Shown piece by piece: positions 1 through 64,000 of a DNA stretch of 64,000 nt. This DNA is from Hufsiella ginkgonis (GTDB taxonomy: Bacteria > Bacteroidota > Bacteroidia > Sphingobacteriales > Sphingobacteriaceae): the NCBI RefSeq assembly GCF_009834915.1, contig NZ_WVHS01000005.1, forward strand, positions 186,001-250,000. The letters run 5' to 3'. How positions within the stretch are numbered: the first letter of the stretch is position 1; each line of letters opens with the position of its first letter. A program made the translations under genes and the position numbers. The notes beneath the pieces are model-generated. The model saw only the letters and a list, made by a program, of their open reading frames with translations. It was not told the DNA's origin and made no database searches.

Positions 1-1236
1 CAGCAGTTTATTATGCTCGTAAGCATGGGCCAGGATCTCGTCCTTTGAAAAGAACCCGGAAAACGGCGGCAATCCGGCTATCGCGATGGTGCCGGCAAGC
101 ATGGTCCAGAAGGTAACAGGCAGTTTCGATCTGAGCCCGCCCATTAACCGCATATCCTGCTCGTTGCTCATGCCGTGGATCACCGATCCGGCGCCAAGGA
201 ATAACAGGGCCTTGAAAAAGGCGTGCGTAATAACGTGAAAGAATGAACCGGTAAAGGCGCCGACGCCTAAACCCAGGAACATATAACCCAGCTGAGAAAC
301 GGTAGAGTAGGCCAGTACTTTCTTAATATCCGTTTGTGTGATGGCGATCGCGGCAGCCAGGAGCGCCGTAACGATCCCAATGACGGCCACGATATCCAGC
401 GTATAGGGAGCCAGCGTAAATAAGATGTTAGAGCGGGCGATCATATAGATCCCGGCAGTAACCATGGTGGCGGCGTGGATCAGCGCCGAAACAGGTGTCG
501 GGCCGGCCATCGCATCGGGTAACCAGGTAAACAACGGCACCTGTGCCGATTTCCCGGTTGCGCCGACAAAAAGGAGGATGGTAATGAGTGTCAGCATACC
601 CGCCCCTATTCCCGGACCGTCCGCTTTGCTGAATACTTCTGTAAACTCGATGCTTCCGAAAGTAGTAAAAATGAGGAATACCGCGATGAGGAAACCAAGG
701 TCGCCGATACGATTCATGACAAACGCTTTTTTTGCCGCCGATGCGTAAGCGGAATTGGTAAACCAGAACCCGATCAGCAGGTACGAGCACAAGCCCACAC
801 CTTCCCAGCCGATAAACATCACTACGTAATTAGAGCCCAATACCAGGAGCAGCATGAAAAAGATGAAAAGGTTCAGGTATGCGAAAAACTTCGCGAAACC
901 TGCATCATAGTGCATATAACCGGTGGAATACACATGAATAAGGAACCCGATGCCGGTAATGATCAGCAGCATGATGGCGCTAAGCCCATCGACCTGGAAA
1001 GAGAAAGGAACCTTAAAGTTCCCGGCCTGGATCCAGTCGAACAGCGGGATGACGTGTGCGGCCTGAGGCGATGAATGAAGCTCATTAAAGATCAGCACAC
1101 TGATGATAAACGATCCGAGCACCACTGCCGAGCCAATAAAACCGAGGACGCCTTTGGATAAAACATTTCTGCCGAGGCCGTTGACCAAAAACCCGATCAA
1201 TGGTAATAAAGGAACTAACCAGACTAACGCTATCAT
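1..1236 (-). CDS. nuoL: NADH-quinone oxidoreductase subunit L (partial, 3' end beyond window)
   Basis: This is a membrane-arm, antiporter-like subunit of Complex I that takes part in proton pumping. The first 412 codons are visible from ATG at 1236; the frame is still open at base 1, so the C-terminal helices and the long lateral helix are missing. The N-terminus MIALVWLVPLLPLIGF is hydrophobic, and the family signature WLPDAMAGPTPVSALIHA is present in the middle, followed by the transmembrane-helix lysine/histidine region. It is the last visible gene of the nuo operon; nuoM and nuoN would be expected beyond the left edge. The ATG overlaps, as ATGA, the stop of a doubtful small ORF that fills the gap to nuoK. 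Confidence 0.96.
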   Translation of the reverse strand, partial: MIALVWLVPLLPLIGFLVNGLGRNVLSKGVLGFIGSAVVLGSFIISVLIFNELHSSPQAAHVIPLFDWIQAGNFKVPFSFQVDGLSAIMLLIITGIGFLIHVYSTGYMHYDAGFAKFFAYLNLFIFFMLLLVLGSNYVVMFIGWEGVGLCSYLLIGFWFTNSAYASAAKKAFVMNRIGDLGFLIAVFLIFTTFGSIEFTEVFSKADGPGIGAGMLTLITILLFVGATGKSAQVPLFTWLPDAMAGPTPVSALIHAATMVTAGIYMIARSNILFTLAPYTLDIVAVIGIVTALLAAAIAITQTDIKKVLAYSTVSQLGYMFLGLGVGAFTGSFFHVITHAFFKALLFLGAGSVIHGMSNEQDMRLMGGLRSKLPVTFWTMLAGTIAIAGLPPFSGFFSKDEILAHAYEHNKLL

Positions 1237-1417
1237 CTCTGTGGTACGTTATACTTGCCACTTGCTATGGCGACCCCGAAATTACTGACCGGCTGATTTC
1301 CTGTCAGGCTGAGCTTGCCGGAGCTTACCTGACCGGTTTCCGGCAGACCCGGGTTGACAAGATCACTTAATAAACGGATACTCATAAAACGTTCTATGTT
1401 TAAAATCATCATCGATC

Positions 1418-1747
1418 TTACCATTTCAGCCGGTTCATCACGTTGATATCGATGGTATTGGTGTTGCGGTAGATCATCACGATGATCGCCAGCCCCACCG
1501 CCACTTCGGCTGCCGCCAGCGCCATGATAAAAAATACAAATACTTGTCCCGCAGGATCATTGCTGAAAGCCGAAAAAGCGGTTAACAGCAGGTTTACGGC
1601 GTTAAGCATCAGTTCTACCGACATAAAGATCACGATGGCATTCCTGCGGATGAGTACGCCCGTAACGCCGATCGAGAAAATGATGGCGCTCAGCAAGATG
1701 TAGTGATTCAGCGGAACGCCCTGTATGGTTTTTACGATATCTTGCAT
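1418..1747 (-). CDS. nuoK: NADH-quinone oxidoreductase subunit K
   Basis: A small membrane subunit of Complex I, 109 residues, the usual family length, with three hydrophobic segments. The two buried glutamates that the family uses in proton translocation are visible at about E45 ([11 protein letters not shown]) and E81 ([11 protein letters not shown]). The start overlaps the nuoJ stop by one base (TAATG), so translation is probably coupled. A gap of about 180 bases separates it from nuoL, unlike the tight packing upstream. Confidence 0.97.
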
Positions 1748-2256
1748 TATATTTCCCTGGGTTCGCGTTTAGCAAGTAATACAGCGCCGACCATTGCCGA
1801 GAGCAGCAACAGCGAAGACACTTCAAATGGCAGCAGGAAATCGTGGAACAACACCTGCCCGAGATTTTTCACCAGGCCGAGATTTGGTCGCTGTACTACT
1901 TCCTCATGTGCGCCGGCCGGTAAAAAGCCCGACCCTTTGAGCGCGCCCGCCAGTGTTACCAGCAGGCACATCCCGGCAACGATCCCCGCGATCTTCATCA
2001 GCGACGATTTTACAGGCTCACTGTTAACGTTCAGGTCCAGCAGCATCAGTACATATAAGAACAGTACCATAATGGCCCCCATGTACACGATAAAATTCAC
2101 GATCGCCAGGAACTGCGCATTTAACAGCACATAGTGAATGGTGAAAGTGAAAAACGTAATAATAAGGTATATCACACTGTGGACCGGGTTCTTGGAGAAG
2201 ATCACCAGCAGTGAAAAAAATATGGACAGGAAAGCTACTAGATAAAAAACAGCCAT
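1747..2256 (-). CDS. nuoJ: NADH-quinone oxidoreductase subunit J
   Basis: A membrane subunit of Complex I, 169 residues, with about five predicted hydrophobic segments. The N-terminal stretch with [10 protein letters not shown] and the following [16 protein letters not shown] are typical of NuoJ. It lies between nuoI (77-base gap) and nuoK (1-base overlap). Its length and position agree with the standard A-to-N order, and no oddity was seen. Confidence 0.96.
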
Positions 2257-2333
2257 TAATATTTTCCGGTTAAACTCCGTTCAAACGGCGCAAAGGTATC
2301 ATTCTGAGCGCAATTTCTGAACAGGTTTTTGAT

Positions 2334-2846
2334 TTATGCGTTTACGCCTTCTATTGTCTTTTCTACCAACTTGTCTTTTCCGTAAATAAAATCCTTGCGG
2401 AGATAATCAGCGGGAACGATCGGGCCATCGAGGTAGATCGCTTCCTTCGGGCAGGCCTCTTCACACAATCCGCAGAAAATACAACGGAGCATGTTGATCT
2501 CGTAAACCGCGGCATATTTCTCCTCGCGGTACAGGTGTTCCTCGCCTTTTTTCCGCTCTGCGGAGATCATCGTGATGGCTTCTGCCGGGCATGACAAAGC
2601 ACATAATCCGCAGGCGGTACACCGCTCCCTACCCTGCTCGTCTCTTTTCAGCGAATGCATGCCCCTCCAGTTTTCGGAGAACTCGCGCTGCACTTCAGGA
2701 TAAAAAACCGTTTCCTTTTTCCTGAACATGTGCATAAAGGTAATGCTCATGCCTTTAACGATCGCCGGGAGGTACATACGCTCCAGCAAGGTCATCGGCT
2801 TTTGTTCGAGTACTTTCTTTTTATTAGTTAATGATTCCATAACCAC
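2334..2846 (-). CDS. nuoI: NADH-quinone oxidoreductase subunit I (2x[4Fe-4S])
   Basis: The ferredoxin-like subunit of the Complex I peripheral arm; it carries clusters N6a and N6b that pass electrons towards NuoB. Two full CxxCxxCxxxC motifs are present, CTACGLCALSC (C76, C79, C82, C86) and CIFCGLCEEAC (C122, C125, C128, C132), each followed by proline. The length is 170 residues. Either Met1 or Met3 could be the true start. It is separated from nuoH by 33 bases. Confidence 0.97.
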   Translation of the reverse strand: MVMESLTNKKKVLEQKPMTLLERMYLPAIVKGMSITFMHMFRKKETVFYPEVQREFSENWRGMHSLKRDEQGRERCTACGLCALSCPAEAITMISAERKKGEEHLYREEKYAAVYEINMLRCIFCGLCEEACPKEAIYLDGPIVPADYLRKDFIYGKDKLVEKTIEGVNA

Positions 2847-2879
2847 ACTTCAATCCTCCGGGGAGGGGTTAACAGTCAA

Positions 2880-3956
2880 TTAAAAATAGGTCGCCTTTAC
2901 GGTCATCCATAGGCCGGTCGCCACAATATTGGCAATGGCAAGCGGGATGAGCACTTTCCATCCCAGGTTCATCAGTTGGTCATAACGGAAACGCGGAACT
3001 GTCCAGCGTACCCACATGAAGAAGAAGATGAAGAAGAATATTTTACCCAGCAACGCCGCAACACCTACCAGTGGCCCCCAGGTCGGGCCGGCATGTTCCA
3101 TCACCCAGTCCATCCCCGGGTAATTGTAACCGCCAAAATATAGGGTCGACATCACTGCCGACGATACGAACATGTTGATATACTCCGAGAACAGGTAAAA
3201 ACCCAGTTTCATCGAGGAGTACTCGGTATGGTAACCGCCTACCAGTTCCGTCTCACATTCCGGAAGGTCAAATGGCGTACGGTTCGTTTCCGCGAAAGCG
3301 CAGACAAGGAAGATCAGGAAACCCAGGGGCTGCGAGAAAAAATTCCAGGAGAACCAACCCTCGTGCCAGAAACCATGCTGCTGGTTTGTGATGTCGCGGA
3401 GCGAAAGGCTCCCGGTCATCATCAATAAAGCGATGATGGAGAGCCCCATAGCGATCTCATAGCTGATATTCTGTGATGCGGCACGGATCGCGCCCATTAG
3501 CGAGTACTTGTTATTGGAAGCCCAGCCACCGATCATGATGCCGTAAACACCCAGCGAAACCACGCCGAAAATATAAAGTACGCCTACGTTGATATCGGTA
3601 ACCTGCAGGTCTACGGTCCTCCCGAAAAGAACGATCGTATCTCCCCACGGGATCACCGCGCTCCCGATACACGCTGTCAGAATAGCCAGCGAGGGGCCTA
3701 CGATGAACAGGAATTTGCTGGACTCGGCCGGAATGATCTCTTCTTTTAAAAACATCTTCACCCCATCCGCCAGCGGCTGCAGCATACCGCCCCAGCCGGC
3801 CCGGTTCGGCCCCACACGGTCCTGCAAAAACCCCGCGATCTTCCGCTCAGCCAGGGTAGAATACATCGCTACTACGAGGCTCAGCGCAAAGATCACTGTG
3901 ATCAGCCCGAACTTCTCGAGAAAATAATACCCGTCTATAACAATTGCCAGTTTCAT
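2880..3956 (-). CDS. nuoH: NADH-quinone oxidoreductase subunit H
   Basis: The membrane subunit that joins the two arms of Complex I and helps form the quinone site. It has 358 residues and about eight transmembrane segments. Family motifs seen include ERKIAGFLQDRVGPNRAGW near the N-terminus and AETNRTPFDLPECETELVGG in the central acidic loop. The start abuts the nuoG stop (1-base overlap), as expected for a co-translated operon. Confidence 0.97.
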   Translation of the reverse strand: MKLAIVIDGYYFLEKFGLITVIFALSLVVAMYSTLAERKIAGFLQDRVGPNRAGWGGMLQPLADGVKMFLKEEIIPAESSKFLFIVGPSLAILTACIGSAVIPWGDTIVLFGRTVDLQVTDINVGVLYIFGVVSLGVYGIMIGGWASNNKYSLMGAIRAASQNISYEIAMGLSIIALLMMTGSLSLRDITNQQHGFWHEGWFSWNFFSQPLGFLIFLVCAFAETNRTPFDLPECETELVGGYHTEYSSMKLGFYLFSEYINMFVSSAVMSTLYFGGYNYPGMDWVMEHAGPTWGPLVGVAALLGKIFFFIFFFMWVRWTVPRFRYDQLMNLGWKVLIPLAIANIVATGLWMTVKATYF

Positions 3957-4960
3957 TAAAATTTAGTTGCGCGTTCGAATTGTTCTTTGTTAGCTTCCTG
4001 CAGCAATGCGTTATTTTGTACCACCGGCAATGGCCTGAGTGTTTCGTAATGATTGGCGGAGATCACCGAATTATTGGAAATGTTCCTTGGCCCCTCGATC
4101 ACCCAGTCGCCGGTTTGCTTGGTATCAAAGCGGCAGGTATTGCAAATAAATTCTTCTGCCTCGCCGAACTGGTCCTTGCGGGCGGTCACGCGAAGCACAT
4201 CAGCCCCCTTATACCAGAGTGTTACCTTACCGGAACAGGTAGGGCAATCGCGATGTGCGTCCACCGGCTTGGTAAACCAAACGCGGTTTTTGAACCGGAA
4301 CGTACGGTCGGTTAATGCGCCTACAGGGCATACGTCTATCACGTTGCCCGAAAAATCGTTGTCGATCGCTTTCTCGATATAGGTCGAGATCTCTGAAGCA
4401 TCGCCCCGGCCCAGCACCCCGTGAACACGGTTATTGGTGATCTGGTCGGCGGTATATACACAACGGTAACACAAAATACAGCGCGTCATATGCAGCTGGA
4501 TCTTGTCGCCGATATCGATCCTGTCGAACGTGCGCCGCTCAAACTCGTAACGCGTCGCTTCAGAACCATGTTCAAAAGCCAGGTCCTGCAGGTGACATTC
4601 GCCCGCCTGGTCGCAGATCGGGCAATCCAGCGGGTGGTTTATCAGCAGGATCTCCACCACGCCTTTGCGCGCTTCCACCACTTCCGGGGAGGTAATGTTC
4701 TGTACCTCCATGCCATCCATCACATTCGTGCGGCAGGAAGCCACCAGTTTCGGCATCGGGCGCGGGTCTTTTTCAGAACCTTTGCTTACCTTCACCAAAC
4801 AGGTACGGCATTTACCACCGCTTCCTTCCAGTTTCGAATAATAGCACATGGCCGGCGGCACCACGTCGCCCCCGATCTGCCTTGCGGCATTCAGGATGCT
4901 GATCCCCGGCTCTACCTCAACCGTTATTCCGTCTATTGTTACTTTAACCTTGTCGCTCAT
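3956..4960 (-). CDS. nuoG: NuoG-like Fe-S subunit, short form without molybdopterin domain
   Basis: The electron-wire subunit of the peripheral arm. At 334 residues it is far shorter than the roughly 900-residue Escherichia coli NuoG. What is kept: the N-terminal 2Fe-2S ferredoxin domain (C-x10-C-x2-C ending KCRTCLVKV, plus a later ASCRTN cysteine), the His-Cys ligand set HPLDCPICDQAGEC, a CxxCxxC set CILCYRC completed by NVIDVCPVGALTD, and two late pairs, CPTC and CNTC. The molybdopterin-oxidoreductase fold that normally follows is absent. No frameshift is evident because nuoH starts at the stop codon. A short NuoG is, to my knowledge, common in Bacteroidota. Confidence 0.9.
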   Translation of the reverse strand: MSDKVKVTIDGITVEVEPGISILNAARQIGGDVVPPAMCYYSKLEGSGGKCRTCLVKVSKGSEKDPRPMPKLVASCRTNVMDGMEVQNITSPEVVEARKGVVEILLINHPLDCPICDQAGECHLQDLAFEHGSEATRYEFERRTFDRIDIGDKIQLHMTRCILCYRCVYTADQITNNRVHGVLGRGDASEISTYIEKAIDNDFSGNVIDVCPVGALTDRTFRFKNRVWFTKPVDAHRDCPTCSGKVTLWYKGADVLRVTARKDQFGEAEEFICNTCRFDTKQTGDWVIEGPRNISNNSVISANHYETLRPLPVVQNNALLQEANKEQFERATKF

Positions 4961-5007
4961 CGTTAAAGATTCCTAACTTTTAATTCTTTTCAATCGAACC
5001 GCTTACC

Positions 5008-6369
5008 TCAGGCAGGCTCCGCTACCGGCGGCAGCGGATCTGCGTAATGCGCCAGCCCGAAGTTTCTTTTTACCGCTTCCGCGGGATGGGTGATGTGCCA
5101 TTCGAACTCATCGCGAAAATGCCGGATCGCACTCGCCACCGGCCAGGCAGCGGCATCGCCCAACGGGCAGATCGTATTGCCTTCGATCTTCCGGGAAACA
5201 TCTACCAGCAGGTCGATATCGCTATATTTACCGTGACCGTACTCGATCCGGTGAAGCACCTTCTCCATCCATCCCGTACCTTCCCGGCAGGGCGAACATT
5301 GTCCGCAGCTTTCATGGTGGTAAAAGCGCGAGAAGTTCCAGGTGTTGCGCACCATACACTGGTCCTCGTCGAACGCGATAAATCCGCCCGATCCCATCAT
5401 CGATCCGCTCACGAAACCGCCATCGGCTAAAGATTCGTAGCTCATGAGGCGTTTTTCGCCGTTCACCGTTTTCAGGATCAGGTTAGCGGGTAATACCGGC
5501 ACGGAAGATCCGCCGGCAACCACCGCTTTCAGACGCTTGCCATTGGCGATACCACCGCAATACTCCTCTGAGTAGATAAATTCTTCTACCGGGAGGCCCA
5601 GCTCAATTTCATATACACCCGGCTTTGCAAGATTGCCTCCCGCCGAGATCAGCTTAGTTCCGGTGCTCCGGCCGATCCCGACTTTTGCATATTCTTCGCC
5701 GCCGTCGTTAATGATCGGTACAACGGCGGCAATGGACTCGACATTATTTACCACCGTAGGGCAGCCGTATAAACCGGAAATGGCGGGGAACGGCGGTTTG
5801 ATCCTCGGGTTGCCTCTTTTCCCTTCCAGCGACTCGATCAGCGCCGTTTCTTCGCCGCAGATATAAGCGCCGCCGCCCGGCTGCACATACAGCTCGAGGT
5901 CATACCCCGAGCCCAGGATATTTTTGCCCAGGAAGCCAGCGTTTTTTGCTTCCGCGATGGCCCGTTCGAGGATACGGATCTGCGGCATCATCTCGCCGCG
6001 TACGTAGATATACGAAACAGCTGCACCCAGTGCGAAGCTGGAAACGATCATTCCTTCGATCAGCAGGTGCGGGATGTAAGTCATCAGGTAGCGGTCCTTA
6101 AACGTTCCCGGCTCAGATTCATCCGCATTACAAACCAGGTAACGTGCCTTGCCTTCCGGCTTTGCCAGGAAGCTCCACTTCATGCCGGTAGGGAACCCGG
6201 CGCCGCCACGTCCGCGCAGACCGGATTTCTTAACCTCCTCCACGATCGCTTCAGGCGACAATGTTTTGAGGGCTTTTTCCACCGCACGGTATCCGCCCTG
6301 CTGCCGGTACACATCGAACGTGTTGATGCCCGGCACATTAATATGTTCAAGTAGTAATTTGCGGCCCAT
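5008..6369 (-). CDS. nuoF: NADH-quinone oxidoreductase subunit F
   Basis: The NADH-oxidising flavoprotein of Complex I, with sites for FMN, NADH and a 4Fe-4S cluster. The FMN/NADH region shows RGRGGAGFPTGMKWSF and CNADESEPGTFKDR; the cluster motif is ESCGQCSPCREGT followed by NTICPLGDA. I start it at ATG 6369 (MGRKLLLEH), 1 base after the nuoE stop; a longer reading from 6387 would need a TTG start inside nuoE. From this start it has 453 residues, close to the family norm. Confidence 0.96.
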   Translation of the reverse strand: MGRKLLLEHINVPGINTFDVYRQQGGYRAVEKALKTLSPEAIVEEVKKSGLRGRGGAGFPTGMKWSFLAKPEGKARYLVCNADESEPGTFKDRYLMTYIPHLLIEGMIVSSFALGAAVSYIYVRGEMMPQIRILERAIAEAKNAGFLGKNILGSGYDLELYVQPGGGAYICGEETALIESLEGKRGNPRIKPPFPAISGLYGCPTVVNNVESIAAVVPIINDGGEEYAKVGIGRSTGTKLISAGGNLAKPGVYEIELGLPVEEFIYSEEYCGGIANGKRLKAVVAGGSSVPVLPANLILKTVNGEKRLMSYESLADGGFVSGSMMGSGGFIAFDEDQCMVRNTWNFSRFYHHESCGQCSPCREGTGWMEKVLHRIEYGHGKYSDIDLLVDVSRKIEGNTICPLGDAAAWPVASAIRHFRDEFEWHITHPAEAVKRNFGLAHYADPLPPVAEPA

Positions 6370-6370
6370 A

Positions 6371-6913
6371 TTAGCTGATCGAATCAACCGGCGTTTTCGC
6401 CGTGGTTAACTTTAAAGTATCTATTAGTTCATCGATCTTACTTTCAGTAAGATTTTCGTGGAAGGTATATTCCGGGCCGATCTGGAGCACCGGGCCAAAG
6501 CCACAGGCCGCCAGGCATTCCACACCGCGCCAGCTGAACATCCCGTCGGGGGTGATCTCCCCTTCTTTTACACCCAGCTTTTGTTCCAGGTACTGCATGA
6601 TCTTCTCTGCTCCTACCAGGCAGCAAGGGCCTGTGCGGCAAACCTCCAGCATGTATCTGCCGGTTGGCTTGAGAAAATACATGGTGTAAAAAGTGGCCAC
6701 TTCGTATACTTCGATCGGTTGCAAACCCAGGTATACCGCTACTTTATCCATCGCGGGAACGCTTGTCCACCCGTATTCGGCCTGCACCAGGTGCAGTATC
6801 GGTAACAGCGCAGACTTTTGCTTGCCTTCAGGGTAACGGTTCACGATTTCGCCGAACTTGGTAAGCAGCTCAGGGGTGAAAATAATTTCCGCTGATTGGT
6901 TTATGTTAAGCAT
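6371..6913 (-). CDS. nuoE: NADH-quinone oxidoreductase subunit E
   Basis: The thioredoxin-fold 2Fe-2S subunit (cluster N1a) that partners NuoF. It has 180 residues. The ligand cysteines are visible in VCRTGPCCLVG and, about forty residues later, CLAACGFGPVLQI. The helical N-terminal half, with AEYGWTSVPAMDKVA, matches the family. It overlaps the 3' end of nuoD by 8 bases and is followed after 1 base by nuoF. Confidence 0.97.
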   Translation of the reverse strand: MLNINQSAEIIFTPELLTKFGEIVNRYPEGKQKSALLPILHLVQAEYGWTSVPAMDKVAVYLGLQPIEVYEVATFYTMYFLKPTGRYMLEVCRTGPCCLVGAEKIMQYLEQKLGVKEGEITPDGMFSWRGVECLAACGFGPVLQIGPEYTFHENLTESKIDELIDTLKLTTAKTPVDSIS

Positions 6914-8117
6914 CTAATTCTCCTGCAATAACGTTTAAGCTACTCATGTTAATAATTGCGTCAGACAACAGCATGCCGCCGGTCATTGGCGCGTACATCT
7001 GGTAGTTGATAAAGCTCGGCCTGCGGAAATGCAGCCGGTACGGCGATCGTCCGCCATCGTTTACCAGGTAAAAGCCAAGCTCGCCGTTTCCGCCTTCCAC
7101 GCAGTGATATAACTCGGTTTTGGGGGTATCGATCTCGCCCATCACAATCTTGAAGTGGTAAATAAGCGCCTCCATATTGTTATACACCTCCTCTTTCGGG
7201 GGAAGGTAGAACTCCGGCACATCCGCATGAAAAATGCCTTTAGGCTCCTTCTCTATCTTCTGCATCGCCTGCTCTATGATGCGAAGGCTTTGCCACATCT
7301 CCTCGTTACGAACAATAAAACGATCGTATACGTCGCCCGTAGTGCCTACCGGGATCTCGAAATCAAAATCTTCATACGAGCAGTAAGGCTCGTTTACGCG
7401 CACATCGTAATCTACGCCGGTGGCCCGCAGAATAGGACCGCTCCAGCTATAGCTCAATGCGGTTTCCGGGTCAACAGCGGCTACGCCTGAAGTACGGTCG
7501 ATAAAGATCCTGTTCCTGTTAAACAATTGCTCGAACTCCTTTAATACCGCCGGGAAGAGTTTGAGGAACTTGCGGATCTTGGCAAAAGCGATGTCGTTAA
7601 AGTCGCGCTCAAATCCGCCGATACGGCCTATGTTAGTGGTTAAACGGGCGCCGCAAACCTCTTCATAGATCTCATAAATATGCTCGCGCTCCTCCATCAG
7701 GTAGAGAAAGCCGGAATAAGCACCGGTATCTACCCCCAGGATCCCGTTACAGATCAGGTGATCGGTAATGCGGGCAAGCTCCATAATAATCACACGCAGG
7801 TAGTCGACCCGTTTCGGGGTTTGTATGCCCAGCATTTTCTCTACCGTCATATGCCAGCCCATGTTGTTGATCGGCGACGAACAATAATTCATCCGGTCTG
7901 TAAGCGGGGTGATCTGGTAAAACGGACGGTGTTCCGCGATCTTCTCGAATGCGCGGTGTATATACCCGATGGTAGACACGCCGCTCACGATGCGTTCGCC
8001 GTCCATCTCCAGCACATTCTGGAATACACCGTGCGTAGCGGGGTGCGTAGGACCGAGATTGAGCGTGGTGGTCGCTATCTGCGGGTCGTTATCTGAAAAA
8101 ACAAGATGGTTGCTCAT
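6906..8117 (-). CDS. nuoD: NADH-quinone oxidoreductase subunit D
   Basis: The 49-kDa-type subunit that forms the quinone pocket with NuoB. It is 403 residues long and is encoded separately from NuoC, whereas some bacteria have a NuoCD fusion. The opening NLGPTHPATHGVFQNVLEMD is diagnostic: its histidine loop lies at the quinone headgroup. The C-terminus SLNVIAGELDA matches the conserved end with the terminal acidic residues. It overlaps nuoC by 4 bases and nuoE by 8. Confidence 0.97.
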   Translation of the reverse strand: MSNHLVFSDNDPQIATTTLNLGPTHPATHGVFQNVLEMDGERIVSGVSTIGYIHRAFEKIAEHRPFYQITPLTDRMNYCSSPINNMGWHMTVEKMLGIQTPKRVDYLRVIIMELARITDHLICNGILGVDTGAYSGFLYLMEEREHIYEIYEEVCGARLTTNIGRIGGFERDFNDIAFAKIRKFLKLFPAVLKEFEQLFNRNRIFIDRTSGVAAVDPETALSYSWSGPILRATGVDYDVRVNEPYCSYEDFDFEIPVGTTGDVYDRFIVRNEEMWQSLRIIEQAMQKIEKEPKGIFHADVPEFYLPPKEEVYNNMEALIYHFKIVMGEIDTPKTELYHCVEGGNGELGFYLVNDGGRSPYRLHFRRPSFINYQMYAPMTGGMLLSDAIINMSSLNVIAGELDA

Positions 8118-8617
8118 CTTCCGAAGAAAAAATCTTTTTTATCAACTCTGTTAGGGTCTTCCAATGGATATTCTTTGCGCATAGGGAACACATCCATCTC
8201 ATCCACATTTAAAATGCGGCGGAGATCGGGATGTCCTTCGAAATTCACACCAAAAAAATCATAGGTTTCGCGCTCCATCCAGTTAGCACCCTTCCACAAA
8301 CCGGTAGCGGTGGGAATGGATGGCTGCTCTCCTTCGAGAAAAACTTTGATCCTTACCCTTACGTTATTCGTTAAGCTATGCAAGTGATAGATCACACCGA
8401 TCGGGAGCTGCTGCTCAGGATAATGAATGGCGGTAATATCTGTCAGGTAATTGAACCGTAAACTTTCGTCCTGTTTCAGGAAGGTCAGGATCTCCGTGAT
8501 ATGATCTTTCCCCGTTTCAAAGGTTAATAATCCAAACGGCTCCGCCGGAACCGAAACCTGTTCGCCGAAACGTGCGGTAATTTTTTGTAGTACTTCCTGG
8601 TTACTGATCTTACCCAT
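8114..8617 (-). CDS. nuoC: NADH-quinone oxidoreductase subunit C
   Basis: The 30-kDa-type subunit of the Complex I peripheral arm, 167 residues. The C-terminal half carries the family signature: WMERETYDFFGVNFEGHPDL, then RRILNVDEM and FPMRKEYPLEDP. The N-terminal half is the usual more variable domain. The start overlaps the nuoB stop by one base and the end overlaps nuoD by four, so it is translated in tandem with its neighbours. Confidence 0.97.
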   Translation of the reverse strand: MGKISNQEVLQKITARFGEQVSVPAEPFGLLTFETGKDHITEILTFLKQDESLRFNYLTDITAIHYPEQQLPIGVIYHLHSLTNNVRVRIKVFLEGEQPSIPTATGLWKGANWMERETYDFFGVNFEGHPDLRRILNVDEMDVFPMRKEYPLEDPNRVDKKDFFFGR

Positions 8618-9159
8618 TACTGGATCCCGTATTTTGCCATTAATTGTTTATACTCAGGAGAGTTTCTCCTGCGAAGAGATTCGTTTCTTACCAGGTCCTG
8701 TATGCGCATCACTCCATCCAGGATAGCTTCCGGGCGTGGCGGGCAACCGGGCACGTAAACGTCTACCGGGATGATCTCGTCGATGCCCTGCATTACTGAA
8801 TAGGTATCAAAGATCCCGCCGCTCGATGCGCAGGCGCCAACGGCGATCACCCAGCGAGGTTCCGCCATCTGGATGTATACCTGTTTTAATACCGGCCCCA
8901 TCTTCTTGGCAATGGTCCCCATTACCATAAGCATATCGGCCTGCCGGGGCGAGAAGCTCGGACGCTCGGCGCCAAACCGCCCCAGGTCATAATGTGATCC
9001 CATGGTGGCCATAAATTCGATACCGCAGCAAGAGGTCGCAAACGGAAGCGGCCACAATGAATGCGACCGGGCAAGCCCGACCACTTTATCCAAAGAAGTC
9101 GCAAAAAAACCAGACCCTTCTACTCCCGGGGGAGCCTCCACTAAATTAACTTCACTCAT
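8617..9159 (-). CDS. nuoB: NADH-quinone oxidoreductase subunit B
   Basis: The PSST-type subunit that binds cluster N2, the last electron carrier before quinone. It has 180 residues. All N2 ligands are present: the tandem cysteines in SCCGIEFMA, GACASSGG and PGCPPRPEA. It starts 12 bases downstream of a run of seven U in a terminator-like hairpin (9172-9204), so its expression may depend on read-through or a separate promoter. The 225-base gap to nuoA is the widest break within the visible operon. Confidence 0.97.
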   Translation of the reverse strand: MSEVNLVEAPPGVEGSGFFATSLDKVVGLARSHSLWPLPFATSCCGIEFMATMGSHYDLGRFGAERPSFSPRQADMLMVMGTIAKKMGPVLKQVYIQMAEPRWVIAVGACASSGGIFDTYSVMQGIDEIIPVDVYVPGCPPRPEAILDGVMRIQDLVRNESLRRRNSPEYKQLMAKYGIQ

Positions 9160-9171
9160 TTGCCTACTTAT

Positions 9172-9204
9172 AAAAAAAGCTCATTACAAACCAGTTGAAT
9201 GAGC
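9172..9204 (-). terminator. Terminator-like hairpin between nuoA and nuoB
   Basis: Read on the minus strand, a 7-bp stem GCTCATT / AATGAGC (9198-9204 with 9179-9185) can extend by three more pairs after a bulge and is followed directly by seven U (9172-9178). That is the form of an intrinsic terminator. It lies after nuoA and only 12 bases before the nuoB ATG. It may act as an attenuator that lowers expression of the rest of the operon. No clear promoter was seen between it and nuoB. Confidence 0.6.
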
Positions 9205-9384
9205 CGTAAAATTACAACTTATTTAAGTTTCCCCTTAGCGGAGGCAATTATTTAGAACCAATCTAAGTAAGTTGAAGGTCGGACGCAATACGCTGCACGT
9301 TGCGGGATTTCACGCAGGCAACAAATAGGGAACACGGATCATCACTGTATGCACAACTAGTGATACGTATAATGTCAAACGCCT

Positions 9385-9756
9385 TCAGTCCCAATCCAGC
9401 GCTTTTTTCTTGATGATATAGAAAAACCCGAGCAGCAGTGTTCCCATAAAGATGAACATCTCGATCATCCCGGTGCTTCCGAGCTCCCTGAAGTTTACCG
9501 CCCAGGGGTACATAAAGATCACCTCCACGTCGAAGAGCACGAACAGGATAGCCACCAGGAAATACTTTACAGAAAAGGGCTGCCTGGCGTTACCAACAAC
9601 CTTGATACCAGCTTCAAAAGGGGTCAGCTTATCAGAGGTTTTACGCTTCGGGCCGATCATGTGGGTAACGGCCATCGTTCCTACTGCAAACCCCAATGCC
9701 ACCAATATTTGGAAAATGATGGGTAAATAATTAATCGCGGTGCTTTGAGCTTCCAT
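9385..9756 (-). CDS. nuoA: NADH-quinone oxidoreductase subunit A
   Basis: A small membrane subunit of Complex I, 123 residues, with three hydrophobic segments. Family motifs seen are KLTPFEAGI in the first loop and KYFLVAILFVLFDVEVIFMYPWA covering helix 2 and its conserved acidic residues. It is the first nuo gene. A weak -7-like box (TATATTCG, 9772-9779) lies about 15 bases upstream of the ATG. Confidence 0.96.
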   Translation of the reverse strand: MEAQSTAINYLPIIFQILVALGFAVGTMAVTHMIGPKRKTSDKLTPFEAGIKVVGNARQPFSVKYFLVAILFVLFDVEVIFMYPWAVNFRELGSTGMIEMFIFMGTLLLGFFYIIKKKALDWD

Positions 9757-9771
9757 AGTATTTTAAAAGGG

Positions 9772-9779
9772 CGAATATA
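9772..9779 (-). promoter_or_regulatory. Possible -7 box for nuoA
   Basis: On the minus strand, TATATTCG differs by one base from the Bacteroidota -7 consensus TAnnTTTG. It would give a leader of about ten bases before nuoA. No TTG -33 element was found at the usual distance, where the 9783-9807 hairpin lies instead. It is a weak call. Confidence 0.3.
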
Positions 9780-9782
9780 ACG

Positions 9783-9807
9783 AGAGCCCTGAAATAATCA
9801 GGGCTCT
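9783..9807. terminator. Hairpin between TPR gene and nuoA
   Basis: A perfect 10-bp stem AGAGCCCTGA / TCAGGGCTCT with a five-base loop AATAA. On the minus strand it follows the TPR gene stop and precedes nuoA, so it probably ends the exbB-tonB-TPR transcript. The following minus-strand bases (TCGTTATATT) are only moderately U-rich; the plus-strand side continues TTTCTG. Confidence 0.6.
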
Positions 9808-9847
9808 TTCTGTAATATTTAACTATACGCCGACGGAGCGGCGGTAA

Positions 9848-11530
9848 TTATTTTGGCGTGTTCGTCATGCTGGCCAATTGCTTTAAGGCATTGGTAGCAT
9901 ACTCGTTAGCGGGATCGAGGGCAACACTCTTATCGAAATATTCTTTAGCTTTTACTTTATCGGTATTGGCATAGAATGCGCCAAGATTATTATAAGATTC
10001 GAGCAAGTTATTTTTTACCGATGCGGTTAAAGTGGCAGCACCTTTAGCCGCGACGTTGGCATTGGTGAGTTCCACAAATTTCTCGTAGAAAGGAACCATC
10101 AGGCCTTTAGGTGCGGTCTCATCATCCATCAACCGCCCGATACGCGCCCTGAAAATATAAGGGTCGGCGCTGGCAGGCGCGCGCCTGTTCAGATAGCTTA
10201 GGGTAGAATCAGCTTTTACCAGGATATCTTTCGACGGGCTCAGGTTAGCTTTCGACTTTGTAGAGTAATCAAAATAATACGACAGGGAAAGGTACAGGTA
10301 GTCGGTAACTTTTGCTTTCGGGTTTTTTACTGCAAGCTCATACGCTGCCGAAGCTTCATCGAACTTTTTCGCATCATACAGACCCTTGGCAATCTCCACC
10401 ATCATTTCTGCGTAGGTAGAATCCATCAGAATCGCCTTTTTAAGGTTGGCAAAGCCCGCAACGGTCTCACCTGTTTTCATCTGCGCTTTTCCGAGGTATA
10501 AATAATCTCTTGGGATCAGGCGGGTAGAATCTACCTTACTGATAAAATCTTTCAATGCCTGTATACTGGCCGGGTAATTCCCGTTCTCGGAAGCTGCATA
10601 GCCCAGATACCTGAAGATCCTTGGATTGGTTTTATCTAGCTTAGCCATTTCATTAGCTTCGGCTTCCAATGCCTTGTACTCTTTGGAAAGGATCAAGAAG
10701 TCGGCATGTTTCATACGCGATTCAAGCGAACGGTCTGTGAGGTCCATATATTTCTCATAGTTCTGCAGCGCAAGCTTGATCGTTTCATTCTGTGTGCCGC
10801 TCTCGCCATTCCAGATCCAGCGATAGGTATCCGCAAGCTCGCGGTAAGCCGGTCCATAGTTCGGATCGAGTGCGATGACCGCTTTAAACTCATCGGCAGC
10901 TTCTTTATAAGCCTTGGCCATCTTGGTGCTCACGCCCTTTTCAAGCTTGGCGCGGATAAGCGTCTTATCAAGGTCGTAAGCGGCAATATAGTCGCTATAC
11001 GCTGCGCTGTTATCACCCAGGTTCCGGTGTGCATTGCCTATTGCCAGCCATGCTTCGGCATCTTTAGGATTCAGGGCTTTTGCTTTTTCGAGGTAAACGA
11101 CGGCTGTTTTGAAATCAGGTTTCGAAGCCTCTGTATAAGCTCTTCCTATATAAACCAATGGTTTAACGTCTTTCTTTGAAGCCGAAGCTGCCGCTTTTTC
11201 AAAGAGCCCTTTAGCACCTGTCTCGTTGCCTGTTTCCAGTTCAACCGCGCCCTGGCCAATGTAGTTCAGGGGATAATCGGCCGCTGAAGCAACGCCCTTC
11301 GCAAAAGTCGCCCTGGCAGAGTCTATATAGTCTGTCTGGAGGTATACCTGCCCCAAGTAAAAGTAATTTTCACCAGCGGCCGGCTGAGCGGAGATCAGCT
11401 TCTTGAGAATGCCTTTTGCTTTTTGGTACTGTTCCGCATCAATCGCTTTTTTCGCATCGGCAGCAGTTTGGGAGAAAGCTGCAGAGGCTGAGAGGGCCAT
11501 TGCGAACGTTAACTTGATTATTCTTTTCAT
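9848..11530 (-). CDS. Exported tetratricopeptide-repeat protein
   Basis: A periplasmic or outer-membrane-associated scaffold protein of 560 residues. The N-terminus MKRIIKLTFAMALSASAAFSQ is a clear signal peptide. The rest is mostly TPR units, for example YIGRAYTEASKPDFKTAVVY and AYRELADTYRWIW, ending with a unit around NLGAFYANTDKVKAKEYF. The promoter -7 box (11545-11552) sits so close that ATG 11530 is preferred over ATG 11539. It is the last gene of the TonB block but has its own promoter. The partner it binds cannot be told from the sequence. Confidence 0.85.
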   Translation of the reverse strand: MKRIIKLTFAMALSASAAFSQTAADAKKAIDAEQYQKAKGILKKLISAQPAAGENYFYLGQVYLQTDYIDSARATFAKGVASAADYPLNYIGQGAVELETGNETGAKGLFEKAAASASKKDVKPLVYIGRAYTEASKPDFKTAVVYLEKAKALNPKDAEAWLAIGNAHRNLGDNSAAYSDYIAAYDLDKTLIRAKLEKGVSTKMAKAYKEAADEFKAVIALDPNYGPAYRELADTYRWIWNGESGTQNETIKLALQNYEKYMDLTDRSLESRMKHADFLILSKEYKALEAEANEMAKLDKTNPRIFRYLGYAASENGNYPASIQALKDFISKVDSTRLIPRDYLYLGKAQMKTGETVAGFANLKKAILMDSTYAEMMVEIAKGLYDAKKFDEASAAYELAVKNPKAKVTDYLYLSLSYYFDYSTKSKANLSPSKDILVKADSTLSYLNRRAPASADPYIFRARIGRLMDDETAPKGLMVPFYEKFVELTNANVAAKGAATLTASVKNNLLESYNNLGAFYANTDKVKAKEYFDKSVALDPANEYATNALKQLASMTNTPK

Positions 11531-11544
11531 CACTTTCATAATTT

Positions 11545-11574
11545 CAAATATACTATAATCCAGTTCTTTGTCAA
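11545..11574 (-). promoter_or_regulatory. Promoter of TPR gene (-33/-7)
   Basis: On the minus strand, TTG (11572-11574), 19 bases, then TATATTTG (11545-11552). This matches both elements and the preferred spacing of the Bacteroidota housekeeping promoter (TTG, about 19, TAnnTTTG). Initiation would fall near 11540, a leader of about ten bases to ATG 11530. It is the best promoter seen in the window. Confidence 0.7.
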
Positions 11575-11609
11575 TATTTCACTTAAAATTCTGTTTCCTT
11601 GTGGATTTT

Positions 11610-12536
11610 CTACTTTGCGAAGCCCTTCTTTAGGATTATTTCACGTGGCGGAAGCTTATTTGGCATTAAACCCGACCTCAATACGATCCGTTGACCGCGT
11701 TCTCCCGCAATAAAAGCCGCAAAACCTGTGCCTAAGCCGCCGGAACAGTTGATAAGCCACAAACTACGCATCAGCGGGTATACTCCTGTAGCAAGAGTAG
11801 TCTGGTTAGGCTTGTAAAAAGCATCCGATCCCGGCTTCCCCGGGAGGTTTTTCACCCCCATATATTTCAGCTGCTCCACTACCGGCGCCATAGCCGAATC
11901 AGGCTGCTCCATCCAGTTCATGCCAACCACCCCGACAGCCCCGGGATGATCCTGTACATAACGGATCACTTCCGGGTTCGATTTAAGCGCATAGACACCG
12001 GCAGCAGGAAGATTCTGTACCTCGCTGAGCTGCTTCAGGTAGCGCACCGTGCTTGAATTGGCGTTATCAAACACGAGGTCCCTTCCTTTTAAGCTTTTTC
12101 CCCGCATAATATCGATAATCTCCTGTACGGTGATTAACGTATCCGCCGAAGTCCGATGCGTTACCAGCGACACCCCGTCGATGGCAAACTTATTAACGAG
12201 CACCGACTGCTGTTTATTTTGGAAGTGTTTCTTTTGTTCCAGCGTAAGCGTATCAGAAAGGATAGCGATCTTCATACTATCCGTTAAAAGCAGGTTCAGC
12301 GCCGAGGTCTCAGGCAGGTACACCATTTCGATCTTCGCTTCGGGATAACTGTTATGAAACACCTGCCACTGATCGTCCACGATAGGCGCCAGGCTTTCGT
12401 CAACAACGATCTTCGCCGAACCCTGGGTATAGTTATACGCCTCTTTTGTGTTCACAGTACCGCTGCAAGCAAAAAAGACAACCGGGATCAGTAATACGGC
12501 AGACCCGGAAAATATCCTCTTTAAATTTCTTATCAT
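11610..12536 (-). CDS. PstS-like phosphate/anion-binding lipoprotein
   Basis: A periplasmic-binding-protein fold of 308 residues resembling phosphate-binding PstS. ATG 12536 gives MIRNLKRIFSGSAVLLIPVVFFACSG, a lipoprotein signal with cysteine in the lipobox (VFFAC); the longer upstream frame is non-coding. The SALNLLLTDSMKIAILS and DNANSSTVRYLKQLSE segments resemble anion-binding loops. No ABC permease or ATPase gene is nearby; it sits 17 bases after a small membrane gene in the TonB operon. It may sense or present a substrate to the TonB system rather than feed an ABC importer; that is inference. Confidence 0.75.
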   Translation of the reverse strand: MIRNLKRIFSGSAVLLIPVVFFACSGTVNTKEAYNYTQGSAKIVVDESLAPIVDDQWQVFHNSYPEAKIEMVYLPETSALNLLLTDSMKIAILSDTLTLEQKKHFQNKQQSVLVNKFAIDGVSLVTHRTSADTLITVQEIIDIMRGKSLKGRDLVFDNANSSTVRYLKQLSEVQNLPAAGVYALKSNPEVIRYVQDHPGAVGVVGMNWMEQPDSAMAPVVEQLKYMGVKNLPGKPGSDAFYKPNQTTLATGVYPLMRSLWLINCSGGLGTGFAAFIAGERGQRIVLRSGLMPNKLPPREIILKKGFAK

Positions 12537-12553
12537 ATGATCAGCTGGCAGAT

Positions 12554-12775
12554 TTAATCTTTCCTTACCTGGACAAGCCTGATAAACCTGAAAAACGAAT
12601 AAACGATTAACAACACCCCAAAGAGTATCCTTAACATGGACGACATCTCTATCGGGAAGTCTTTCCAAAAGATAATCACAAGGCCGAGCACGAAGTAAAA
12701 CCCGAACATAACAAGGCCTAAAATGAGCAGAAATCGCTTTTGGGGCGATTTCTGCTGGTTATTTGTGTTATACAT
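12554..12775 (-). CDS. Small two-helix membrane protein
   Basis: A 73-residue protein starting at ATG 12775 (MYNTNNQQKSPQKRF), 8 bases after the tonB stop. It has a basic N-terminus and two hydrophobic stretches (LLILGLVMFGFYFVLGLVII and MLRILFGVLLIVYSFFRF), so it should be an inner-membrane hairpin with a basic tail (RLVQVRKD). I do not recognise the family. Its tight placement between tonB and the PstS-like gene suggests a role with the TonB complex. Confidence 0.7.
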   Translation of the reverse strand: MYNTNNQQKSPQKRFLLILGLVMFGFYFVLGLVIIFWKDFPIEMSSMLRILFGVLLIVYSFFRFIRLVQVRKD

Positions 12776-12783
12776 GCTGTATC

Positions 12784-13611
12784 TTACTGTGCCTCGATAC
12801 TTAAAGCTAGTGGTAAAGTAAAAGCTACCCGCACCGGACGGCCGTTTTGAATACCGGGCTGCCATGGCGGCATTTTGGCCAAAACGCGTTTAGCTTCGTC
12901 GCCGGTACCCATACCCAGATCTCTCACGACCTTGATATCGGTAAGGCTTCCGTCCTTTTCAACCACGAACTGCAGGATCACCTTTCCAGACACACCTTGT
13001 TCGGTAGCCATTGGAGGGTATTTGTAGTTTTTCTGGATGTAAGCGCGGAATGCTTTTTCACCGCCTTTAAACTCAGGAGCCTTCTCGATCGCAGCGAAAT
13101 CATGTACGCTGTTATCTTCAGTTACTTCTGCTTCTTTAGGCGCTTCACCTACCGGCTCGTCGATCTTGATCTCCGCATTGGGGTCACCCTCGATAGTCTT
13201 AGGTCCCGGATCTGCTTCTTTCATATCCTCAACGGTTGGCGGCTCCTCGGTTACCTCTTCTTCAGGTGCAGGCACCGGAGGAGGGAAACGGATCTGGTCC
13301 ACCTTTGGTTTAGGTGGCTCAGGCGGCGGCGGCGGCGGAGGTGTCTCTTTGTTCACCGGGGGCGGCGGCATGAGCACCACTTCTGTTTTAACAAGCTTCT
13401 CTTCATCATCAGGTATAAAACCTGAGAGTGCTTTGATGATCATCGGGGAACAGATTGCCAAAGCAAACAGCACACTACCGATCACCAACGCCCTGGAAGT
13501 CGTTTTCGAATTTTCCTTACGAAGCTCATAGGCTCCGTAGGCTTTGTTGCGGTTGGCAAAGACAACGTCCAGCCATTGCAACTTAAAAATATCCAATTTT
13601 GACCCGAACAT
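12784..13611 (-). CDS. tonB: Energy transducer TonB
   Basis: It transmits proton-motive force from ExbB/ExbD to outer-membrane receptors. The protein has 275 residues: a cytoplasmic N-terminus with NRNKAYGAYELRK (common in Bacteroidota TonB), one transmembrane helix at about 42-64, a Pro/Glu-rich periplasmic spacer (about 78-165, with a run of seven prolines before EPPKPKVD), and a C-terminal TonB domain with YPPMATEQGVSGKVILQF and the basic-aromatic end. It is encoded directly downstream of the two exbD genes. Confidence 0.95.
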   Translation of the reverse strand: MFGSKLDIFKLQWLDVVFANRNKAYGAYELRKENSKTTSRALVIGSVLFALAICSPMIIKALSGFIPDDEEKLVKTEVVLMPPPPVNKETPPPPPPPEPPKPKVDQIRFPPPVPAPEEEVTEEPPTVEDMKEADPGPKTIEGDPNAEIKIDEPVGEAPKEAEVTEDNSVHDFAAIEKAPEFKGGEKAFRAYIQKNYKYPPMATEQGVSGKVILQFVVEKDGSLTDIKVVRDLGMGTGDEAKRVLAKMPPWQPGIQNGRPVRVAFTLPLALSIEAQ

Positions 13612-13658
13612 ACTTTAAAATTAAAGCGTTAACAAATTATCTGACTCTTCTATACTCA

Positions 13659-14213
13659 CTAATAAATATTATCACGCTTGAGTAAGTTGGTAACTTCAAG
13701 AGGGTGAATATCTACAATTGCGTATTGTGTCACATTCAGTACCGCCATCTCATCGAGGATGTCTACCAGGTTTCGATAGGTGGATTTATCACTCGGTTTG
13801 ATAAGTACTACAAGCCCTTTTTTCGGATCACCGGTTAACGCAGTAACGGACCGCTGTTTATCCATGATCACCTTGCGGATCCCGTTCTTACCAAATCCGG
13901 CTACTTCGGCAGACCCGATGATGTTATCGAGCCTTCCCATGTACCACTCTACCTTGTTGTTCTTCCCGAGCAGGATGTTCAGCGTACGGTTCTCAGATAC
14001 TTTCAGCTGGTCTTCCGGCTTGTCCTCGTTCTTGTCAGGCATCACAAGGTCCATTGCCTTGGGTTTGGCTAAGCTGGTAGTGAGCATGAAGAATGTAATA
14101 AGAAGGAACGCAAGGTCTACCATCGCGGTGAGATCCACCCTGGTCGACATTTTCTTGGTCCTTATCTTACCACCCTTGCCGCCGCCACCGCCGCCGGTAT
14201 TTAATTCTGCCAT
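13659..14213 (-). CDS. exbD: Biopolymer transporter ExbD (second copy)
   Basis: A component of the ExbB-ExbD proton channel, 184 residues. It has a glycine-rich N-terminus (GGGGGGKGGK), a basic segment, then one transmembrane helix, MVDLAFLLITFFMLTTSL, with the essential aspartate (D in VDLAF) that carries protons. The periplasmic domain shows VVLIKPSDKSTYRNLVDILD. It follows another exbD by 28 bases; paired exbD genes are common in this phylum and may form heteromers. Confidence 0.93.
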   Translation of the reverse strand: MAELNTGGGGGGKGGKIRTKKMSTRVDLTAMVDLAFLLITFFMLTTSLAKPKAMDLVMPDKNEDKPEDQLKVSENRTLNILLGKNNKVEWYMGRLDNIIGSAEVAGFGKNGIRKVIMDKQRSVTALTGDPKKGLVVLIKPSDKSTYRNLVDILDEMAVLNVTQYAIVDIHPLEVTNLLKRDNIY

Positions 14214-14241
14214 TTCTTAAGATTTAACTTCTTTTTATAAC

Positions 14242-14868
14242 TTATTTCTTTTCAGCTGCGCGTAAAGAAGTGATCAGGCTAAACTTGTTCAAATTCTGTG
14301 CCTGAACGATCTTGATCACTTTCTGTATTGCAGGATATTCTTCCGGCGCATCGCCCTTGATACTTAAACGCATATCCGCGTTGTTGATCTCCTTGGTCGC
14401 GTAACGTGCCTGGTAGATCCATTCTGCCAGCTGCGAACGTGTATCACCGACAGAGTCGGTAGGAATACCAGGCTGGAAGCCTTCTTTGTTACGCTGTGTG
14501 TTATCCAGGTTAATGATCGTTTTCAGGTTGTTCATATCCACACCGAACGATTCCATCAGGGAAAAACGCTTCTTTTCGTCTTCAGTGAAGGGGATGTGAT
14601 AGATGCCGCTCATTTTCTCGAGCATCGACCTGCGTATCGCTGGTTCTTTCACCCCGAAAAACACCTTTCCTTTTCCTATGGTTACTGTACCGATATCCTT
14701 GTCAGGCTGAGGCGTAGTAACGGTAGAAGCAGGGGTATCAACCGGGAGCGGTTCTGGCTGACGCGCGGTAGCGGTCAGGATAAAGAACGTAAGCAACAGG
14801 AACGCCACATCGCACATCGCCGTCATATCGATCGCTGTACTCTTTCTTGCAATTTTTACTTTTGGCAT
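14242..14868 (-). CDS. exbD: Biopolymer transporter ExbD (first copy)
   Basis: An ExbD protein of 208 residues with an N-terminal transmembrane helix, MTAMCDVAFLLLTFFILT, containing the proton-carrying aspartate (CDVAF). The periplasmic part is longer than in its neighbour, with an insert around KKRFSLMESFGVDMNN, and ends with ADMRLSIKGDAPEEYPAIQ typical of the family. It lies between exbB and the second exbD in one minus-strand transcript. Confidence 0.93.
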   Translation of the reverse strand: MPKVKIARKSTAIDMTAMCDVAFLLLTFFILTATARQPEPLPVDTPASTVTTPQPDKDIGTVTIGKGKVFFGVKEPAIRRSMLEKMSGIYHIPFTEDEKKRFSLMESFGVDMNNLKTIINLDNTQRNKEGFQPGIPTDSVGDTRSQLAEWIYQARYATKEINNADMRLSIKGDAPEEYPAIQKVIKIVQAQNLNKFSLITSLRAAEKK

Positions 14869-14961
14869 TGCCTTAGTTTTTAATTGATTCTCTGTTCTTT
14901 GATATAGTGATGCGAACGTTCCCGGGATTCCATAAGCCCGGGAATGTTTTTTTTCACTTTT

Positions 14962-15801
14962 TTATTTGTGTGTACTTGCGTAGGTCTGTACGATAGAGAA
15001 ACCGGCCTCGTCGATCGAGTAAGTCAGTTTATCGATCTTAGACGTGAACACGTTGTACATGATGATCGCCAGCGCAGAGGTGAAGATACCTGTCGCTGTG
15101 TTGATCAACGCTTCAGAGATACCATTTGCAAGCTGTGCCTGGTCAGGGGCACCGGCAGTTGCCAGACCGGCGAACGCCTTGATCATACCTGTTACCGTAC
15201 CTAACAGGCCCATCAGCGTTCCGATAGAAACGAGGGTTGCGATAACGGTAAGGTTCTGCTCAAGCATCGGCATTTCAAGCGCGGTGGCTTCTTCGATATC
15301 TTTCTGGATCGCGAGACATTTCTGCTCGGTATCCATCACGGTATCGGTCTCCATTTCTTTGTATTTCCTTAAACCGGATTTGATCACGTTAGCTACAGAT
15401 CCTTTTTGTTTGTCGCATTCAACGATAGCGGCATCAATGTTTCCTGAAGAAAGGAATCCCTGGATCTTTTTCACGAAAGCATCTACGCTGCTTGTGCCTG
15501 AAGCTTTGTTGATCACGAGGAAACGCTCAAATGAAAATACGATTACCATCAGTAACATTCCCATCAGAACCGGTACGATAAATCCTCCTTTGTAAACCAT
15601 GCCGAAATAGTTACCAACTTTCGGGTGTCCGGTTTCAGGATCCCCACCTTCAAAGTTCGCAGGGCTACCCATTACAAATTTCCAGAGAAGGAAACCGATG
15701 ATGATACAGATGACCATTGTTAAACTTGCAAAAATGCTTGAACCGGATGAGCTCTCTTTCTTCGCTGTTGTTGTTGGTTTGGGTGCAGGTGCGCTTGCCA
15801 T
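14962..15801 (-). CDS. exbB: MotA/TolQ/ExbB proton channel protein
   Basis: The five-fold channel subunit that powers TonB. It has 279 residues: a low-complexity Ala/Pro/Lys N-terminus, a first transmembrane helix around SLTMVICIIIGFLLWKFV, a second around VPVLMGMLLMVIVFSFERFL, and the paired C-terminal helices of the MotA/ExbB domain with TLVSIGTLMGLLGTVTGMI and GISEALINTATGIFTSALAI. It is the first gene of the block, with a -7 box about 87 bases upstream. Confidence 0.95.
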   Translation of the reverse strand: MASAPAPKPTTTAKKESSSGSSIFASLTMVICIIIGFLLWKFVMGSPANFEGGDPETGHPKVGNYFGMVYKGGFIVPVLMGMLLMVIVFSFERFLVINKASGTSSVDAFVKKIQGFLSSGNIDAAIVECDKQKGSVANVIKSGLRKYKEMETDTVMDTEQKCLAIQKDIEEATALEMPMLEQNLTVIATLVSIGTLMGLLGTVTGMIKAFAGLATAGAPDQAQLANGISEALINTATGIFTSALAIIMYNVFTSKIDKLTYSIDEAGFSIVQTYASTHK

Positions 15802-15887
15802 TTTTTTTAATTTTAGTTTTAGTGTTGATTTAGAATAGTGTTTGTTGATTTTTCTTTTTTAACATGTGTTCTGCAATAACAGAATAA

Positions 15888-15895
15888 CAAATTTA
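15888..15895 (-). promoter_or_regulatory. -7 box upstream of exbB
   Basis: The minus strand reads TAAATTTG, an exact match to TAnnTTTG. No TTG was found 19 bases further upstream. It would leave a leader of roughly 80 bases, much of it T/A-rich, before the exbB ATG. It is the likely promoter for the exbB-exbD-exbD-tonB transcript. Confidence 0.4.
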
Positions 15896-15989
15896 GAATT
15901 TTCGAATTAATAAAAAATTATTTGTGCATTAAATAACAATTACGTTACGGCTAAACAAAATGGCTCCCAGGACACCTGCGGACGCTTTT

Positions 15990-16024
15990 AAAAAAAAGAT
16001 TGTCTCTTCCGGAAACAATCTTTT
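15990..16024 (-). terminator. Intrinsic terminator after the SUI1 gene
   Basis: On the minus strand, a 10-bp stem AAAAGATTGT / ACAATCTTTT (16015-16024 with 15994-16003) closes a ten-base loop and runs into T-rich sequence to 15990. It lies about 73 bases beyond the stop at 16097 and separates that transcript from exbB. The loop itself contains the palindrome TTCCGGAA. Confidence 0.75.
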
Positions 16025-16096
16025 ACAATGAAAAGTAATTTTTAATGAAATACAAAATGGTTTGGCAATTACTAAAACGTTTTGCCGGCCAGGTTG

Positions 16097-16456
16097 TCAT
16101 CCCCCGACGCGCTTCACATGATAACCTGCGGCCTGTAAAATCGCAATCACTTTATCCCGGAAATCGCCCTGTACCAGGATCTCTCCGTCTCCCGTGCTAC
16201 CACCTACCCCGCATTTTTGCTTAAGCTCCCTGCCCAGCGCCTGCAGTTCGGCCGCGGAACCCGAAAATCCTGTCACCAGCGTCACCTTCTTGCCGCCACG
16301 CTGCTTTTTGTCCAGCTGCACCTTTAAATGCTGGGCCCCCGGCGGCGGCGCCGGGGGCTCCCCTACCTCGCCGGCCTGGTAAACATGATCGGGATCGGTA
16401 GAATAAACGATCCCCTCGAAACTATTAAACTTCTTCGAACGCTTGTCGCTGCTCAT
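16097..16456 (-). CDS. yciH: SUI1/eIF1-like translation factor (YciH family)
   Basis: A homologue of eukaryotic initiation factor eIF1, which checks start-codon selection; bacterial YciH is thought to act on initiation fidelity. The protein has 119 residues with a Pro-rich linker (EPPAPPPG) and the SUI1 fold: basic KKQRGGKKVTLVTGF, then KQKCGVGGSTGDGEILVQGD and a C-terminal AAGYHVKRVGG. Its ATG overlaps the stop of the OmpA-family gene by four bases, so the two are co-translated. Confidence 0.9.
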   Translation of the reverse strand: MSSDKRSKKFNSFEGIVYSTDPDHVYQAGEVGEPPAPPPGAQHLKVQLDKKQRGGKKVTLVTGFSGSAAELQALGRELKQKCGVGGSTGDGEILVQGDFRDKVIAILQAAGYHVKRVGG

Positions 16457-17835
16457 TTCCTTCTTTTTATAAAAATGATCTCTACGCGCCGGTTACGGTG
16501 TCGCCCTTCTTCGGTGGAATTGGTGGCGGCCGGCTGTAAAAACGCTTTCTCCGAAATGCTGTTGGGCCGGATGCCGGGTATGTACTTGTTCAGCGAGTCC
16601 GTTACCGCCTGGTTGCGCCGCTTCGAAAGCTCAATGTTGTAAGAAAGGCTTCCCACGCTGTCGGTATGCCCTACCAGGAACATCTCATAGTTTGATTTGA
16701 TCATGTCGTAAACACCCACCATCTTTTTCAGCTTCGCGAGCTCAGACGGAAGCACCTCAGACTTATCGGTGTCGAAATACACCGCAATGTTGTTAATGCT
16801 CAGGGTATCTGGCAGGATGTCTTCTACTTTCTTCCCCGCCAGGATGAGCTTAGGATCGATGATCTTCGACATATCGGGATAATCAACGAAACCAGGCGCC
16901 AGCGAGTCGCGCTTTGCGGTAAGGCTGCGGTCCTCGATAAATACTCCCGAATCATAAATATTGTCGGCTACGTCTGCGATGATGATCTTGAGGTGGTACT
17001 TTTTATAGGGTTCGACGAACGCCTGTGCGGCCATTTTGCGCGTAATGCCGTCAAACTGAAGGTTGCGGTACATGGCCGGGTTAAGTTTTTTGATCAGGGC
17101 AGGGTCCTGGATCACGCCGGCGGCTTCATCTTCCACCTGTCGCGGAGAAAAGATCGAGGCCACCCCATGCAGCACCTTTCCGGGAATGGTACGCTTAACG
17201 TCATCCTTCCTGGCCTCGCCCGGCCGTTTCGCCACCGGTTGCGCGAAGGGGTTGTTATCCAGGAAATAGGCCGAATCGGCCTTGGCGTTAATGGTGTTCA
17301 CACTCACCGGAACGTCTTTGCCCGGGATCACGGCGATGTTCCTGGTGGATTTATCATCCGAGATAAAGAACGCGAAAATATCGTTGTAGGCCGATCCTAC
17401 GTACTCGGGATACTCGTCAGAGCCGAACTGGTAATTGAACTGTACGCTGTTACCCATCGGTACGAAGTCGAACTCGATGTAGCAAATGTCATATAATTGC
17501 CCCTTTATGATCTTGGAAAGGTCGGGGTCGGTTTCGTTTTCGCCCATATTGCGAAAGGCGGTCGACGCGTTATAGCGGTTGTTAAAACCGGCCACCATGA
17601 ACGCGCTGCCCGTTGACAGTACCAGCCCCCGCTGTACCTGCAATACGTTCGGCGTACTTGTAAAAGCAGCCATCGAAAGTGTGGCGCCGTGGAACTTGAT
17701 GTTCCCGATCACTACACCCTGCCCGGAAAAATTCTTCTTAACCCAGTCGTCTACTTTCGTTGAGCTTACCCTGATCTGTGCCATGCATAGTTGTGCATAC
17801 AACGCTATGCACACCAGGCACAAGTACTTCTTCAT
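16453..17835 (-). CDS. Choice-of-anchor L / OmpA-domain envelope protein
   Basis: An exported protein of 460 residues from ATG 17835 (MKKYLCLVCIALYAQLCMAQ, signal peptide). The first two-thirds matches the choice-of-anchor L domain, with YIEFDFVPMGNSVQFNYQFG followed by SDEYPEYVGSAYNDIFAFFI. The last ~120 residues are an OmpA peptidoglycan-binding domain: INNIAVYFDTDKSEVLPSE, FLVGHTDSVGSLSYN, GRHRNRRVEIIF. So it likely anchors a surface or periplasmic domain to the cell wall. A longer reading from 17871 would use GTG and lacks a signal at its very start. Confidence 0.85.
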   Translation of the reverse strand: MKKYLCLVCIALYAQLCMAQIRVSSTKVDDWVKKNFSGQGVVIGNIKFHGATLSMAAFTSTPNVLQVQRGLVLSTGSAFMVAGFNNRYNASTAFRNMGENETDPDLSKIIKGQLYDICYIEFDFVPMGNSVQFNYQFGSDEYPEYVGSAYNDIFAFFISDDKSTRNIAVIPGKDVPVSVNTINAKADSAYFLDNNPFAQPVAKRPGEARKDDVKRTIPGKVLHGVASIFSPRQVEDEAAGVIQDPALIKKLNPAMYRNLQFDGITRKMAAQAFVEPYKKYHLKIIIADVADNIYDSGVFIEDRSLTAKRDSLAPGFVDYPDMSKIIDPKLILAGKKVEDILPDTLSINNIAVYFDTDKSEVLPSELAKLKKMVGVYDMIKSNYEMFLVGHTDSVGSLSYNIELSKRRNQAVTDSLNKYIPGIRPNSISEKAFLQPAATNSTEEGRHRNRRVEIIFIKRRK

Positions 17836-17909
17836 ACAGAATAAATTTAGGTGATAACGGGAAAGCTGCACCTGATGATGTGCAAACCTTCAAGTAAATG
17901 TAAAAAACT

Positions 17910-18782
17910 TTACACGAGAATTTTCAGGCTAAGGGGCTTCATCTCAATTTTAAGTTCTTTTTCCATTACCACGGGTTCGCCGTCGAGGTGCACGGGGCCT
18001 TCTTTTGCCCGGCTGATCTGTATGCTGCTGCCGCGGATGATCTCCACATAGCCCGATTTGTCGGCTGTTTTACTGAACATATGATAGCCCATCACCGGGA
18101 AGTGATAAAGCGGGAAAGGCTTGATAATACATACGTCGAGCAAGCCGTCTGTTAACGAGGCATAAGGCGAAACATGTGCCCCGTTGCCAAATTGCGATGA
18201 ATTGGCGATGCTGATCATAAAAGCCTCCCGGTCGGCCACCACGCCGTCAACCACCACGCGGTAATCCTGGGCGCGGTAAGTGGTGATCTCCGCAAAAGAG
18301 GTCCGCACATAACCCATAAATCCACGCGTATGGTCGTGCGCAAACTTTGCGCTGATGTGTGCATCAAATCCCATTCCGGCCATGTTAAAGAACTTCTTGC
18401 CGTTCATGTCACCGGTATCGATCACTTTTTCCTGCAGCAGGTTCAGCTCGCCGATGGCCTTTCTCAGGTTCAGCGGGATACCCAGCGACCGCGCAAGGCC
18501 GTTGCCGGACCCGCAGGGAATGATCCCCATGGTGGTAGCGGATCCCTCGATGGCGCCCGCCACTTCGTTAATAGTGCCGTCGCCCCCCACCGCAACGATA
18601 ATGGCCGCCTGGTTAGCTACTTCAGTTGCCGTCAGCTCGCGTGCATGCCCCCGGCCTTCGGTAAACAAATACTCCGGCCGGAACTTTTCTTTATCAAGAT
18701 ATTTCTCGATCAGCCGCGGAACGCGTGTCTTATCCTTTCCGCCAGAAATAGGATTGATAATGAACAGGATTCTTTTTCTCAA
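17910..18782 (-). CDS. Diacylglycerol/lipid kinase family protein
   Basis: An ATP-dependent lipid kinase of the DagK/YegS/BmrU type, 290 residues, probably acting on diacylglycerol at the inner membrane. Motifs seen: the opening KRILFIINPISGGKDK, the nucleotide-binding VGGDGTINEVAGAIEG, PCGSGNGLARSLGIP, and the C-terminal DGEPVVMEKELKIEMKP. A -7/-33 promoter lies 18-44 bases upstream. It is divergent from metK. The exact lipid substrate is not evident. Confidence 0.88.
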   Translation of the reverse strand: MRKRILFIINPISGGKDKTRVPRLIEKYLDKEKFRPEYLFTEGRGHARELTATEVANQAAIIVAVGGDGTINEVAGAIEGSATTMGIIPCGSGNGLARSLGIPLNLRKAIGELNLLQEKVIDTGDMNGKKFFNMAGMGFDAHISAKFAHDHTRGFMGYVRTSFAEITTYRAQDYRVVVDGVVADREAFMISIANSSQFGNGAHVSPYASLTDGLLDVCIIKPFPLYHFPVMGYHMFSKTADKSGYVEIIRGSSIQISRAKEGPVHLDGEPVVMEKELKIEMKPLSLKILV

Positions 18783-18799
18783 TTTCTCAAAAATTCAGG

Positions 18800-18826
18800 C
18801 AAAAGTAACCCTAAAATTTTTCACAA
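18800..18826 (-). promoter_or_regulatory. Promoter of lipid kinase gene
   Basis: The minus strand has TACTTTTG (18800-18807), an exact -7 match, and TTG (18824-18826) 16 bases upstream, slightly closer than the preferred 17-23. Initiation would fall about ten bases before the ATG at 18782. Confidence 0.5.
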
Positions 18827-18979
18827 TTAAAAATTGTTGTATTTTCGTGCCGCAAACAGTGGATTGATTTGAGTTGATTGCAACCACGTTAAAAAAAGTG
18901 CTAAAACAAGTTCTTTACCTGCCTGCAATCGCCTTTTTTCTTCCTGCTCCTACAAATCAATATTAATTTAAAACAAATT

Positions 18980-20236
18980 ATGCCTTATTTATTCACTTCA
19001 GAATCCGTTTCAGAAGGACATCCTGATAAAGTTGCAGATCAGATCTCAGATGCATTAATTGATAACTTCCTGGCTTGGGATGCAGATTCTAAGGTGGCCT
19101 GCGAAACCCTTGTTACTACCGGGCTGGTAGTGCTTGCGGGCGAGGTAAAGTCAAGCACTTATCTTGATGTACAAAAGATAGCCCGCGAAGTAGTCCTGAA
19201 AATCGGGTACACTAAAGCGGAATACATGTTCGAAGGTAACTCCTGCGCGGTGATCTCCGCCATTCACGAGCAGTCAGCTGATATTAACCAGGGGGTTGAC
19301 CGTAAAGAGAAACAGGAACAGGGTGCCGGAGACCAGGGCATGATGTTCGGTTATGCGACCAACGAAACAGCCAATTACATGCCGCTTGCCCTCGACCTCG
19401 CACACAAGATCCTGCTGGAGCTTGCCGTGCTCAGGAGAGAAAACAACGACATCACCTATCTTCGCCCGGACGCAAAATCGCAGGTGACCATCGAGTATGA
19501 TGACAACGGGAAACCGATCAGGATCGACGCGATCGTGGTTTCTACGCAGCATGATGATTTCGACACCGAAGCAGCCATGCAGGCTAAGATCAAACAGGAC
19601 GTGATCAATATCCTCATCCCGCGCATCAAATCACAACTTACCCCGGAACTTGCCGCATTGTTTAACGACGATATTAAATACCACATCAACCCTACCGGGA
19701 AGTTCGTGATCGGCGGACCGCATGGCGATACCGGCTTAACCGGCCGTAAGATCATCGTAGACACTTATGGCGGCAAAGGCGCACATGGCGGCGGCGCCTT
19801 CTCGGGAAAAGACCCTTCAAAAGTTGATCGTTCTGCAGCCTACGCAACCCGCCATATCGCCAAAAACCTGGTGGCTGCAGGAGTGGCCGACGAAATTCTT
19901 GTACAGGTTTCTTATGCTATCGGCGTAAAAGATCCGATGGGTGTTTACGTAAACACCAACGGCACCGCAAAAGTAAACCTTACAGATGGTGAGATCGCTA
20001 ACAAGATCCTCGAGATATTCGACCTTACGCCTTACGGCATCGAAACACGTCTCAAATTACGTAACCCGATCTATTCGGAAACCGCTGCATACGGCCACAT
20101 GGGCCGCGAATCAGAGGTAGTAACAAAGACCTTCGTAAGCGCAGATGGGAACAGCAAGTCGGTGGAAGTAGAATTGTTCACCTGGGAGAAACTTGATTTC
20201 ATCGACAAAGTGAAATCAGCCTTCAGCCTGGCATAA
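18980..20236 (+). CDS. metK: S-adenosylmethionine synthetase
   Basis: Makes S-adenosylmethionine from methionine and ATP in the cytosol. The protein has 418 residues, slightly longer than the E. coli enzyme. It begins with [20 protein letters not shown] (substrate and metal site) and has [15 protein letters not shown] and the P-loop-like [19 protein letters not shown]. The ATG follows an A-rich stretch (AAAACAAATT) and no Shine-Dalgarno site. About 140 bases of leader separate it from a weak -7-like box (TATTTTCG). A strong terminator follows. Confidence 0.98.
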
Positions 20237-20256
20237 TCCTAAAGATCGGTTATATG

Positions 20257-20284
20257 GCCTTCTGCAATGCAGAAGGCTTTTTTA
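20257..20284 (+). terminator. Intrinsic terminator of metK
   Basis: A perfect 9-bp stem GCCTTCTGC / GCAGAAGGC with a three-base loop is followed by TTTTTTATTT. It ends the metK transcript 20 bases after the stop. It also covers a possible upstream ATG (20267) of the next gene, which argues for that gene starting at 20294. Confidence 0.9.
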
Positions 20285-20293
20285 TTTACACAG

Positions 20294-20866
20294 ATGCCCC
20301 CTCAGCAAGAAAAAAATCCCTGGAAAACGCTTTCCGCGAAGGAGATTTATGACAACCCGTGGATCCGGGTAACGGAGTACCTGGTAATTAATCCCGGGGG
20401 CGGAAAGGGAATTTACGGCAAGGTCCATTTCAAAAACCTCGCCATTGGCGTAGTGGCACTCGATGAGGAGTTAAATATCTGGCTCGTTGGTCAATACCGT
20501 TACGTGCTCAACCAATATAGCTGGGAAATCCCCGAAGGCGGCGGTCCCGAAGGCACCGATCCCCTCGAGTCGGCAAAACGCGAGCTGGCGGAAGAAACAG
20601 GCGTAACGGCTACACAATGGTCGCAGTTGCTGGTTATGCACCTGTCAAACTCCGTCAGCGACGAATACGCGGTCATTTTCCTCGCCAGGGACTTACAGGA
20701 GGGACATGCGGAACCCGAAGAAACCGAAGACCTTCAGGTAAAAAAGGTCCCGTTGGAAGAGGCCTGTCAAATGGTGATCTCCGGTCAAATAACTGATTCG
20801 ATGAGCGTTGCCGCGATATTGCGCACAAAGCTGCTCTTTGGCGGGGGCACAAAGGCAAAAGTTTAA
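20294..20866 (+). CDS. Nudix hydrolase (ADP-sugar pyrophosphatase-like)
   Basis: Hydrolyses a nucleoside diphosphate linked to another moiety; the IPEGGG sequence before the Nudix box suggests the ADP-ribose/ADP-sugar group. It has 190 residues from ATG 20294. The Nudix box core RELAEETGV is intact with the catalytic REx2EE; the first Glu of the consensus is Thr here (EGTDPLES). An ATG nine codons upstream lies inside the metK terminator and was rejected. The substrate is not certain. Confidence 0.88.
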   Translation: MPPQQEKNPWKTLSAKEIYDNPWIRVTEYLVINPGGGKGIYGKVHFKNLAIGVVALDEELNIWLVGQYRYVLNQYSWEIPEGGGPEGTDPLESAKRELAEETGVTATQWSQLLVMHLSNSVSDEYAVIFLARDLQEGHAEPEETEDLQVKKVPLEEACQMVISGQITDSMSVAAILRTKLLFGGGTKAKV

Positions 20867-20906
20867 AAGAAATTTACATTTTTTTTATTTTAGCCCTCTC
20901 TTGATT

Positions 20907-21662
20907 ATGCATAAACTCGCTGGTTATATATTTAGCCCGATACATTACCTCGTTTTTGGTTTGTTCCTGGGGATCTTCCAGCCCATCCAGTGGCTTTGCC
21001 TCAAAATAGGTGGGTATAAGGCACATAAACGCTCCGTAGATATCCTGAACCTGCTCCTCAGCAGCACGTATTATCTTATCGGTTGTCACATCAGCTTCAG
21101 GATGAGAGATGGTATCCCGGAAAACCGGCCGGTTATTTTTATCGCCAACCACCAGAGTATGTATGATATTCCGCCGCTTATCTGGCACCTGCGCCATTAT
21201 CACGCCAAGTTCATCTCCAAAATAGAGCTTACCAAAGGCATCCCCAGCATCTCTTTTAACCTTAAACATGGCGGCGGGGCGAATATCGACCGTAAAGACA
21301 GCAAACAGGCCATCGCCGAGATCCTGAAGCTGGCGCGCCGCATGAGCGAAAACTGCTGGTCTGCCGTGATCTTTCCTGAAGGCACACGCTCCAATAACGG
21401 CGATATCAAACCCTTCGCCGTAGGCGGAATAGCTACCCTGCTCAAGAAAGTACCTACGGCGTTGGTTGTCCCTGTTGCTATCGACGGCTCCTGGAAACTG
21501 ACCCGCTTCGGCATTTTCCCCCTTAGCTTCGGCGAACAGATCCGCTTTACGGTGCTGGAACCTATCGAACCCTCAACATTACCCGGCCCCGCAGAGCTGG
21601 TGGCGAGAACGGAAGAAGTGATCAGGAAGGCGTTGGGGAAAGAGCTAAAAACTGAGGTCTAA
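20907..21662 (+). CDS. plsC: 1-acyl-sn-glycerol-3-phosphate acyltransferase
   Basis: Adds the second acyl chain to lysophosphatidic acid to make phosphatidic acid, at the inner membrane. It has 251 residues from ATG 20907; a longer frame from 20808 overlaps the Nudix gene and has no sense as coding. The acyltransferase motifs are IANHQSMYDIPPL (HxxxxD, block I) and VIFPEGTRSNNGD (block III), with a hydrophobic N-terminal helix (GYIFSPIHYLVFGLFLGIF). It converges on the LytTR regulator gene 16 bases away. Confidence 0.9.
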   Translation: MHKLAGYIFSPIHYLVFGLFLGIFQPIQWLCLKIGGYKAHKRSVDILNLLLSSTYYLIGCHISFRMRDGIPENRPVIFIANHQSMYDIPPLIWHLRHYHAKFISKIELTKGIPSISFNLKHGGGANIDRKDSKQAIAEILKLARRMSENCWSAVIFPEGTRSNNGDIKPFAVGGIATLLKKVPTALVVPVAIDGSWKLTRFGIFPLSFGEQIRFTVLEPIEPSTLPGPAELVARTEEVIRKALGKELKTEV

Positions 21663-21677
21663 AAGCTGATAGCCATA

Positions 21678-22400
21678 CTAAATGTTCCTTCCCTCGATCA
21701 GCTTAAAAAAATAGTCCCTGTAGGTGTCCCCTATCGGGATGATCTTATCACAGATCTGGATCCGGCTTCGCTCAATGCTGTCGATCTTATCCAGCGATAC
21801 GATGTACGATTTATGTACCCTGATGAACCGGTGCGAAGGCAGCACCTCTTCCATCTTTTTCATATTCTGCAGGGTGATCACTCTTTCGGCGGCCGTAAAT
21901 ATGGAGATATAATCTTTCAGTCCCTCTATATAAAGAATATCGTCGAGATAGATCTTCTGGATCTTATGTTCCGTTTTTACAAAGATGAAATCATGGGAGT
22001 TAGGCACCGGAACGGGCGCCGGGACCGCAGGAGCAGCTGCCGGTTGTAAGGCCTGCGCCTGTACTTTTTGAACTGCCTTATAAAACCGGTCGAATGCGAT
22101 CGGCTTGAGCAGGTAGTCTACTACATCCAGCTCATAACTCTCCAACGCATACTGCGGATAGGCCGTGGTTAAAATAACACCGCATTTGCCGTTAATGATC
22201 TTCAGGAACTGGATTCCCGTAAGCTCGGGCATCTGTACGTCGAGGAATACGAGATCCGCCTCGCCTTTCTGTACCTGCGCCAGCGCTTCAAACGCACTGG
22301 TTGTAGCGTTCACCAATTGCAGGAAGGGCACTTTCTCAATATAATCTGTCAGGATATCAAGTGCCAGGGGCTCATCATCTACTACAATGCAGCGAATCAT
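21678..22400 (-). CDS. LytTR-family response regulator
   Basis: A DNA-binding response regulator of 240 residues. The receiver domain has the acidic pair DDE (8-10), the phosphoacceptor D54 in LVFLDVQMPELTG, and a conserved lysine in YLLKPIAF. A Pro/Ala-rich linker (about 123-137) leads to a LytTR DNA-binding domain with YIEGLKDYISIFT and HRFIRVHKSYIVSLDKI. It is preceded 18 bases upstream by its sensor kinase gene. The target is unknown; the divergent ABC exporter operon is the obvious candidate. Confidence 0.93.
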   Translation of the reverse strand: MIRCIVVDDEPLALDILTDYIEKVPFLQLVNATTSAFEALAQVQKGEADLVFLDVQMPELTGIQFLKIINGKCGVILTTAYPQYALESYELDVVDYLLKPIAFDRFYKAVQKVQAQALQPAAAPAVPAPVPVPNSHDFIFVKTEHKIQKIYLDDILYIEGLKDYISIFTAAERVITLQNMKKMEEVLPSHRFIRVHKSYIVSLDKIDSIERSRIQICDKIIPIGDTYRDYFFKLIEGRNI

Positions 22401-22418
22401 GGGGAGTTTACTGTTCGG

Positions 22419-23432
22419 CTATAAATCTAAAGATAATTCACAAGTATATTGATCCGTGTCTTCATTAATTACCAGGTGATGTCTTCCCGGGTACAACAGC
22501 GCCAGCCGCCGGCTCACGTTGTGCAGGCCAATTCCACCCGTATCGTCTTTATTCGAATACTGGTTTTTTTTATTGCTCACGCGGATAAGCAATTTGCCGG
22601 TTGTCGCTCTTACGCGTATCCTTACCGGGTTTGCACGATCATTGATCACCCCATGCTTAAATGCATTCTCGATGAACGGGATCAGGATCAGCGGAACGAT
22701 CGTTTGCGAAACATCACCTTCCACATCGAGCTCAACGAACGCACTATCTTTAAGCCGGATCTTCTGAAGCTCCACGTAATTTTCCAGGTAATGGATCTCT
22801 TTCGAGATCGGCACACGCATGTCATTACTCTCATACAGCATGTACTTCATAATCTCCGAGAGCTTCAGCACGGCTTCGGCGGTCTTTTCCGACCGCTGAT
22901 AGGCAAGCGAGTAAATATTGTTGAGCGAGTTCAGCAGAAAATGCGGGTTGATCTGCGACTTGAGGAAAGAAAGCTCCGCGGTAAGCTTTTCCTTCTCAAA
23001 GCTCTTTCGGGAGTGCTCATTCCTGAACCAGTCGACCGTAAAATGGACCGTACAGCTCAAAAAAACGAAAAACGTACTGGCCAGTAACGTATGGCGGTAA
23101 TAAGTGGTGAACGACATCGGCTTCTTCATGTCGCCGATCAGCACCTCCTTTTCAAAAAAACTGGCTAACCCGTACTTAACAAAACCAGCGGCCAGGACGA
23201 GCGCCACCACGGAAAGCAGGAACACCTTATATCTTTTCCTTGCCAGGAAATGCGGCAGCAGGTACACGTAGTTGATATAAAATATCAGGATGTTTAACAG
23301 GCCGAAGTATACCACCACCACCACCAGCTCGTGGCTGATCGCGAAGCCATTACTCCCAAGGAGCAGACAGAACGAGATCAGCACAAACCAAACCAGGCCA
23401 TGGATCCCTATTTCTTTTTGTTTACTATTCAC
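22419..23432 (-). CDS. LytS-type sensor histidine kinase
   Basis: A membrane sensor kinase of 337 residues. About four transmembrane segments occupy residues 10-140, followed by a short helical linker, the His_kinase domain with the phosphorylated histidine in KSQINPHFLLNSLNNIYSLA, and an ATPase domain with LILIPFIENAFKHG (N box) and GGIGLHNVSRRL (G box). There is no large periplasmic sensor, so it may sense the membrane or a partner protein. It pairs with the LytTR regulator downstream. Confidence 0.92.
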   Translation of the reverse strand: MNSKQKEIGIHGLVWFVLISFCLLLGSNGFAISHELVVVVVYFGLLNILIFYINYVYLLPHFLARKRYKVFLLSVVALVLAAGFVKYGLASFFEKEVLIGDMKKPMSFTTYYRHTLLASTFFVFLSCTVHFTVDWFRNEHSRKSFEKEKLTAELSFLKSQINPHFLLNSLNNIYSLAYQRSEKTAEAVLKLSEIMKYMLYESNDMRVPISKEIHYLENYVELQKIRLKDSAFVELDVEGDVSQTIVPLILIPFIENAFKHGVINDRANPVRIRVRATTGKLLIRVSNKKNQYSNKDDTGGIGLHNVSRRLALLYPGRHHLVINEDTDQYTCELSLDL

Positions 23433-23480
23433 ATTAAGAACACCAAAACATAAGTTACAACGTCTAACTTACGTTAGCCG

Positions 23481-23507
23481 GGTCGAAAGTGCTTATCGAT
23501 TTCGACC
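23481..23507. promoter_or_regulatory. Inverted repeat between sensor kinase and ABC operon
   Basis: A perfect inverted repeat GGTCGAAA / TTTCGACC separated by eleven bases lies in the 228-base divergent gap between the LytS gene and the small membrane ORF. It has the size of a dimer-binding operator, but no U-run follows, so it is not a terminator. A shorter inverted repeat, CTAAC/GTTAG, lies just to its left. Regulator unknown. Confidence 0.4.
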
Positions 23508-23660
23508 AACAGGCCGAATTTATCTGCCAACGGGCAAAATACCTCAAATTACCCTTTGGCGCCCATTATCTGCCGTTCATCTAATAATACAGGCGCTTAG
23601 TCTAAATAATTTTAAGGGGAGGGATCCTTGCCGTTTCTTTGATCCATCAAACAAATCGCA

Positions 23661-23852
23661 ATGAAACCGACCCCCACAATGAAAAAGTCATTTATCACCG
23701 CATCTCCGTTTTTAATGCTTTTAATTCCTGTATTTCTTTGCATCGGCATGTTAATAATAAATACCCCCGCAGAGATTTCGTCAGAAAAGTCTGCCGCAAC
23801 CGCAACATTCCAGCTTCCTACCCTTAAAACAATGGTAAAAACATTATTTTAG
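23661..23852 (+). CDS. Small membrane protein preceding ABC exporter
   Basis: A 63-residue ORF with a basic N-terminus (MKPTPTMKKSF), one hydrophobic helix, LMLLIPVFLCIGMLII, and a short polar tail ending LKTMVKTLF. Met7 is an alternative start. It ends 4 bases before the ATPase gene, so it is probably co-transcribed with the exporter. An overlapping 62-codon frame (23639-23827) looks non-coding. I do not recognise the family; it could be an accessory or immunity-like subunit. Confidence 0.55.
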   Translation: MKPTPTMKKSFITASPFLMLLIPVFLCIGMLIINTPAEISSEKSAATATFQLPTLKTMVKTLF

Positions 23853-23856
23853 CTGA

Positions 23857-24762
23857 ATGCTGCAATCCGTTATACAAACCCACGAGCTTAGTTACCGTTT
23901 TGCCGATCAGCAGGTGCTTGATAAAGTTTCCCTGCAGGTGAATAAGGGCAGCATCTATGGATTCCTGGGGCCTAATGGCGCCGGGAAAACCACTACCATT
24001 AAGGTATTGCTTAACCTGCTCCGGTCTGACGACCAGAACGTGTTCCTCTTCGAAAAAGAGATCTCCGCCAATCGCTCACTGGTGCTCGCCCAGATAGGCT
24101 CTCTGGTAGAACAGCCCGCCATTTACGGGCATCTCAGCGGCCGCGAAAATTTAAAAGCACGCGCTATTTTGTTGAAAGTAAAAGACGACAGGATCTCGGC
24201 CATACTAGACCTGGTAGCCCTTTCGGCGCATGCCGACAAAAAAGCTAAAAATTATTCGCTCGGGATGAAACAGCGCCTCGGCATCGGCCTGGCATTGTTG
24301 CACGATCCTGAATTACTGATACTCGACGAACCCACAAACGGCCTGGACCCTAACGGGATCATCGAGATCCGGAAGTTACTGATGCGTCTTACCTCCGAAG
24401 AAGGTAAGACCGTTTTCGTTTCCAGTCACCTGCTGGGTGAGATCGAACGGATGGCCACCCACGTAGGCATCATCAACAAAGGCAAACTGGTGTTCCAGGG
24501 GACTATCGGCGAGCTGCAGCAGCTGAGCAACGAACAGGTGATCATCGAAACCAACGACCTCGTGGAAGCCGCCAATACACTGCTTGCCGGCGGTTACCCG
24601 GCTGATATCACAGAGGAGTATGTCACCGTTCCCTTTACCGATGCCGAACAAATGGGCGCCATGAATACGCTGCTGGTCAATAGCGGATCCACGGTTTACA
24701 GCATCCGTAAAACTAAAAAAGACCTCGAGCAACTGTTCTTAAGCTTAACGCAACCTCTTTAA
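23857..24762 (+). CDS. ABC transporter ATP-binding protein (BcrA-like)
   Basis: The ATPase of an ABC-2 type exporter, 301 residues. It has Walker A GPNGAGKTTT, the signature NYSLGMKQR (a variant of LSGGQ typical of the bacitracin/lantibiotic-resistance group), Walker B LLILDEPTNGLDP and the H-loop VSSHLL. The C-terminal ~80 residues are the accessory domain found in this subfamily. It is followed after 1 base by its permease gene. Substrate unknown; export of peptide antibiotics is a family-based guess. Confidence 0.92.
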   Translation: MLQSVIQTHELSYRFADQQVLDKVSLQVNKGSIYGFLGPNGAGKTTTIKVLLNLLRSDDQNVFLFEKEISANRSLVLAQIGSLVEQPAIYGHLSGRENLKARAILLKVKDDRISAILDLVALSAHADKKAKNYSLGMKQRLGIGLALLHDPELLILDEPTNGLDPNGIIEIRKLLMRLTSEEGKTVFVSSHLLGEIERMATHVGIINKGKLVFQGTIGELQQLSNEQVIIETNDLVEAANTLLAGGYPADITEEYVTVPFTDAEQMGAMNTLLVNSGSTVYSIRKTKKDLEQLFLSLTQPL

Positions 24763-24763
24763 T

Positions 24764-25561
24764 ATGCAGGCATTTTTCCTCTCCCTTAAGTCAGAATTCC
24801 TTAAAACACGCAAAACGCTGGGTTTCTGGAGCGCCATCCTGCTGCCGCTCGTTATTTGCGGACTGGTTTTCGCCGCCGTTTATTTTAAGCACCAAGGGTT
24901 GATCAACAAACCGCCGCTCGTAATCTGGATGCAATACAGCATGGCCAGCCTCGGCGTGATGGGCGTATTACTGCTCCCTATGTTCGTGATCTTTACCTGT
25001 TACTCCGTTAACAGCATAGAACACCGCGCCGATACCTGGAAAAGTCTCTTTTCCCTGCCTATTCCCAAACTCACCACCTACAGTGCCAAGTACTTTTACA
25101 CGGTTTTTCTTGTGGCGCTCTGTCTTACGCTCTTCGCTTCATTCACCCTGCTGTCTGGCAACCTGCTAGGCGTCCTGGTACCGGAGCTCAAATTCAACGA
25201 TTACTCCTTTATCCGGCTGCTTTCCAGCGTTTACTTTAAGCTTTTTCTTTCGTCGCTTGGTATCCTTTCCATCCAGTTTGCGCTAAGCCTGCTGTGGGCG
25301 GATTTCCTTAAACCCATGGGTATCGGCTTCTGCGTGTTTGTGGTCGCTATGATCGCCTCCATTAACAATTGGGAGCATGCCTGGAAAATTCCCTATGCAC
25401 ATCCCATGATGGTGATCAGCAACCTTAAGCCTTCAAACGCGGGCCCGGGAAAAGAGCTTTCTATCGACCTCTTAACAAAAGAGATTTATCTTAGCCTGGC
25501 GATTTCGGCCGTCATGTTCGTGGTGGGATATTTCGTAATCTCCAGGCGCAGCGTAAAATAA
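24764..25561 (+). CDS. ABC-2 type transporter permease
   Basis: A membrane subunit of 265 residues with six hydrophobic segments, the first around FWSAILLPLVICGLVFAAVY and the last around LAISAVMFVVGYFVI. It belongs to the ABC2_membrane type that pairs with single-domain ATPases, and the 1-base spacing supports this. The gene ends 36 bases before the convergent AsmA-like gene. Confidence 0.88.
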   Translation: MQAFFLSLKSEFLKTRKTLGFWSAILLPLVICGLVFAAVYFKHQGLINKPPLVIWMQYSMASLGVMGVLLLPMFVIFTCYSVNSIEHRADTWKSLFSLPIPKLTTYSAKYFYTVFLVALCLTLFASFTLLSGNLLGVLVPELKFNDYSFIRLLSSVYFKLFLSSLGILSIQFALSLLWADFLKPMGIGFCVFVVAMIASINNWEHAWKIPYAHPMMVISNLKPSNAGPGKELSIDLLTKEIYLSLAISAVMFVVGYFVISRRSVK

Positions 25562-25596
25562 AGCACGCTGCCACCGGCCCTCAGGCCTCCTGGACT

Positions 25597-27471
25597 TTAA
25601 TCGACCTTCTCTTTCTCTTTTTTCTCCTCATTCTTCTCCTTTTCCTTCAATAGCTTCTTTTCTTTGCGTTCCTCTTTGCGCTCTTTCCGGCGTTCCTTGC
25701 GTTCCTCCAGCTTTTGTTTGATGCCGTTCACCAGGTTGCCTACTTTTTGTACCGTGTTCTTAATTTTCGTTTCCTTTTCGGCGCTTACGCCTACGCTTTC
25801 TTTGATCCCGGTAAAGAGGCTCTTCCAAATCACCGCGAAAAAAGCGGCCTCCGGCGGACGTACATAGCTGATCGTTCCCTCCGTAAACTTCCCTTTATCC
25901 GACGGGTTATCGGCATGGATCACAAAAATGTTGGCCACCGTAGAGATCAGCCCCTGCTTTTTCACTTCACCCGTTTCCTTATCACGCTTAAACACGTTCA
26001 CGTTCAGGTCGTTGTAATAAAACTGCACGGAGCCCCTCGCATTGATCTCGCTGGCACGGGCGCTAAAGGTCATGCGTTTGATAGACGCGCTGTTGATCTC
26101 CAGCAAGCCCAGCGGACGTGTGATCTTATTAAAGCTTCTGCCGTCCATTTTACCCAGCGTGCCCGAATAGGTAAACGCGCCGTTCTTATCAAAGAGGTCG
26201 AAATCGAGCTTCAGGTCGAGTCGCCCGCTATTCATCACATAAGTGGTGATAAACGCCTTCATATGGTGATTCTTGGCAAGAACTACAGAATCATTGGTGA
26301 GGTTAAAGATCCGGCCGTAAGTACGGTCGAGCGTGACCTTACCTGTTTGTCGGGAAACCTTGTTATATTCTGAATAGCTGATGTTGATATTACGGAGATT
26401 GAACGTATCGATCTTCAGATCGAGCGCCAGCTTTTGCAGCTGCTGATGCGGGAACTTGCCATATTTCGGCTTGCTGGCCAGCTTGGGCAGGTCGTTGGTA
26501 TTGTATATGGAGAGCTCCCCGTTCTTTAGATTGAAGCTGGTGGCATATAATTTCTGGTCTCGGGAGAAACGCCGCAAATCGATTCCCTTTAACAGCACTT
26601 CATTAAAAGCGATGTTGAACCGCTCCTTCCGGTGCCCTACCCTGCGGTAAAACTCGGCGGTTTTGTACCGGGGCTGCAGGTCTATGCGGTCGAACCTGAG
26701 CCTTCTCCCGGACGTAGAAAAGGCCATGTTCTTAAAATTGAGGTAGTAGAGGCTATCGGGCGTCGCAATGCGATAGTCGGTCATCAGCAGGTCTACATTG
26801 CGGGTATGGTACAGCCGTGATTTGTCGGTTTCCGAAAGCGAATCGATCAGGATATCCGAAATATTGATATTGAGGTTACGCACCGAGTTCTGCTTCGCCG
26901 GCTGGTTGCTCCGGTTGATGAACGTAAAATCGATATTCTTCAGGTTAATACCTCCTATCTTCACTTCCTTAAATACCTTGGAGATCATCTGGTACATAGT
27001 TTTCGGCTTTCCTTTATGTACGGGCACCGTATCATTATAAGGCTGGCGTTTGTTGGTGATGGCAAGCGAAGGGTTATCGATCACGATACTGTTAATGTTC
27101 AGCTTCTTTTGCTGGTAAAGCAGCTTGGGATGGAAATTACGCAGCATCAGCGACTTCACTCGCAGCTCATACAGGTTATCGGGCGCTTCCTGGTTGGCTA
27201 CCATTCGCAGGTACACGGATGTGTCAGACAACAGCCGGAAGTTGGTGATGCTCGCGTTGCCGGTTACCAGGTTAATATCGAACGAGTCGTATTCGATATG
27301 GTATAAACTGTCTGACGAGGCTAGCACGAGTTCTTTCATCTGCTGACCCAGCAGCGGCTTCCATTCGCGGCTCAGGTACCAGGCTATCCCGGCCAGCACC
27401 GCCACGATAAATAATACCGAGCCCAGTATCCACCCCCAGATCCGCGATCTGCGACGCTTCTTCGTTTCCAT
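25597..27471 (-). CDS. AsmA-like envelope protein, copy 2, with Lys/Glu-rich tail
   Basis: A 624-residue protein: basic N-terminus (METKKRRRSR), one transmembrane helix (WGWILGSVLFIVAVLAGIAW), a long beta-rich region, and a 40-residue charged tail rich in KEERKE repeats. The layout (N-terminal anchor, repetitive periplasmic beta region) resembles AsmA-family proteins linked to lipid transport or outer-membrane assembly. It shares motifs with the next gene: NLVTGN, YSEYN, LTNDSVVLAKNHH, GIKESVGV. Family placement is by overall form; no catalytic residues are seen. Confidence 0.65.
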   Translation of the reverse strand: METKKRRRSRIWGWILGSVLFIVAVLAGIAWYLSREWKPLLGQQMKELVLASSDSLYHIEYDSFDINLVTGNASITNFRLLSDTSVYLRMVANQEAPDNLYELRVKSLMLRNFHPKLLYQQKKLNINSIVIDNPSLAITNKRQPYNDTVPVHKGKPKTMYQMISKVFKEVKIGGINLKNIDFTFINRSNQPAKQNSVRNLNINISDILIDSLSETDKSRLYHTRNVDLLMTDYRIATPDSLYYLNFKNMAFSTSGRRLRFDRIDLQPRYKTAEFYRRVGHRKERFNIAFNEVLLKGIDLRRFSRDQKLYATSFNLKNGELSIYNTNDLPKLASKPKYGKFPHQQLQKLALDLKIDTFNLRNINISYSEYNKVSRQTGKVTLDRTYGRIFNLTNDSVVLAKNHHMKAFITTYVMNSGRLDLKLDFDLFDKNGAFTYSGTLGKMDGRSFNKITRPLGLLEINSASIKRMTFSARASEINARGSVQFYYNDLNVNVFKRDKETGEVKKQGLISTVANIFVIHADNPSDKGKFTEGTISYVRPPEAAFFAVIWKSLFTGIKESVGVSAEKETKIKNTVQKVGNLVNGIKQKLEERKERRKERKEERKEKKLLKEKEKNEEKKEKEKVD

Positions 27472-27492
27472 GCCTAATCAACCTGCAATTGG

Positions 27493-29319
27493 TCAACTTG
27501 TTTTTTCATCCGCCTTTTCCCTTCGCTCCCGGCGTTCCTGCCGCTTTTTCCGGCGCCCGGCACGCTTCTCCTTGCGTTCCTGTTTCTTGTTTTCTTTTAC
27601 CTTCTCCGTACCGGGTGGCGCCTTTTCCGGGATCATGCCCAGGCCGATGCTCTCCTTAATGCCTAGGAACACTGTTTTCCACAAAACATTAAAAAAAGAA
27701 GAATAGGGCGGCCTGTCGAACTTAACAGCGGCCACCCGGAGCGGCTCGCCCGGCGATGGGTTGTCATTCTTCACCAGCGCCACGTTGGCTAACAAAGAAA
27801 GGATCCCGTTCTTTTTTAAATGTCCATCTTCTTTGTCCTTTTTCAGGAGCCTGATCTTCAGGTCGCGGTAGGTGAGCCTTAGCGTTCCCCGGGTACCAAA
27901 ACGGTTGCCATGCGCCTGGTAAACGGCCCTGGTTACGTATCCGGACGCGATTTCCAGCATGCTCATCGGCCGGCTAAGTGAATTGAGCCCGGCGAGGTCG
28001 AGATTGGCGGCAGATCCCCGGAAGCTAAATGCCGCGTCGGGATCCGCCAGGTTGAAATCTATCTGCATCGACATGGGCGTTTTGCCCATCAGCAGCGCGG
28101 AAACCCGCGCATACGCGTGATGGTTTTTCGCCAGGCTTAGCGAATCGTTGGTCACATTGCGGATACTGCCGTTAAATGCGCGGAACGCCACGGTGCCATT
28201 CTGACCGGAAACCGGGTTAAATTCGGAATACGTTACCGCGCTTCGTTTAATGAACAAGGTATCGATCCGCACATTCAGCGGCAGCTTTTTGAGCACTACA
28301 TGCGGGAAATTAACCCACTTATCGATGGCTGGCGGCGGCAGCTCCCGGTTCAGGAAGACCTTCGCCCGGGCGCCGCTTACGGTCATCGACGGGGCGAACA
28401 GGCGCTCGTCGCTGTCCAGCAGCCTGAAGTCCATACCCTTTAACAGGATCTCGTCGAACCGCAGGTCGTAGCGGTCATGCTGGACTTTGTATTTTCGGGA
28501 AAATGCCAATTCCGGGAGCCGGGGCGTCATCGCGAATCCTTTCAACCGGGTATATCCATGCTGCGTAGAAGCCGATAGCTCCTCAAATCGCATCGTGTAC
28601 ATGCCATCGGACGTATGTTGCCGGTAGTTTTTTAGCTGTACGAAAATATCACGCGTACCGTAAAAGCGTTGCTTATCCCCGGCCGAAACCGAATCGACCA
28701 GCAGATCGGTCACTTTTATGGCCATTTCCTTAAACGCGTTGGCGGTATGCCTGGCCTTCCGGTTATCGTTAATCGTTACATCCGCGTGGTAAAACACGAT
28801 CTCGCCCACCGAGACGGAATGCAGCGCCTCCGGTAAACGCCGGTAAAGCGGCCGGTTGGGAGCAACGGGCTTCCTGGCAGTTTGGGGGCGGTAACGCGTG
28901 ATGACCAGCTTCGGCTGATCGAAAATGATCGCGTTAATCTCCAGTCGCTTCTTAAAGTAAGCGGTAAGCGGACGGGTACGCTCCAGTACCAACGTCTTTA
29001 GCGAAATGTCATACAGCGATCCCGGGCCCAGGCCCGCCTCCCGCATTCTCCGGTAAACGGCCGTATCGGGTTTAAAAATAATGTTGGTGAACGCCACGTT
29101 ACCGGTAAAGAGGTTGAGGCGCATGTCGTCGAAACTGATAGAATAAAGAGAATCGGTCCCCTTCGTTACCGCTTCCCGCAGGCGCGACGAGATCATCGGC
29201 TTCCACGCGGCAGCCAGGTATAAGGCCGCGGCCAGCACCAGCAACGCAATGCCCCCGAAGATCCCCATCACCCATTTCAAGGCTTTCGGAATGCGGCGGA
29301 CACTGAATTTTCTTTCCAT
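27493..29319 (-). CDS. AsmA-like envelope protein, copy 1, with Lys/Arg/Glu-rich tail
   Basis: A 608-residue paralogue of the following gene, 21 bases apart on the same strand. It has an N-terminal helix ([20 protein letters not shown]) and a beta-rich body with [47 protein letters not shown] and [10 protein letters not shown] in the same order as its partner, then a charged tail ([18 protein letters not shown]). The pair probably arose by tandem duplication. The gene is divergent from miaB. Confidence 0.65.
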
Positions 29320-29434
29320 TCGTTAAAAAGAGCGACACAAATACAAGTGATTTCTTATAAGCCGGTGCCTTCTTTTAACGCTCCTGGCCCGATAAGGTTT
29401 TTACTGCCAAACTGTCATTTAACAAAAAAATCCC

Positions 29435-29442
29435 TACTTTTG
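29435..29442 (+). promoter_or_regulatory. -7 box of miaB
   Basis: TACTTTTG matches TAnnTTTG exactly and lies 18 bases before the miaB ATG, within the context ACTTTTGCAG common in Bacteroidota promoters. No TTG is seen at the usual -33 position. It supports ATG 29461 as the start instead of the longer frame from 29347. Confidence 0.5.
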
Positions 29443-29460
29443 CAGTCCAATTTAGTACAA

Positions 29461-30924
29461 ATGGTTAATCCGGAGATCAGCGAAAACGATACGATACATA
29501 CCGCCGCCCGGCATGATGAGTCGCGCCAGGGCGAGGCGCTGGTGCTGGAAGTATCCATAACGGCCAGGGCAGGCAGGAAGCTTTATATCGAAAGCTATGG
29601 CTGCGCCATGAATTTCTCGGATAGCGAGATCGTAGCTTCCATTATGGCAGGTGAGGGTTTCCAGACCACGGGCGACTTCCGCGAGGCAGATGTGATCTTT
29701 ATCAACACCTGTTCTATCCGCGAAAATGCGGAAGTCAGGGTACGCAACCGCCTGAAAGAATTCGGCGCCGCCAAACAGAAAAACCCGGGCATGACCGTAG
29801 GCGTACTTGGCTGTATGGCCGAACGCCTGAAATCGAAGTTCCTCGACGAAGAGAAGCTCGTTGACCTGGTGGTCGGACCGGATGCCTACCGCGACCTGCC
29901 GAACCTGGTGGGCAGGGCCGATGAAGGTGAACGCGCCGTAAACGTGTTGCTCTCGCGGGAAGAAACCTATGCAGACATCAGCCCGGTGAGGCTGAACTCG
30001 AACGGGATCACCGCTTTTATCTCCATCATGCGCGGATGCGACAACATGTGCTCTTTCTGTGTCGTGCCTTTTACCCGTGGCAGGGAACGCAGCCGCGACC
30101 CGCAATCCATCGTACAGGAGGCCCGCGGCCTGTTTGAAAAAGGCTATAAAGAGATCACCCTGCTGGGACAGAACGTGGACTCGTATAAGTATAAAACCGC
30201 TTCCGCCGAAGGCGAAACCGCCGAAGCCCCGGCAGTTAATTTTGCCGGGTTGCTGGAGCTGGTGGCGCAGGTAAGCCCGGAGCTTCGCATCAGGTTCTCT
30301 ACCTCGCATCCCAAAGACATTACCGACGAAGTGCTGCATACCATCGCTAGACACGGCAACATCTGTAACTATATTCACCTCCCCGTGCAGTCGGGCAACT
30401 CGAGGGTGCTAGGGTTGATGAACCGCACCTACGACCGCCAATGGTATATGGAACGGGTGAACGCCATCCGCCGGATCATCCCCGGGTGCGGGATCTCTAC
30501 GGACGTGATCACCGGATTCTGCACGGAGACCGAAGAAGAGCACCAGGAAACCCTGAGCATGATGGAGTTCGTGCAATACGACTATGCCTATATGTTCTCT
30601 TATTCCGAGCGCCCGGGCACACTGGCCGCCAAACGTTATGCCGACGACATCCCGGAAGAAATAAAAAAACGTCGCCTCACAGAAGTGGTTAACCTGCAGC
30701 GTACGCATTCGCACGTCCGGTTAAAGGAACAGGTGGGCTCCATACACCGCGTACTGATCGAAGGTTTCTCTAAGAAATCAGACAAGGACTACTGCGGCCG
30801 CAATGACCGAAACGCCATGGTGGTTTTCCCGGTAAGCGAACGCTTCAAACCCGGTGAATATGTAAACGTGTTCGTAGACCGGTGCACACCGGCTACGCTT
30901 CTTGGTACAATCATTAATGGTTGA
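29461..30924 (+). CDS. miaB: tRNA-2-methylthio-N6-dimethylallyladenosine synthase
   Basis: A radical-SAM methylthiotransferase that modifies i6A37 in tRNAs reading UNN codons. It has 487 residues from ATG 29461. The N-terminal UPF0004 domain supplies cysteines, beginning with C48 in [11 protein letters not shown], then [11 protein letters not shown] and [10 protein letters not shown]; the radical-SAM cluster cysteines are C193, C197 and C200 in [20 protein letters not shown]; a TRAM domain closes the protein. The chosen start follows the promoter box. Confidence 0.96.
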
Positions 30925-30925
30925 A

Positions 30926-31002
30926 GGTTTAAAGTTTAAGGTTGCGGCTAACTGCGCTTTGTTAAGCTCCCGACCTAAAACCCCGAACCCCAAACCCTAA
31001 GC
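30926..31002. repeat. Imperfect intergenic inverted repeat (miaB / sigma-54 gene)
   Basis: The left side reads GGTTTAAAGTTTAAGGTTG and the right side CCCCGAACCCCAAACCCTAA; the reverse complement of the right arm repeats the same GGTTT/GGGTT pattern. The arms are only partly complementary. It looks like one of several decayed or variable intergenic inverted repeats in this window. Confidence 0.35.
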
Positions 31003-31013
31003 GCCAACTATAC

Positions 31014-32252
31014 ATGGACGTACAAGACATTAAAAACCGGTTTGGCATTATTGGGAACTCGCCCCTGCTGAACCGCGCCATAGACATTGCGAGACAAGTG
31101 GCCCCTACCGATATTTCCGTACTCATTACCGGCGAAAGCGGGAGCGGTAAGGAAGTATTTTCTCACATCATCCATTCCATGAGCTCGCGGAAACACGGGC
31201 CGTTTATTGCGGTTAACTGCGGAGCGATACCCGAAGGCACTATAGATTCTGAACTCTTCGGACACGAGAAAGGGTCGTTTACCGGTGCGCACGAGGCCCG
31301 CAAGGGCTACTTTGAAGTAGTGAACGGCGGTACCATCTTCCTCGACGAGGTAGCCGAGCTGCCACTGGGAACACAGGCCCGTTTGCTGCGTGTGCTAGAA
31401 ACAGGCGAATACCTGCGCGTAGGCTCCTCGAAAGTGCAGAAAACCAATGTACGTGTGATCGCCGCCACCAACGTCGATGTATACGATGCGGTAAAAAACG
31501 GCAAGTTCAGGGAAGACCTTTACTATCGCCTTAATACCGTGCCGCTTAAAATTCCCCCGCTTCGCGAAAGGAAGGACGATATATACCTGATCTTCAGGAA
31601 ATTCATCGCCGATTTTACGGATAAATACCGGAGCCCCAACGTACAGCTGGATGATGCGGCCCAGCAAATGCTTGTAAATTACGCCTGGCCCGGCAACGTA
31701 CGGCAGCTAAAGAATATCGCCGAACAGATCGCCGTGCTGGAAAAAGACAGGAACCTTACCGCTTCGTCCATGCTCAATTACATCCCCGTTGAATCCGGCA
31801 GCAACCTTCCCATGCGGGTAAGCCGGCAGGGAAGCGAAGACCTTTCGGAAAGAGATATCCTCTATAAAGTGCTTTTCGATATGAAACGCGACATGGTTGA
31901 GCTGAAGAAACTGGTTGCCGAGATCATCAGCAACGGCGGAAGCGCATCGGCCATTGCCAATCCACAGCTCATCAACCAGCTTTACCGCGACATCGAACTG
32001 CCGGTAAACGAACAATCTACGTTAACCATTCACACCCCGGTACCGGTACCACAGCACCAGGCGGCCGAGGAGTTCGACATCACGCACCACGACGAAGAAG
32101 CCGAGGAGTCCCTTTCGCTGATCGATAAAGAATCGGACCTGATCCGTAAAGCGTTAAAAAAACACCGCGGAAAACGCAAGATGGCGGCAAAAGAACTCGG
32201 CATCTCCGAACGCACCCTGTACCGCAAGATCAAAGAACTGAACCTTTCATAA
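31014..32252 (+). CDS. Sigma-54 interaction domain transcriptional activator
   Basis: An AAA+ bacterial enhancer-binding protein of 412 residues. Unlike NtrC it has no N-terminal receiver: the AAA+ domain starts at about residue 8. Walker A is GESGSGKE (40-47), the sigma-54 contact loop GSFTGA is at 87-92, Walker B is GGTIFLDEVAE, and the arginine-finger region is REDLYYRLNTVPLKIPPLRE. A linker of about 100 residues leads to a Fis-type helix-turn-helix (KMAAKELGISERTLYRKIKE). It is followed 23 bases later by lptE. Activity may be controlled by a partner protein. Confidence 0.93.
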   Translation: MDVQDIKNRFGIIGNSPLLNRAIDIARQVAPTDISVLITGESGSGKEVFSHIIHSMSSRKHGPFIAVNCGAIPEGTIDSELFGHEKGSFTGAHEARKGYFEVVNGGTIFLDEVAELPLGTQARLLRVLETGEYLRVGSSKVQKTNVRVIAATNVDVYDAVKNGKFREDLYYRLNTVPLKIPPLRERKDDIYLIFRKFIADFTDKYRSPNVQLDDAAQQMLVNYAWPGNVRQLKNIAEQIAVLEKDRNLTASSMLNYIPVESGSNLPMRVSRQGSEDLSERDILYKVLFDMKRDMVELKKLVAEIISNGGSASAIANPQLINQLYRDIELPVNEQSTLTIHTPVPVPQHQAAEEFDITHHDEEAEESLSLIDKESDLIRKALKKHRGKRKMAAKELGISERTLYRKIKELNLS

Positions 32253-32275
32253 TATTCCATTAAGAAATACGCGCA

Positions 32276-32785
32276 ATGAACAAAAGGGCCAAACATATTG
32301 CCGGGAACCTGGTGCTGCTGCTGGTGCTCTTTAGCCAGGGATGCGGAGTTTACTCATTGGGAGGTATTAAAGTGCCTCCGGAAATGAAGACCGTTTCCGT
32401 ACAGTTTTTCGAAAATAATGCACCGCTGGTGGTACCTGACCTGGCGCGAAAGCTGACCGAGGCCCTCAAAGACCGGATCAGGAGCCAGTCGTCACTAAGT
32501 ATCGTGACCGCCAACGGACACGGCAATTTCGAGAGCAGGATCACCGATTACAGCATCGCTCCCAAAGCCATCCAGGGCAACGACCGCGCAGGGTTACTAA
32601 GGCTCACCATTACGGTGAACGTTAAATATACCAACGTATTCAAGAAGGAAGATGAATTTGAACAGTCGTTCTCCAGGTATTTCGACTTCCCCCCCCCGGT
32701 GCAGGCGCAGGAAACCAATGCGATCTCGAAGGTGAACGTGATGCTTACGGAAGATATTTTTAACCGCGCTTTTGCGAATTGGTAG
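32276..32785 (+). CDS. lptE: LptE-family LPS assembly lipoprotein
   Basis: An outer-membrane lipoprotein of 169 residues that would plug LptD during lipopolysaccharide insertion. The signal peptide ends in a lipobox with Cys (LFSQGCGVYSL). The fold-defining segment VPPEMKTVSVQFFENNAPLV and the later SSLSIVTANGHGNFESRITD agree with the Bacteroidota LptE family. It is between the sigma-54 activator and an acidic repeat protein. LptD is not in the window. Confidence 0.85.
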   Translation: MNKRAKHIAGNLVLLLVLFSQGCGVYSLGGIKVPPEMKTVSVQFFENNAPLVVPDLARKLTEALKDRIRSQSSLSIVTANGHGNFESRITDYSIAPKAIQGNDRAGLLRLTITVNVKYTNVFKKEDEFEQSFSRYFDFPPPVQAQETNAISKVNVMLTEDIFNRAFANW

Positions 32786-32815
32786 GCATTTTGCTTATTT
32801 TACGACGATAAATTA

Positions 32816-34258
32816 ATGGAGCAGGTGGAACAATTGAATTACAGGGAAGAGTTTAACAGGGTTGTTTCCGCTTACCTTGAAAACCCTGACCTTACCCCCG
32901 TACCGGACCTCCCTGTTCTGAATTCGCTCATTGAACGGTTCCCGTTTTGCCAGCTGCTCTATCTTGTAAGAACGGCAGCGAGCAGGACCGATGGTAATGC
33001 CTTCAAAGAACAGCTGGCCAAAACGGCGGTATACATGCCGCAGCGCGGGGTACTCTTCAAAGCCCTTCACCGGCCGGAAGAGTGGCGAAAACAGCTGAAA
33101 GAACATCTCCCGCACCCTGCATCGATCCACGGGGAGAACGCGGAAATCCCGGAAGAGCCTGCCGGGAATGAACCTGCTGAGGCGGACCCGGGAATGTTAC
33201 CCGAAGATGGCAGCTCTCCGGGAACTCCTGCTGCTGAAGAAACAACTTTTACGCCTCCTTCGGCAAATGAAGGAGAACCGGCACCCGAAGAGCAACTGTA
33301 TACCGAAACGTCCGACAACAGCTTACCGCAAAACAACGCAGCTGAACCGGCTGCCACCAATAGTGAGCATGAAGCGCCGGGAATAGAAACGGTGGTACCC
33401 GAAGCGGAAACGCCTCTAACAGAGGAGACCGCGCCGGAACCACAGGAGATAGAGACCACCATCCCGGAGGCGGAAGCACCTGCGCCTGAAAAAGAAGATG
33501 GCGCTGCACCCGCATGGCAACCTGAAACGGTAATACCCCAGGCGGAAGAACCCGCCATGGCTGCCGGTGAGCAAAATGCGACAAAGCTTACCCGGGATGA
33601 TATCCAGGCCGAAAGAATGATCATAGACAGTATCGCAGAGGCTGACTTTTTTGCTTTCGAACGCTCGTTGGCGGACCCGCTCGAGGCAGAACACGCCGGT
33701 AATGAAGAGCCTGCGTTAGAAAACCCGGGAGAATCCGCTCCGGTAAACCGCGAGGTTTCTAAGTACGACGACGATAAAATGCCCTATACCTTCCTGTGGT
33801 GGCTAAGTAAGACCCGCAAAAAGCACGCGCAAACCTACCAGCCGTACGTAAATCTGTATCCTGACTATAAAAAAAACCTGGATAAAGCACTGAATCACCA
33901 GATCATCGAGAATATTTTTCACCTGAAAACACAACTGGATGACCCGGATTACGTGATGCCTCCCAATACGGTAGAGTTCGAGATCAAGCGTAAAGACGAC
34001 CAGATCATCGAACGCTTCTTAAAGGAAGAACCACAGATCAAGCCGCCGAAGGCCGAAAAGATCGATACCGAGAATAAAGCACGCAAGAGCTCCGAGGATC
34101 CTAACGACGTTGTATCAGAAACATTGGCGCGCATCTATTCAGATCAGATGCTATATTACAAGGCCATAGATACATACAAAAAATTAAGCTTGAAATTCCC
34201 GGAAAAAAGCGCTTACTTTGCCGACCAAATAAAAGAACTGGAAAAAAAAGTCAATTAA
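32816..34258 (+). CDS. Acidic Pro/Glu-rich protein with C-terminal TPR-like helices
   Basis: A 480-residue protein without signal peptide. The N-terminal ~100 residues are helical (REEFNRVVSAYLENPDLTPV, FPFCQLLYLVRTAA). Residues ~105-260 are low-complexity Glu/Pro/Ala with imperfect repeats of the form IET-PEAE-P. The C-terminus has a TPR-like unit (ARIYSDQMLYYKAIDTYKKL) and ends in a charged helix. The gene lies in a block with lptE and secG that I believe is kept in many Bacteroidota. Function unknown; probably cytoplasmic. Confidence 0.75.
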   Translation: MEQVEQLNYREEFNRVVSAYLENPDLTPVPDLPVLNSLIERFPFCQLLYLVRTAASRTDGNAFKEQLAKTAVYMPQRGVLFKALHRPEEWRKQLKEHLPHPASIHGENAEIPEEPAGNEPAEADPGMLPEDGSSPGTPAAEETTFTPPSANEGEPAPEEQLYTETSDNSLPQNNAAEPAATNSEHEAPGIETVVPEAETPLTEETAPEPQEIETTIPEAEAPAPEKEDGAAPAWQPETVIPQAEEPAMAAGEQNATKLTRDDIQAERMIIDSIAEADFFAFERSLADPLEAEHAGNEEPALENPGESAPVNREVSKYDDDKMPYTFLWWLSKTRKKHAQTYQPYVNLYPDYKKNLDKALNHQIIENIFHLKTQLDDPDYVMPPNTVEFEIKRKDDQIIERFLKEEPQIKPPKAEKIDTENKARKSSEDPNDVVSETLARIYSDQMLYYKAIDTYKKLSLKFPEKSAYFADQIKELEKKVN

Positions 34259-34268
34259 TTCATAAAAT

Positions 34269-34610
34269 ATGTACTTCACTTTAATCATCCTGGCCATTAT
34301 TGTATGCGTGATCCTGGGATTTTTCATCCTGATCCAGAATCCAAAGGGCGGCGGCTTATCGTCAGGATTTTCCGGCTCGAACAACATTATGGGCGTACAG
34401 CGCACCGGCGACTTCCTGGAAAAGGGCACCTGGGTACTTACGGCGTTGCTGATGGTATTCGCCATCGCGATCAATGTAGCCATCCCAAGAGGCGGAGCAG
34501 AAAGCCAGTCGCAGGAACTGCAGAAACAGATCACCAAACCGCAGGTAAATCCACTGTCACAGCCATCAACAGCCCCGCTGCCGGCAGCAAGCGATACCGG
34601 AAAGAAATAA
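34269..34610 (+). CDS. secG: Preprotein translocase subunit SecG
   Basis: An accessory membrane subunit of SecYEG, 113 residues with two transmembrane helices (YFTLIILAIIVCVILGFFIL and WVLTALLMVFAIAINVAI). The loop between them has the family sequence QNPKGGGLSSGFSGSNN. The C-terminal tail is Gln/Pro-rich and variable. It starts 10 bases after the preceding gene and is followed by an intrinsic terminator. Confidence 0.93.
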   Translation: MYFTLIILAIIVCVILGFFILIQNPKGGGLSSGFSGSNNIMGVQRTGDFLEKGTWVLTALLMVFAIAINVAIPRGGAESQSQELQKQITKPQVNPLSQPSTAPLPAASDTGKK

Positions 34611-34625
34611 CCTGTTGCCAGGCTG

Positions 34626-34665
34626 AAATTGCTCACCACCAGATAGCGGTAGTGAGCAATTTTTG
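34626..34665 (+). terminator. Intrinsic terminator of secG
   Basis: An 11-bp stem AAATTGCTCAC / GTGAGCAATTT with a 15-base loop runs into TTTTTGTTTT. It ends the transcript that carries lptE and secG, so groES-groEL must have its own promoter. Confidence 0.85.
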
Positions 34666-34954
34666 TTTTAGGCAGGGGCTTCGGCAGGCTAGCCTGACAG
34701 GAGCAAATAGGTGACCGGGCGTACACGCTGGGGGAAAGTAGTATTTATTAGCCGGAAGCAGAAAGTTAAAACTGAAAGCGTTGGTCAAGCAGTTCAATGG
34801 CTGACACGTTGACATCGTGTAACTCAAATCATGATGTAATGTCTGCCGAAAAGTGAAATTTTGACGTCAAACCCCTTAACTAACCCGATACCGATCGATT
34901 GGCATAATTACTGTGCCCGTTAAGCGATCTCAAAACTTAAATTTTTAATTAGAT
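34666..34954. other. Region upstream of groES with two palindromes
   Basis: Together with the terminator this gap is 344 bases long and has no convincing gene. It holds two perfect palindromes, CAGGCTAGCCTG (34685-34696) and TTGACGTCAA (34861-34870), the latter about 85 bases before groES. No CIRCE element and no exact TAnnTTTG box were found. A sequence resembling a sigma-54 site (TTGGCATAATTACTGTGC) has the wrong GG-GC spacing. The groES promoter must lie here but I cannot place it. Confidence 0.4.
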
Positions 34955-35230
34955 ATGGCATTGAACATTAAACCTATCGGAGACAGAGTAGTAGTTGAAG
35001 CTGCTCCTGCAGAAGAAAAAACCGCTTCAGGGCTTTATATCCCTGATACCGCAAAAGAGAAGCCTCAAAGAGGATTGGTTGTGGCTGTTGGCGAAGGCAA
35101 AAAAGACGAGCCCCTCACAGTTAAAGCCGGCGACCAGGTATTGTATGGCAAATATGCAGGTACCGAAATCACCTATGAAGGCAAGGAATACCTCATTATG
35201 CGCGAATCTGACATCTACGCTGTTCTGTAA
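34955..35230 (+). CDS. groES: Co-chaperonin GroES
   Basis: The lid of the GroEL folding chamber, 91 residues. The family start [20 protein letters not shown] and the mobile loop ([17 protein letters not shown]) are clear, as is the C-terminal [18 protein letters not shown]. The gene lies 48 bases before groEL in the usual bicistronic arrangement. Confidence 0.98.
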
Positions 35231-35266
35231 GATCCAAACGACTTTAACTACAAGAAAACGAACTAA

Positions 35267-36922
<1,656 letters not shown>

Positions 36923-36964
36923 TCTAACGTTCATATACGTCGGCCGTTATAAGTCATACGTGAT

Positions 36965-37000
36965 AACCCTGTTCATTAATTTGGACAGGGTTTATTTTTT
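36965..37000 (+). terminator. Intrinsic terminator of groESL
   Basis: An 8-bp stem AACCCTGT / ACAGGGTT with a 12-base loop is followed by TATTTTTTG. It stands in the 356-base gap between groEL and the convergent DUF58 gene. Confidence 0.8.
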
Positions 37001-37118
37001 GATACACCGTTAGCAGGCGAAAACGCCCGGAAAAACGACCTATCCCCTGGGGCGGACCCCTAAAACAATGCCTTTATCATTTTTCTATCAGGAAATAACG
37101 GTTTTATTTGTGCGGCAT

Positions 37119-37126
37119 TAATTTTG
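37119..37126 (+). promoter_or_regulatory. -7 box after groEL, before a 32-codon ORF
   Basis: TAATTTTG followed by CAG matches the -7 consensus exactly. It lies beyond the groEL terminator, on the plus strand, where no known gene follows. No good -33 TTG is seen 17-23 bases upstream. The only downstream reading frame of note is the short ORF at 37140. Confidence 0.4.
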
Positions 37127-37139
37127 CAGCTGTGGGAGT

Positions 37140-37238
37140 ATGAAGTCCTTCCCCCGGAGAAGCCGGCAGATCCCGGTAAAAGTTTTTGAATGGATGGTGC
37201 TCGAAGCGCCACGCCTGCTCGTTAACATGATCGTCTGA
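37140..37238 (+). CDS. Candidate short ORF (32 aa) after groEL
   Basis: The ATG lies 13 bases after an exact -7 box; the ORF encodes a basic N-terminus (MKSFPRRSRQIPVKVF) and a hydrophobic second half (EWMVLEAPRLLVNMIV), ending in TGA. It could be a small amphipathic or membrane peptide, or merely part of a small RNA. No homologue is recognised. No terminator was seen before the convergent DUF58 gene end at 37279. It is a speculative call. Confidence 0.25.
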   Translation: MKSFPRRSRQIPVKVFEWMVLEAPRLLVNMIV

Positions 37239-37278
37239 TCGTTCAGCTTCGCCAGTCTTTCCCTGCGAATTGTTATCC

Positions 37279-38610
37279 CTATATTTTCTGCTTCGCCTTA
37301 AGTTCCAGGTACTTGTTAATGGTGTTTATATTGAGGTCTTTAGGCGTGCTCAGGATCGATTGAATGCCATACTTTGCCAGCTCCGTTACGATCTGCTTTT
37401 TCTCGTAAGCAAACTTCGCGGCAATAGTCTGGACGTAAATATCTTCCACGTTTTGCGCCGGCTCCGCCGAAAGCCTGGCAAGCTCGGTATTCTCGAAGAA
37501 TACCACCAGTAACAGGTGGTACCTCGCAATGCGCTTTAGGTATGGAAGCTGCCGGTGCATGGCTTGCATACTTTCGTAATTAGTAAAAAGGATCACTAGG
37601 CTCCGCTGTTTTATTACGTTGCGCATGGCGCTGTACAACGCCTCAAGATTTACCTCCAGGTAGCGTGTTTTTTCTTTATACAGGATCTCGAGGATCTTGT
37701 TAAGCTGCGTGGGGCGACGATCGGCAGGCAGCACGGAGCCGATCTTCTCGGCCACGGTGATAAGCCCGGCTTTGTCCTGCCTGATCATGGCGATGTTAGA
37801 AAGCACCAGGGTGGCGTTTATGGCATAGTCCAGGAGGCTGAGCCCCTCGAAAGGCATCTTCATGGCACGGGATTTATCAAGTACGCAGTAAATATGCTGC
37901 GCCCGCTCGTCCTGGAACGAGTTTACCATGAGCTCGCCGCGCCGGGCGCTGGCTTTCCAGTTCACACTCCGCTGGTCGTCGCCGGCCACGTAATTCCTGA
38001 TCTGTTCAAACTCGAGGCTATGCCCCAGTCGCCTGATCTTCTTTACGCCGATCTCAGACAAACGGTTGGATACCGCCATCATCTCGTATTTGCGCATCTG
38101 CAGGAACGAAGGATATACCGGCAGGTTCTCCGGCTGCCCGAAATTATAGCGCCTGCTGATGAGCGCCAGCGGCGACCGCACATATAGCCGGATAATCCCG
38201 AACTCGTACTCGCCCCGTTTAAGCGGCCGCAGCACATACGTAATCATTTTATGCTGCCTTGCGGCCAGCCGTGTCTTAAACCAGATATCACGTTTCTGGA
38301 ACTGGAAAGGGATCTCGTCGATAATCCCAAGTTGTACCGGGAAGGAATAAAAGTTCTCCGCATAGATGCCGATCTCGTTCTCGTCGCCGTTGCTGAGCCT
38401 CCCGGGCGCGTTACGACGGGCAAATACCCCCTTACCCTGCCTGAAAAGCAGCGAGACGTCTATCACCACCAATGCCAGGAATCCGAAGAAAAAGATCTCC
38501 GGGATATCGCCCAGCCATGGCAGGAAGAACGCGAGCAGGAAGAGCATAACCGCACATCCCGCCACGGTAAAAAAGCGGTTGGTTAAAAACAGCTCGCGGT
38601 AGAACCTCAT
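37279..38610 (-). CDS. DUF58 domain protein (MoxR-associated)
   Basis: A 443-residue protein with two N-terminal hydrophobic helices (FFTVAGCAVMLFLLAFFLPW and IFFFGFLALVVIDVSLLF) and the DUF58 core, seen in EFEQIRNYVAGDDQRSVNWK (consensus R-Y-GDD-R-I-W). The region after it has a von Willebrand-A-like shape (YCVLDKSRAMKM). DUF58 proteins usually work with MoxR ATPases as putative chaperones for surface or metal-binding complexes. The ATG overlaps the MoxR stop (ATGA), so they are translationally coupled. Confidence 0.9.
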   Translation of the reverse strand: MRFYRELFLTNRFFTVAGCAVMLFLLAFFLPWLGDIPEIFFFGFLALVVIDVSLLFRQGKGVFARRNAPGRLSNGDENEIGIYAENFYSFPVQLGIIDEIPFQFQKRDIWFKTRLAARQHKMITYVLRPLKRGEYEFGIIRLYVRSPLALISRRYNFGQPENLPVYPSFLQMRKYEMMAVSNRLSEIGVKKIRRLGHSLEFEQIRNYVAGDDQRSVNWKASARRGELMVNSFQDERAQHIYCVLDKSRAMKMPFEGLSLLDYAINATLVLSNIAMIRQDKAGLITVAEKIGSVLPADRRPTQLNKILEILYKEKTRYLEVNLEALYSAMRNVIKQRSLVILFTNYESMQAMHRQLPYLKRIARYHLLLVVFFENTELARLSAEPAQNVEDIYVQTIAAKFAYEKKQIVTELAKYGIQSILSTPKDLNINTINKYLELKAKQKI

Positions 38611-39575
38611 CGCGGCACCTCTAATTTATTAATGATCTGAAGGATCACGTCGTCGGGTGCAGCGCCTTCCATCTCTTTATCCGGTGTAAGGATAATGCGG
38701 TGACGAAGCACGGCAGGCGCTACCGCGATCACGTCATCAGGCGTTACAAAATCGCGTCCGCGGATAGCTGCCATCGCCTTTGCACCATTTACGATGGCCA
38801 GGGAAGCACGTGGCGACCCGCCAAGGAACAGCGACTTATTGTTACGTGTTTCGTACGTGATCTTTGCTACGAACGACAGGATGTTGGGCTCTACGTGAAA
38901 GGCCTTTACCTGCTTGCGGTAGGCATAGATCTCCCCGGAAGTAAGTACCGGGGCGATCTCGCCCACCTGTACCGAAGTATGCTGCTGGTGCTGCCGGTGA
39001 AGGATAGCCGTTTCCTCTTCGAGCGACGGGTATTTCACTTCGATCTTGAAAAGGAACCTGTCCAGCTGTGCTTCCGGAAGGCGGTAGGTCCCCTCCTGCT
39101 CTACGGGGTTCTGTGTAGCGAGTACGATGAACGGCTCCTCCATCACATACGTTTTTCCGTCGATGGTTACCTGGCGCTCCTCCATAACTTCGAAGAGCGC
39201 CGATTGTGTTTTTGCCGGTGCGCGGTTAATCTCGTCCACCAGGATAATGTTGCCGAACACCGGCCCTTTCTTGAACTCAAAACTGGCGTTTCCCGGGTTG
39301 AACACCGAGGTGCCAAGTACATCCGATGGCATGAGATCGGGCGTAAACTGGATGCGGGAGTAACGAGCGTCTATGCAGCGCGCGATAAGTTTGGCGGTGA
39401 GCGTTTTGGCTACGCCCGGCACGCCTTCGATGAGCATATGCCCATCGGCAAGAATGCCGGTAATAAGCAGCTCGATCATACTTTGCTGGCCGATAACCAC
39501 GCTGCCAATGGTGTTTTTAATGCGCTCTACCGCTGCATTCAGCTGGCCGAGGTCGGTACGTTGTTCAAATTCCAT
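38607..39575 (-). CDS. MoxR-family AAA+ ATPase
   Basis: A 322-residue AAA+ ATPase. Walker A is variant GVPGVAKT (residues ~55-62), Walker B ILVDEINRAPAKTQSALFEV, sensor 1 VLATQNPVEQEGTYRLPEAQ, and the C-terminal lid ends KAMAAIRGRDFVTPDDVIAV. It is thought to act as a chaperone for the complex encoded by the neighbouring DUF58, DUF4129 and DUF4350 genes. Confidence 0.94.
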   Translation of the reverse strand: MEFEQRTDLGQLNAAVERIKNTIGSVVIGQQSMIELLITGILADGHMLIEGVPGVAKTLTAKLIARCIDARYSRIQFTPDLMPSDVLGTSVFNPGNASFEFKKGPVFGNIILVDEINRAPAKTQSALFEVMEERQVTIDGKTYVMEEPFIVLATQNPVEQEGTYRLPEAQLDRFLFKIEVKYPSLEEETAILHRQHQQHTSVQVGEIAPVLTSGEIYAYRKQVKAFHVEPNILSFVAKITYETRNNKSLFLGGSPRASLAIVNGAKAMAAIRGRDFVTPDDVIAVAPAVLRHRIILTPDKEMEGAAPDDVILQIINKLEVPR

Positions 39576-39606
39576 AATTACTTGCTGGCGTTAGGTGCCT
39601 GGCTCT

Positions 39607-40785
39607 TTAAAGTGTATTAAATTCCTGTATCAATGTATGCAGTTTTATGAGCTGTTGGTCGGATACCATCCCGCCCGTACGCACCTGCGCGATCTCTCTT
39701 AGCAACGACGCAACCAGTTCGGGACTGGCGCCCGACCGCTGTACAAGCATTTCGGCAAAAGCCTGGTCGAGCCCGGCGGTCTTTACGTGGTAACGGCTAC
39801 GGATATGCTCCAGCAGGTACCGGATCTTTTTCTCTGCAATGTTCCGGTTATCGCGCTGGTGGTAATATACCTGGCCCACTACCTGTACAAACTCGGTTGT
39901 GGCGTTCTTCATCGGGTCGGCAATGGGAATGATCCGTTGCCGCCGCTTCATCTCGAACAGCACAAACAGCAGCATGGCAACCAGCGTAATGTAATACGCA
40001 TTGCGCAGCGGCGGGTTCGCGGAGATGAAACGAAGCGGGGAGACGTCCTTTCCCTCGTTGCCCATCACCGTATGCTCATCCCAGATCACCTCCTTCCCAT
40101 GCGGGAAATAAGAAAAAACGGTCTCTGCGTAACGGGCGCCCGCTGGTTTCAGCAGTACGTAATTGGTAAAAAGCTGCGGTGAGGCCACCAGGAAAAGTGC
40201 GCCTTTACCAAACCTGAACCTGATAAAATTAGCTCTTCCATTTCCATTAACGCCCAATACCGTGGCCCGGGCACTGTCAAACTTACTGAAAAACTGCCAG
40301 CCGATCTGCTTGTCGAATCTATACCTCCTGGCTGGAAGCCGCTTGTCCGTAAAACGAAGGCCGTTCGGCTTGCGTACTCCATCAAATACGATACCCGTGG
40401 TTTTAAGCTTTAATTGCCTATCGAGAAACTGGCCGAAGTTATAGGCGGCGATAAAGACCGTATTCCCGCGTTCCATATAAGCTTGCATGCGCTTAAAGTC
40501 ATTGCGGTCTATGTAGGCCGAACCGGCGAGCAACAGGTAGGTGCTGTTGGTTAGCCCGGCGCGGCTCTCCAGCGCGTTGTAAACCGGCAGACGGTTATCG
40601 GTCACCTTGCTGTGCGGGAACAGCGCGGGCAGCTGGTTGTAAAGCACATAAGTGCCAAAGGGGATCTTATCTGCACGTTTATAGGTCTCAGACCAGTCGA
40701 CCGGCTTGGGCTTATTATACTGCGCAACCAGGTAACCGATAAATAAAATGGAGGCCAGCGAAATGTAGATCTTCAGGTCTCTCAT
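39607..40785 (-). CDS. DUF4350 domain membrane protein
   Basis: A 392-residue protein with an N-terminal anchor (IYISLASILFIGYLVAQY), a DUF4350-like extracytoplasmic domain (residues ~30-230, with NSTYLLLAGSAYIDRNDFKR and GNTVFIAAYNFGQFLDRQLK), a second hydrophobic helix near 270 (YYITLVAMLLFVLFEM) and a cytoplasmic tail. The start overlaps the DUF4129 stop by one base (TAATG). It is part of the MoxR operon; molecular function unknown. Confidence 0.8.
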   Translation of the reverse strand: MRDLKIYISLASILFIGYLVAQYNKPKPVDWSETYKRADKIPFGTYVLYNQLPALFPHSKVTDNRLPVYNALESRAGLTNSTYLLLAGSAYIDRNDFKRMQAYMERGNTVFIAAYNFGQFLDRQLKLKTTGIVFDGVRKPNGLRFTDKRLPARRYRFDKQIGWQFFSKFDSARATVLGVNGNGRANFIRFRFGKGALFLVASPQLFTNYVLLKPAGARYAETVFSYFPHGKEVIWDEHTVMGNEGKDVSPLRFISANPPLRNAYYITLVAMLLFVLFEMKRRQRIIPIADPMKNATTEFVQVVGQVYYHQRDNRNIAEKKIRYLLEHIRSRYHVKTAGLDQAFAEMLVQRSGASPELVASLLREIAQVRTGGMVSDQQLIKLHTLIQEFNTL

Positions 40786-41516
40786 TACTTTTTACCGGTA
40801 AAGTGTTTAAATGCGCCCCTGATCTCCTGGAAAGCATCAGGCTGCACCGGGAAATTGCCGTACCAGATATATTCGAACTGCCTGGTGAGCACAGAGAACT
40901 GTTCCTTTTTATCGGTATTGGCCAGTTCCTGCAGGTAGGCGCCGTTCGTCTTATCGTTTTGCCAATGGATCATCCCCGAGTCGCTGAGGTATTTTAAACT
41001 GCTAAGATAGAGCAGCCGAACCGCTAGCCGGTAGTTCTGAACGCCTGCAGCACGCTCGATCTCATCGTCGAAGCTGATCTCGTGGATGTTTTCGAGCGAT
41101 TCCTCGTAAGGCACTTCAATGCCTGTCGGCTTGCGAGTAAAGACCTGGATAGGGTCCATCCCGATAAGCTTCAGAAAAGCGTAAATAGACCCGGCAATGC
41201 CCAGTCCCCAGAAAAGTATCTTAAAAAGATTCCCTGTAACCGGCGCCGATGTTATCCCTTCGAATAAGCCCCAGAACCATCTCCAGAAACGTGACCACAA
41301 GGATTGCCCCGCGTATACACCGTTATCCCGGTAAATAAAGGCAGGACTCCGGCGGTATTCGCCAAGCTGCCGCTCATTAAAACTTCGCGCGGTGAATGCC
41401 GACGTATCGGCAACAGCCACCTGCTGTTCTATCGTCGCCTTAACGGGAGAGGGGTTACCGGACCCGTATGCGGGCCAGGACGCAAAGCACAACAAAACAG
41501 CAAGGAAAAATCTCAT
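40785..41516 (-). CDS. DUF4129 domain protein
   Basis: A 243-residue protein with a signal-like N-terminus (MRFFLAVLLCFASWPAYGSG), one internal transmembrane helix (LFKILFWGLGIAGSIYAFLK) and a C-terminal DUF4129 domain with AVRLLYLSSLKYLSDSGMI and the FEYIWYGNFP motif. It stands one base after the preceding membrane gene and is co-translated with the DUF4350 gene. It is probably a structural part of the envelope complex served by MoxR. Confidence 0.8.
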   Translation of the reverse strand: MRFFLAVLLCFASWPAYGSGNPSPVKATIEQQVAVADTSAFTARSFNERQLGEYRRSPAFIYRDNGVYAGQSLWSRFWRWFWGLFEGITSAPVTGNLFKILFWGLGIAGSIYAFLKLIGMDPIQVFTRKPTGIEVPYEESLENIHEISFDDEIERAAGVQNYRLAVRLLYLSSLKYLSDSGMIHWQNDKTNGAYLQELANTDKKEQFSVLTRQFEYIWYGNFPVQPDAFQEIRGAFKHFTGKK

Positions 41517-41517
41517 C

Positions 41518-42378
41518 TCAATATTCTTCGGGCGATGCAGGGCCTTCCTGTTCCAGGCTGCCGAGTTTCTCGATCCTGCCGACTAAACCGGTACCATCTT
41601 TCACTTCGGTGAGATTGTAATAGCATAGACAAGTAACTACCCATGGAAGGATGTAAAACACTGCCGAGAGCTGCGAAACAATGCTGATGGCGATTATCAG
41701 CGGTTTTGAGATCGTTTCGCCCGTACCCGCCATCACACTGCCCATCCCGATGATCATCGCCGGGATGGCAAATATCATCGCGAAAGCGTATAGCACGAGG
41801 CCGATCACGAAAAGCGCGCCGAAAGTAGTCCACCAATAATCTTTAACGAGGCTGAAGCCGCGGCTGAATGCATGACCGATGGTGCCGTTCTCCATCACCA
41901 GCACTACAAGGATCAGTGAACTGATCGGGATCAGGTAGATGCCCGGCAACACGCAGCAAATAATGCCCAGCACCTGCATAAGCCCTACCAGGATGAACGC
42001 ACCGGTATATTGGAAGAAATAATATTTCACCTGCGTCCATACTTCTTCTACCGAGGGCGGTACCCCAAGCTTTTCGCGAAGCGATATGTACGAGATCACG
42101 GTGAGGCCGATGGCGACATGCTCCAGCAAGGCCATGATAAGCACAAGCACCTGGCCAAGGCCAAATGCCGCGAAACGCCGCTGGGGAAACACCGGTACTT
42201 CATCATTGGTGAGCGACAGTATCTGCAGCTGGGTGAGTGTGCTGACGATGATGCTGGCCACGATAAAAAAGCCGCAGATACCGGCAAAAGCCGTTAACAA
42301 CGGCTTCCAGTTCAGTTTTACAAACGTAAAGGTGTCGGAGATCAGCTCGCTGAAGTCTCTTTGTTTTCTCAGTTCCAT
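41518..42378 (-). CDS. Multi-pass membrane protein of MoxR operon
   Basis: A 286-residue protein with about six hydrophobic segments (for example WKPLLTAFAGICGFFIVASI and GALFVIGLVLYAFAMIFAIP). The opening LRKQRDFSELISDTFTFVKL resembles membrane proteins related to the glycerophosphodiesterase membrane domain, but no catalytic part is present. It is 2 bases from the SpoIIM-like gene and 1 base from the DUF4129 gene. Function unknown. Confidence 0.7.
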   Translation of the reverse strand: MELRKQRDFSELISDTFTFVKLNWKPLLTAFAGICGFFIVASIIVSTLTQLQILSLTNDEVPVFPQRRFAAFGLGQVLVLIMALLEHVAIGLTVISYISLREKLGVPPSVEEVWTQVKYYFFQYTGAFILVGLMQVLGIICCVLPGIYLIPISSLILVVLVMENGTIGHAFSRGFSLVKDYWWTTFGALFVIGLVLYAFAMIFAIPAMIIGMGSVMAGTGETISKPLIIAISIVSQLSAVFYILPWVVTCLCYYNLTEVKDGTGLVGRIEKLGSLEQEGPASPEEY

Positions 42379-42380
42379 AT

Positions 42381-43340
42381 TTATGATAAGTTTCCGGTTT
42401 TGGCGCGACGATGAAGAATATTAGGATAAATGATCACATACCACGTGATGAACAGGAAGGATGCCGCCAGGATCGCACCGCTTAGCCAGCCCGGCATTTC
42501 GGTATGCCGCGTGATAAAGCTTTCCAGGAACCCGGCCGCGATAAAGACAGGCACCAGGCCGATGGCGATCTGCGTGCCTTCGCGGGCGCCGCGCTTAAAC
42601 GATTCGAGCCGCGTATATGTACCGGGAAAAAGCAGGCTGTTACCCAGCACCAGCCCGGCACCGCCGGCAATAACGATGGCCGAGATCTCCAGCGTACCAT
42701 GGATCCAGATCACCAGCACGGATTCGAGCCCCAGGCCCTTGCTAAAAAAGTAATATTGAAACGAGCCCAGCATAATGCCATTCCTCATCAGGTGATAAAC
42801 CGTGCCCAGGGAGGCCATGATTCCCCAGATGAACGTGTTAAATGCCACGTAAATGTTGTTGCTGGTGATCATAAAGAACATGGTGAACTCGCCATGCCCT
42901 TTGTAAATACCGAACGGATCGCCTTTGGCTATGTTCTCGTTGGTTTCGTTCACATAGCTGTTGCCCATAATGACGCGCACGAACTGGTCGTCGTACTTCG
43001 CCGATAAGGCCCCGATGAGACAGAAAAACACGAATATCAGGAACGAATACAACAGCTGCCGCTCGTTCTTTTTAAACAGCAACGGAAGCTCCGTTTTCCA
43101 GAAACCGACAAAACGGTTCGACTTCTCCTTCTGGTTCTTGTAAATGGTTTGATGGAACCGCGACGCCAACCCGTTCAGATACGCCGTAGTTTTCGATTTC
43201 GGATAAAACGTTTTGGAATAAGCCAGGTCGTCGGTGATCTCGATGAACCGTTCGGCCAGCACGTCCGGGTCCTGCGATTCCAGCTTATCGTACAGGTGCC
43301 ACTTTGCAGAATTTTGCTTAACAAAAAGGGCTTCTCTCAT
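42381..43340 (-). CDS. SpoIIM-like (DUF95) membrane protein
   Basis: A 319-residue membrane protein; the last two-thirds has about five transmembrane helices matching the stage II sporulation protein M family (ITSNNIYVAFNTFIWGIMAS, VLVIWIHGTLEISAIVIAGG). The N-terminal ~90 residues are a charged cytoplasmic helical domain. Despite the name there is no sign of sporulation genes. It heads the MoxR operon, divergent from an RDD gene, as in related genomes. Confidence 0.82.
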   Translation of the reverse strand: MREALFVKQNSAKWHLYDKLESQDPDVLAERFIEITDDLAYSKTFYPKSKTTAYLNGLASRFHQTIYKNQKEKSNRFVGFWKTELPLLFKKNERQLLYSFLIFVFFCLIGALSAKYDDQFVRVIMGNSYVNETNENIAKGDPFGIYKGHGEFTMFFMITSNNIYVAFNTFIWGIMASLGTVYHLMRNGIMLGSFQYYFFSKGLGLESVLVIWIHGTLEISAIVIAGGAGLVLGNSLLFPGTYTRLESFKRGAREGTQIAIGLVPVFIAAGFLESFITRHTEMPGWLSGAILAASFLFITWYVIIYPNILHRRAKTGNLS

Positions 43341-43435
43341 CCGCGGAGGTATCTCTCATATTTTGTTCAAAATAAATACAATATTCAACTTTTCAGGAAA
43401 AAAAACAGGAAGGAAAGGGGAAAGCGATAAAAAGA

Positions 43436-43443
43436 TATATTTG
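43436..43443 (+). promoter_or_regulatory. -7 box 4 bases before the RDD gene
   Basis: TATATTTG matches TAnnTTTG exactly and ends only 4 bases before the ATG at 43448. Initiation a few bases downstream of the box would put the mRNA 5' end at or next to the start codon. No TTG -33 was found. Confidence 0.5.
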
Positions 43444-43447
43444 GATT

Positions 43448-44200
43448 ATGCATACGGTAAAGATCACCACTTCACAAAACATCGATATTGAATATGACGC
43501 GGCTTCTGTGGGCGACCGGATACTGGGTTATATCATAGACCTGGCGGTTTTTTTCTGTCTATATATCGTGGCGACCATTATCGGTTTTATGTCGACCGCC
43601 ACCCTGGGGAATTTCGCCGGATTCGGCGTCCCGATCATATTTATCATCCTGATGGTATTGCTGGTGTTTTACGACCTCCTGTGCGAGGTGTTTATGAACG
43701 GGCAAAGCATCGGCAAAAAAGTAATGAAGATCCGCGTGATCAGCCTGAGCGGCGGGCGCCCCACTTTTGGGCAATACTGCATCCGGTGGCTGATGCGCAT
43801 TGCAGACATGACGCTTACCTCGTGCCTCGGAGCATTGATCACCATCATCGTTACCGAGAAGAAGCAACGCCTGGGCGACCTGGCGGCAGGCACCACGGTG
43901 ATCAAAACGGTACCGAGGACCAATGTTTCGCACCTGGTGTTCGTACCGCCGGCGCCGGGTTATAAACCGGTTTTCACCAGGGCGGCCGACCTGAGCGAAC
44001 AGGACATCGTGCTCATCCACGAAGTGCTTGCCAATTATGACAAGAGCAACAACGACAGGCTGCTCTATTCCATGGCCAGCAAGGTGAAAGCGCACCTCGG
44101 TATCACCACGGCAGACACCATGACCGACCTCGCGTTCCTTACTTACATTATACAAGACTACAATTACGCAGTGGCGGAGGCAGATAGCAGTGCGTTATGA
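43448..44200 (+). CDS. RDD family membrane protein
   Basis: A 250-residue protein. The start MHTVKITTSQNIDIEYDAAS is typical of Bacteroidota RDD proteins, so ATG 43448 is well supported. Three transmembrane helices follow, with DRILGYIIDLAVF (the R and D that name the family) and GQSIGKKVMKIRVISLSGGR. The C-terminal ~80 residues are a soluble charged domain. It is divergent from the SpoIIM-MoxR-DUF58 operon and probably belongs to that system. It ends convergently, overlapping the DUF2752 gene by 6 bases. Confidence 0.88.
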   Translation: MHTVKITTSQNIDIEYDAASVGDRILGYIIDLAVFFCLYIVATIIGFMSTATLGNFAGFGVPIIFIILMVLLVFYDLLCEVFMNGQSIGKKVMKIRVISLSGGRPTFGQYCIRWLMRIADMTLTSCLGALITIIVTEKKQRLGDLAAGTTVIKTVPRTNVSHLVFVPPAPGYKPVFTRAADLSEQDIVLIHEVLANYDKSNNDRLLYSMASKVKAHLGITTADTMTDLAFLTYIIQDYNYAVAEADSSAL

Positions 44201-44593
44201 AGCCAGGTAAGTGAACGGGTAAACGGGCAGGTTGCGAAGGAGCCAGAAGCCGGCTACCAGCCCGAAGATCACATGGGGCGTATACCGGTACGAGGGCAGC
44301 TGCCAGCGGCGGGTATCGCCCGTGGCAGTACGTAACCGGTAATAGGTATATACCGGCAGAAATGGCAGGGAAACCACCAGGAGCAGGTTATAGTCGGCGG
44401 CGCGGGCAACTTCCCCATGCAACAAGGCATGAAACGCACGCTGGGAACCACAACCCGGGCAGTCGAGCCCGGTGAGCCGGCGGAAGGGGCAGTGCAGGAA
44501 AAAAGCCGGCGACACCGGATCGCAAGCGACGTAGATAACCGCCAGCGCAGCAACCGTGACCACGGGCAACAGGTAATACTCCGGCCTTTTCAT
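44195..44593 (-). CDS. DUF2752 domain membrane protein
   Basis: A 132-residue protein with about three hydrophobic segments. The conserved core CPFRRLTGLDCPGCGSQRAF has the paired cysteines (CPGCG) that define DUF2752. Function is unknown; in Bacteroidota it is often near RDD or TM2 genes. It lies 7 bases after the GDSL lipoprotein gene and converges on the RDD gene. Confidence 0.82.
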   Translation of the reverse strand: MKRPEYYLLPVVTVAALAVIYVACDPVSPAFFLHCPFRRLTGLDCPGCGSQRAFHALLHGEVARAADYNLLLVVSLPFLPVYTYYRLRTATGDTRRWQLPSYRYTPHVIFGLVAGFWLLRNLPVYPFTYLAS

Positions 44594-44600
44594 ACGCGGA

Positions 44601-45317
44601 TCACTGGCTGCTCACCACTTTTCCAACTAGCTCTTTCACCCATAAGCTGTATTGTTTCCCGGAAGGATGCAAGCCATCAGGCGCCGCCAGGGTAAGGTCC
44701 GTTAAGGCTTGTTTCGATAAAAGAGTGATATCGGTATAACTGACGCCCGCCTTGAGCGTTTCCTCTTTGTTGATGGCGTTAAAAGCATCGATCTCCGCGC
44801 CGATCTTGGCCCTGTCGCGCCCTTCAGCGAAAGGCATGACGCCCCAGTCAGGGATAGAAAGCACAAACACATGTGCTTTGCTGCCATTCGCGAAACGGAT
44901 GGCCGTGGCCAGCAGGTCCCTAAACTCTTCACGATAGGTTACCTGGCTGTAGCCCCGGTATTGGTTGTTCACGCCGATCAGCAGGGTCACGACGTCGAAA
45001 GTGCCGGTCTTAGCAGAACGGATGGCTGCCTGCAGTTCGTCGGTGGTCCAGCCCGTGCGCGCAATCACCTGGATATTTCCCACGGGCTTGCCTTGCTGCT
45101 TCAGGCCATCGGCCAGCTGGGCCGGGAATGCCTGCGCCGAAGGCACCGACTCACCAACGGTGTATGAATCGCCCAGTGCCAGGTAAGATAGCCCGCCGGC
45201 GGGATCGCTGGTGTTTACAGGGGACTGGTTGATCAATGTTGTCATATCCTTGTTCTTCCCGGAGCAACCGGCAAGTGTTTCAGCTGCCAGGAAGAAGATG
45301 AGCCATAGTTTCGTCAT
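44601..45317 (-). CDS. SGNH/GDSL-family hydrolase lipoprotein
   Basis: An esterase-like lipoprotein of 238 residues from ATG 45317 (MTKLWLIFFLAAETLAGCSG, lipobox Cys). The SGNH blocks are seen: YLALGDSYTVGE (catalytic Ser), a glycine block near ARTGWTTDEL, LLIGVNNQYRGY (Asn) and DGLHPSGKQY (Asp and His). The start lies within the last 38 bases of lipB. Substrate unknown; such enzymes remove acyl or acetyl groups from lipids or glycans. Confidence 0.86.
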   Translation of the reverse strand: MTKLWLIFFLAAETLAGCSGKNKDMTTLINQSPVNTSDPAGGLSYLALGDSYTVGESVPSAQAFPAQLADGLKQQGKPVGNIQVIARTGWTTDELQAAIRSAKTGTFDVVTLLIGVNNQYRGYSQVTYREEFRDLLATAIRFANGSKAHVFVLSIPDWGVMPFAEGRDRAKIGAEIDAFNAINKEETLKAGVSYTDITLLSKQALTDLTLAAPDGLHPSGKQYSLWVKELVGKVVSSQ

Positions 45318-46029
45318 TGGGCAATACATTAACAGGTTGCATGTTAAACAATACGAAAATATGCTGCAGCAAGATTTCTTTCACCTTGTTTATACCGGGA
45401 TCATGGCCCAGCTCGCGTGCCATCGACGTTACATCCTTATCATCGATCCCGCAGGGCACGATGTGTTTGAAGTAGCCGAGATCGGTGTTTACGTTAAAGG
45501 CAAACCCGTGCATGGTCACCCAGCGGCTGCAGCGCACGCCCATGGCACAGATCTTTCTTGCAGACGGTTTATCGGCATCTATCCATACGCCCGTATAACC
45601 CGGGTACCGGCCCGCCGTAATGCCAAAATCGGCGAGCGTGCGGATGATCGCCTCTTCGAGCGTACGCAGGTAGCGGTGAATATCGGTAAAAAAATTATCC
45701 AGGTCGAGAATAGGATAGCCCACTACCTGGCCAGGGCCATGGTAAGTGATATCGCCCCCCCGGTTAATCTTGTAGTAAGAAGCCCTTTTTTCGGCCAGCG
45801 CTTCCGGGGTAAGCAGTAAATTTCCCGGCTTCCCGCTTTTCCCGAGCGTATACACATGCGGATGCTCCGCAAAAACCAGGTAATTACTGGTAGGCAGGGC
45901 AATCGGCGCCGCCCGGTTGGCGATCTTTTGCTGCACCACCGCATCGAACAGCGCTTCCTGGCGATCCCATGCGGCCGCGTAATCAACCAGCCCCCAATCC
46001 GCTACCGTTACTTCCTTATTCTGTAACAT
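45280..46029 (-). CDS. lipB: Lipoyl(octanoyl) transferase
   Basis: Transfers octanoate from acyl carrier protein to lipoyl domains of dehydrogenases, the first step of lipoate synthesis. It has 249 residues. Motifs: NRGGDITYHGPGQVVGYPIL, the catalytic lysine in SARKICAMGVR, and the thioester cysteine in HIVPCGIDDKD. The C-terminal ~20 residues overlap the GDSL gene. lipA is not in the window. It overlaps the phosphopantetheinyl transferase gene by 14 bases. Confidence 0.95.
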   Translation of the reverse strand: MLQNKEVTVADWGLVDYAAAWDRQEALFDAVVQQKIANRAAPIALPTSNYLVFAEHPHVYTLGKSGKPGNLLLTPEALAEKRASYYKINRGGDITYHGPGQVVGYPILDLDNFFTDIHRYLRTLEEAIIRTLADFGITAGRYPGYTGVWIDADKPSARKICAMGVRCSRWVTMHGFAFNVNTDLGYFKHIVPCGIDDKDVTSMARELGHDPGINKVKEILLQHIFVLFNMQPVNVLPNDETMAHLLPGS

Positions 46030-46654
46030 AACCGATCATATAATCATGAAAACGCTCGTAGTGGATCACATAACGGCTGGCAGATCCCGGTAACACCAGC
46101 GAGGCGTTAAATGAGCCCGCATCACTGCTGGTAAAGGGATCGAGCCTGATATCTTTCAAAAACGAGATCCCGCTTTTTCCGTGTAATTTATAGATGGCTT
46201 CCTTGGCGCACCAGCAGATGTACAAATGTTCCACCTGCTTGCCGGGCTCTATAAAGGAGAGCTCCCTGCGTGTGAGGAACTTGCCCGCTACCCGCGTGAT
46301 CTTGGTCTTTACCAGCTCTATATCGATCCCCACGCCCTTGTTCTCGCTGATCATCACCGCCGCATAGTCATACGAATGGCTCAGCGAGATCTGGTGCGGG
46401 AAATTAACCAGGTAAGGCTTGCCGTGCTCATCGGCCTGGCAATCGATGTACTGGCTGGTGCTCAGCATCTTGCGGAGCAGCACACGGGTACTTAGCCAAT
46501 GCAGGTTACGCTTCCCGTTATTGAGCGTTTCCAGGTAGGCTTGTTCATGCGCTTTTAGCTGCAGCTGCTGATACAGTTCTTCGGCCGTCTCTTCAATTTT
46601 CCATACGGCAAATGCCGTCTTTTCATCCAGCTGCTTACGATACACCAATGCCAT
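46016..46654 (-). CDS. 4'-phosphopantetheinyl transferase superfamily protein
   Basis: Transfers the phosphopantetheine arm from CoA to carrier proteins. The 212-residue length suits the Sfp/AcpT two-domain type more than AcpS. Motifs: GVGIDIELVKTKI (Mg-binding Asp/Glu) and WCAKEAIYKLHGK, with FLTRRELSF between them. It starts the operon, about 20 bases after a -7 box, and overlaps lipB, which also uses acyl carrier protein. Confidence 0.9.
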   Translation of the reverse strand: MALVYRKQLDEKTAFAVWKIEETAEELYQQLQLKAHEQAYLETLNNGKRNLHWLSTRVLLRKMLSTSQYIDCQADEHGKPYLVNFPHQISLSHSYDYAAVMISENKGVGIDIELVKTKITRVAGKFLTRRELSFIEPGKQVEHLYICWCAKEAIYKLHGKSGISFLKDIRLDPFTSSDAGSFNASLVLPGSASRYVIHYERFHDYMIGYVTE

Positions 46655-46673
46655 GCTCTCTGTTAAATGCCTG

Positions 46674-46681
46674 CAAAATTA
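46674..46681 (-). promoter_or_regulatory. -7 box of the PPTase-lipB operon
   Basis: The minus strand reads TAATTTTG followed by CAGG, an exact -7 match 19 bases before the ATG at 46654. No TTG at the -33 position. It likely drives the PPTase, lipB and GDSL genes. Confidence 0.5.
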
Positions 46682-46716
46682 TCGTAAATTATTCTACTTT
46701 TAGCATGAGGGCCGGA

Positions 46717-46903
46717 CGTTAGACGTTTTACGTTTTACGTACTTGCATAACGGCTATTATCGCCGGGTAAAAGAGCAACCGCCCAGTCTTAAAAATATTA
46801 AATTAATAACCACGTATTCATCAGTAAGCGAAAAAACAGGTATCTTACTACAACCCGTCAATTCTTCTGCCGTATGAAACGTACTACGTACAACGCCTAA
46901 CGA
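46717..46903. repeat. Long imperfect inverted repeat between PPTase and dcd
   Basis: Left arm 46717-46740 and right arm about 46880-46903 share, in inverted order, the words CGTTAG, CGTT, TACGT and TACGT with single or double mismatches between them. The arms are themselves made of direct repeats (CGTTTTACGTTTTACGT). About 140 bases of A/T-rich sequence lie between them. No ORF is supported here. Role unknown. Confidence 0.5.
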
Positions 46904-46912
46904 CCTATTGAA

Positions 46913-47449
46913 ATGATCCTTTCCGACAAACGCATTCTCGAAGAAATTGATAAGGGTACCATTATCATCGAGCCGTTTAACCGCGAGTGCCTTGGCACCA
47001 ACTCCTATGATGTACACCTCGGCAAATACCTGGCCACTTATAAAAGCCGCGTGCTGGATGCCAAAGCACATAACGAGATCGACCATTTCGAGATCCCCAA
47101 AGAAGGGTTCGTGCTGCAGCCCGGCACACTCTATCTCGGCGTAACACGCGAATACACCGAAACACATGCCCACGTGCCGTTCCTGGAAGGGAAATCGAGC
47201 ACCGGCAGGCTAGGTATAGACATCCACGCCACGGCCGGCAAGGGCGATGTAGGGTTCTGCAACACCTGGACACTGGAGATCTCCGTTGCACAATGTGTGC
47301 GTGTGTATGCCGGCATGCCAATCGGTCAGCTGATCTATTTCGCCGTAGATGGCGAAGTGGAGGTAATGTACAATACTAAAGGCAACGCCAAGTACAGCAA
47401 TAAAACCACGCGGCCCGTAGAAAGCATGATGTGGAAGAACATTTTCTAG
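46913..47449 (+). CDS. dcd: dCTP deaminase
   Basis: Deaminates dCTP to dUTP, feeding dTMP synthesis. It has 178 residues. The start MILSDKRILEEIDKGTIIIE, EGKSSTGRLGIDIHATAG (nucleotide binding) and GFCNTWTLEIS with the catalytic glutamate are all present. A few Dcd proteins also hydrolyse dUTP; that cannot be decided here. It is transcribed away from the PPTase operon. Confidence 0.95.
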   Translation: MILSDKRILEEIDKGTIIIEPFNRECLGTNSYDVHLGKYLATYKSRVLDAKAHNEIDHFEIPKEGFVLQPGTLYLGVTREYTETHAHVPFLEGKSSTGRLGIDIHATAGKGDVGFCNTWTLEISVAQCVRVYAGMPIGQLIYFAVDGEVEVMYNTKGNAKYSNKTTRPVESMMWKNIF

Positions 47450-47508
47450 GGGTTTCTGCGTTATAACATTGAACTATTCCTTCTTTTAAGAAGACCATAT
47501 TATTTATT

Positions 47509-50226
47509 ATGATGAAGCTAAAATATACCCTCGTGGCAGTGGTGTCGCTCTCGCTGCTTACGCTCGGGTTCGCCCTGCGCGAAGACGAGCCGCTGAAGAC
47601 GCTGCTTTCCAGGCTCGAGAAATTCCGGGTAGACTTCCCGCAGGAGAAAGTGCACCTGCACCTCGATAAGCCTTACTATTCCATCGGCGACACGATCTGG
47701 TTCAAGGCCTACGTGGTTGATGCGGAAAAGAACCACATCACCGGGCTCAGCAAGATCCTCTACGTCGACCTGATCAATGATAAAGACTCGATCAAGCAGT
47801 CGCTGCGGCTGCCGCTCATAGCGGGCGGCCTGGGTTGGGGAGATTTCAGCCTCTCCGACAGCCTGCGCGAAGGCAGCTACCGCATTCGTGCATATACCAC
47901 CTGGATGCGTAACTTCGGGGAAGAGTACTATTTCGACAAGACGATAAGCATTGGCAACGTGTTCTCGAACACGATTCTCACAAAGGCGGACTATACTTTC
48001 ACCAAAATTGGTAACAATGAAAAAGTAGACGCTACCATCAATTATACCGACCTGGGAGGTAAGCCGGTAGCGAATAAAATCGTAACCTACGAGGTAGAGC
48101 TCGATCTCCGCAGTATTTCCCGCGGCACGGGCACCACCGATGCCAACGGCGACCTGAAAGTATCGTTCGTAAACAACCAGCCGTTCCTCCTAAAAGCCGG
48201 CAAGATCAATACTCACCTGAAAATGGACGAAAAGAACCTCGTTAATAAAACGGTACAGGTAAAGTCCACCTCTGATAAAGCGGATGTACAATTCTTCCCC
48301 GAAGGGGGACAGCTGGTGGACAGCGTGCGCTCGCGGGTTGGCTTTAAAGCGGCGGGGCCCGACGGGTTAGGCATCGTGATCGGCGGGACGATCACCGACA
48401 AAAACAACGAAACCGTGGCCGAGATCAAAACCGAACATGCCGGTATGGGGGTTTTTACACTTACCCCGGTAGCCGGTAATACCTATACCGCCAATGTCAG
48501 GTTCCCGGACGGCTCGGAAAAAAAGGTCCCCCTGCCGCGGGCCGTAAGTGAAGGATACGTGCTTAGTGTGAACACGATCGACCCCGAAAACCTGGGCGTA
48601 CGCATCTCGGCCAGCCGCAGTAAGCTGGCGGAAAAAGAAGTGACGCTCGTAGCCCAAAGCAACGGCGTAGTAAAATATGTATCGAAATCCATGCTGAGTA
48701 CACCGGTGCTTACCGCGAAGATCCCGAAGAGCCGGTTCCAGGCGGGGATCGTTCAGTTCACCCTGTTCTCTGCCGCCAACCTGCCGCTGGCAGAACGACT
48801 CGTATTTATCCGTGGCAACGACCAGCTCAGCATCGGCCTTGCCGCTAATAAACCCGCTTATGCACGCCGGGAAAAAGTGACCATGGACCTCGACGTAAAA
48901 GGGCCCGACGGCAAGCCCGTGATCAGCAGCTTTTCGGTGGCGGTAACCAATGCTACCCGTGTACCGGTGGAAGAGGCCAAAGAAAACACCATCTTCTCCG
49001 ACCTGCTGCTTACCTCCGACATCCGCGGGTACGTCGAAGAACCCAACTATTACTTTATGGAACCGGTAGCCGAAAAAGACAAGCACCTCGATAACCTGAT
49101 GCTGATCCAGGGATGGCGCCGCTTTACCTGGAAGAACATCCTGGCGAACGTGTATCCCAACATCACTTTTATGCCCGAACAGGGGATCAGCATTAGCGGC
49201 CGGGTAACCTCCACCAACGGCAAACCGCTTGCAGGCGGAAAAGTGACGGTATTCAGTACCTCCGGCGATGGCATGCTGCTGGATACCTTAACTGATGCCG
49301 AAGGAAAGTTCCACTTCAAAGACCTTGCCTTTACCGGTAAAACCAACTTCGTGATCCAGGCGCGCGACGCGAAGAACCGCAAAAATGTAGACATCGACCT
49401 CGACAGGATCCCGCCGCAGCTGGTTACTAAAAATAAAAACGCCGCTGATATCCAGGTAAATGTAACGCCGCTGATGCTCACCTACCTGAAAAGCCGGAAC
49501 GATGAGTTTGCCGAAATGCGTAAAAACGGGATGCTGCGGCGCTCCATCGTGTTAAACGAGGTAAAGGTATCTGAAAAGAAAAAGCCGGTAACAAATTCCA
49601 GCAACCTCAATGGCGCGGGCAACGCCGATGCCATTATTAAAGCCGAACAGCTGCAGACCTGCCAGACGCTTGCGCAATGCCTGCAGGGACGGGTAGCGGG
49701 GCTGATCATCCAGAACGGTATCGCCTACCTTACCCGGGCGATGAACAGCTCGTTCCAGGGCCCGGTGCCTATGCAGCTGATAGTAGATGGCATATACCAG
49801 CAGCCTGATATGCTTTCGATCATCAACCCGAATGATGTGGAAACCATCGAGGTACTAAAAAGCGCGGGCAACACCGCCATTTATGGGATAAACGGCGGCG
49901 GGGGCGTACTCATTATCACTACCAAACGCGGCGGCTCAAACCTCGACTATACCAAGTTCGCACCGGGTATTACCAGCTATTCGCCGCTCGGCTATTACCT
50001 GGGCCGCGCGTTTTACTCGCCCAATTATGAGAACCCGGAGACGAACACCCGCCTTCCGGATGTGCGGTCCACCATCTATTGGAACCCGCATGTAGTGACC
50101 AACGAGGGCAAAGCGAAACTTGAATTTTACACCTCCGACGGAGCCGGCACCTATCGCACGGTAGTGGAAGGGTTAAGCCAGGATGGTAAGCTGGGCCGCA
50201 AAGTGCTCTATTACACCGTAAAATAA
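47509..50226 (+). CDS. Macroglobulin-domain / TonB-plug envelope protein without beta-barrel
   Basis: A 905-residue exported protein; signal peptide at 1-23. Residues ~45-150 resemble an alpha-2-macroglobulin MG2 domain (EKVHLHLDKPYYSIGDTIWF), followed by further beta-sandwich repeats. Near residue 559 begins a carboxypeptidase-regulatory-like domain (ISISGRVTSTNGKPLAGGKV), and at ~705-809 a TonB-dependent receptor plug (QLQTCQTLAQCLQGRVAGLI, NPNDVETIEVLKSAGNTAIY, GGGGVLIITTKRGG). Only ~95 residues remain, so the 22-strand barrel is absent. It probably works at the outer membrane with a partner. Met2 is an alternative start. Confidence 0.82.
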   Translation: MMKLKYTLVAVVSLSLLTLGFALREDEPLKTLLSRLEKFRVDFPQEKVHLHLDKPYYSIGDTIWFKAYVVDAEKNHITGLSKILYVDLINDKDSIKQSLRLPLIAGGLGWGDFSLSDSLREGSYRIRAYTTWMRNFGEEYYFDKTISIGNVFSNTILTKADYTFTKIGNNEKVDATINYTDLGGKPVANKIVTYEVELDLRSISRGTGTTDANGDLKVSFVNNQPFLLKAGKINTHLKMDEKNLVNKTVQVKSTSDKADVQFFPEGGQLVDSVRSRVGFKAAGPDGLGIVIGGTITDKNNETVAEIKTEHAGMGVFTLTPVAGNTYTANVRFPDGSEKKVPLPRAVSEGYVLSVNTIDPENLGVRISASRSKLAEKEVTLVAQSNGVVKYVSKSMLSTPVLTAKIPKSRFQAGIVQFTLFSAANLPLAERLVFIRGNDQLSIGLAANKPAYARREKVTMDLDVKGPDGKPVISSFSVAVTNATRVPVEEAKENTIFSDLLLTSDIRGYVEEPNYYFMEPVAEKDKHLDNLMLIQGWRRFTWKNILANVYPNITFMPEQGISISGRVTSTNGKPLAGGKVTVFSTSGDGMLLDTLTDAEGKFHFKDLAFTGKTNFVIQARDAKNRKNVDIDLDRIPPQLVTKNKNAADIQVNVTPLMLTYLKSRNDEFAEMRKNGMLRRSIVLNEVKVSEKKKPVTNSSNLNGAGNADAIIKAEQLQTCQTLAQCLQGRVAGLIIQNGIAYLTRAMNSSFQGPVPMQLIVDGIYQQPDMLSIINPNDVETIEVLKSAGNTAIYGINGGGGVLIITTKRGGSNLDYTKFAPGITSYSPLGYYLGRAFYSPNYENPETNTRLPDVRSTIYWNPHVVTNEGKAKLEFYTSDGAGTYRTVVEGLSQDGKLGRKVLYYTVK

Positions 50227-50234
50227 GCATCGCA

Positions 50235-51008
50235 ATGAACACCATCCGGGTAACACAGCGCGACAAGGTTGCGATAGTAACATTAGACCGCGGCCGCTCC
50301 AACGCCCTAAACGCCGAAATGTGCAGCGAGCTTAACACCATCTTCAGGGCCATCGAACAGGACGACCAGGTGCTGGGCGTGATTCTCACGGGCAAAGAGA
50401 ACTTCTTTTCCGCCGGGCTCGACCTGATCGAGCTTTACGATTATAACGAAGTACAGATTAAAGACTTCTGGAGCAGTTTCCTGGAGCTTACCCGCATGCT
50501 GGTTATGTTCAGGAAGCCCTTTGTAGCGGCCATTAACGGGCACGCGCCAGCCGGCGGATGTGTGCTGGCTATTTGCAGTGACTACCGCATCATGGTGGAT
50601 GGCAAGTATATTATCGGGCTTAATGAAGTGCCCGTGGGGATTATCGTCCCGGAAAGCATTTTCCAGCTATATGCGTTCTGGATCGGTTCGGGGCGCGCTT
50701 CACGTTTCCTGCTCGAAGGCAAGCTGATGAAGCCGGAGGAAGCGCTGCAGGCCGGCCTCGTAGATGAGCTGGTGCCCGAAGGCACGATCCTCACTTCCGC
50801 CGAACGGCAAATGAAAAAATATATCCAGCTCAATGCCGTCACCTGGCAGCAAAGCAAAATAAATATCCGGCGGGAACTGGTCGAAAAGATCTCCGCCGAT
50901 CAGTCGGCCATGCTCGATATCATGCTCAGGCAATGGTGGTCGCCTAATACCCGGTCAATCCTGCAAACCATTATCGGGAACCTTCGCCAGAAGGCGCCCG
51001 GAAGCTAA
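50235..51008 (+). CDS. Enoyl-CoA hydratase/isomerase family, ECI1-like
   Basis: A crotonase-fold enzyme of 257 residues. The run AAINGHAPAGGCVLAICSDY with RIMVDGKYIIGLNEVPVGI is closer to mitochondrial delta3,delta2-enoyl-CoA isomerase than to a hydratase; the single acidic residue in GLNE would be the catalytic Glu. It would shift double bonds in unsaturated fatty acids for beta-oxidation. It is followed 17 bases later by a dienoyl-CoA reductase-like gene. Confidence 0.85.
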   Translation: MNTIRVTQRDKVAIVTLDRGRSNALNAEMCSELNTIFRAIEQDDQVLGVILTGKENFFSAGLDLIELYDYNEVQIKDFWSSFLELTRMLVMFRKPFVAAINGHAPAGGCVLAICSDYRIMVDGKYIIGLNEVPVGIIVPESIFQLYAFWIGSGRASRFLLEGKLMKPEEALQAGLVDELVPEGTILTSAERQMKKYIQLNAVTWQQSKINIRRELVEKISADQSAMLDIMLRQWWSPNTRSILQTIIGNLRQKAPGS

Positions 51009-51025
51009 CTGATAAACCACACGTT

Positions 51026-51901
51026 ATGGAACCCATTACAGGTATGCTGCGCGACAACGCTTTGCAGGGAAGAACGATCATTATTACCGGCGGCGGCACA
51101 GGTCTCGGCAGGTCGATGGGCACTTATTTCCTTGAGTTGGGCGCCAATCTGGTGATCACCAGCCGAAAACTCGACGTGCTCGTAAAAGCGGCCGCCGAAA
51201 TGGAGCAGGCAACCGGCGGAAAAGTACTTCCCCTTGCCTGTGATGTACGGGATTATGATCAGGTACAACAGGTAATCGCCAAAACGCTCGAACAATTCGG
51301 CACCATACACGCCCTGGTAAACAACGCGGCAGGTAACTTTATATCGCCTACGGAGCGGCTGTCGGCCAATGCCTTCGGCGCCATTATCGATATCGTGCTG
51401 AAAGGCACCGCCAACTGTACGCTCGCCACCGGCAAACATTGGATAGCGGCTAAACAGCCCGGGACTATCCTGAACATTATCACTACCTACGCTTTTACCG
51501 GGTCGGGGTATGTGGTACCTTCGGCCTGCGCCAAAGGCGGCGTATTGGCGTTAACCAGGTCGCTGGCCGTTGAATGGGGCAAATACGGCATCCGCACCAA
51601 TGCCATCGCACCCGGCCCCTTTCCCACTAAAGGCGCATGGGAACGGCTGCTGCCCGGCGATATGGCAAAACAGTTCGACTTTAAACACCGGGTACCTCTT
51701 AAACGCACCGGCGAGCACCAGGAACTGGCCAACCTGGCGGCTTTCCTGGTATCCGACTTTTCCGGTTACGTGAACGGGGAAGTGATCACCATCGACGGTG
51801 GTGAATGGCTGCAGGGCGCAGGCCAGTTCAACGGGCTGGAAGCGATCCCCGACGAACTATGGGACGGATTGGAAAAGATGACAAGAGCCGCGAAAAGTTA
51901 A
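51026..51901 (+). CDS. SDR oxidoreductase, 2,4-dienoyl-CoA reductase-like
   Basis: A short-chain dehydrogenase of 291 residues. The NADP site is TGGGTGLGRSMGTYF with ITSRKLDVL; VNNAAGNFISPTERLS, ITTYAFTGSGYVVPSACAKG (Tyr, then Ser-x3-Lys) and LAVEWGKYGIRTNAIAPGPF follow. By recall these segments align closely with human mitochondrial DECR1. It would reduce 2,4-dienoyl-CoA so that polyunsaturated chains can be oxidised. It forms an operon with the isomerase upstream. Confidence 0.87.
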   Translation: MEPITGMLRDNALQGRTIIITGGGTGLGRSMGTYFLELGANLVITSRKLDVLVKAAAEMEQATGGKVLPLACDVRDYDQVQQVIAKTLEQFGTIHALVNNAAGNFISPTERLSANAFGAIIDIVLKGTANCTLATGKHWIAAKQPGTILNIITTYAFTGSGYVVPSACAKGGVLALTRSLAVEWGKYGIRTNAIAPGPFPTKGAWERLLPGDMAKQFDFKHRVPLKRTGEHQELANLAAFLVSDFSGYVNGEVITIDGGEWLQGAGQFNGLEAIPDELWDGLEKMTRAAKS

Positions 51902-51941
51902 CCTTTACTTTATCAACACTTTACTTTCCTGTTATTTCCCT

Positions 51942-51949
51942 TATTTTTG
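51942..51949 (+). promoter_or_regulatory. -7 box 4 bases before clpS
   Basis: TATTTTTG is an exact TAnnTTTG match that ends four bases before the clpS ATG (51954), the same spacing as at the RDD gene. No TTG at -33. The mRNA would be leaderless or nearly so. Confidence 0.5.
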
Positions 51950-51953
51950 TGTT

Positions 51954-52250
51954 ATGAACACCCGCTTTGCCGATACCCAGGTAGAAGAACAAACATTAAC
52001 TATAGAAGAGATTCTTTCGGCGTTAAAAACCACCCATCGCCTTATTTTATGGAACGATGACGTGAATACTTTCGATCATGTGATCTATTGTATGGTCAAA
52101 TACCTCGACTACAGCGAGAGCCAGGGTGAAAAGATCGCCTGGAAAGTACATAACGAAGGAAAGTGCGATATCCTCGAGGGATCATTTACCGAGCTGGAAG
52201 TGTACCGGAAAATCCTCCAGCAAGAGGGATTAACGGTATCGGTGGACTAA
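51954..52250 (+). CDS. clpS: ATP-dependent Clp protease adaptor ClpS
   Basis: The N-recognin that hands N-end-rule substrates to ClpA/ClpC. It has 98 residues with a short unstructured N-terminus. The hallmark HRLILWNDDVNTFDHVIYCM contains the Asn-Asp pair that binds the substrate amino group; the C-terminal half has KIAWKVHNEGKCDILEGSF. It stands alone on the plus strand with its own promoter box, and a palindrome CATGCCGGCATG follows the stop. Confidence 0.95.
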   Translation: MNTRFADTQVEEQTLTIEEILSALKTTHRLILWNDDVNTFDHVIYCMVKYLDYSESQGEKIAWKVHNEGKCDILEGSFTELEVYRKILQQEGLTVSVD

Positions 52251-52289
52251 CATGCCGGCATGCTAAACTGCCTGTTTTACACCCACGCG

Positions 52290-53117
52290 CTATTCCCTGA
52301 ACGTATCCCCTTGCTTAATGTCGCCAGTTTCAAACCCCTTCCTGAACCAGTAGACGCGTTGTGCGGAAGTACCATGGGTAAACGAGTCCGGGGTTACCTG
52401 CCCGCCGGATTGTTTTTGCAGGCGATCGTCGCCGATGGCATTAGCCGCATTCAGCGCTTCTTCGATATCGCCGGCTTCGAGAATGTTCCACTTTTGCTGC
52501 GCATGATGCGCCCACACGCCGGCATAAAAATCAGCCTGCAGCTCGAGTTTCACCGAAAGCTTGTTGTACTCAGTTTCGCTTAATCGACTGCGCAGGGCGT
52601 CGACCTTGTCCGTGGTACCCATCAGGTGCTGCACGTGGTGACCCACTTCATGTGCGATCACATACGCATTGGCGAAATCGCCGCCGGCGCCAAAACGTTC
52701 AGATAGTTCGTTAAAAAAAGAATAATCGAGGTACACCTTCGAATCGGCGGGGCAATAGAACGGGCCGGTAGCGGAGCTGGCAAACCCGCAGGCCGCCTGG
52801 GTAGAATTGCGGAACAGTACCACCGTCGGCTTTTCGTACGCCGAGCCATTTTCACGGAAGATCTCTGTCCATACCTCTTCCGTGTAACCAAGCACCTGCG
52901 ACACGAACTGGTATTCCTTGTCTATTACTGGGGCGCTTGCTTCAGCCTGTTCGGTGCCGGAGCCCTGTATCTGCTCCATGATCTGGCCGGGATCTTTTCC
53001 AAAGATCAATCCAAGAATGAGGGCGATCACGGCAGCGCCGCCGCCCAATGCAAATTTACCGCCCCCACCGCTCCTGCGGTCTTCAATATTGCCACTGCCG
53101 TTTCCTAACCAACGCAT
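52290..53117 (-). CDS. Neutral zinc metallopeptidase (YpfJ family)
   Basis: A membrane-anchored metallopeptidase-like protein of 275 residues. After a Gly-rich start there is one helix (FALGGGAAVIALILGLIFGK), a linker, and the catalytic-type domain with YVIAHEVGHHVQHLMG (HExxH) and a later glutamate in LELQADFYAGVWA. The arrangement RWLGNGSGNIEDRRSGGGG at the N-terminus is typical of the family. Substrate unknown. It converges with clpS. Confidence 0.9.
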   Translation of the reverse strand: MRWLGNGSGNIEDRRSGGGGKFALGGGAAVIALILGLIFGKDPGQIMEQIQGSGTEQAEASAPVIDKEYQFVSQVLGYTEEVWTEIFRENGSAYEKPTVVLFRNSTQAACGFASSATGPFYCPADSKVYLDYSFFNELSERFGAGGDFANAYVIAHEVGHHVQHLMGTTDKVDALRSRLSETEYNKLSVKLELQADFYAGVWAHHAQQKWNILEAGDIEEALNAANAIGDDRLQKQSGGQVTPDSFTHGTSAQRVYWFRKGFETGDIKQGDTFRE

Positions 53118-53173
53118 AGTTTACTGGTTTTATGGTGGTTCAACAGGGGAAAAGGAAACTTGTTTGGGGCGCC

Positions 53174-53268
53174 CAGTTATGAGTGATCAGTAATCAGTTC
53201 CTATCCCTAGTTAGCAGCGCTTACAAGGTGATAGGAACTGACTACCGGATACTGACTACTGACAACTG
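53174..53268. repeat. Imperfect inverted repeat between uxaC and the peptidase gene
   Basis: An 11-bp perfect stem CAGTTCCTATC / GATAGGAACTG (53195-53205 with 53230-53240) is extended outwards by partly matching arms made of repeated CAGT and TCAGTA words. It abuts the uxaC stop at 53269. There is no U-run. It could be a transcript-end or mRNA-stability structure. Confidence 0.5.
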
Positions 53269-54675
53269 CTACTTCCCAAACCCAAAATAATCCTTAGCGT
53301 TATTATAGCAGATATCTTCGATGATCTTGCCAAGCCATGCGATATCTCCGGGCAATTCGCCGTTCTCTACATCCCTTCCAAAAAGATTACAAAGGATGCG
53401 GCGGAAATATTCATGCCGCGGGAAAGACAGGAAGCTCCTTGAATCCGTAAGCATCCCTACCATCCGGCTTACCAGGCCCATGTTCGAAAGTACGTTCAGC
53501 TGGCTCTCCATGCCGTCTTTCTGATCGAGGAACCACCAACCGGAGCCATACTGGATCTTGCCGGCCACGGAGCCGTCGTTGAAGTTGCCGATCATGGTAG
53601 CCATCAGCTCATTATCAGCCGGGTTGAGGTTGTATATGATGGTTTTTGCCAGCTGGTCGCTATTGTCAAGCCGGTTCAGGAATTTCGAAAGCTGGCGTGC
53701 CTGGCTAAAGTCGCCGATAGAGTCCCAGCCGGTATCAGGACCCAGCGTACGCAGCATCCTTGCATTATTGTTGCGCAGCGCACCGAGGTGATATTGCTGA
53801 ACCCAGCCTTTTTCATGGTCCCAGGTAGCGAAATGGATCAGCATAGCCGACTTGAACTTCAGCACTTCGGTATATGACAGGGACTGGCCATTGCGGATCT
53901 TTGCAAAGATCTCCCGTACTTCTTCATCGGTGTAGTCTTCCGCGTAGATTTGCTCCAGCCCGTGATCGGATACTTTACAACCATTCCTGGCGAAGTAATC
54001 GTGACGCAATTTAAGCGCGTCCAGGTAGCTGTCGATGTCGGTGATGGTTACGCCGGTCACTTCGCTCACCTTATCGATATATACGTTAAGCCCGGGGAGG
54101 TCGTCTGCGTTCATCGCCTTATCGGGACGAAACGCCGGAAGTACCAGGATGTCACAGTTATCGGCCGCCACGGCCTGGTGATGTTCCAGCGTGTCGATGG
54201 GATCGTCGGTCGTACAAACGGCCTCTACGTTCATCTTGCGGAGCAGGCCGCGCACAGAATAATCGCGGGTATGCAGCCGCGACGAACACTCGTCGTACAC
54301 CGCCTTTGCGTTTCTTCCCGAAAGGATATCGTTTACCCCGAAATAACGCCTCAGCTCGAGGTGCGTCCAGTGGTACAGCGGGTTACGCATGGTATAGGGA
54401 ACCGTCTCCGCCCATTTCTGGAACTTCTCGAAATCGGTTTTCGAACCGGTAATATAGGCTTCGTCTACACCGTTCGTGCGCATGGCGCGCCACTTATAGT
54501 GATCGCCGGCAAGCCAAACCTGGCTCATATTTTCGAAATTGATGTCTTTTGCAATCTGCTCCGGGATCAGGTGGTTGTGGTAATCAATGATAGGCATCGA
54601 CTTGGCAAAATAATGGTAAAGCCTTTCTGCTGTCGCGTTTTGCAGCAAAAAATTGTCATCTAGGAATGCTTTCAT
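53269..54675 (-). CDS. uxaC: Glucuronate/galacturonate isomerase
   Basis: Converts D-galacturonate to D-tagaturonate (and glucuronate to fructuronate). It has 468 residues from ATG 54675 (MKAFLDDNFLLQNATAERLY); the longer frame to 54822 runs into intergenic sequence. The metal-site motif is MPIIDYHNHLIPEQIAKDI and further conserved parts are HFATWDHEKGW and GSGWWFLDQKDGM. It is the last of three contiguous uxa genes. Confidence 0.95.
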   Translation of the reverse strand: MKAFLDDNFLLQNATAERLYHYFAKSMPIIDYHNHLIPEQIAKDINFENMSQVWLAGDHYKWRAMRTNGVDEAYITGSKTDFEKFQKWAETVPYTMRNPLYHWTHLELRRYFGVNDILSGRNAKAVYDECSSRLHTRDYSVRGLLRKMNVEAVCTTDDPIDTLEHHQAVAADNCDILVLPAFRPDKAMNADDLPGLNVYIDKVSEVTGVTITDIDSYLDALKLRHDYFARNGCKVSDHGLEQIYAEDYTDEEVREIFAKIRNGQSLSYTEVLKFKSAMLIHFATWDHEKGWVQQYHLGALRNNNARMLRTLGPDTGWDSIGDFSQARQLSKFLNRLDNSDQLAKTIIYNLNPADNELMATMIGNFNDGSVAGKIQYGSGWWFLDQKDGMESQLNVLSNMGLVSRMVGMLTDSRSFLSFPRHEYFRRILCNLFGRDVENGELPGDIAWLGKIIEDICYNNAKDYFGFGK

Positions 54676-54736
54676 GTAATACTTTTCTTTTAATGCTGGT
54701 TGGAAGTTGGAGGTTCGAAGCCCGAATAACGTTCTG

Positions 54737-56389
54737 CTATAGTGAGACGCCGCGTTTCCAGGGGATAAAATCGTCCTGTCCGTGCCGTACCGAAGCCACC
54801 TGTATTTCGCCGCTGGCAACACCTATCACATAATCCAGGATCCGTTCCCCGGCCTGTTCGATGGTCTCATCGCCTTCAATGATCGATCCCGTATCCAGGT
54901 CGATGATATCGTTCATCTTGTTATATAATTTCGTATTGCTCGACAGTTTTACCACCGGTGTGATCGGGTTGCCGGTGGGTGTGCCGAGACCCGTAGTGAA
55001 CAGCACCACGTTTGCGCCCGAGGCTACCTCTGCGGTAGTCGATTCCACGTCGTTCCCGGGTGTACACAACAGGTTCAAACCGGGTTTGGTTACTTTTTCG
55101 GGGTAGTCGAGGATAGCCGTTACGGGGGAGGTTCCCCCCTTTTTAGCGGCGCCGGCCGATTTAATGGCATCGGTGATCAGCCCGTCCTTGATATTTCCCG
55201 GTGAGGGGTTCATATCAAAACCCGAACCTACCGCCATTGCGCGCTCATTATACGTTTTCATGAGATACCTGAACCGGTCGGCGCTTTCGGTATCCACACA
55301 GCGGTCGCTCAGGTTTTGTTCTACGCCGCAAAGCTCGGGGAACTCGGCCAGGATCACCGATCCGCCAAGGGCGATGAGCAGATCGGACGTGTACCCGATC
55401 GCCGGGTTGGCAGAGATCCCGGAGAACCCGTCGGACCCGCCGCATTCCAGCCCGATACAGATCTTGCTCAGCGGGGCAGGTTTACGTGTATTTTCATTTG
55501 CCCGGATCAAGCCGGCAAAGGTTTGTTTAATGGCCTGGGAAAGCAGCTCGGCTTCCGTTCCTGTCTTCTGCTGATCGAGAATGTACAGCGGTTTGCTGAA
55601 AGCCGGGTCGCGTTTAGCGATCTCTTCTTCGAGTATAGATACCTGCGCGTTCTGGCAGCCAAGGCTCAGCACGGTAGCGCCCGCCACATTGGGATGCGTG
55701 ATATATCCTGCCAAAAGCCCGCATAATGCCTGCGCGTCCTGGCGTGTACCGCCGCATCCGCCGGCATGGGTAAGGAACTTAATGCCATCGATATTCGGGA
55801 AAAGCCGGTCTTTGGCCGGAATGGTATCCGGGGAATCGATCTCGGTATACAGGATCTCTTCTATGCCGCTTCCTGATTTGTACATATCGATAAGCGCGCG
55901 TGCCTGGTTTTCGTATTTCTTGTTGCGGCCATAACCAAGTTGGGTCACCAGGGCTTCCTGGAGCACCTGCAGGTTACGGTTCTCACAAAACACCATCGGT
56001 ATCACCAGCCAGTAATTGCCGGTCCCCACGGATCCGTCGGCACGGTGGTAGCCGTTAAAGGTGCGCCCCGCCCATTTCGATACATCGGGCATCTGCCAGC
56101 TGGTATGGCGCTCACCCGTGATAAAATCGCTGGCGGCGTGTTTGACGTTCCTGATGGATAACAAGCCACCTTCGGCGATATCCGTTTCGGATTTCCCCAC
56201 CAATACGCCGTACATGATGATCTCGGTACCAGCGGGTAAGGGAACCGCCGCAAACTTATGTTTCGCTTCAACAAATTCGGGGAGAATGTATTGTTTCCCC
56301 TCGTAGCTCACTTGCTCACCTGCCTCAAGGTTAGTTAAGGCAACTATCACATTATCGTCCTTATGAACTTTTAACACTTTCTGCTTCAT
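54737..56389 (-). CDS. uxaA: Altronate dehydratase
   Basis: Dehydrates D-altronate to 2-keto-3-deoxygluconate with an iron cofactor. It has 550 residues from ATG 56389. The N-terminal ~95 residues form the SAF-type domain (KVHKDDNVIVALTNLEAGEQ). The main domain has HAGGCGGTRQDAQALCGLLA, VLSLGCQNAQVS, GLECGGSDGFSGISANPAIG and the GLGTPTGNPITP end. Longer readings start in an intergenic inverted repeat. It is between uxaB and uxaC. Confidence 0.95.
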   Translation of the reverse strand: MKQKVLKVHKDDNVIVALTNLEAGEQVSYEGKQYILPEFVEAKHKFAAVPLPAGTEIIMYGVLVGKSETDIAEGGLLSIRNVKHAASDFITGERHTSWQMPDVSKWAGRTFNGYHRADGSVGTGNYWLVIPMVFCENRNLQVLQEALVTQLGYGRNKKYENQARALIDMYKSGSGIEEILYTEIDSPDTIPAKDRLFPNIDGIKFLTHAGGCGGTRQDAQALCGLLAGYITHPNVAGATVLSLGCQNAQVSILEEEIAKRDPAFSKPLYILDQQKTGTEAELLSQAIKQTFAGLIRANENTRKPAPLSKICIGLECGGSDGFSGISANPAIGYTSDLLIALGGSVILAEFPELCGVEQNLSDRCVDTESADRFRYLMKTYNERAMAVGSGFDMNPSPGNIKDGLITDAIKSAGAAKKGGTSPVTAILDYPEKVTKPGLNLLCTPGNDVESTTAEVASGANVVLFTTGLGTPTGNPITPVVKLSSNTKLYNKMNDIIDLDTGSIIEGDETIEQAGERILDYVIGVASGEIQVASVRHGQDDFIPWKRGVSL

Positions 56390-56405
56390 CTCCTTGGTTT
56401 TACTA

Positions 56406-56509
56406 GGCGCTTTAGGTTGGACGTTTAAAGCCTGGATGCTTACCCGTGGCACAGCTAAGCCCGCGGACTTACAACATAGAACGCCGGACGTCCCACCCTA
56501 ACCAGCGCT
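56406..56509. repeat. Imperfect inverted repeat upstream of uxaA
   Basis: The left arm GGCGCTTTAGGTTGGACGT (56406-56424) pairs imperfectly with the right arm at 56488-56509, sharing GCGCT, TTAGG and GGACGT in inverted order. It fills most of the 143-base uxaB-uxaA gap. No promoter box is evident inside. Confidence 0.4.
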
Positions 56510-56532
56510 AAATATACTGCATTCCTCACCTA

Positions 56533-58044
56533 TTATGCTACAACCGATTTAAGGTCATTTAGCACTGATATTATCCCTTTAGTCATCATAGTTAGCATTT
56601 TACGGGTTACAGACGCTTCAAAGCCCGGCAACAACGTAAGATCGGTATCCCATAAAGCCCGGTCCGACAATACTTTCGCGGCGATCTCCCCGGGGCCGGC
56701 ATGCTTCCAGGCTTGTGATAGCACGGCCGCCTGGTCGTCGGTAATGCGGTACTCCCGGCCGTTGGCCGAACCGAAGTACTGGTCGCCGTTTTCCTGTTCC
56801 GATTTCATGAACAACAGGTACGCAGCGAAGCCTGCGGCAATATGTTCGGGCACTTCTTCCGAGTGCTTGTAATGGTTAAGTAATACCGGCAGCACCCGCA
56901 TTTTCAATTTTGCCGAAAACTGGGCGGTAATGGCCAGCCACAGGTGTTCGATATGGGGGTTCCTGAACCGGTCGAGCACCTTTGCGGCAAAACCCTTCGC
57001 CTCCTGTTCGTTCACCTGGTAAGGAATAGCAGGTGCGATCTCCTGCAGCATCAGGCTGGAAACGAAAGCAGCCATCGCCTCATTGTCCATGGCATTTTTC
57101 ACGGTATCGAATCCCGCGAGGAAAGCGATACCACAGCTGAGGGTATGTGTGCCGTTCAGCATGCGCAGCTTCAGCTCCCGGAAGATCTCGATATCCGGCG
57201 CGATCACCACACCGGGATCGGCCTGGGAGAAGGCGAGCGTTTCGCGTACTTTTTCACCGCCTTCTATCGCCCATAGGCGATATGCCTCGGAAACGATCAC
57301 GAGGTCGTCGCGGTAACCCAGCTCCCTTTCCAGCGTATCGATGGTAGCCCCGTCGGGCTTACCCGGTACGATCCTGTCTACTAAGGAATTACAAAAAACA
57401 ATGTGTTTATCTAGCCATTGCATGAATCCGTCGGGGAGTCCGTTCAGTACGGCCAGCCTGGTCACAATGTCTTTCAGCTTTTTCCCGTTATCGATGATGA
57501 GCTCGGTCGGCACGATCACCATGCCGCTTTCCTCACTTCCGTGGAAGGCCTCGTAACGGGCCGCGAGGAAGGCGAGCAGCTTACCCGGGAATGAGCGCGG
57601 CGGCTGGTCACCAACGCGGTCGGTATCCAGCAACTGGATGCCTACTTCGGTGGTATTGGAGATCACCACTTTCATTTCCGGGTTTTTCGCGCAGGCCAGG
57701 ATCGCTTGCCAGTCGCCCGATGCGGCAAGCACCCGGCTGATGGACGCGTTGATCATGATCTCGTCTACCTTCTCGTTGTTCTCGATACCCTTAATGGCGT
57801 GTGTAAAAAGGCCGTCCTGGTCGTCAAACCCGGACGCGCCACCGGTACCGGTCGACTTAACCACCACGATCCGGCCATTAAAGATCCCCTGGCGGTTAGC
57901 TTTATCGATAAAATAATCAGGCAAGCCTCTTAATAAAACTCCGGTGCCAAACTGCAGCACTTTTTCAGGCAGCTGGAATAACGATTCTTGCGGGACTAAA
58001 TGCTGTGTTTTTACCCGTCCCAGGGACTCACGTGAAAGGATCAT
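56533..58044 (-). CDS. uxaB: Tagaturonate reductase (altronate oxidoreductase)
   Basis: Reduces D-tagaturonate to D-altronate with NADH; a mannitol-dehydrogenase-family enzyme of 503 residues. The Rossmann start reads QFGTGVLLRGLPDYFIDKAN, followed by the NAD region GGASGFDDQDG and the core RMLNGTHTLSCGIAFLAGFD. The frame starts 9 bases after the GH105 stop. Fructuronate reductase (UxuB) is a close relative, but the presence of uxaA supports UxaB. Confidence 0.92.
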   Translation of the reverse strand: MILSRESLGRVKTQHLVPQESLFQLPEKVLQFGTGVLLRGLPDYFIDKANRQGIFNGRIVVVKSTGTGGASGFDDQDGLFTHAIKGIENNEKVDEIMINASISRVLAASGDWQAILACAKNPEMKVVISNTTEVGIQLLDTDRVGDQPPRSFPGKLLAFLAARYEAFHGSEESGMVIVPTELIIDNGKKLKDIVTRLAVLNGLPDGFMQWLDKHIVFCNSLVDRIVPGKPDGATIDTLERELGYRDDLVIVSEAYRLWAIEGGEKVRETLAFSQADPGVVIAPDIEIFRELKLRMLNGTHTLSCGIAFLAGFDTVKNAMDNEAMAAFVSSLMLQEIAPAIPYQVNEQEAKGFAAKVLDRFRNPHIEHLWLAITAQFSAKLKMRVLPVLLNHYKHSEEVPEHIAAGFAAYLLFMKSEQENGDQYFGSANGREYRITDDQAAVLSQAWKHAGPGEIAAKVLSDRALWDTDLTLLPGFEASVTRKMLTMMTKGIISVLNDLKSVVA

Positions 58045-58053
58045 CTATCTCTG

Positions 58054-59967
58054 TTATTTTGTTTTCGGCGCCACCTGCTTCACCAGCCATTTGGCGAAGT
58101 CGTTTGCTGCCTTATAATTTTCGAAGCTTGCCGGCAGTTTCCGGCCGTCTACATATTCGTTATAGAACCAGGGATCACCGACGGCGATTACCGTACCTTT
58201 GCCATATTTTGCGGTAGCGGCAACCACATCGCCTTTATGGGTAAGCGCTGCTTTGGCGGTGCCGCTTAAGCGGAGGGAGGAAAATTCCTTGATGTACACT
58301 TTCCTGGCGGAGGTAAAGACCGGGTTACCGGCCGGGATAGCGATCGCGCCCATTTCGAACTCGCTGCCGGTCACTTTATTCTTGCTGTCTTCATTAAAGT
58401 GAATGCCGAAGGTTTCGGCCAGCTGGTTAAAATGGGTAAATTCTGCGTTGCCCGCATCATTGCCAAGCAGTACGAGCACTCCCCCTGCATTTACCCAATC
58501 GGCGATCGCTTTTGTATGTGCAGGCTCAACGAAGTTCGGCTTTGGCGATTCTTTTTCCGTGTCGGGGTCTACAATGAGGTAGATGTCGGTCCATTTCAGG
58601 TTGGCTGCATCAGGCGCATTGTGGCGGGTGAACAAGGAGGCACCTGTTTGGGTGAACGCTTGCGCCAGGAAATCATATCCATTGTTATCACGTTCTTCCC
58701 ACAGGTAATGGAAAGGCTCGGAATTGCCCGTAGCCGGCTCCTTGTGTACTTCGTTGTTAAAATAAGAGTCGAGCGCTACCCGAACGCCTTTTCCTGTTTT
58801 TGGCGTGGCGGCCAGCTCCATCTCGTTGGAGGCAAGGATCAGTGCGCCCACGCCTTTTGGATCGTTGGTGATCACCTTCTCCCTCATGTAATATTCGTAG
58901 CTTCCGTCGCGGTAAGGGTTCCCGCCAAGGCCCGAAACGCTTACGGTACCTTTCAGGTTCACCTTACCGGGGCCGCGTACTTCGATAAACTCTTTGTTGA
59001 TGCCCGCATATCCTTTTTGTGCGATGGGAAATGCCGATGCCGGCAGGTAGCCTTTGCGTACGCCCTTGGAAACGGTGTATACGAACATGCAGGCAGCCGA
59101 CGCTTCATGGTAGTTTCCTTTGCCGGTGGGTTTATCCAGCACGTCGTACCAAAGGCCGCTTTTTACCTCCTGCACACTTTTAATGGCGGCGGTTAAACGG
59201 GTCAATATGTCGATAAGGTCTTTTCTTTTCGGATGCTCAGCGGGGAAGTAGTCGAGCACATCCACCAGCGCCATGCCGTACCAGCCCATGGCCCTGCCCC
59301 AGAAGTTGGGCGAGTTACCGGTCGTTTTATCCGCCCATTGCTGTGCTTTCGATTCATCCCAGCCATGGTACAGCAGGCCTGTTTTCGGATCGCGGGCATG
59401 CTTTTCCATGTAGATGAACTGGTTGGCGATGTCGTCAAATACGAAATCGTTTTTTGTCAGCGCGGCGTATTCCGCGTAAAAGGGCTCGCCCATATACAGG
59501 CCGTCGAGCCACATCTGGTAAGGATAGACCTTTTTATGCCAGAACCCGCCCTCGTTGGTGCGCGGCTGCTTTTTCAGTTGTTCCCAAAGGGTGTTTGCCG
59601 CTTTCAGGTACTTCTCCTGGCCGGTTACTTTATAAAGCGTGATCAGCGAGCGGCCGTTCTTTACGTTGTCGATGTTAAAATCTTCCTGTTTATAACTTGC
59701 GATATTTCCCTCTTTATCCACATAATGATCCATAGAGTGCTGGATATAACGGAAATACTCCGGGTTGGCAGTGCGTTTCCAGATGCCGTCGATCCCTTCC
59801 AGGATCACTCCCTGGTCGTACGACCATTTGACGGTTTTGCCGGGCGTAAATACCAAGGAGTCCTTCCAGATATCCATCACGGTAGCCGCCATCTTTTCCG
59901 AGAGGGATTGGGCATAAGAAAACCCGCTGCCCGTTACCAGGAGCGCGAGTGTTAATAATCTTTTCAT
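58054..59967 (-). CDS. GH105 unsaturated uronyl hydrolase with C-terminal DUF4350-like domain
   Basis: Removes 4,5-unsaturated galacturonate from pectin fragments. It has 637 residues from ATG 59967 with a signal peptide (MKRLLTLALLVTGSGFSYAQ). The (alpha/alpha)6 domain at ~30-380 shows WGRAMGWYGMALVDVLDYFP and GNYHEASAACMFVYTVSKG. Residues ~400-637 form a second, DUF4350/GATase-like domain (ADWVNAGGVLVLLGNDAGNA, YGKGTVIAVGDPWFYNEYV). Whether it prefers rhamnogalacturonan or polygalacturonate products cannot be told. Confidence 0.88.
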   Translation of the reverse strand: MKRLLTLALLVTGSGFSYAQSLSEKMAATVMDIWKDSLVFTPGKTVKWSYDQGVILEGIDGIWKRTANPEYFRYIQHSMDHYVDKEGNIASYKQEDFNIDNVKNGRSLITLYKVTGQEKYLKAANTLWEQLKKQPRTNEGGFWHKKVYPYQMWLDGLYMGEPFYAEYAALTKNDFVFDDIANQFIYMEKHARDPKTGLLYHGWDESKAQQWADKTTGNSPNFWGRAMGWYGMALVDVLDYFPAEHPKRKDLIDILTRLTAAIKSVQEVKSGLWYDVLDKPTGKGNYHEASAACMFVYTVSKGVRKGYLPASAFPIAQKGYAGINKEFIEVRGPGKVNLKGTVSVSGLGGNPYRDGSYEYYMREKVITNDPKGVGALILASNEMELAATPKTGKGVRVALDSYFNNEVHKEPATGNSEPFHYLWEERDNNGYDFLAQAFTQTGASLFTRHNAPDAANLKWTDIYLIVDPDTEKESPKPNFVEPAHTKAIADWVNAGGVLVLLGNDAGNAEFTHFNQLAETFGIHFNEDSKNKVTGSEFEMGAIAIPAGNPVFTSARKVYIKEFSSLRLSGTAKAALTHKGDVVAATAKYGKGTVIAVGDPWFYNEYVDGRKLPASFENYKAANDFAKWLVKQVAPKTK

Positions 59968-59987
59968 CGGTTGGTTAATTATGGTCA

Positions 59988-61667
59988 TTACAGGTTACCT
60001 GATTTCGCGGTGGCGCCGGAAGTATAGGTGATCTTCGATTTCGCCTGCCCGGTATCCGTGTTAATCACTTTAATATTGTCGCTTTTTTCTCCCTTCACGC
60101 TAAAAAGCAGTGCGGCGCCTTGCGGGTAACTCAGGCCGTCGATGGTAACGGTATTCGAATTAAGCAGGCTTACCACCGGCTCGGTCTCCGTAGGCGCCAC
60201 CTTTACATTTTTAAGGAAAATACCTTTTGCTTCCTGGATATCGATGCCTGTTTTCGACTGGATGGTTATGTTATCGAGGTAGATATCGGAGATGCTCATT
60301 TCAGGCAGACCGCGTACAAAGATCGCTTTCTCTGCGCCGTTGCATACCACGTTACTGATGTGGAAATCCCTGAACACCGGGGTGGCCTCCGTTACCGGGA
60401 AGAGCTGCACCTTAGGAGCGTCGCGTTTTTCGCCGTTGAGGGCAACCGGGTCCTGCGCCATGTAATACATATCGAACAGGATGGCCTCTGCCGGAATGTC
60501 CCTCATGGTGATGTCTTTAATGTGAATTTTTTCCACTATCCCGCCCCTGCCGCGCGTGGTTTTAAAACGAAGGCCGATGTCTGTCCCGATAAACGCGCAG
60601 TTTGAAACAAAGATGTTCCGAGCGCCGCCCGACATTTCGCTGCCGATCACAAATCCGCCATGCGCATGGTAAACGGTACAATTACGAACGATCACATTTT
60701 CAGTAGGCATGGCACGTTTACGACCTTCTTCGTCGCGCCCGGATTTAATACAGATCCCGTCGTCGCCCACATCAAAAGAACTTCCTTCTATCAATACGTT
60801 TTTGCACGATTCCAGGTCGATCCCGTCTCCATTCTGCGCATACCATGGATTGCGAACAGTGAGGTTCCGTACGGTGAGGTCTTCGCACATGAGCGGATGC
60901 AGGCACCAGGCGGGCGAATTCTGGAAAGTCACTCCCTCGAGCAACACCTTTTTGCAGCTGGTAAGCAGCAGGAGGTTGGGACGGAGAAAATCTTTTATTG
61001 AATTGTAGAACTCCGGTGTTTTTTCCGGGGAGATCGCACCGGGATTCTTCATTTGCGAGCCCTGGAACGACTTCTGTGACGGGTACCAGGTACGCTGATC
61101 GGCGCTTACCAGGCCTCCCGAAGCTACCAGCGTTTTCCATTGCGATTCGGTAAGCTTGTCTTTCTTCACCTGCCGCCAGGCGTCACCGTTCCCGTCGATG
61201 ATCCCTTTGCCGGTGATGGCGATGTTGGTTTGCCCCGTGGCCGATATGGGCGATTGATTACGCATCTGCGGCAATCCTTCCCAGTTGGCGGCCACGATAG
61301 GGTACTGATCGAAGTCTTTTGTAAACTGGAGCAAAGCGCCTTCCTTCAGGTGAAGGTTCACGTTGCTTTTGAGTACGATGGGGCCGGTAAGCCACAACCC
61401 CCGGGGAAGCACCACCACACCGCCGCCTTTTTTACTGCAATCGCTGATCGCGGAATTAATGGCGCCCGTATTGAGCGTGATCCCGTCGGCCTTTGCCCCG
61501 TATTTCAGGATGCTGAGGGTATCCTTCCTGAACAGTGTCGTTTTTACCACCGGAAGCGCTTTAAACGAATAAGTTTTAGACGCCGCAGGCTGTGCGGACA
61601 CATAAAACCCGGCGCCTGTAGTACCTGTTAATAAAAATAAAATGATTGTTGTTATCCTGGATTTCAT
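59988..61667 (-). CDS. GH28 polygalacturonase family hydrolase
   Basis: Cleaves alpha-1,4-galacturonan or related pectin by inversion. It has 559 residues with a signal peptide (ITTIILFLLTGTTGAGFYVS). After SILKYGAKADGITLNTGAIN (typical N-terminal strand), the catalytic site is complete: NGDGIDLESC (Asp), VGDDGICIKSG (Asp pair), HGGFVIGSEMSGG (His) and RFKTTRGRGG (RxK). The C-terminal quarter is extra beta-helix. It is upstream of GH105 by about 20 bases; a large hairpin lies in its own leader. Confidence 0.92.
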   Translation of the reverse strand: MKSRITTIILFLLTGTTGAGFYVSAQPAASKTYSFKALPVVKTTLFRKDTLSILKYGAKADGITLNTGAINSAISDCSKKGGGVVVLPRGLWLTGPIVLKSNVNLHLKEGALLQFTKDFDQYPIVAANWEGLPQMRNQSPISATGQTNIAITGKGIIDGNGDAWRQVKKDKLTESQWKTLVASGGLVSADQRTWYPSQKSFQGSQMKNPGAISPEKTPEFYNSIKDFLRPNLLLLTSCKKVLLEGVTFQNSPAWCLHPLMCEDLTVRNLTVRNPWYAQNGDGIDLESCKNVLIEGSSFDVGDDGICIKSGRDEEGRKRAMPTENVIVRNCTVYHAHGGFVIGSEMSGGARNIFVSNCAFIGTDIGLRFKTTRGRGGIVEKIHIKDITMRDIPAEAILFDMYYMAQDPVALNGEKRDAPKVQLFPVTEATPVFRDFHISNVVCNGAEKAIFVRGLPEMSISDIYLDNITIQSKTGIDIQEAKGIFLKNVKVAPTETEPVVSLLNSNTVTIDGLSYPQGAALLFSVKGEKSDNIKVINTDTGQAKSKITYTSGATAKSGNL

Positions 61668-61863
61668 TGCCGGCAGATTATTAGAACTTAGATCAATATT
61701 GAACGTTGCGGCACGGTTAAAAGTGTCGGAATAAGCTTGTCAGCCTCGTTTGGTTAGCCATCCTGACTGGCAATTTTAAACAGTTTACGCTTAAAAAAAC
61801 CGTTTTGACCCAAAAATATTCACGCAATCGTTCCCGGAAAACCTTAGCGATCCATACAGCACA

Positions 61864-61935
61864 AAGCGGAGAGCCGAAAGCAAAGCGACTGTTAACTTGT
61901 GTTGGCAGTCGCTTTGTGCTTTCGGCTCTCCGCTT
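61864..61935. repeat. Near-perfect 28/30-base inverted repeat upstream of GH28
   Basis: The arms 61864-61891 and 61906-61935 are reverse complements over 28 bases, with one extra dinucleotide in the right arm; AAGCGGAGAGCCGAAAGC is identical in both readings. A 14-base loop separates them. It lies 22 bases after the kduI stop and about 200 bases before the GH28 start. It has no U-run on the minus strand, so it may be an RNA-processing, stabilising or protein-binding structure rather than a simple terminator. Confidence 0.8.
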
Positions 61936-61957
61936 AAACGCTTGTACCTTTTACCGG

Positions 61958-62788
61958 TTACCTTAAATCTTTGATCGCTACCGGGTCCATGTCAGCGTAT
62001 ACGAGGTTTTCCCCGCACATCGACCAGATGAAACCGTAGTTGGAAGTTCCGCCGCCGGAATGGATAGACCATGGCGGTGAGATGATCGCCTGGTTATTTT
62101 GCACCACCAGGTGGCGTGTTTCCTGCGGTTGCCCCATAAAATGGAATACCACCTGGCCCTCAGGTACATCAAAATAAAAATAAGCTTCCATGCGGCGATC
62201 GTGCACGTGCGAAGGCATGGTGTTCCAAACGCTTCCCTTACTTAAAATGGTGAGTCCCATTACCAGCTGGCAGCTTTTTGCACCCTCCAGGTGAATGTAC
62301 TTGTAAATGGTACGCTCGTTAGCGGTATCGCCGCTGCCGATGGTGACAGGCAATGCCGCTTCCTTTTTGATCAGCTGATGCGGGAATTCCTTATGTGCCG
62401 GCACGGAATAGAGGTAAAACCTGGCAGGCTCACTTGCAGACACACTTTTAAAGGTAACTTTCCTGGATCCTTTCCCTGCATATACGGCATCCAGCTTATT
62501 CACTTCGTAAGTGGTGCCATCTATATTTATGGCGCCGGCGCCGCCTACGTTGATGATGCCGAGCTCGCGGCGCTCGAGGAAATACTCGGCGCGCAGGTTC
62601 TCGTAATTAGGCAATTCGAGCTCCCCAGCTACCGGCACCACACTGCCCACAATGGCGCGGTCGTAATGCGAGTACGTAAAATTGAACTGGTCATCCTGCA
62701 TCAGGTCCTCGAGCAGGAAATTCGCGCGGAGATCGGCGGTATTTAGGCCACTCACCTCTTTCGGGCTCTGGGCGTAGCGTTGGTTCAT
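61958..62788 (-). CDS. kduI: 5-keto-4-deoxyuronate isomerase
   Basis: Isomerises 5-keto-4-deoxyuronate, formed from unsaturated galacturonate, to 2,5-diketo-3-deoxygluconate. A cupin-like zinc enzyme of 276 residues. The start MNQRYAQSPKEVSGLNTADL matches the family, and metal ligands are visible in PSHVHDRRMEAYFYFD. An ATG two codons upstream (62794) is possible. It is paired with kduD. Confidence 0.95.
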   Translation of the reverse strand: MNQRYAQSPKEVSGLNTADLRANFLLEDLMQDDQFNFTYSHYDRAIVGSVVPVAGELELPNYENLRAEYFLERRELGIINVGGAGAINIDGTTYEVNKLDAVYAGKGSRKVTFKSVSASEPARFYLYSVPAHKEFPHQLIKKEAALPVTIGSGDTANERTIYKYIHLEGAKSCQLVMGLTILSKGSVWNTMPSHVHDRRMEAYFYFDVPEGQVVFHFMGQPQETRHLVVQNNQAIISPPWSIHSGGGTSNYGFIWSMCGENLVYADMDPVAIKDLR

Positions 62789-62818
62789 TATCATATCTTT
62801 TTTGTTTTACGTGATGAT

Positions 62819-63586
62819 CTATCTTCCCATCCACCCACCGTCTACAGTAACGATGGTGCCATTTACATAATCGGAGGCTTTAGAGGCCAGGAAAACGGTC
62901 ACTCCTTTAAAGTCTTCGGGTTCGCCCCAGCGGTTTGCGGGGATGCGATCGAGGATCGACCGGCTTCTTACGGGATCGTTACGCAAGGCCTCGGTGTTAT
63001 CCGTGGCGATATAACCCGGTGCGATCCCGTTCACGTTTACTCCTTTTGATGCCCATTCATTCGAAAATGCCTTGATGAGGCTGCCAATGGCGCCTTTGCT
63101 CGCGGCGTACCCAGGCACGTTGATCCCGCCCTGGAAGGTAAGCAGCGACGCCGTGAAGATGATCTTGCCGGATCCATGTTCCAGCATCCTGCCGCCAATT
63201 TCGCGGGTGATGATAAACTGGCTGTTCAGGTTGATGCCGATCACCTTATCCCAATATTCATCGCTATGTTCGGCGGCCGGCGCACGCATAATGGTACCGG
63301 CATTGTTCACCAGGATATCTATCCGCGGATTTTCGGCGAGCACCTTACCGGTAAAAGCGTTCACGGAACTCCGGTCTTCGAAATCGCATTGGTAAGCGGC
63401 AAATTTCCGTCCGGTGGCGGCTACTTCCTGTTCGGTATCACTGCCGGCGGTTAATGACGACGAAACACCTATAATGTCGGCACCCGCTTCCGCCAGGGCG
63501 ATCGCCATTGCTTTGCCGATGCCCCTGCTGCACCCGGTTACCAGGGCAGTTTTACCGGTCAGATCAAATAAAGAGTTCAGGCTCAT
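62819..63586 (-). CDS. kduD: 2-deoxy-D-gluconate 3-dehydrogenase / KduD
   Basis: A short-chain dehydrogenase that reduces 2,5-diketo-3-deoxygluconate to 2-keto-3-deoxygluconate. It has 255 residues from ATG 63586 (MSLNSLFDLTGKTALVTGCS); the longer frame to 63631 has no support. NAD motif TGCSRGIGKAMA, NNAGTIMRA, active site VPGYAASKGAIG (Tyr-x3-Lys), and the C-terminal VNGTIVTVDGGWMGR. It is the first gene of the uronate cluster in this window. Confidence 0.94.
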   Translation of the reverse strand: MSLNSLFDLTGKTALVTGCSRGIGKAMAIALAEAGADIIGVSSSLTAGSDTEQEVAATGRKFAAYQCDFEDRSSVNAFTGKVLAENPRIDILVNNAGTIMRAPAAEHSDEYWDKVIGINLNSQFIITREIGGRMLEHGSGKIIFTASLLTFQGGINVPGYAASKGAIGSLIKAFSNEWASKGVNVNGIAPGYIATDNTEALRNDPVRSRSILDRIPANRWGEPEDFKGVTVFLASKASDYVNGTIVTVDGGWMGR

Positions 63587-63855
63587 AATTACTTCGACTT
63601 TTTTGCGTGGCAAATTACAGCTTAATCCCATAAGATTAAACAGCGCAGGCGATTTAATCTATCCGGGTTTCATGACATTAAGACGACCGATATGTATACA
63701 AAAGCAGACAGATCAATTTAAGAGAAACCCGGCAAAAAAACCGAACAAGTTCAAAATCAGCCATTTTAGATACATTTTAACCAGGTCATGGCAATCGGTA
63801 CAAAAATCGCAATACCGTTAACACAACAACGATATTAAACGCTAAACATACCGTC

Positions 63856-64000
63856 ATGAAAATCACCAACGAAACTATCAGCCATACTGTTCTCAATAAA
63901 TTTGATAAAGAGTTAAAAGCGATCCTGCTTCATGACCTTAAACAGTTCCGCAAATCGCAGGGCCAGTTCCTACGCAACACCAGCAGCAGCAAACAAGTTC
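63856..64000 (+). CDS. Unidentified protein, N-terminal fragment
   Basis: A reading frame opens at ATG 63856 and runs to the window end: 48 codons, starting MKITNETISHTVLNKFDKEL and going on with a Lys/Gln-rich helix and an NTSSSKQV stretch. It is transcribed away from kduD across a 269-base gap that has no exact -7 box on this strand. It is not recognised; it may be a regulator or hypothetical protein, and the call rests only on the open frame and A-rich context. Confidence 0.4.
   Translation, partial: MKITNETISHTVLNKFDKELKAILLHDLKQFRKSQGQFLRNTSSSKQV

Follow-up and report, generated by a model that had tools for sequence, protein, structure and literature searches.

The window, i.e. the whole stretch of 64,000 nucleotides analysed here, comes from Hufsiella ginkgonis (Bacteroidota, Sphingobacteriaceae; contig NZ_WVHS01000005.1, positions 186,001 to 250,000), and several gaps between its genes are filled by two arms facing each other. 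The genes flanking these arm-filled gaps are all ordinary, namely those for a MiaB-like radical-SAM protein and a sigma-54 activator around 30914-31007, for a 4'-phosphopantetheinyl transferase and a dCTP deaminase around the gap 46655-46912, for a zinc peptidase and a glucuronate isomerase around 53174-53268 and, as a further pair, for an altronate dehydratase and a member of the mannitol-dehydrogenase family. The structure, hereafter the heptad palindrome, consists of two inverted arms, each a tandem series of 7-base units, and both arms are built on one word. The features of the window, in its own coordinates, are the following:

30914-30943: left heptads of the GGTTTAA type, which begin inside the final codons of the gene for the MiaB-like radical-SAM protein (29347-30924)
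30979-31007: right heptads, AACCCCN / AACCCTA, stopping 6 nt short of the sigma-54 activator gene (31014)
46655-46710, minus strand: promoter-like segment, the older part of the gap, belonging to the leftward 4'-phosphopantetheinyl transferase gene
46714-46740: left arm, ACGTNNN heptads (GGACGTT AGACGTT TTACGTT TTACGT)
46879-46905: right arm, inverted ACGTNNN word (ACGTACT ACGTACA ACGCCTA ACGACC)
53174-53205: left arm, NNTCAGT heptads, terminating in the apex stem TTCCTATC
53230-53268: right arm of ACTGANN heptads, directly adjoining the glucuronate isomerase gene (53269-54822, minus strand) at its stop end
56406-56509: weak inverted repeat whose ends are of the ACGT type (AGGTTGGACGTT)
61864-61935: palindrome whose perfect arms measure 19 bp, with an inner 16-bp pair (88%)
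46714-46905, 53174-53268, 56406-56509 and 61864-61935: arms free of terminator-like sites

Each locus was set against dinucleotide shuffles, 300 for the gapped arm-to-arm score and then 1000 for the best period-7 tract. A preliminary description of this DNA had listed 30926-31002, 46717-46903, 53174-53268 and 56406-56509 as inverted repeats, which stands beyond shuffles for the second and the third of them. At 46717-46903, the arm score of 16 was reached in 0/300 shuffles and the period-7 tract in 1/1000; with the limits set at 46714-46740 and 46879-46905, the inverted-repeat score is 17, and the stretch 46715-46740 holds a 7-tract scoring 15. At 53174-53268, where the arms are 75% complementary in the inverted-repeat search of the window, an arm score of 19 was matched in 0/300 shuffles and the period-7 tract in 0/1000. 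At 30926-31002 the arms pair no better than expected by chance (score 7, reached in 171/300 shuffles), and it is the repetition of GGTTTAA-type words that is significant there (period-7 tract in 1/1000; 7-tract scores of 13 at 30914-30943 and 12 at 30979-31007). The repeat at 56406-56509 is unconvincing alone, neither its arm score of 9 (28/300) nor its period 7 (133/1000) being significant, and the word repetition previously pointed out at 1237-1417 is weak (period-7 tract in 66/1000, arm score of 10 in 16/300). No other perfect arms in the inverted-repeat scan of the window are as long as those of the palindrome at 61864-61935, which is absent from the preliminary description; its right arm reads GCTTTGT GCTTTCG GCTCTCC GCT, i.e. 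GCTYTNN heptads, and the stretch 61860-61940 gives an arm score of 23 (0/300) and a period-7 tract reached in 5/1000 shuffles.

Beyond the window, the sample of the genome comprised 2.859 Mb of 5.208 Mb, with gaps defined by a simple ORF rule; inverted repeats were counted in 1001 gaps of 60-400 bp and periods in 1453 gaps. The earlier idea of one form with differing sequence is borne out at this scale, in excess of shuffled DNA: an inverted-repeat score of 16 was reached in 39/1001 gaps, 32 of these 39 containing a 7-tract, where dinucleotide shuffles give 0.4 on average and halves taken from different gaps 1.6. At score 12 the count was 88 gaps versus 10.6 (shuffles) and 12.2 (cross-gap halves), and the enrichment over both controls, a check that the preliminary description had proposed against shuffled sequence, is present at every threshold tried from 10 to 20. 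Direct half-to-half matches are also present (11 at score 16, 31 at score 12). Regarding the period, tracts scoring 12 or more in the 1453 gaps number 131 at lag 7 and 98 at lag 14, and from 1 to 10 at each of the lags 4-6, 8-13, 15 and 16, while the same-base rate in host gaps is 0.2786 at lag 7, 0.2753 at lag 14 and 0.2763 at lag 21, and 0.255-0.270 elsewhere, save for lag 3 (0.2792). Sets of three RCTGA units are spaced by 7 in 259 instances and by 14 in 116, and never by 5, 6 or 8-13. The period belongs to the gaps: of the lag-7 tracts scoring 10 or more, 150 kb of gaps contain 114 and 1.43 Mb of coding sequence 15.

The sequence of these repeats had been regarded as unrelated from locus to locus, and the arms do differ between loci, but their words recur with a 7-base period (ACGTNNN and RCTGANN arrays), and the RCTGANN, AACGTNN and AATAGRR words recur genome-wide, i.e. 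as families rather than unrelated sequence. In this genome, ACGTNNN repeated four times gave 19 hits in 17 separate arrays, and its reversed control 0; RCTGANN repeated four times gave 122/125 hits, and its control 0/1, this control pattern matching some other genomes (e.g. G088, 4/38). RCTGANN arrays combine a conserved core with free bases. A rule of five fixed and two adjacent free positions for every word is not supported, holding for CTGA words of the host (adjacent in 39 cases, not adjacent in 24, tied in 24) but not for viral CTGA words nor clearly for others, the counts being 51, 61 and 46 for viral CTGA words and, for other words, 11 adjacent vs 15 not in the host and 18 vs 15 in viruses. 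At C1:19181-19300 and in the L245 gap near 1842, inverted arms of GCAAAGNCG-like words look about 9-periodic rather than 7-periodic.

The viral sequences come from an IMG/VR scan for a two-armed ACTGA pattern, which returned 117 stretches and, being pattern-selected, gives no general viral frequency. In both host and viral gaps the order of the two arrays is inverted. Host gaps with two separate 7-tracts (n=38) comprise 36 inverted, 0 direct and 2 ambiguous cases, and viral gaps with two tracts (n=48) 41 inverted, 1 direct and 6 ambiguous. When gaps were split at the apex instead, 38 host and 107 viral gaps were inverted and 24 and 16 came out as direct, the latter being taken as single arrays cut in two. 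The inverted similarity of the arms is 0.73-0.74 within the same gap and 0.44-0.47 between different gaps, host and viral. Among mixed neighbours, TCAGY stands on the left and RCTGA on the right in 11 vs 0 and 10 vs 0 cases for two CTGA words, in a listing that also contains 3 RR and 4 LL pairs of host arrays; for ACGT words the order is 4 vs 1, with one of each overlapping. Words other than CTGA almost always have their G-richer strand directed inward from each gene edge, the GC skew of the inward-running strand being positive in 11/11 host and 20/22 viral pairs; for CTGA pairs it is positive in 16 and negative in 10 host cases (n=27; weak), and in 70 and 13 viral ones.

Plain replication slippage of 7-base simple repeats, with the polymerase footprint setting the unit and the palindrome having no role, would account for 7-base steps in unit number and for the free bases that, by eye, appear homogenised separately within one arm of the viral locus L251. 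It leaves unexplained an inverted second array with the identical word (36:0 host, 41:1 viral) as well as the inward G-strand, and is held here to be improbable. A footprint favouring slippage by 7 bases is cited as a hypothesis in the relevant passages of Rehm (2015; PMC4692102). In L251, at 6410-6676 and 7681-7939, blocks of AAAGGC repeats are nested within ACTGA arms, as if the words had been added from the centre.

How far one arm is a copy of the other was assessed on 44 RCTGANN elements, including nine copies of the MITE described below and two overlapping pairs. Between the two arms, the A/G base of RCTGA is the same in 0.912 of 147 unit pairs (random elements 0.509, same-type elements 0.931), and the two free bases match the own partner arm at 0.408 vs 0.399 for other elements. 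In a permutation test of this free-base mirroring in RCTGANN, 88/500 permutations reach the observed value. Since the A/G base is shared and the free bases are not mirrored, the word is common to the arms and its filling is not copied; template switching, put forward in the preliminary description, is thus not supported as a general means of arm copying. In arms of the purine type (AATAGRR) free-base mirroring is weak (21/500 permutations reach the value), and a few loci are mirrored throughout both arms, which leaves room for rare arm copying. In two places, near-perfect long GCTGATA arrays stand opposite a short mixed-unit arm (C12, about 810015-810124, and C1, ending at about 852859; 15 and 13 units).

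The same free bases bear on RNA structure, which had likewise been suggested as the selected property. Hairpins selected in RNA could serve transcription punctuation, mRNA processing or protection, or act as translational leaders, and such selection would predict G.U in excess of A.C on the sense strand. The counts, 75 vs 87 in the host and 120 vs 190 in viruses, do not support it, and the G.U shares of 0.46 (host) and 0.39 (viral) compare with 0.49 and 0.43 in a control shifted by 7 positions either way. No compensatory or wobble retention between arms was seen, the comparison being one of arms of different loci rather than of an orthologous series. On this wobble test and on the mirror test of the RCTGANN free bases, RNA structure selection was rejected as a candidate. 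Within 46000-62000, none of the 19 sites resembling an intrinsic terminator (a GC-rich hairpin and a T run) lies on arms, and no Rfam match at gathering score falls on arms within the window. The sole Rfam match in the window at this score is a SAM-II riboswitch at 18853-18914.

In favour of RNA hairpins stands the position of the arrays against start and stop codons. Among arrays of at least three units, 22/57 end within 10 nt of a start and 25/41 within 10 nt of a stop, with about 10% expected under uniform placement, in counts that leave out 17 MITE-type arrays, 19 arrays inside ORFs and arrays of fewer than three units; insertion into originally short gaps would give the same placement. 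Inverted repeats scoring 12 or more with a 7-tract are also rarer in divergent gaps, with 5/291 vs 18/254, 20/314 and 8/142 in the others, and a translational role has been proposed for TAACTGA repeats in one organism in the part of MacGregor (2015; PMC4679880) concerned. However, some heptad palindromes do sit in divergent gaps and, in the viral contig L281, they separate the major head gene from the major tail gene; together with G.U not being favoured, the unmirrored free bases and the arms devoid of terminator-like sites in 46000-62000, this makes RNA hairpins unlikely as the reason for these palindromes.

One GCTGA-type element of the genome was found in ten copies, 83-98% identical to the query copy and with sharp alignment borders; the nine complete ones measure 178-194 bp and carry imperfect terminal inverted repeats, GGATCARGCTKAA, with 11/13 bases in common. 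A target duplication of 8 bp is perfect in four of the nine, the others showing 7, 6, 5, 3 and 2 matches of 8, so that at least 6/8 is found in 6/9 copies against 1% in a cross-copy control (one chance pair of 320 bp being omitted). With both inverted ends and an 8-bp duplication, this family is a MITE. Its sites are distributed as follows:

Contigs C1 and C12 of this genome, e.g. C12:762347-762535: MITE family sites

The heptad arms lie just inside the ends of the element and, among copies with an alignable centre, one arm has 3-5 units, changing in steps of 7 bases. No transposase-sized stretch between GGATCARGCTKAA-type ends was found in 2.86 Mb of the genome. As for Y1/RAYT-type transposases (PF01797), 77/151 genomes of the family are positive and this genome has 0 matches, which rules against mobilisation of the palindromes by such enzymes.

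A second sign of dispersal is found at the centre of RCTGA palindromes, where the apex comes near the palindromic sequence CCTTTATGGCGCCATAAAGG in 10/22 spacers (13 or more of 20, against 0.45% in shuffles); 10/21 strong matches to this 20-mer lie away from RCTGA words. Such a recurring apex points to the copying of ready-made elements. A GCGC apex common to all word types was considered and discarded, for it holds with RCTGA only (12/22 vs 3.5 in shuffles), the figures being 3/17 vs 3.8 with ACGT and 3/11 vs 1.6 with the purine type, the latter too few. The view that the palindromes are not one dispersed element is therefore right insofar as there are several families, but one of them is a dispersed MITE and another has a recurring apex.

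From there, the heptad palindromes altogether may be several families of non-autonomous mobile elements, MITE- or foldback-like, with heptads as subterminal transposase sites and gaps as the sole tolerated targets. The reality of the MITE with heptad arms inside its ends and the apex of the RCTGA family argue for this, and so does the gap 46655-46912 when compared with relatives. The closest loci for one flanking protein are from Pedobacter-, Desertivirga- and Hufsiella-type Bacteroidota, at 67-71% identity in an orthologue search; in 31 Bacteroidota loci the orthologous gap measures 68-83 bp in 16/31 and 274 bp at most, against 258 bp here, and no heptad arms were seen by eye in these 31 gaps, the best inverted-repeat score being 12. 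The element is accordingly lineage-specific in this sample. By eye, the segment 46655-46710 resembles the gap of the relatives, and the additional length lies to its right. No plasmid matches to 46700-46912 were found. Against mobile elements, target duplications show no clear excess in the other heptad palindromes, including those of the window (n=71, with exact ends uncertain): end repeats of at least 7 nt occur in 8/71 7-periodic palindromes, two of the eight being the MITE, vs 8.7% for unrelated ends, and end repeats of at least 8 nt in 4/71, two of them again the MITE, vs 2.2%. By eye, no conserved terminal motif was seen outside the MITE, bar a degenerate last unit in some arrays (ACTCA, ACTAA, GCTAA), and no Y1 transposase was found in the genome. 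Transposases leave a period of 7 in unrelated words unexplained. Mobile elements come second among the readings, as a somewhat unlikely one.

Regarding the spread of the words, the gaps of 33 loci of relatives (17 kb) show no excess of the same-base rate at period 7; however, their tracts scoring 12 or more number 5 at lag 7 and 4 at lag 14, against 1-2 at each remaining lag, where every lag probably includes one tract that is a stretch of N, so that a few heptads are present there as well. RCTGANN repeated four times is found in 28/151 genomes of the family and 53/198 from the phylum, patchily and with a genome-specific filling. AACGTNN repeated four times occurs in 7/151 family genomes, all 7 of which also have RCTGANN arrays (4/7 belong to one genus and are not independent), and CTATTYY, also repeated four times, in 4 genomes, 2 of them with RCTGANN.

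The palindromes are also carried by some viral contigs. Heptad arrays in inverted order occur in many gaps of L281, L251, L235 and other IMG/VR loci, with several words per contig. Over the 117 stretches, 7-tracts are present in 381/726 gaps and the same-base rate rises to 0.411 at lag 7, the values for lags 4-6 and 8-13 lying between 0.238 and 0.272; with 42/117 removed as redundant, the 75 remaining loci hold tracts of 10 or more in 224/492 gaps. Matches in PHROGs to a connector, a head maturation protease and the major proteins of head and tail mark L281 as a tailed phage, and 8/11 of its gaps have 7-tracts; L251 gave no named phage function in PHROGs, its protein 306-1838 having distant phage relatives. 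Besides ACTGA, viral words include GGGAATA, GGATTCA, AAGGGTG, GAATAGC and AGTAGGG.

In the homologous gap of L227 and L282, whose flanks are 95-98% identical, the words are different, as they are between L272 and L298 (flank identity 76-89%). Given different words between such closely similar flanks, an active process, as the preliminary description had proposed, is likely. In a set of 12 pairs hand-picked among 263 homologous ones, with some gaps counted more than once, the 22 non-aligning orthologous gaps have tracts on both sides in 4 cases, on one side in 12 and on neither in 6; a 7-mer common to both sides occurs in 0/4 of those with tracts on both. A search for filled and empty sites between close viral contigs gave three candidates, one of them near-clean, namely a palindrome-bearing stretch of about 145 bp that one contig has and its homologue lacks, in the gap of L306 aligned to L226 near 11155, immediately next to a start codon; this insert fits a mobile element equally well. 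No birth event was followed base by base. Viral mosaic recombination, for its part, could exchange the contents of gaps without any synthesis in place.

This turnover of words also bears on the reading that a DNA- or RNA-binding protein recognises the arrays by their sequence, the word being the site and the 7-base pitch the spacing of the protein. The core and free bases of RCTGANN, the word shared by the arms and the identical words found in several genera would suit such a protein. However, the many words per genome and their differences in homologous gaps would require many proteins, which makes this reading very improbable.

Considered as a class, the elements of the window belong to the known heptameric intergenic repeats, of which they represent a form with inverted arms and many words: they have exact 7-base tandem units, are intergenic near ORF ends and form convergent inverted pairs with the G-strand near the 5' ORF, this last trait being weak for the host CTGA words. 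The passages of Rehm (2015; PMC4692102) bearing on this describe GGGAATC in Xanthomonas and GGGGA(C/T)T in Nostoc/Anabaena as heptamers with fixed and free positions, in 2-26 units, mostly intergenic and near ORFs. There, GGGAATC forms 70 and 75 convergent inverted pairs with the G-strand nearer the 5' ORF, is scarce between divergent ORFs and varies in length and sequence between Xcc and Xac, and no role is reported in these passages (PMC4692102). The likeness extends to 7-base units, intergenic location, convergent inverted pairs and scarcity in divergent gaps; in the same passages, however, one G-rich word is described per genome, mainly in quadruplex studies, unlike the several words here, the arm-shared word tested against other loci and the differing words in homologous viral gaps. 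Repeats of TAACTGA, for which translational regulation is suggested in the part of MacGregor (2015; PMC4679880) devoted to them, occur in Beggiatoaceae, Cyanobacteria and some Bacteroidetes; TAACTGA is a rotated ACTGATA, i.e. an RCTGANN word, with the same pitch of 7 bases and an intergenic location often a few nt ahead of a start. That part describes them as direct repeats and gives just one inverted case for the main genome, whereas inverted pairs are the rule here. With SPADE, heptamers emerged as the most abundant intergenic tandem repeats in many prokaryotes, with no clue to function in the relevant passages (Mori, 2018; PMC6344855), which do not describe the inverted arrangement found in the present arms. 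In the open-licence PMC literature, searched by title and start of abstract, no word-matched inverted heptads with differing words in homologous gaps were found.

Other systems offer partial likenesses. One subfamily here has the traits of MITEs, its dispersed copies ending in terminal inverted repeats and being flanked by target duplications of 8 bp, unlike the other heptad palindromes, which have no detectable target duplications or fixed ends. Foldback elements are eukaryotic and build their long inverted arms, of variable length, from short tandem repeats; by this description their arms are similar, but their unit lengths differ from the 7-base units seen here. REP/REPIN-RAYT systems comprise many-copy intergenic palindromes, from which the present elements differ in that no Y1 transposase was found in this genome and in their periodic arms.

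The mirrored form and the turnover of words suggest building at the DNA level rather than a hairpin kept for its RNA. The reading favoured first, albeit tentatively, is that the heptad palindromes of the gaps are rebuilt in place at the DNA level at gene edges, and sometimes dispersed. Palindromes would be made and remade in place by a process that gains, loses and swaps 7-base units in both arms, candidate routes being slippage-like synthesis, or synthesis by extension of ends, where a palindrome has stalled or broken. A unit would persist by retaining the core bases for re-annealing, in which case the pairing of the arms in RNA would not be the selected target. Some palindromes would later spread as ordinary non-autonomous transposons, for which the 178-194 bp MITE alone gives proof.

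A more specific route, the least probable of all those considered here, is a telomere-like healing, whereby a double-strand break in the gap, in many cases where an older palindrome has its apex, would be followed by extension of both 3' ends with one 7-base word, mostly G-rich, by a template-jumping or telomerase-like polymerase, the ends then being joined head to head. If true, it would yield at once the fixed step of 7 bases, the word shared by the arms and the unmirrored free bases, along with the inward G-strand polarity, arrays starting from the last codons of genes and the differing words of relatives. Word-matched inverted arms, a word that can change between homologous gaps under a constant form, and the presence of such arms in many gaps of some viral contigs together render the question of intergenic heptamers testable.
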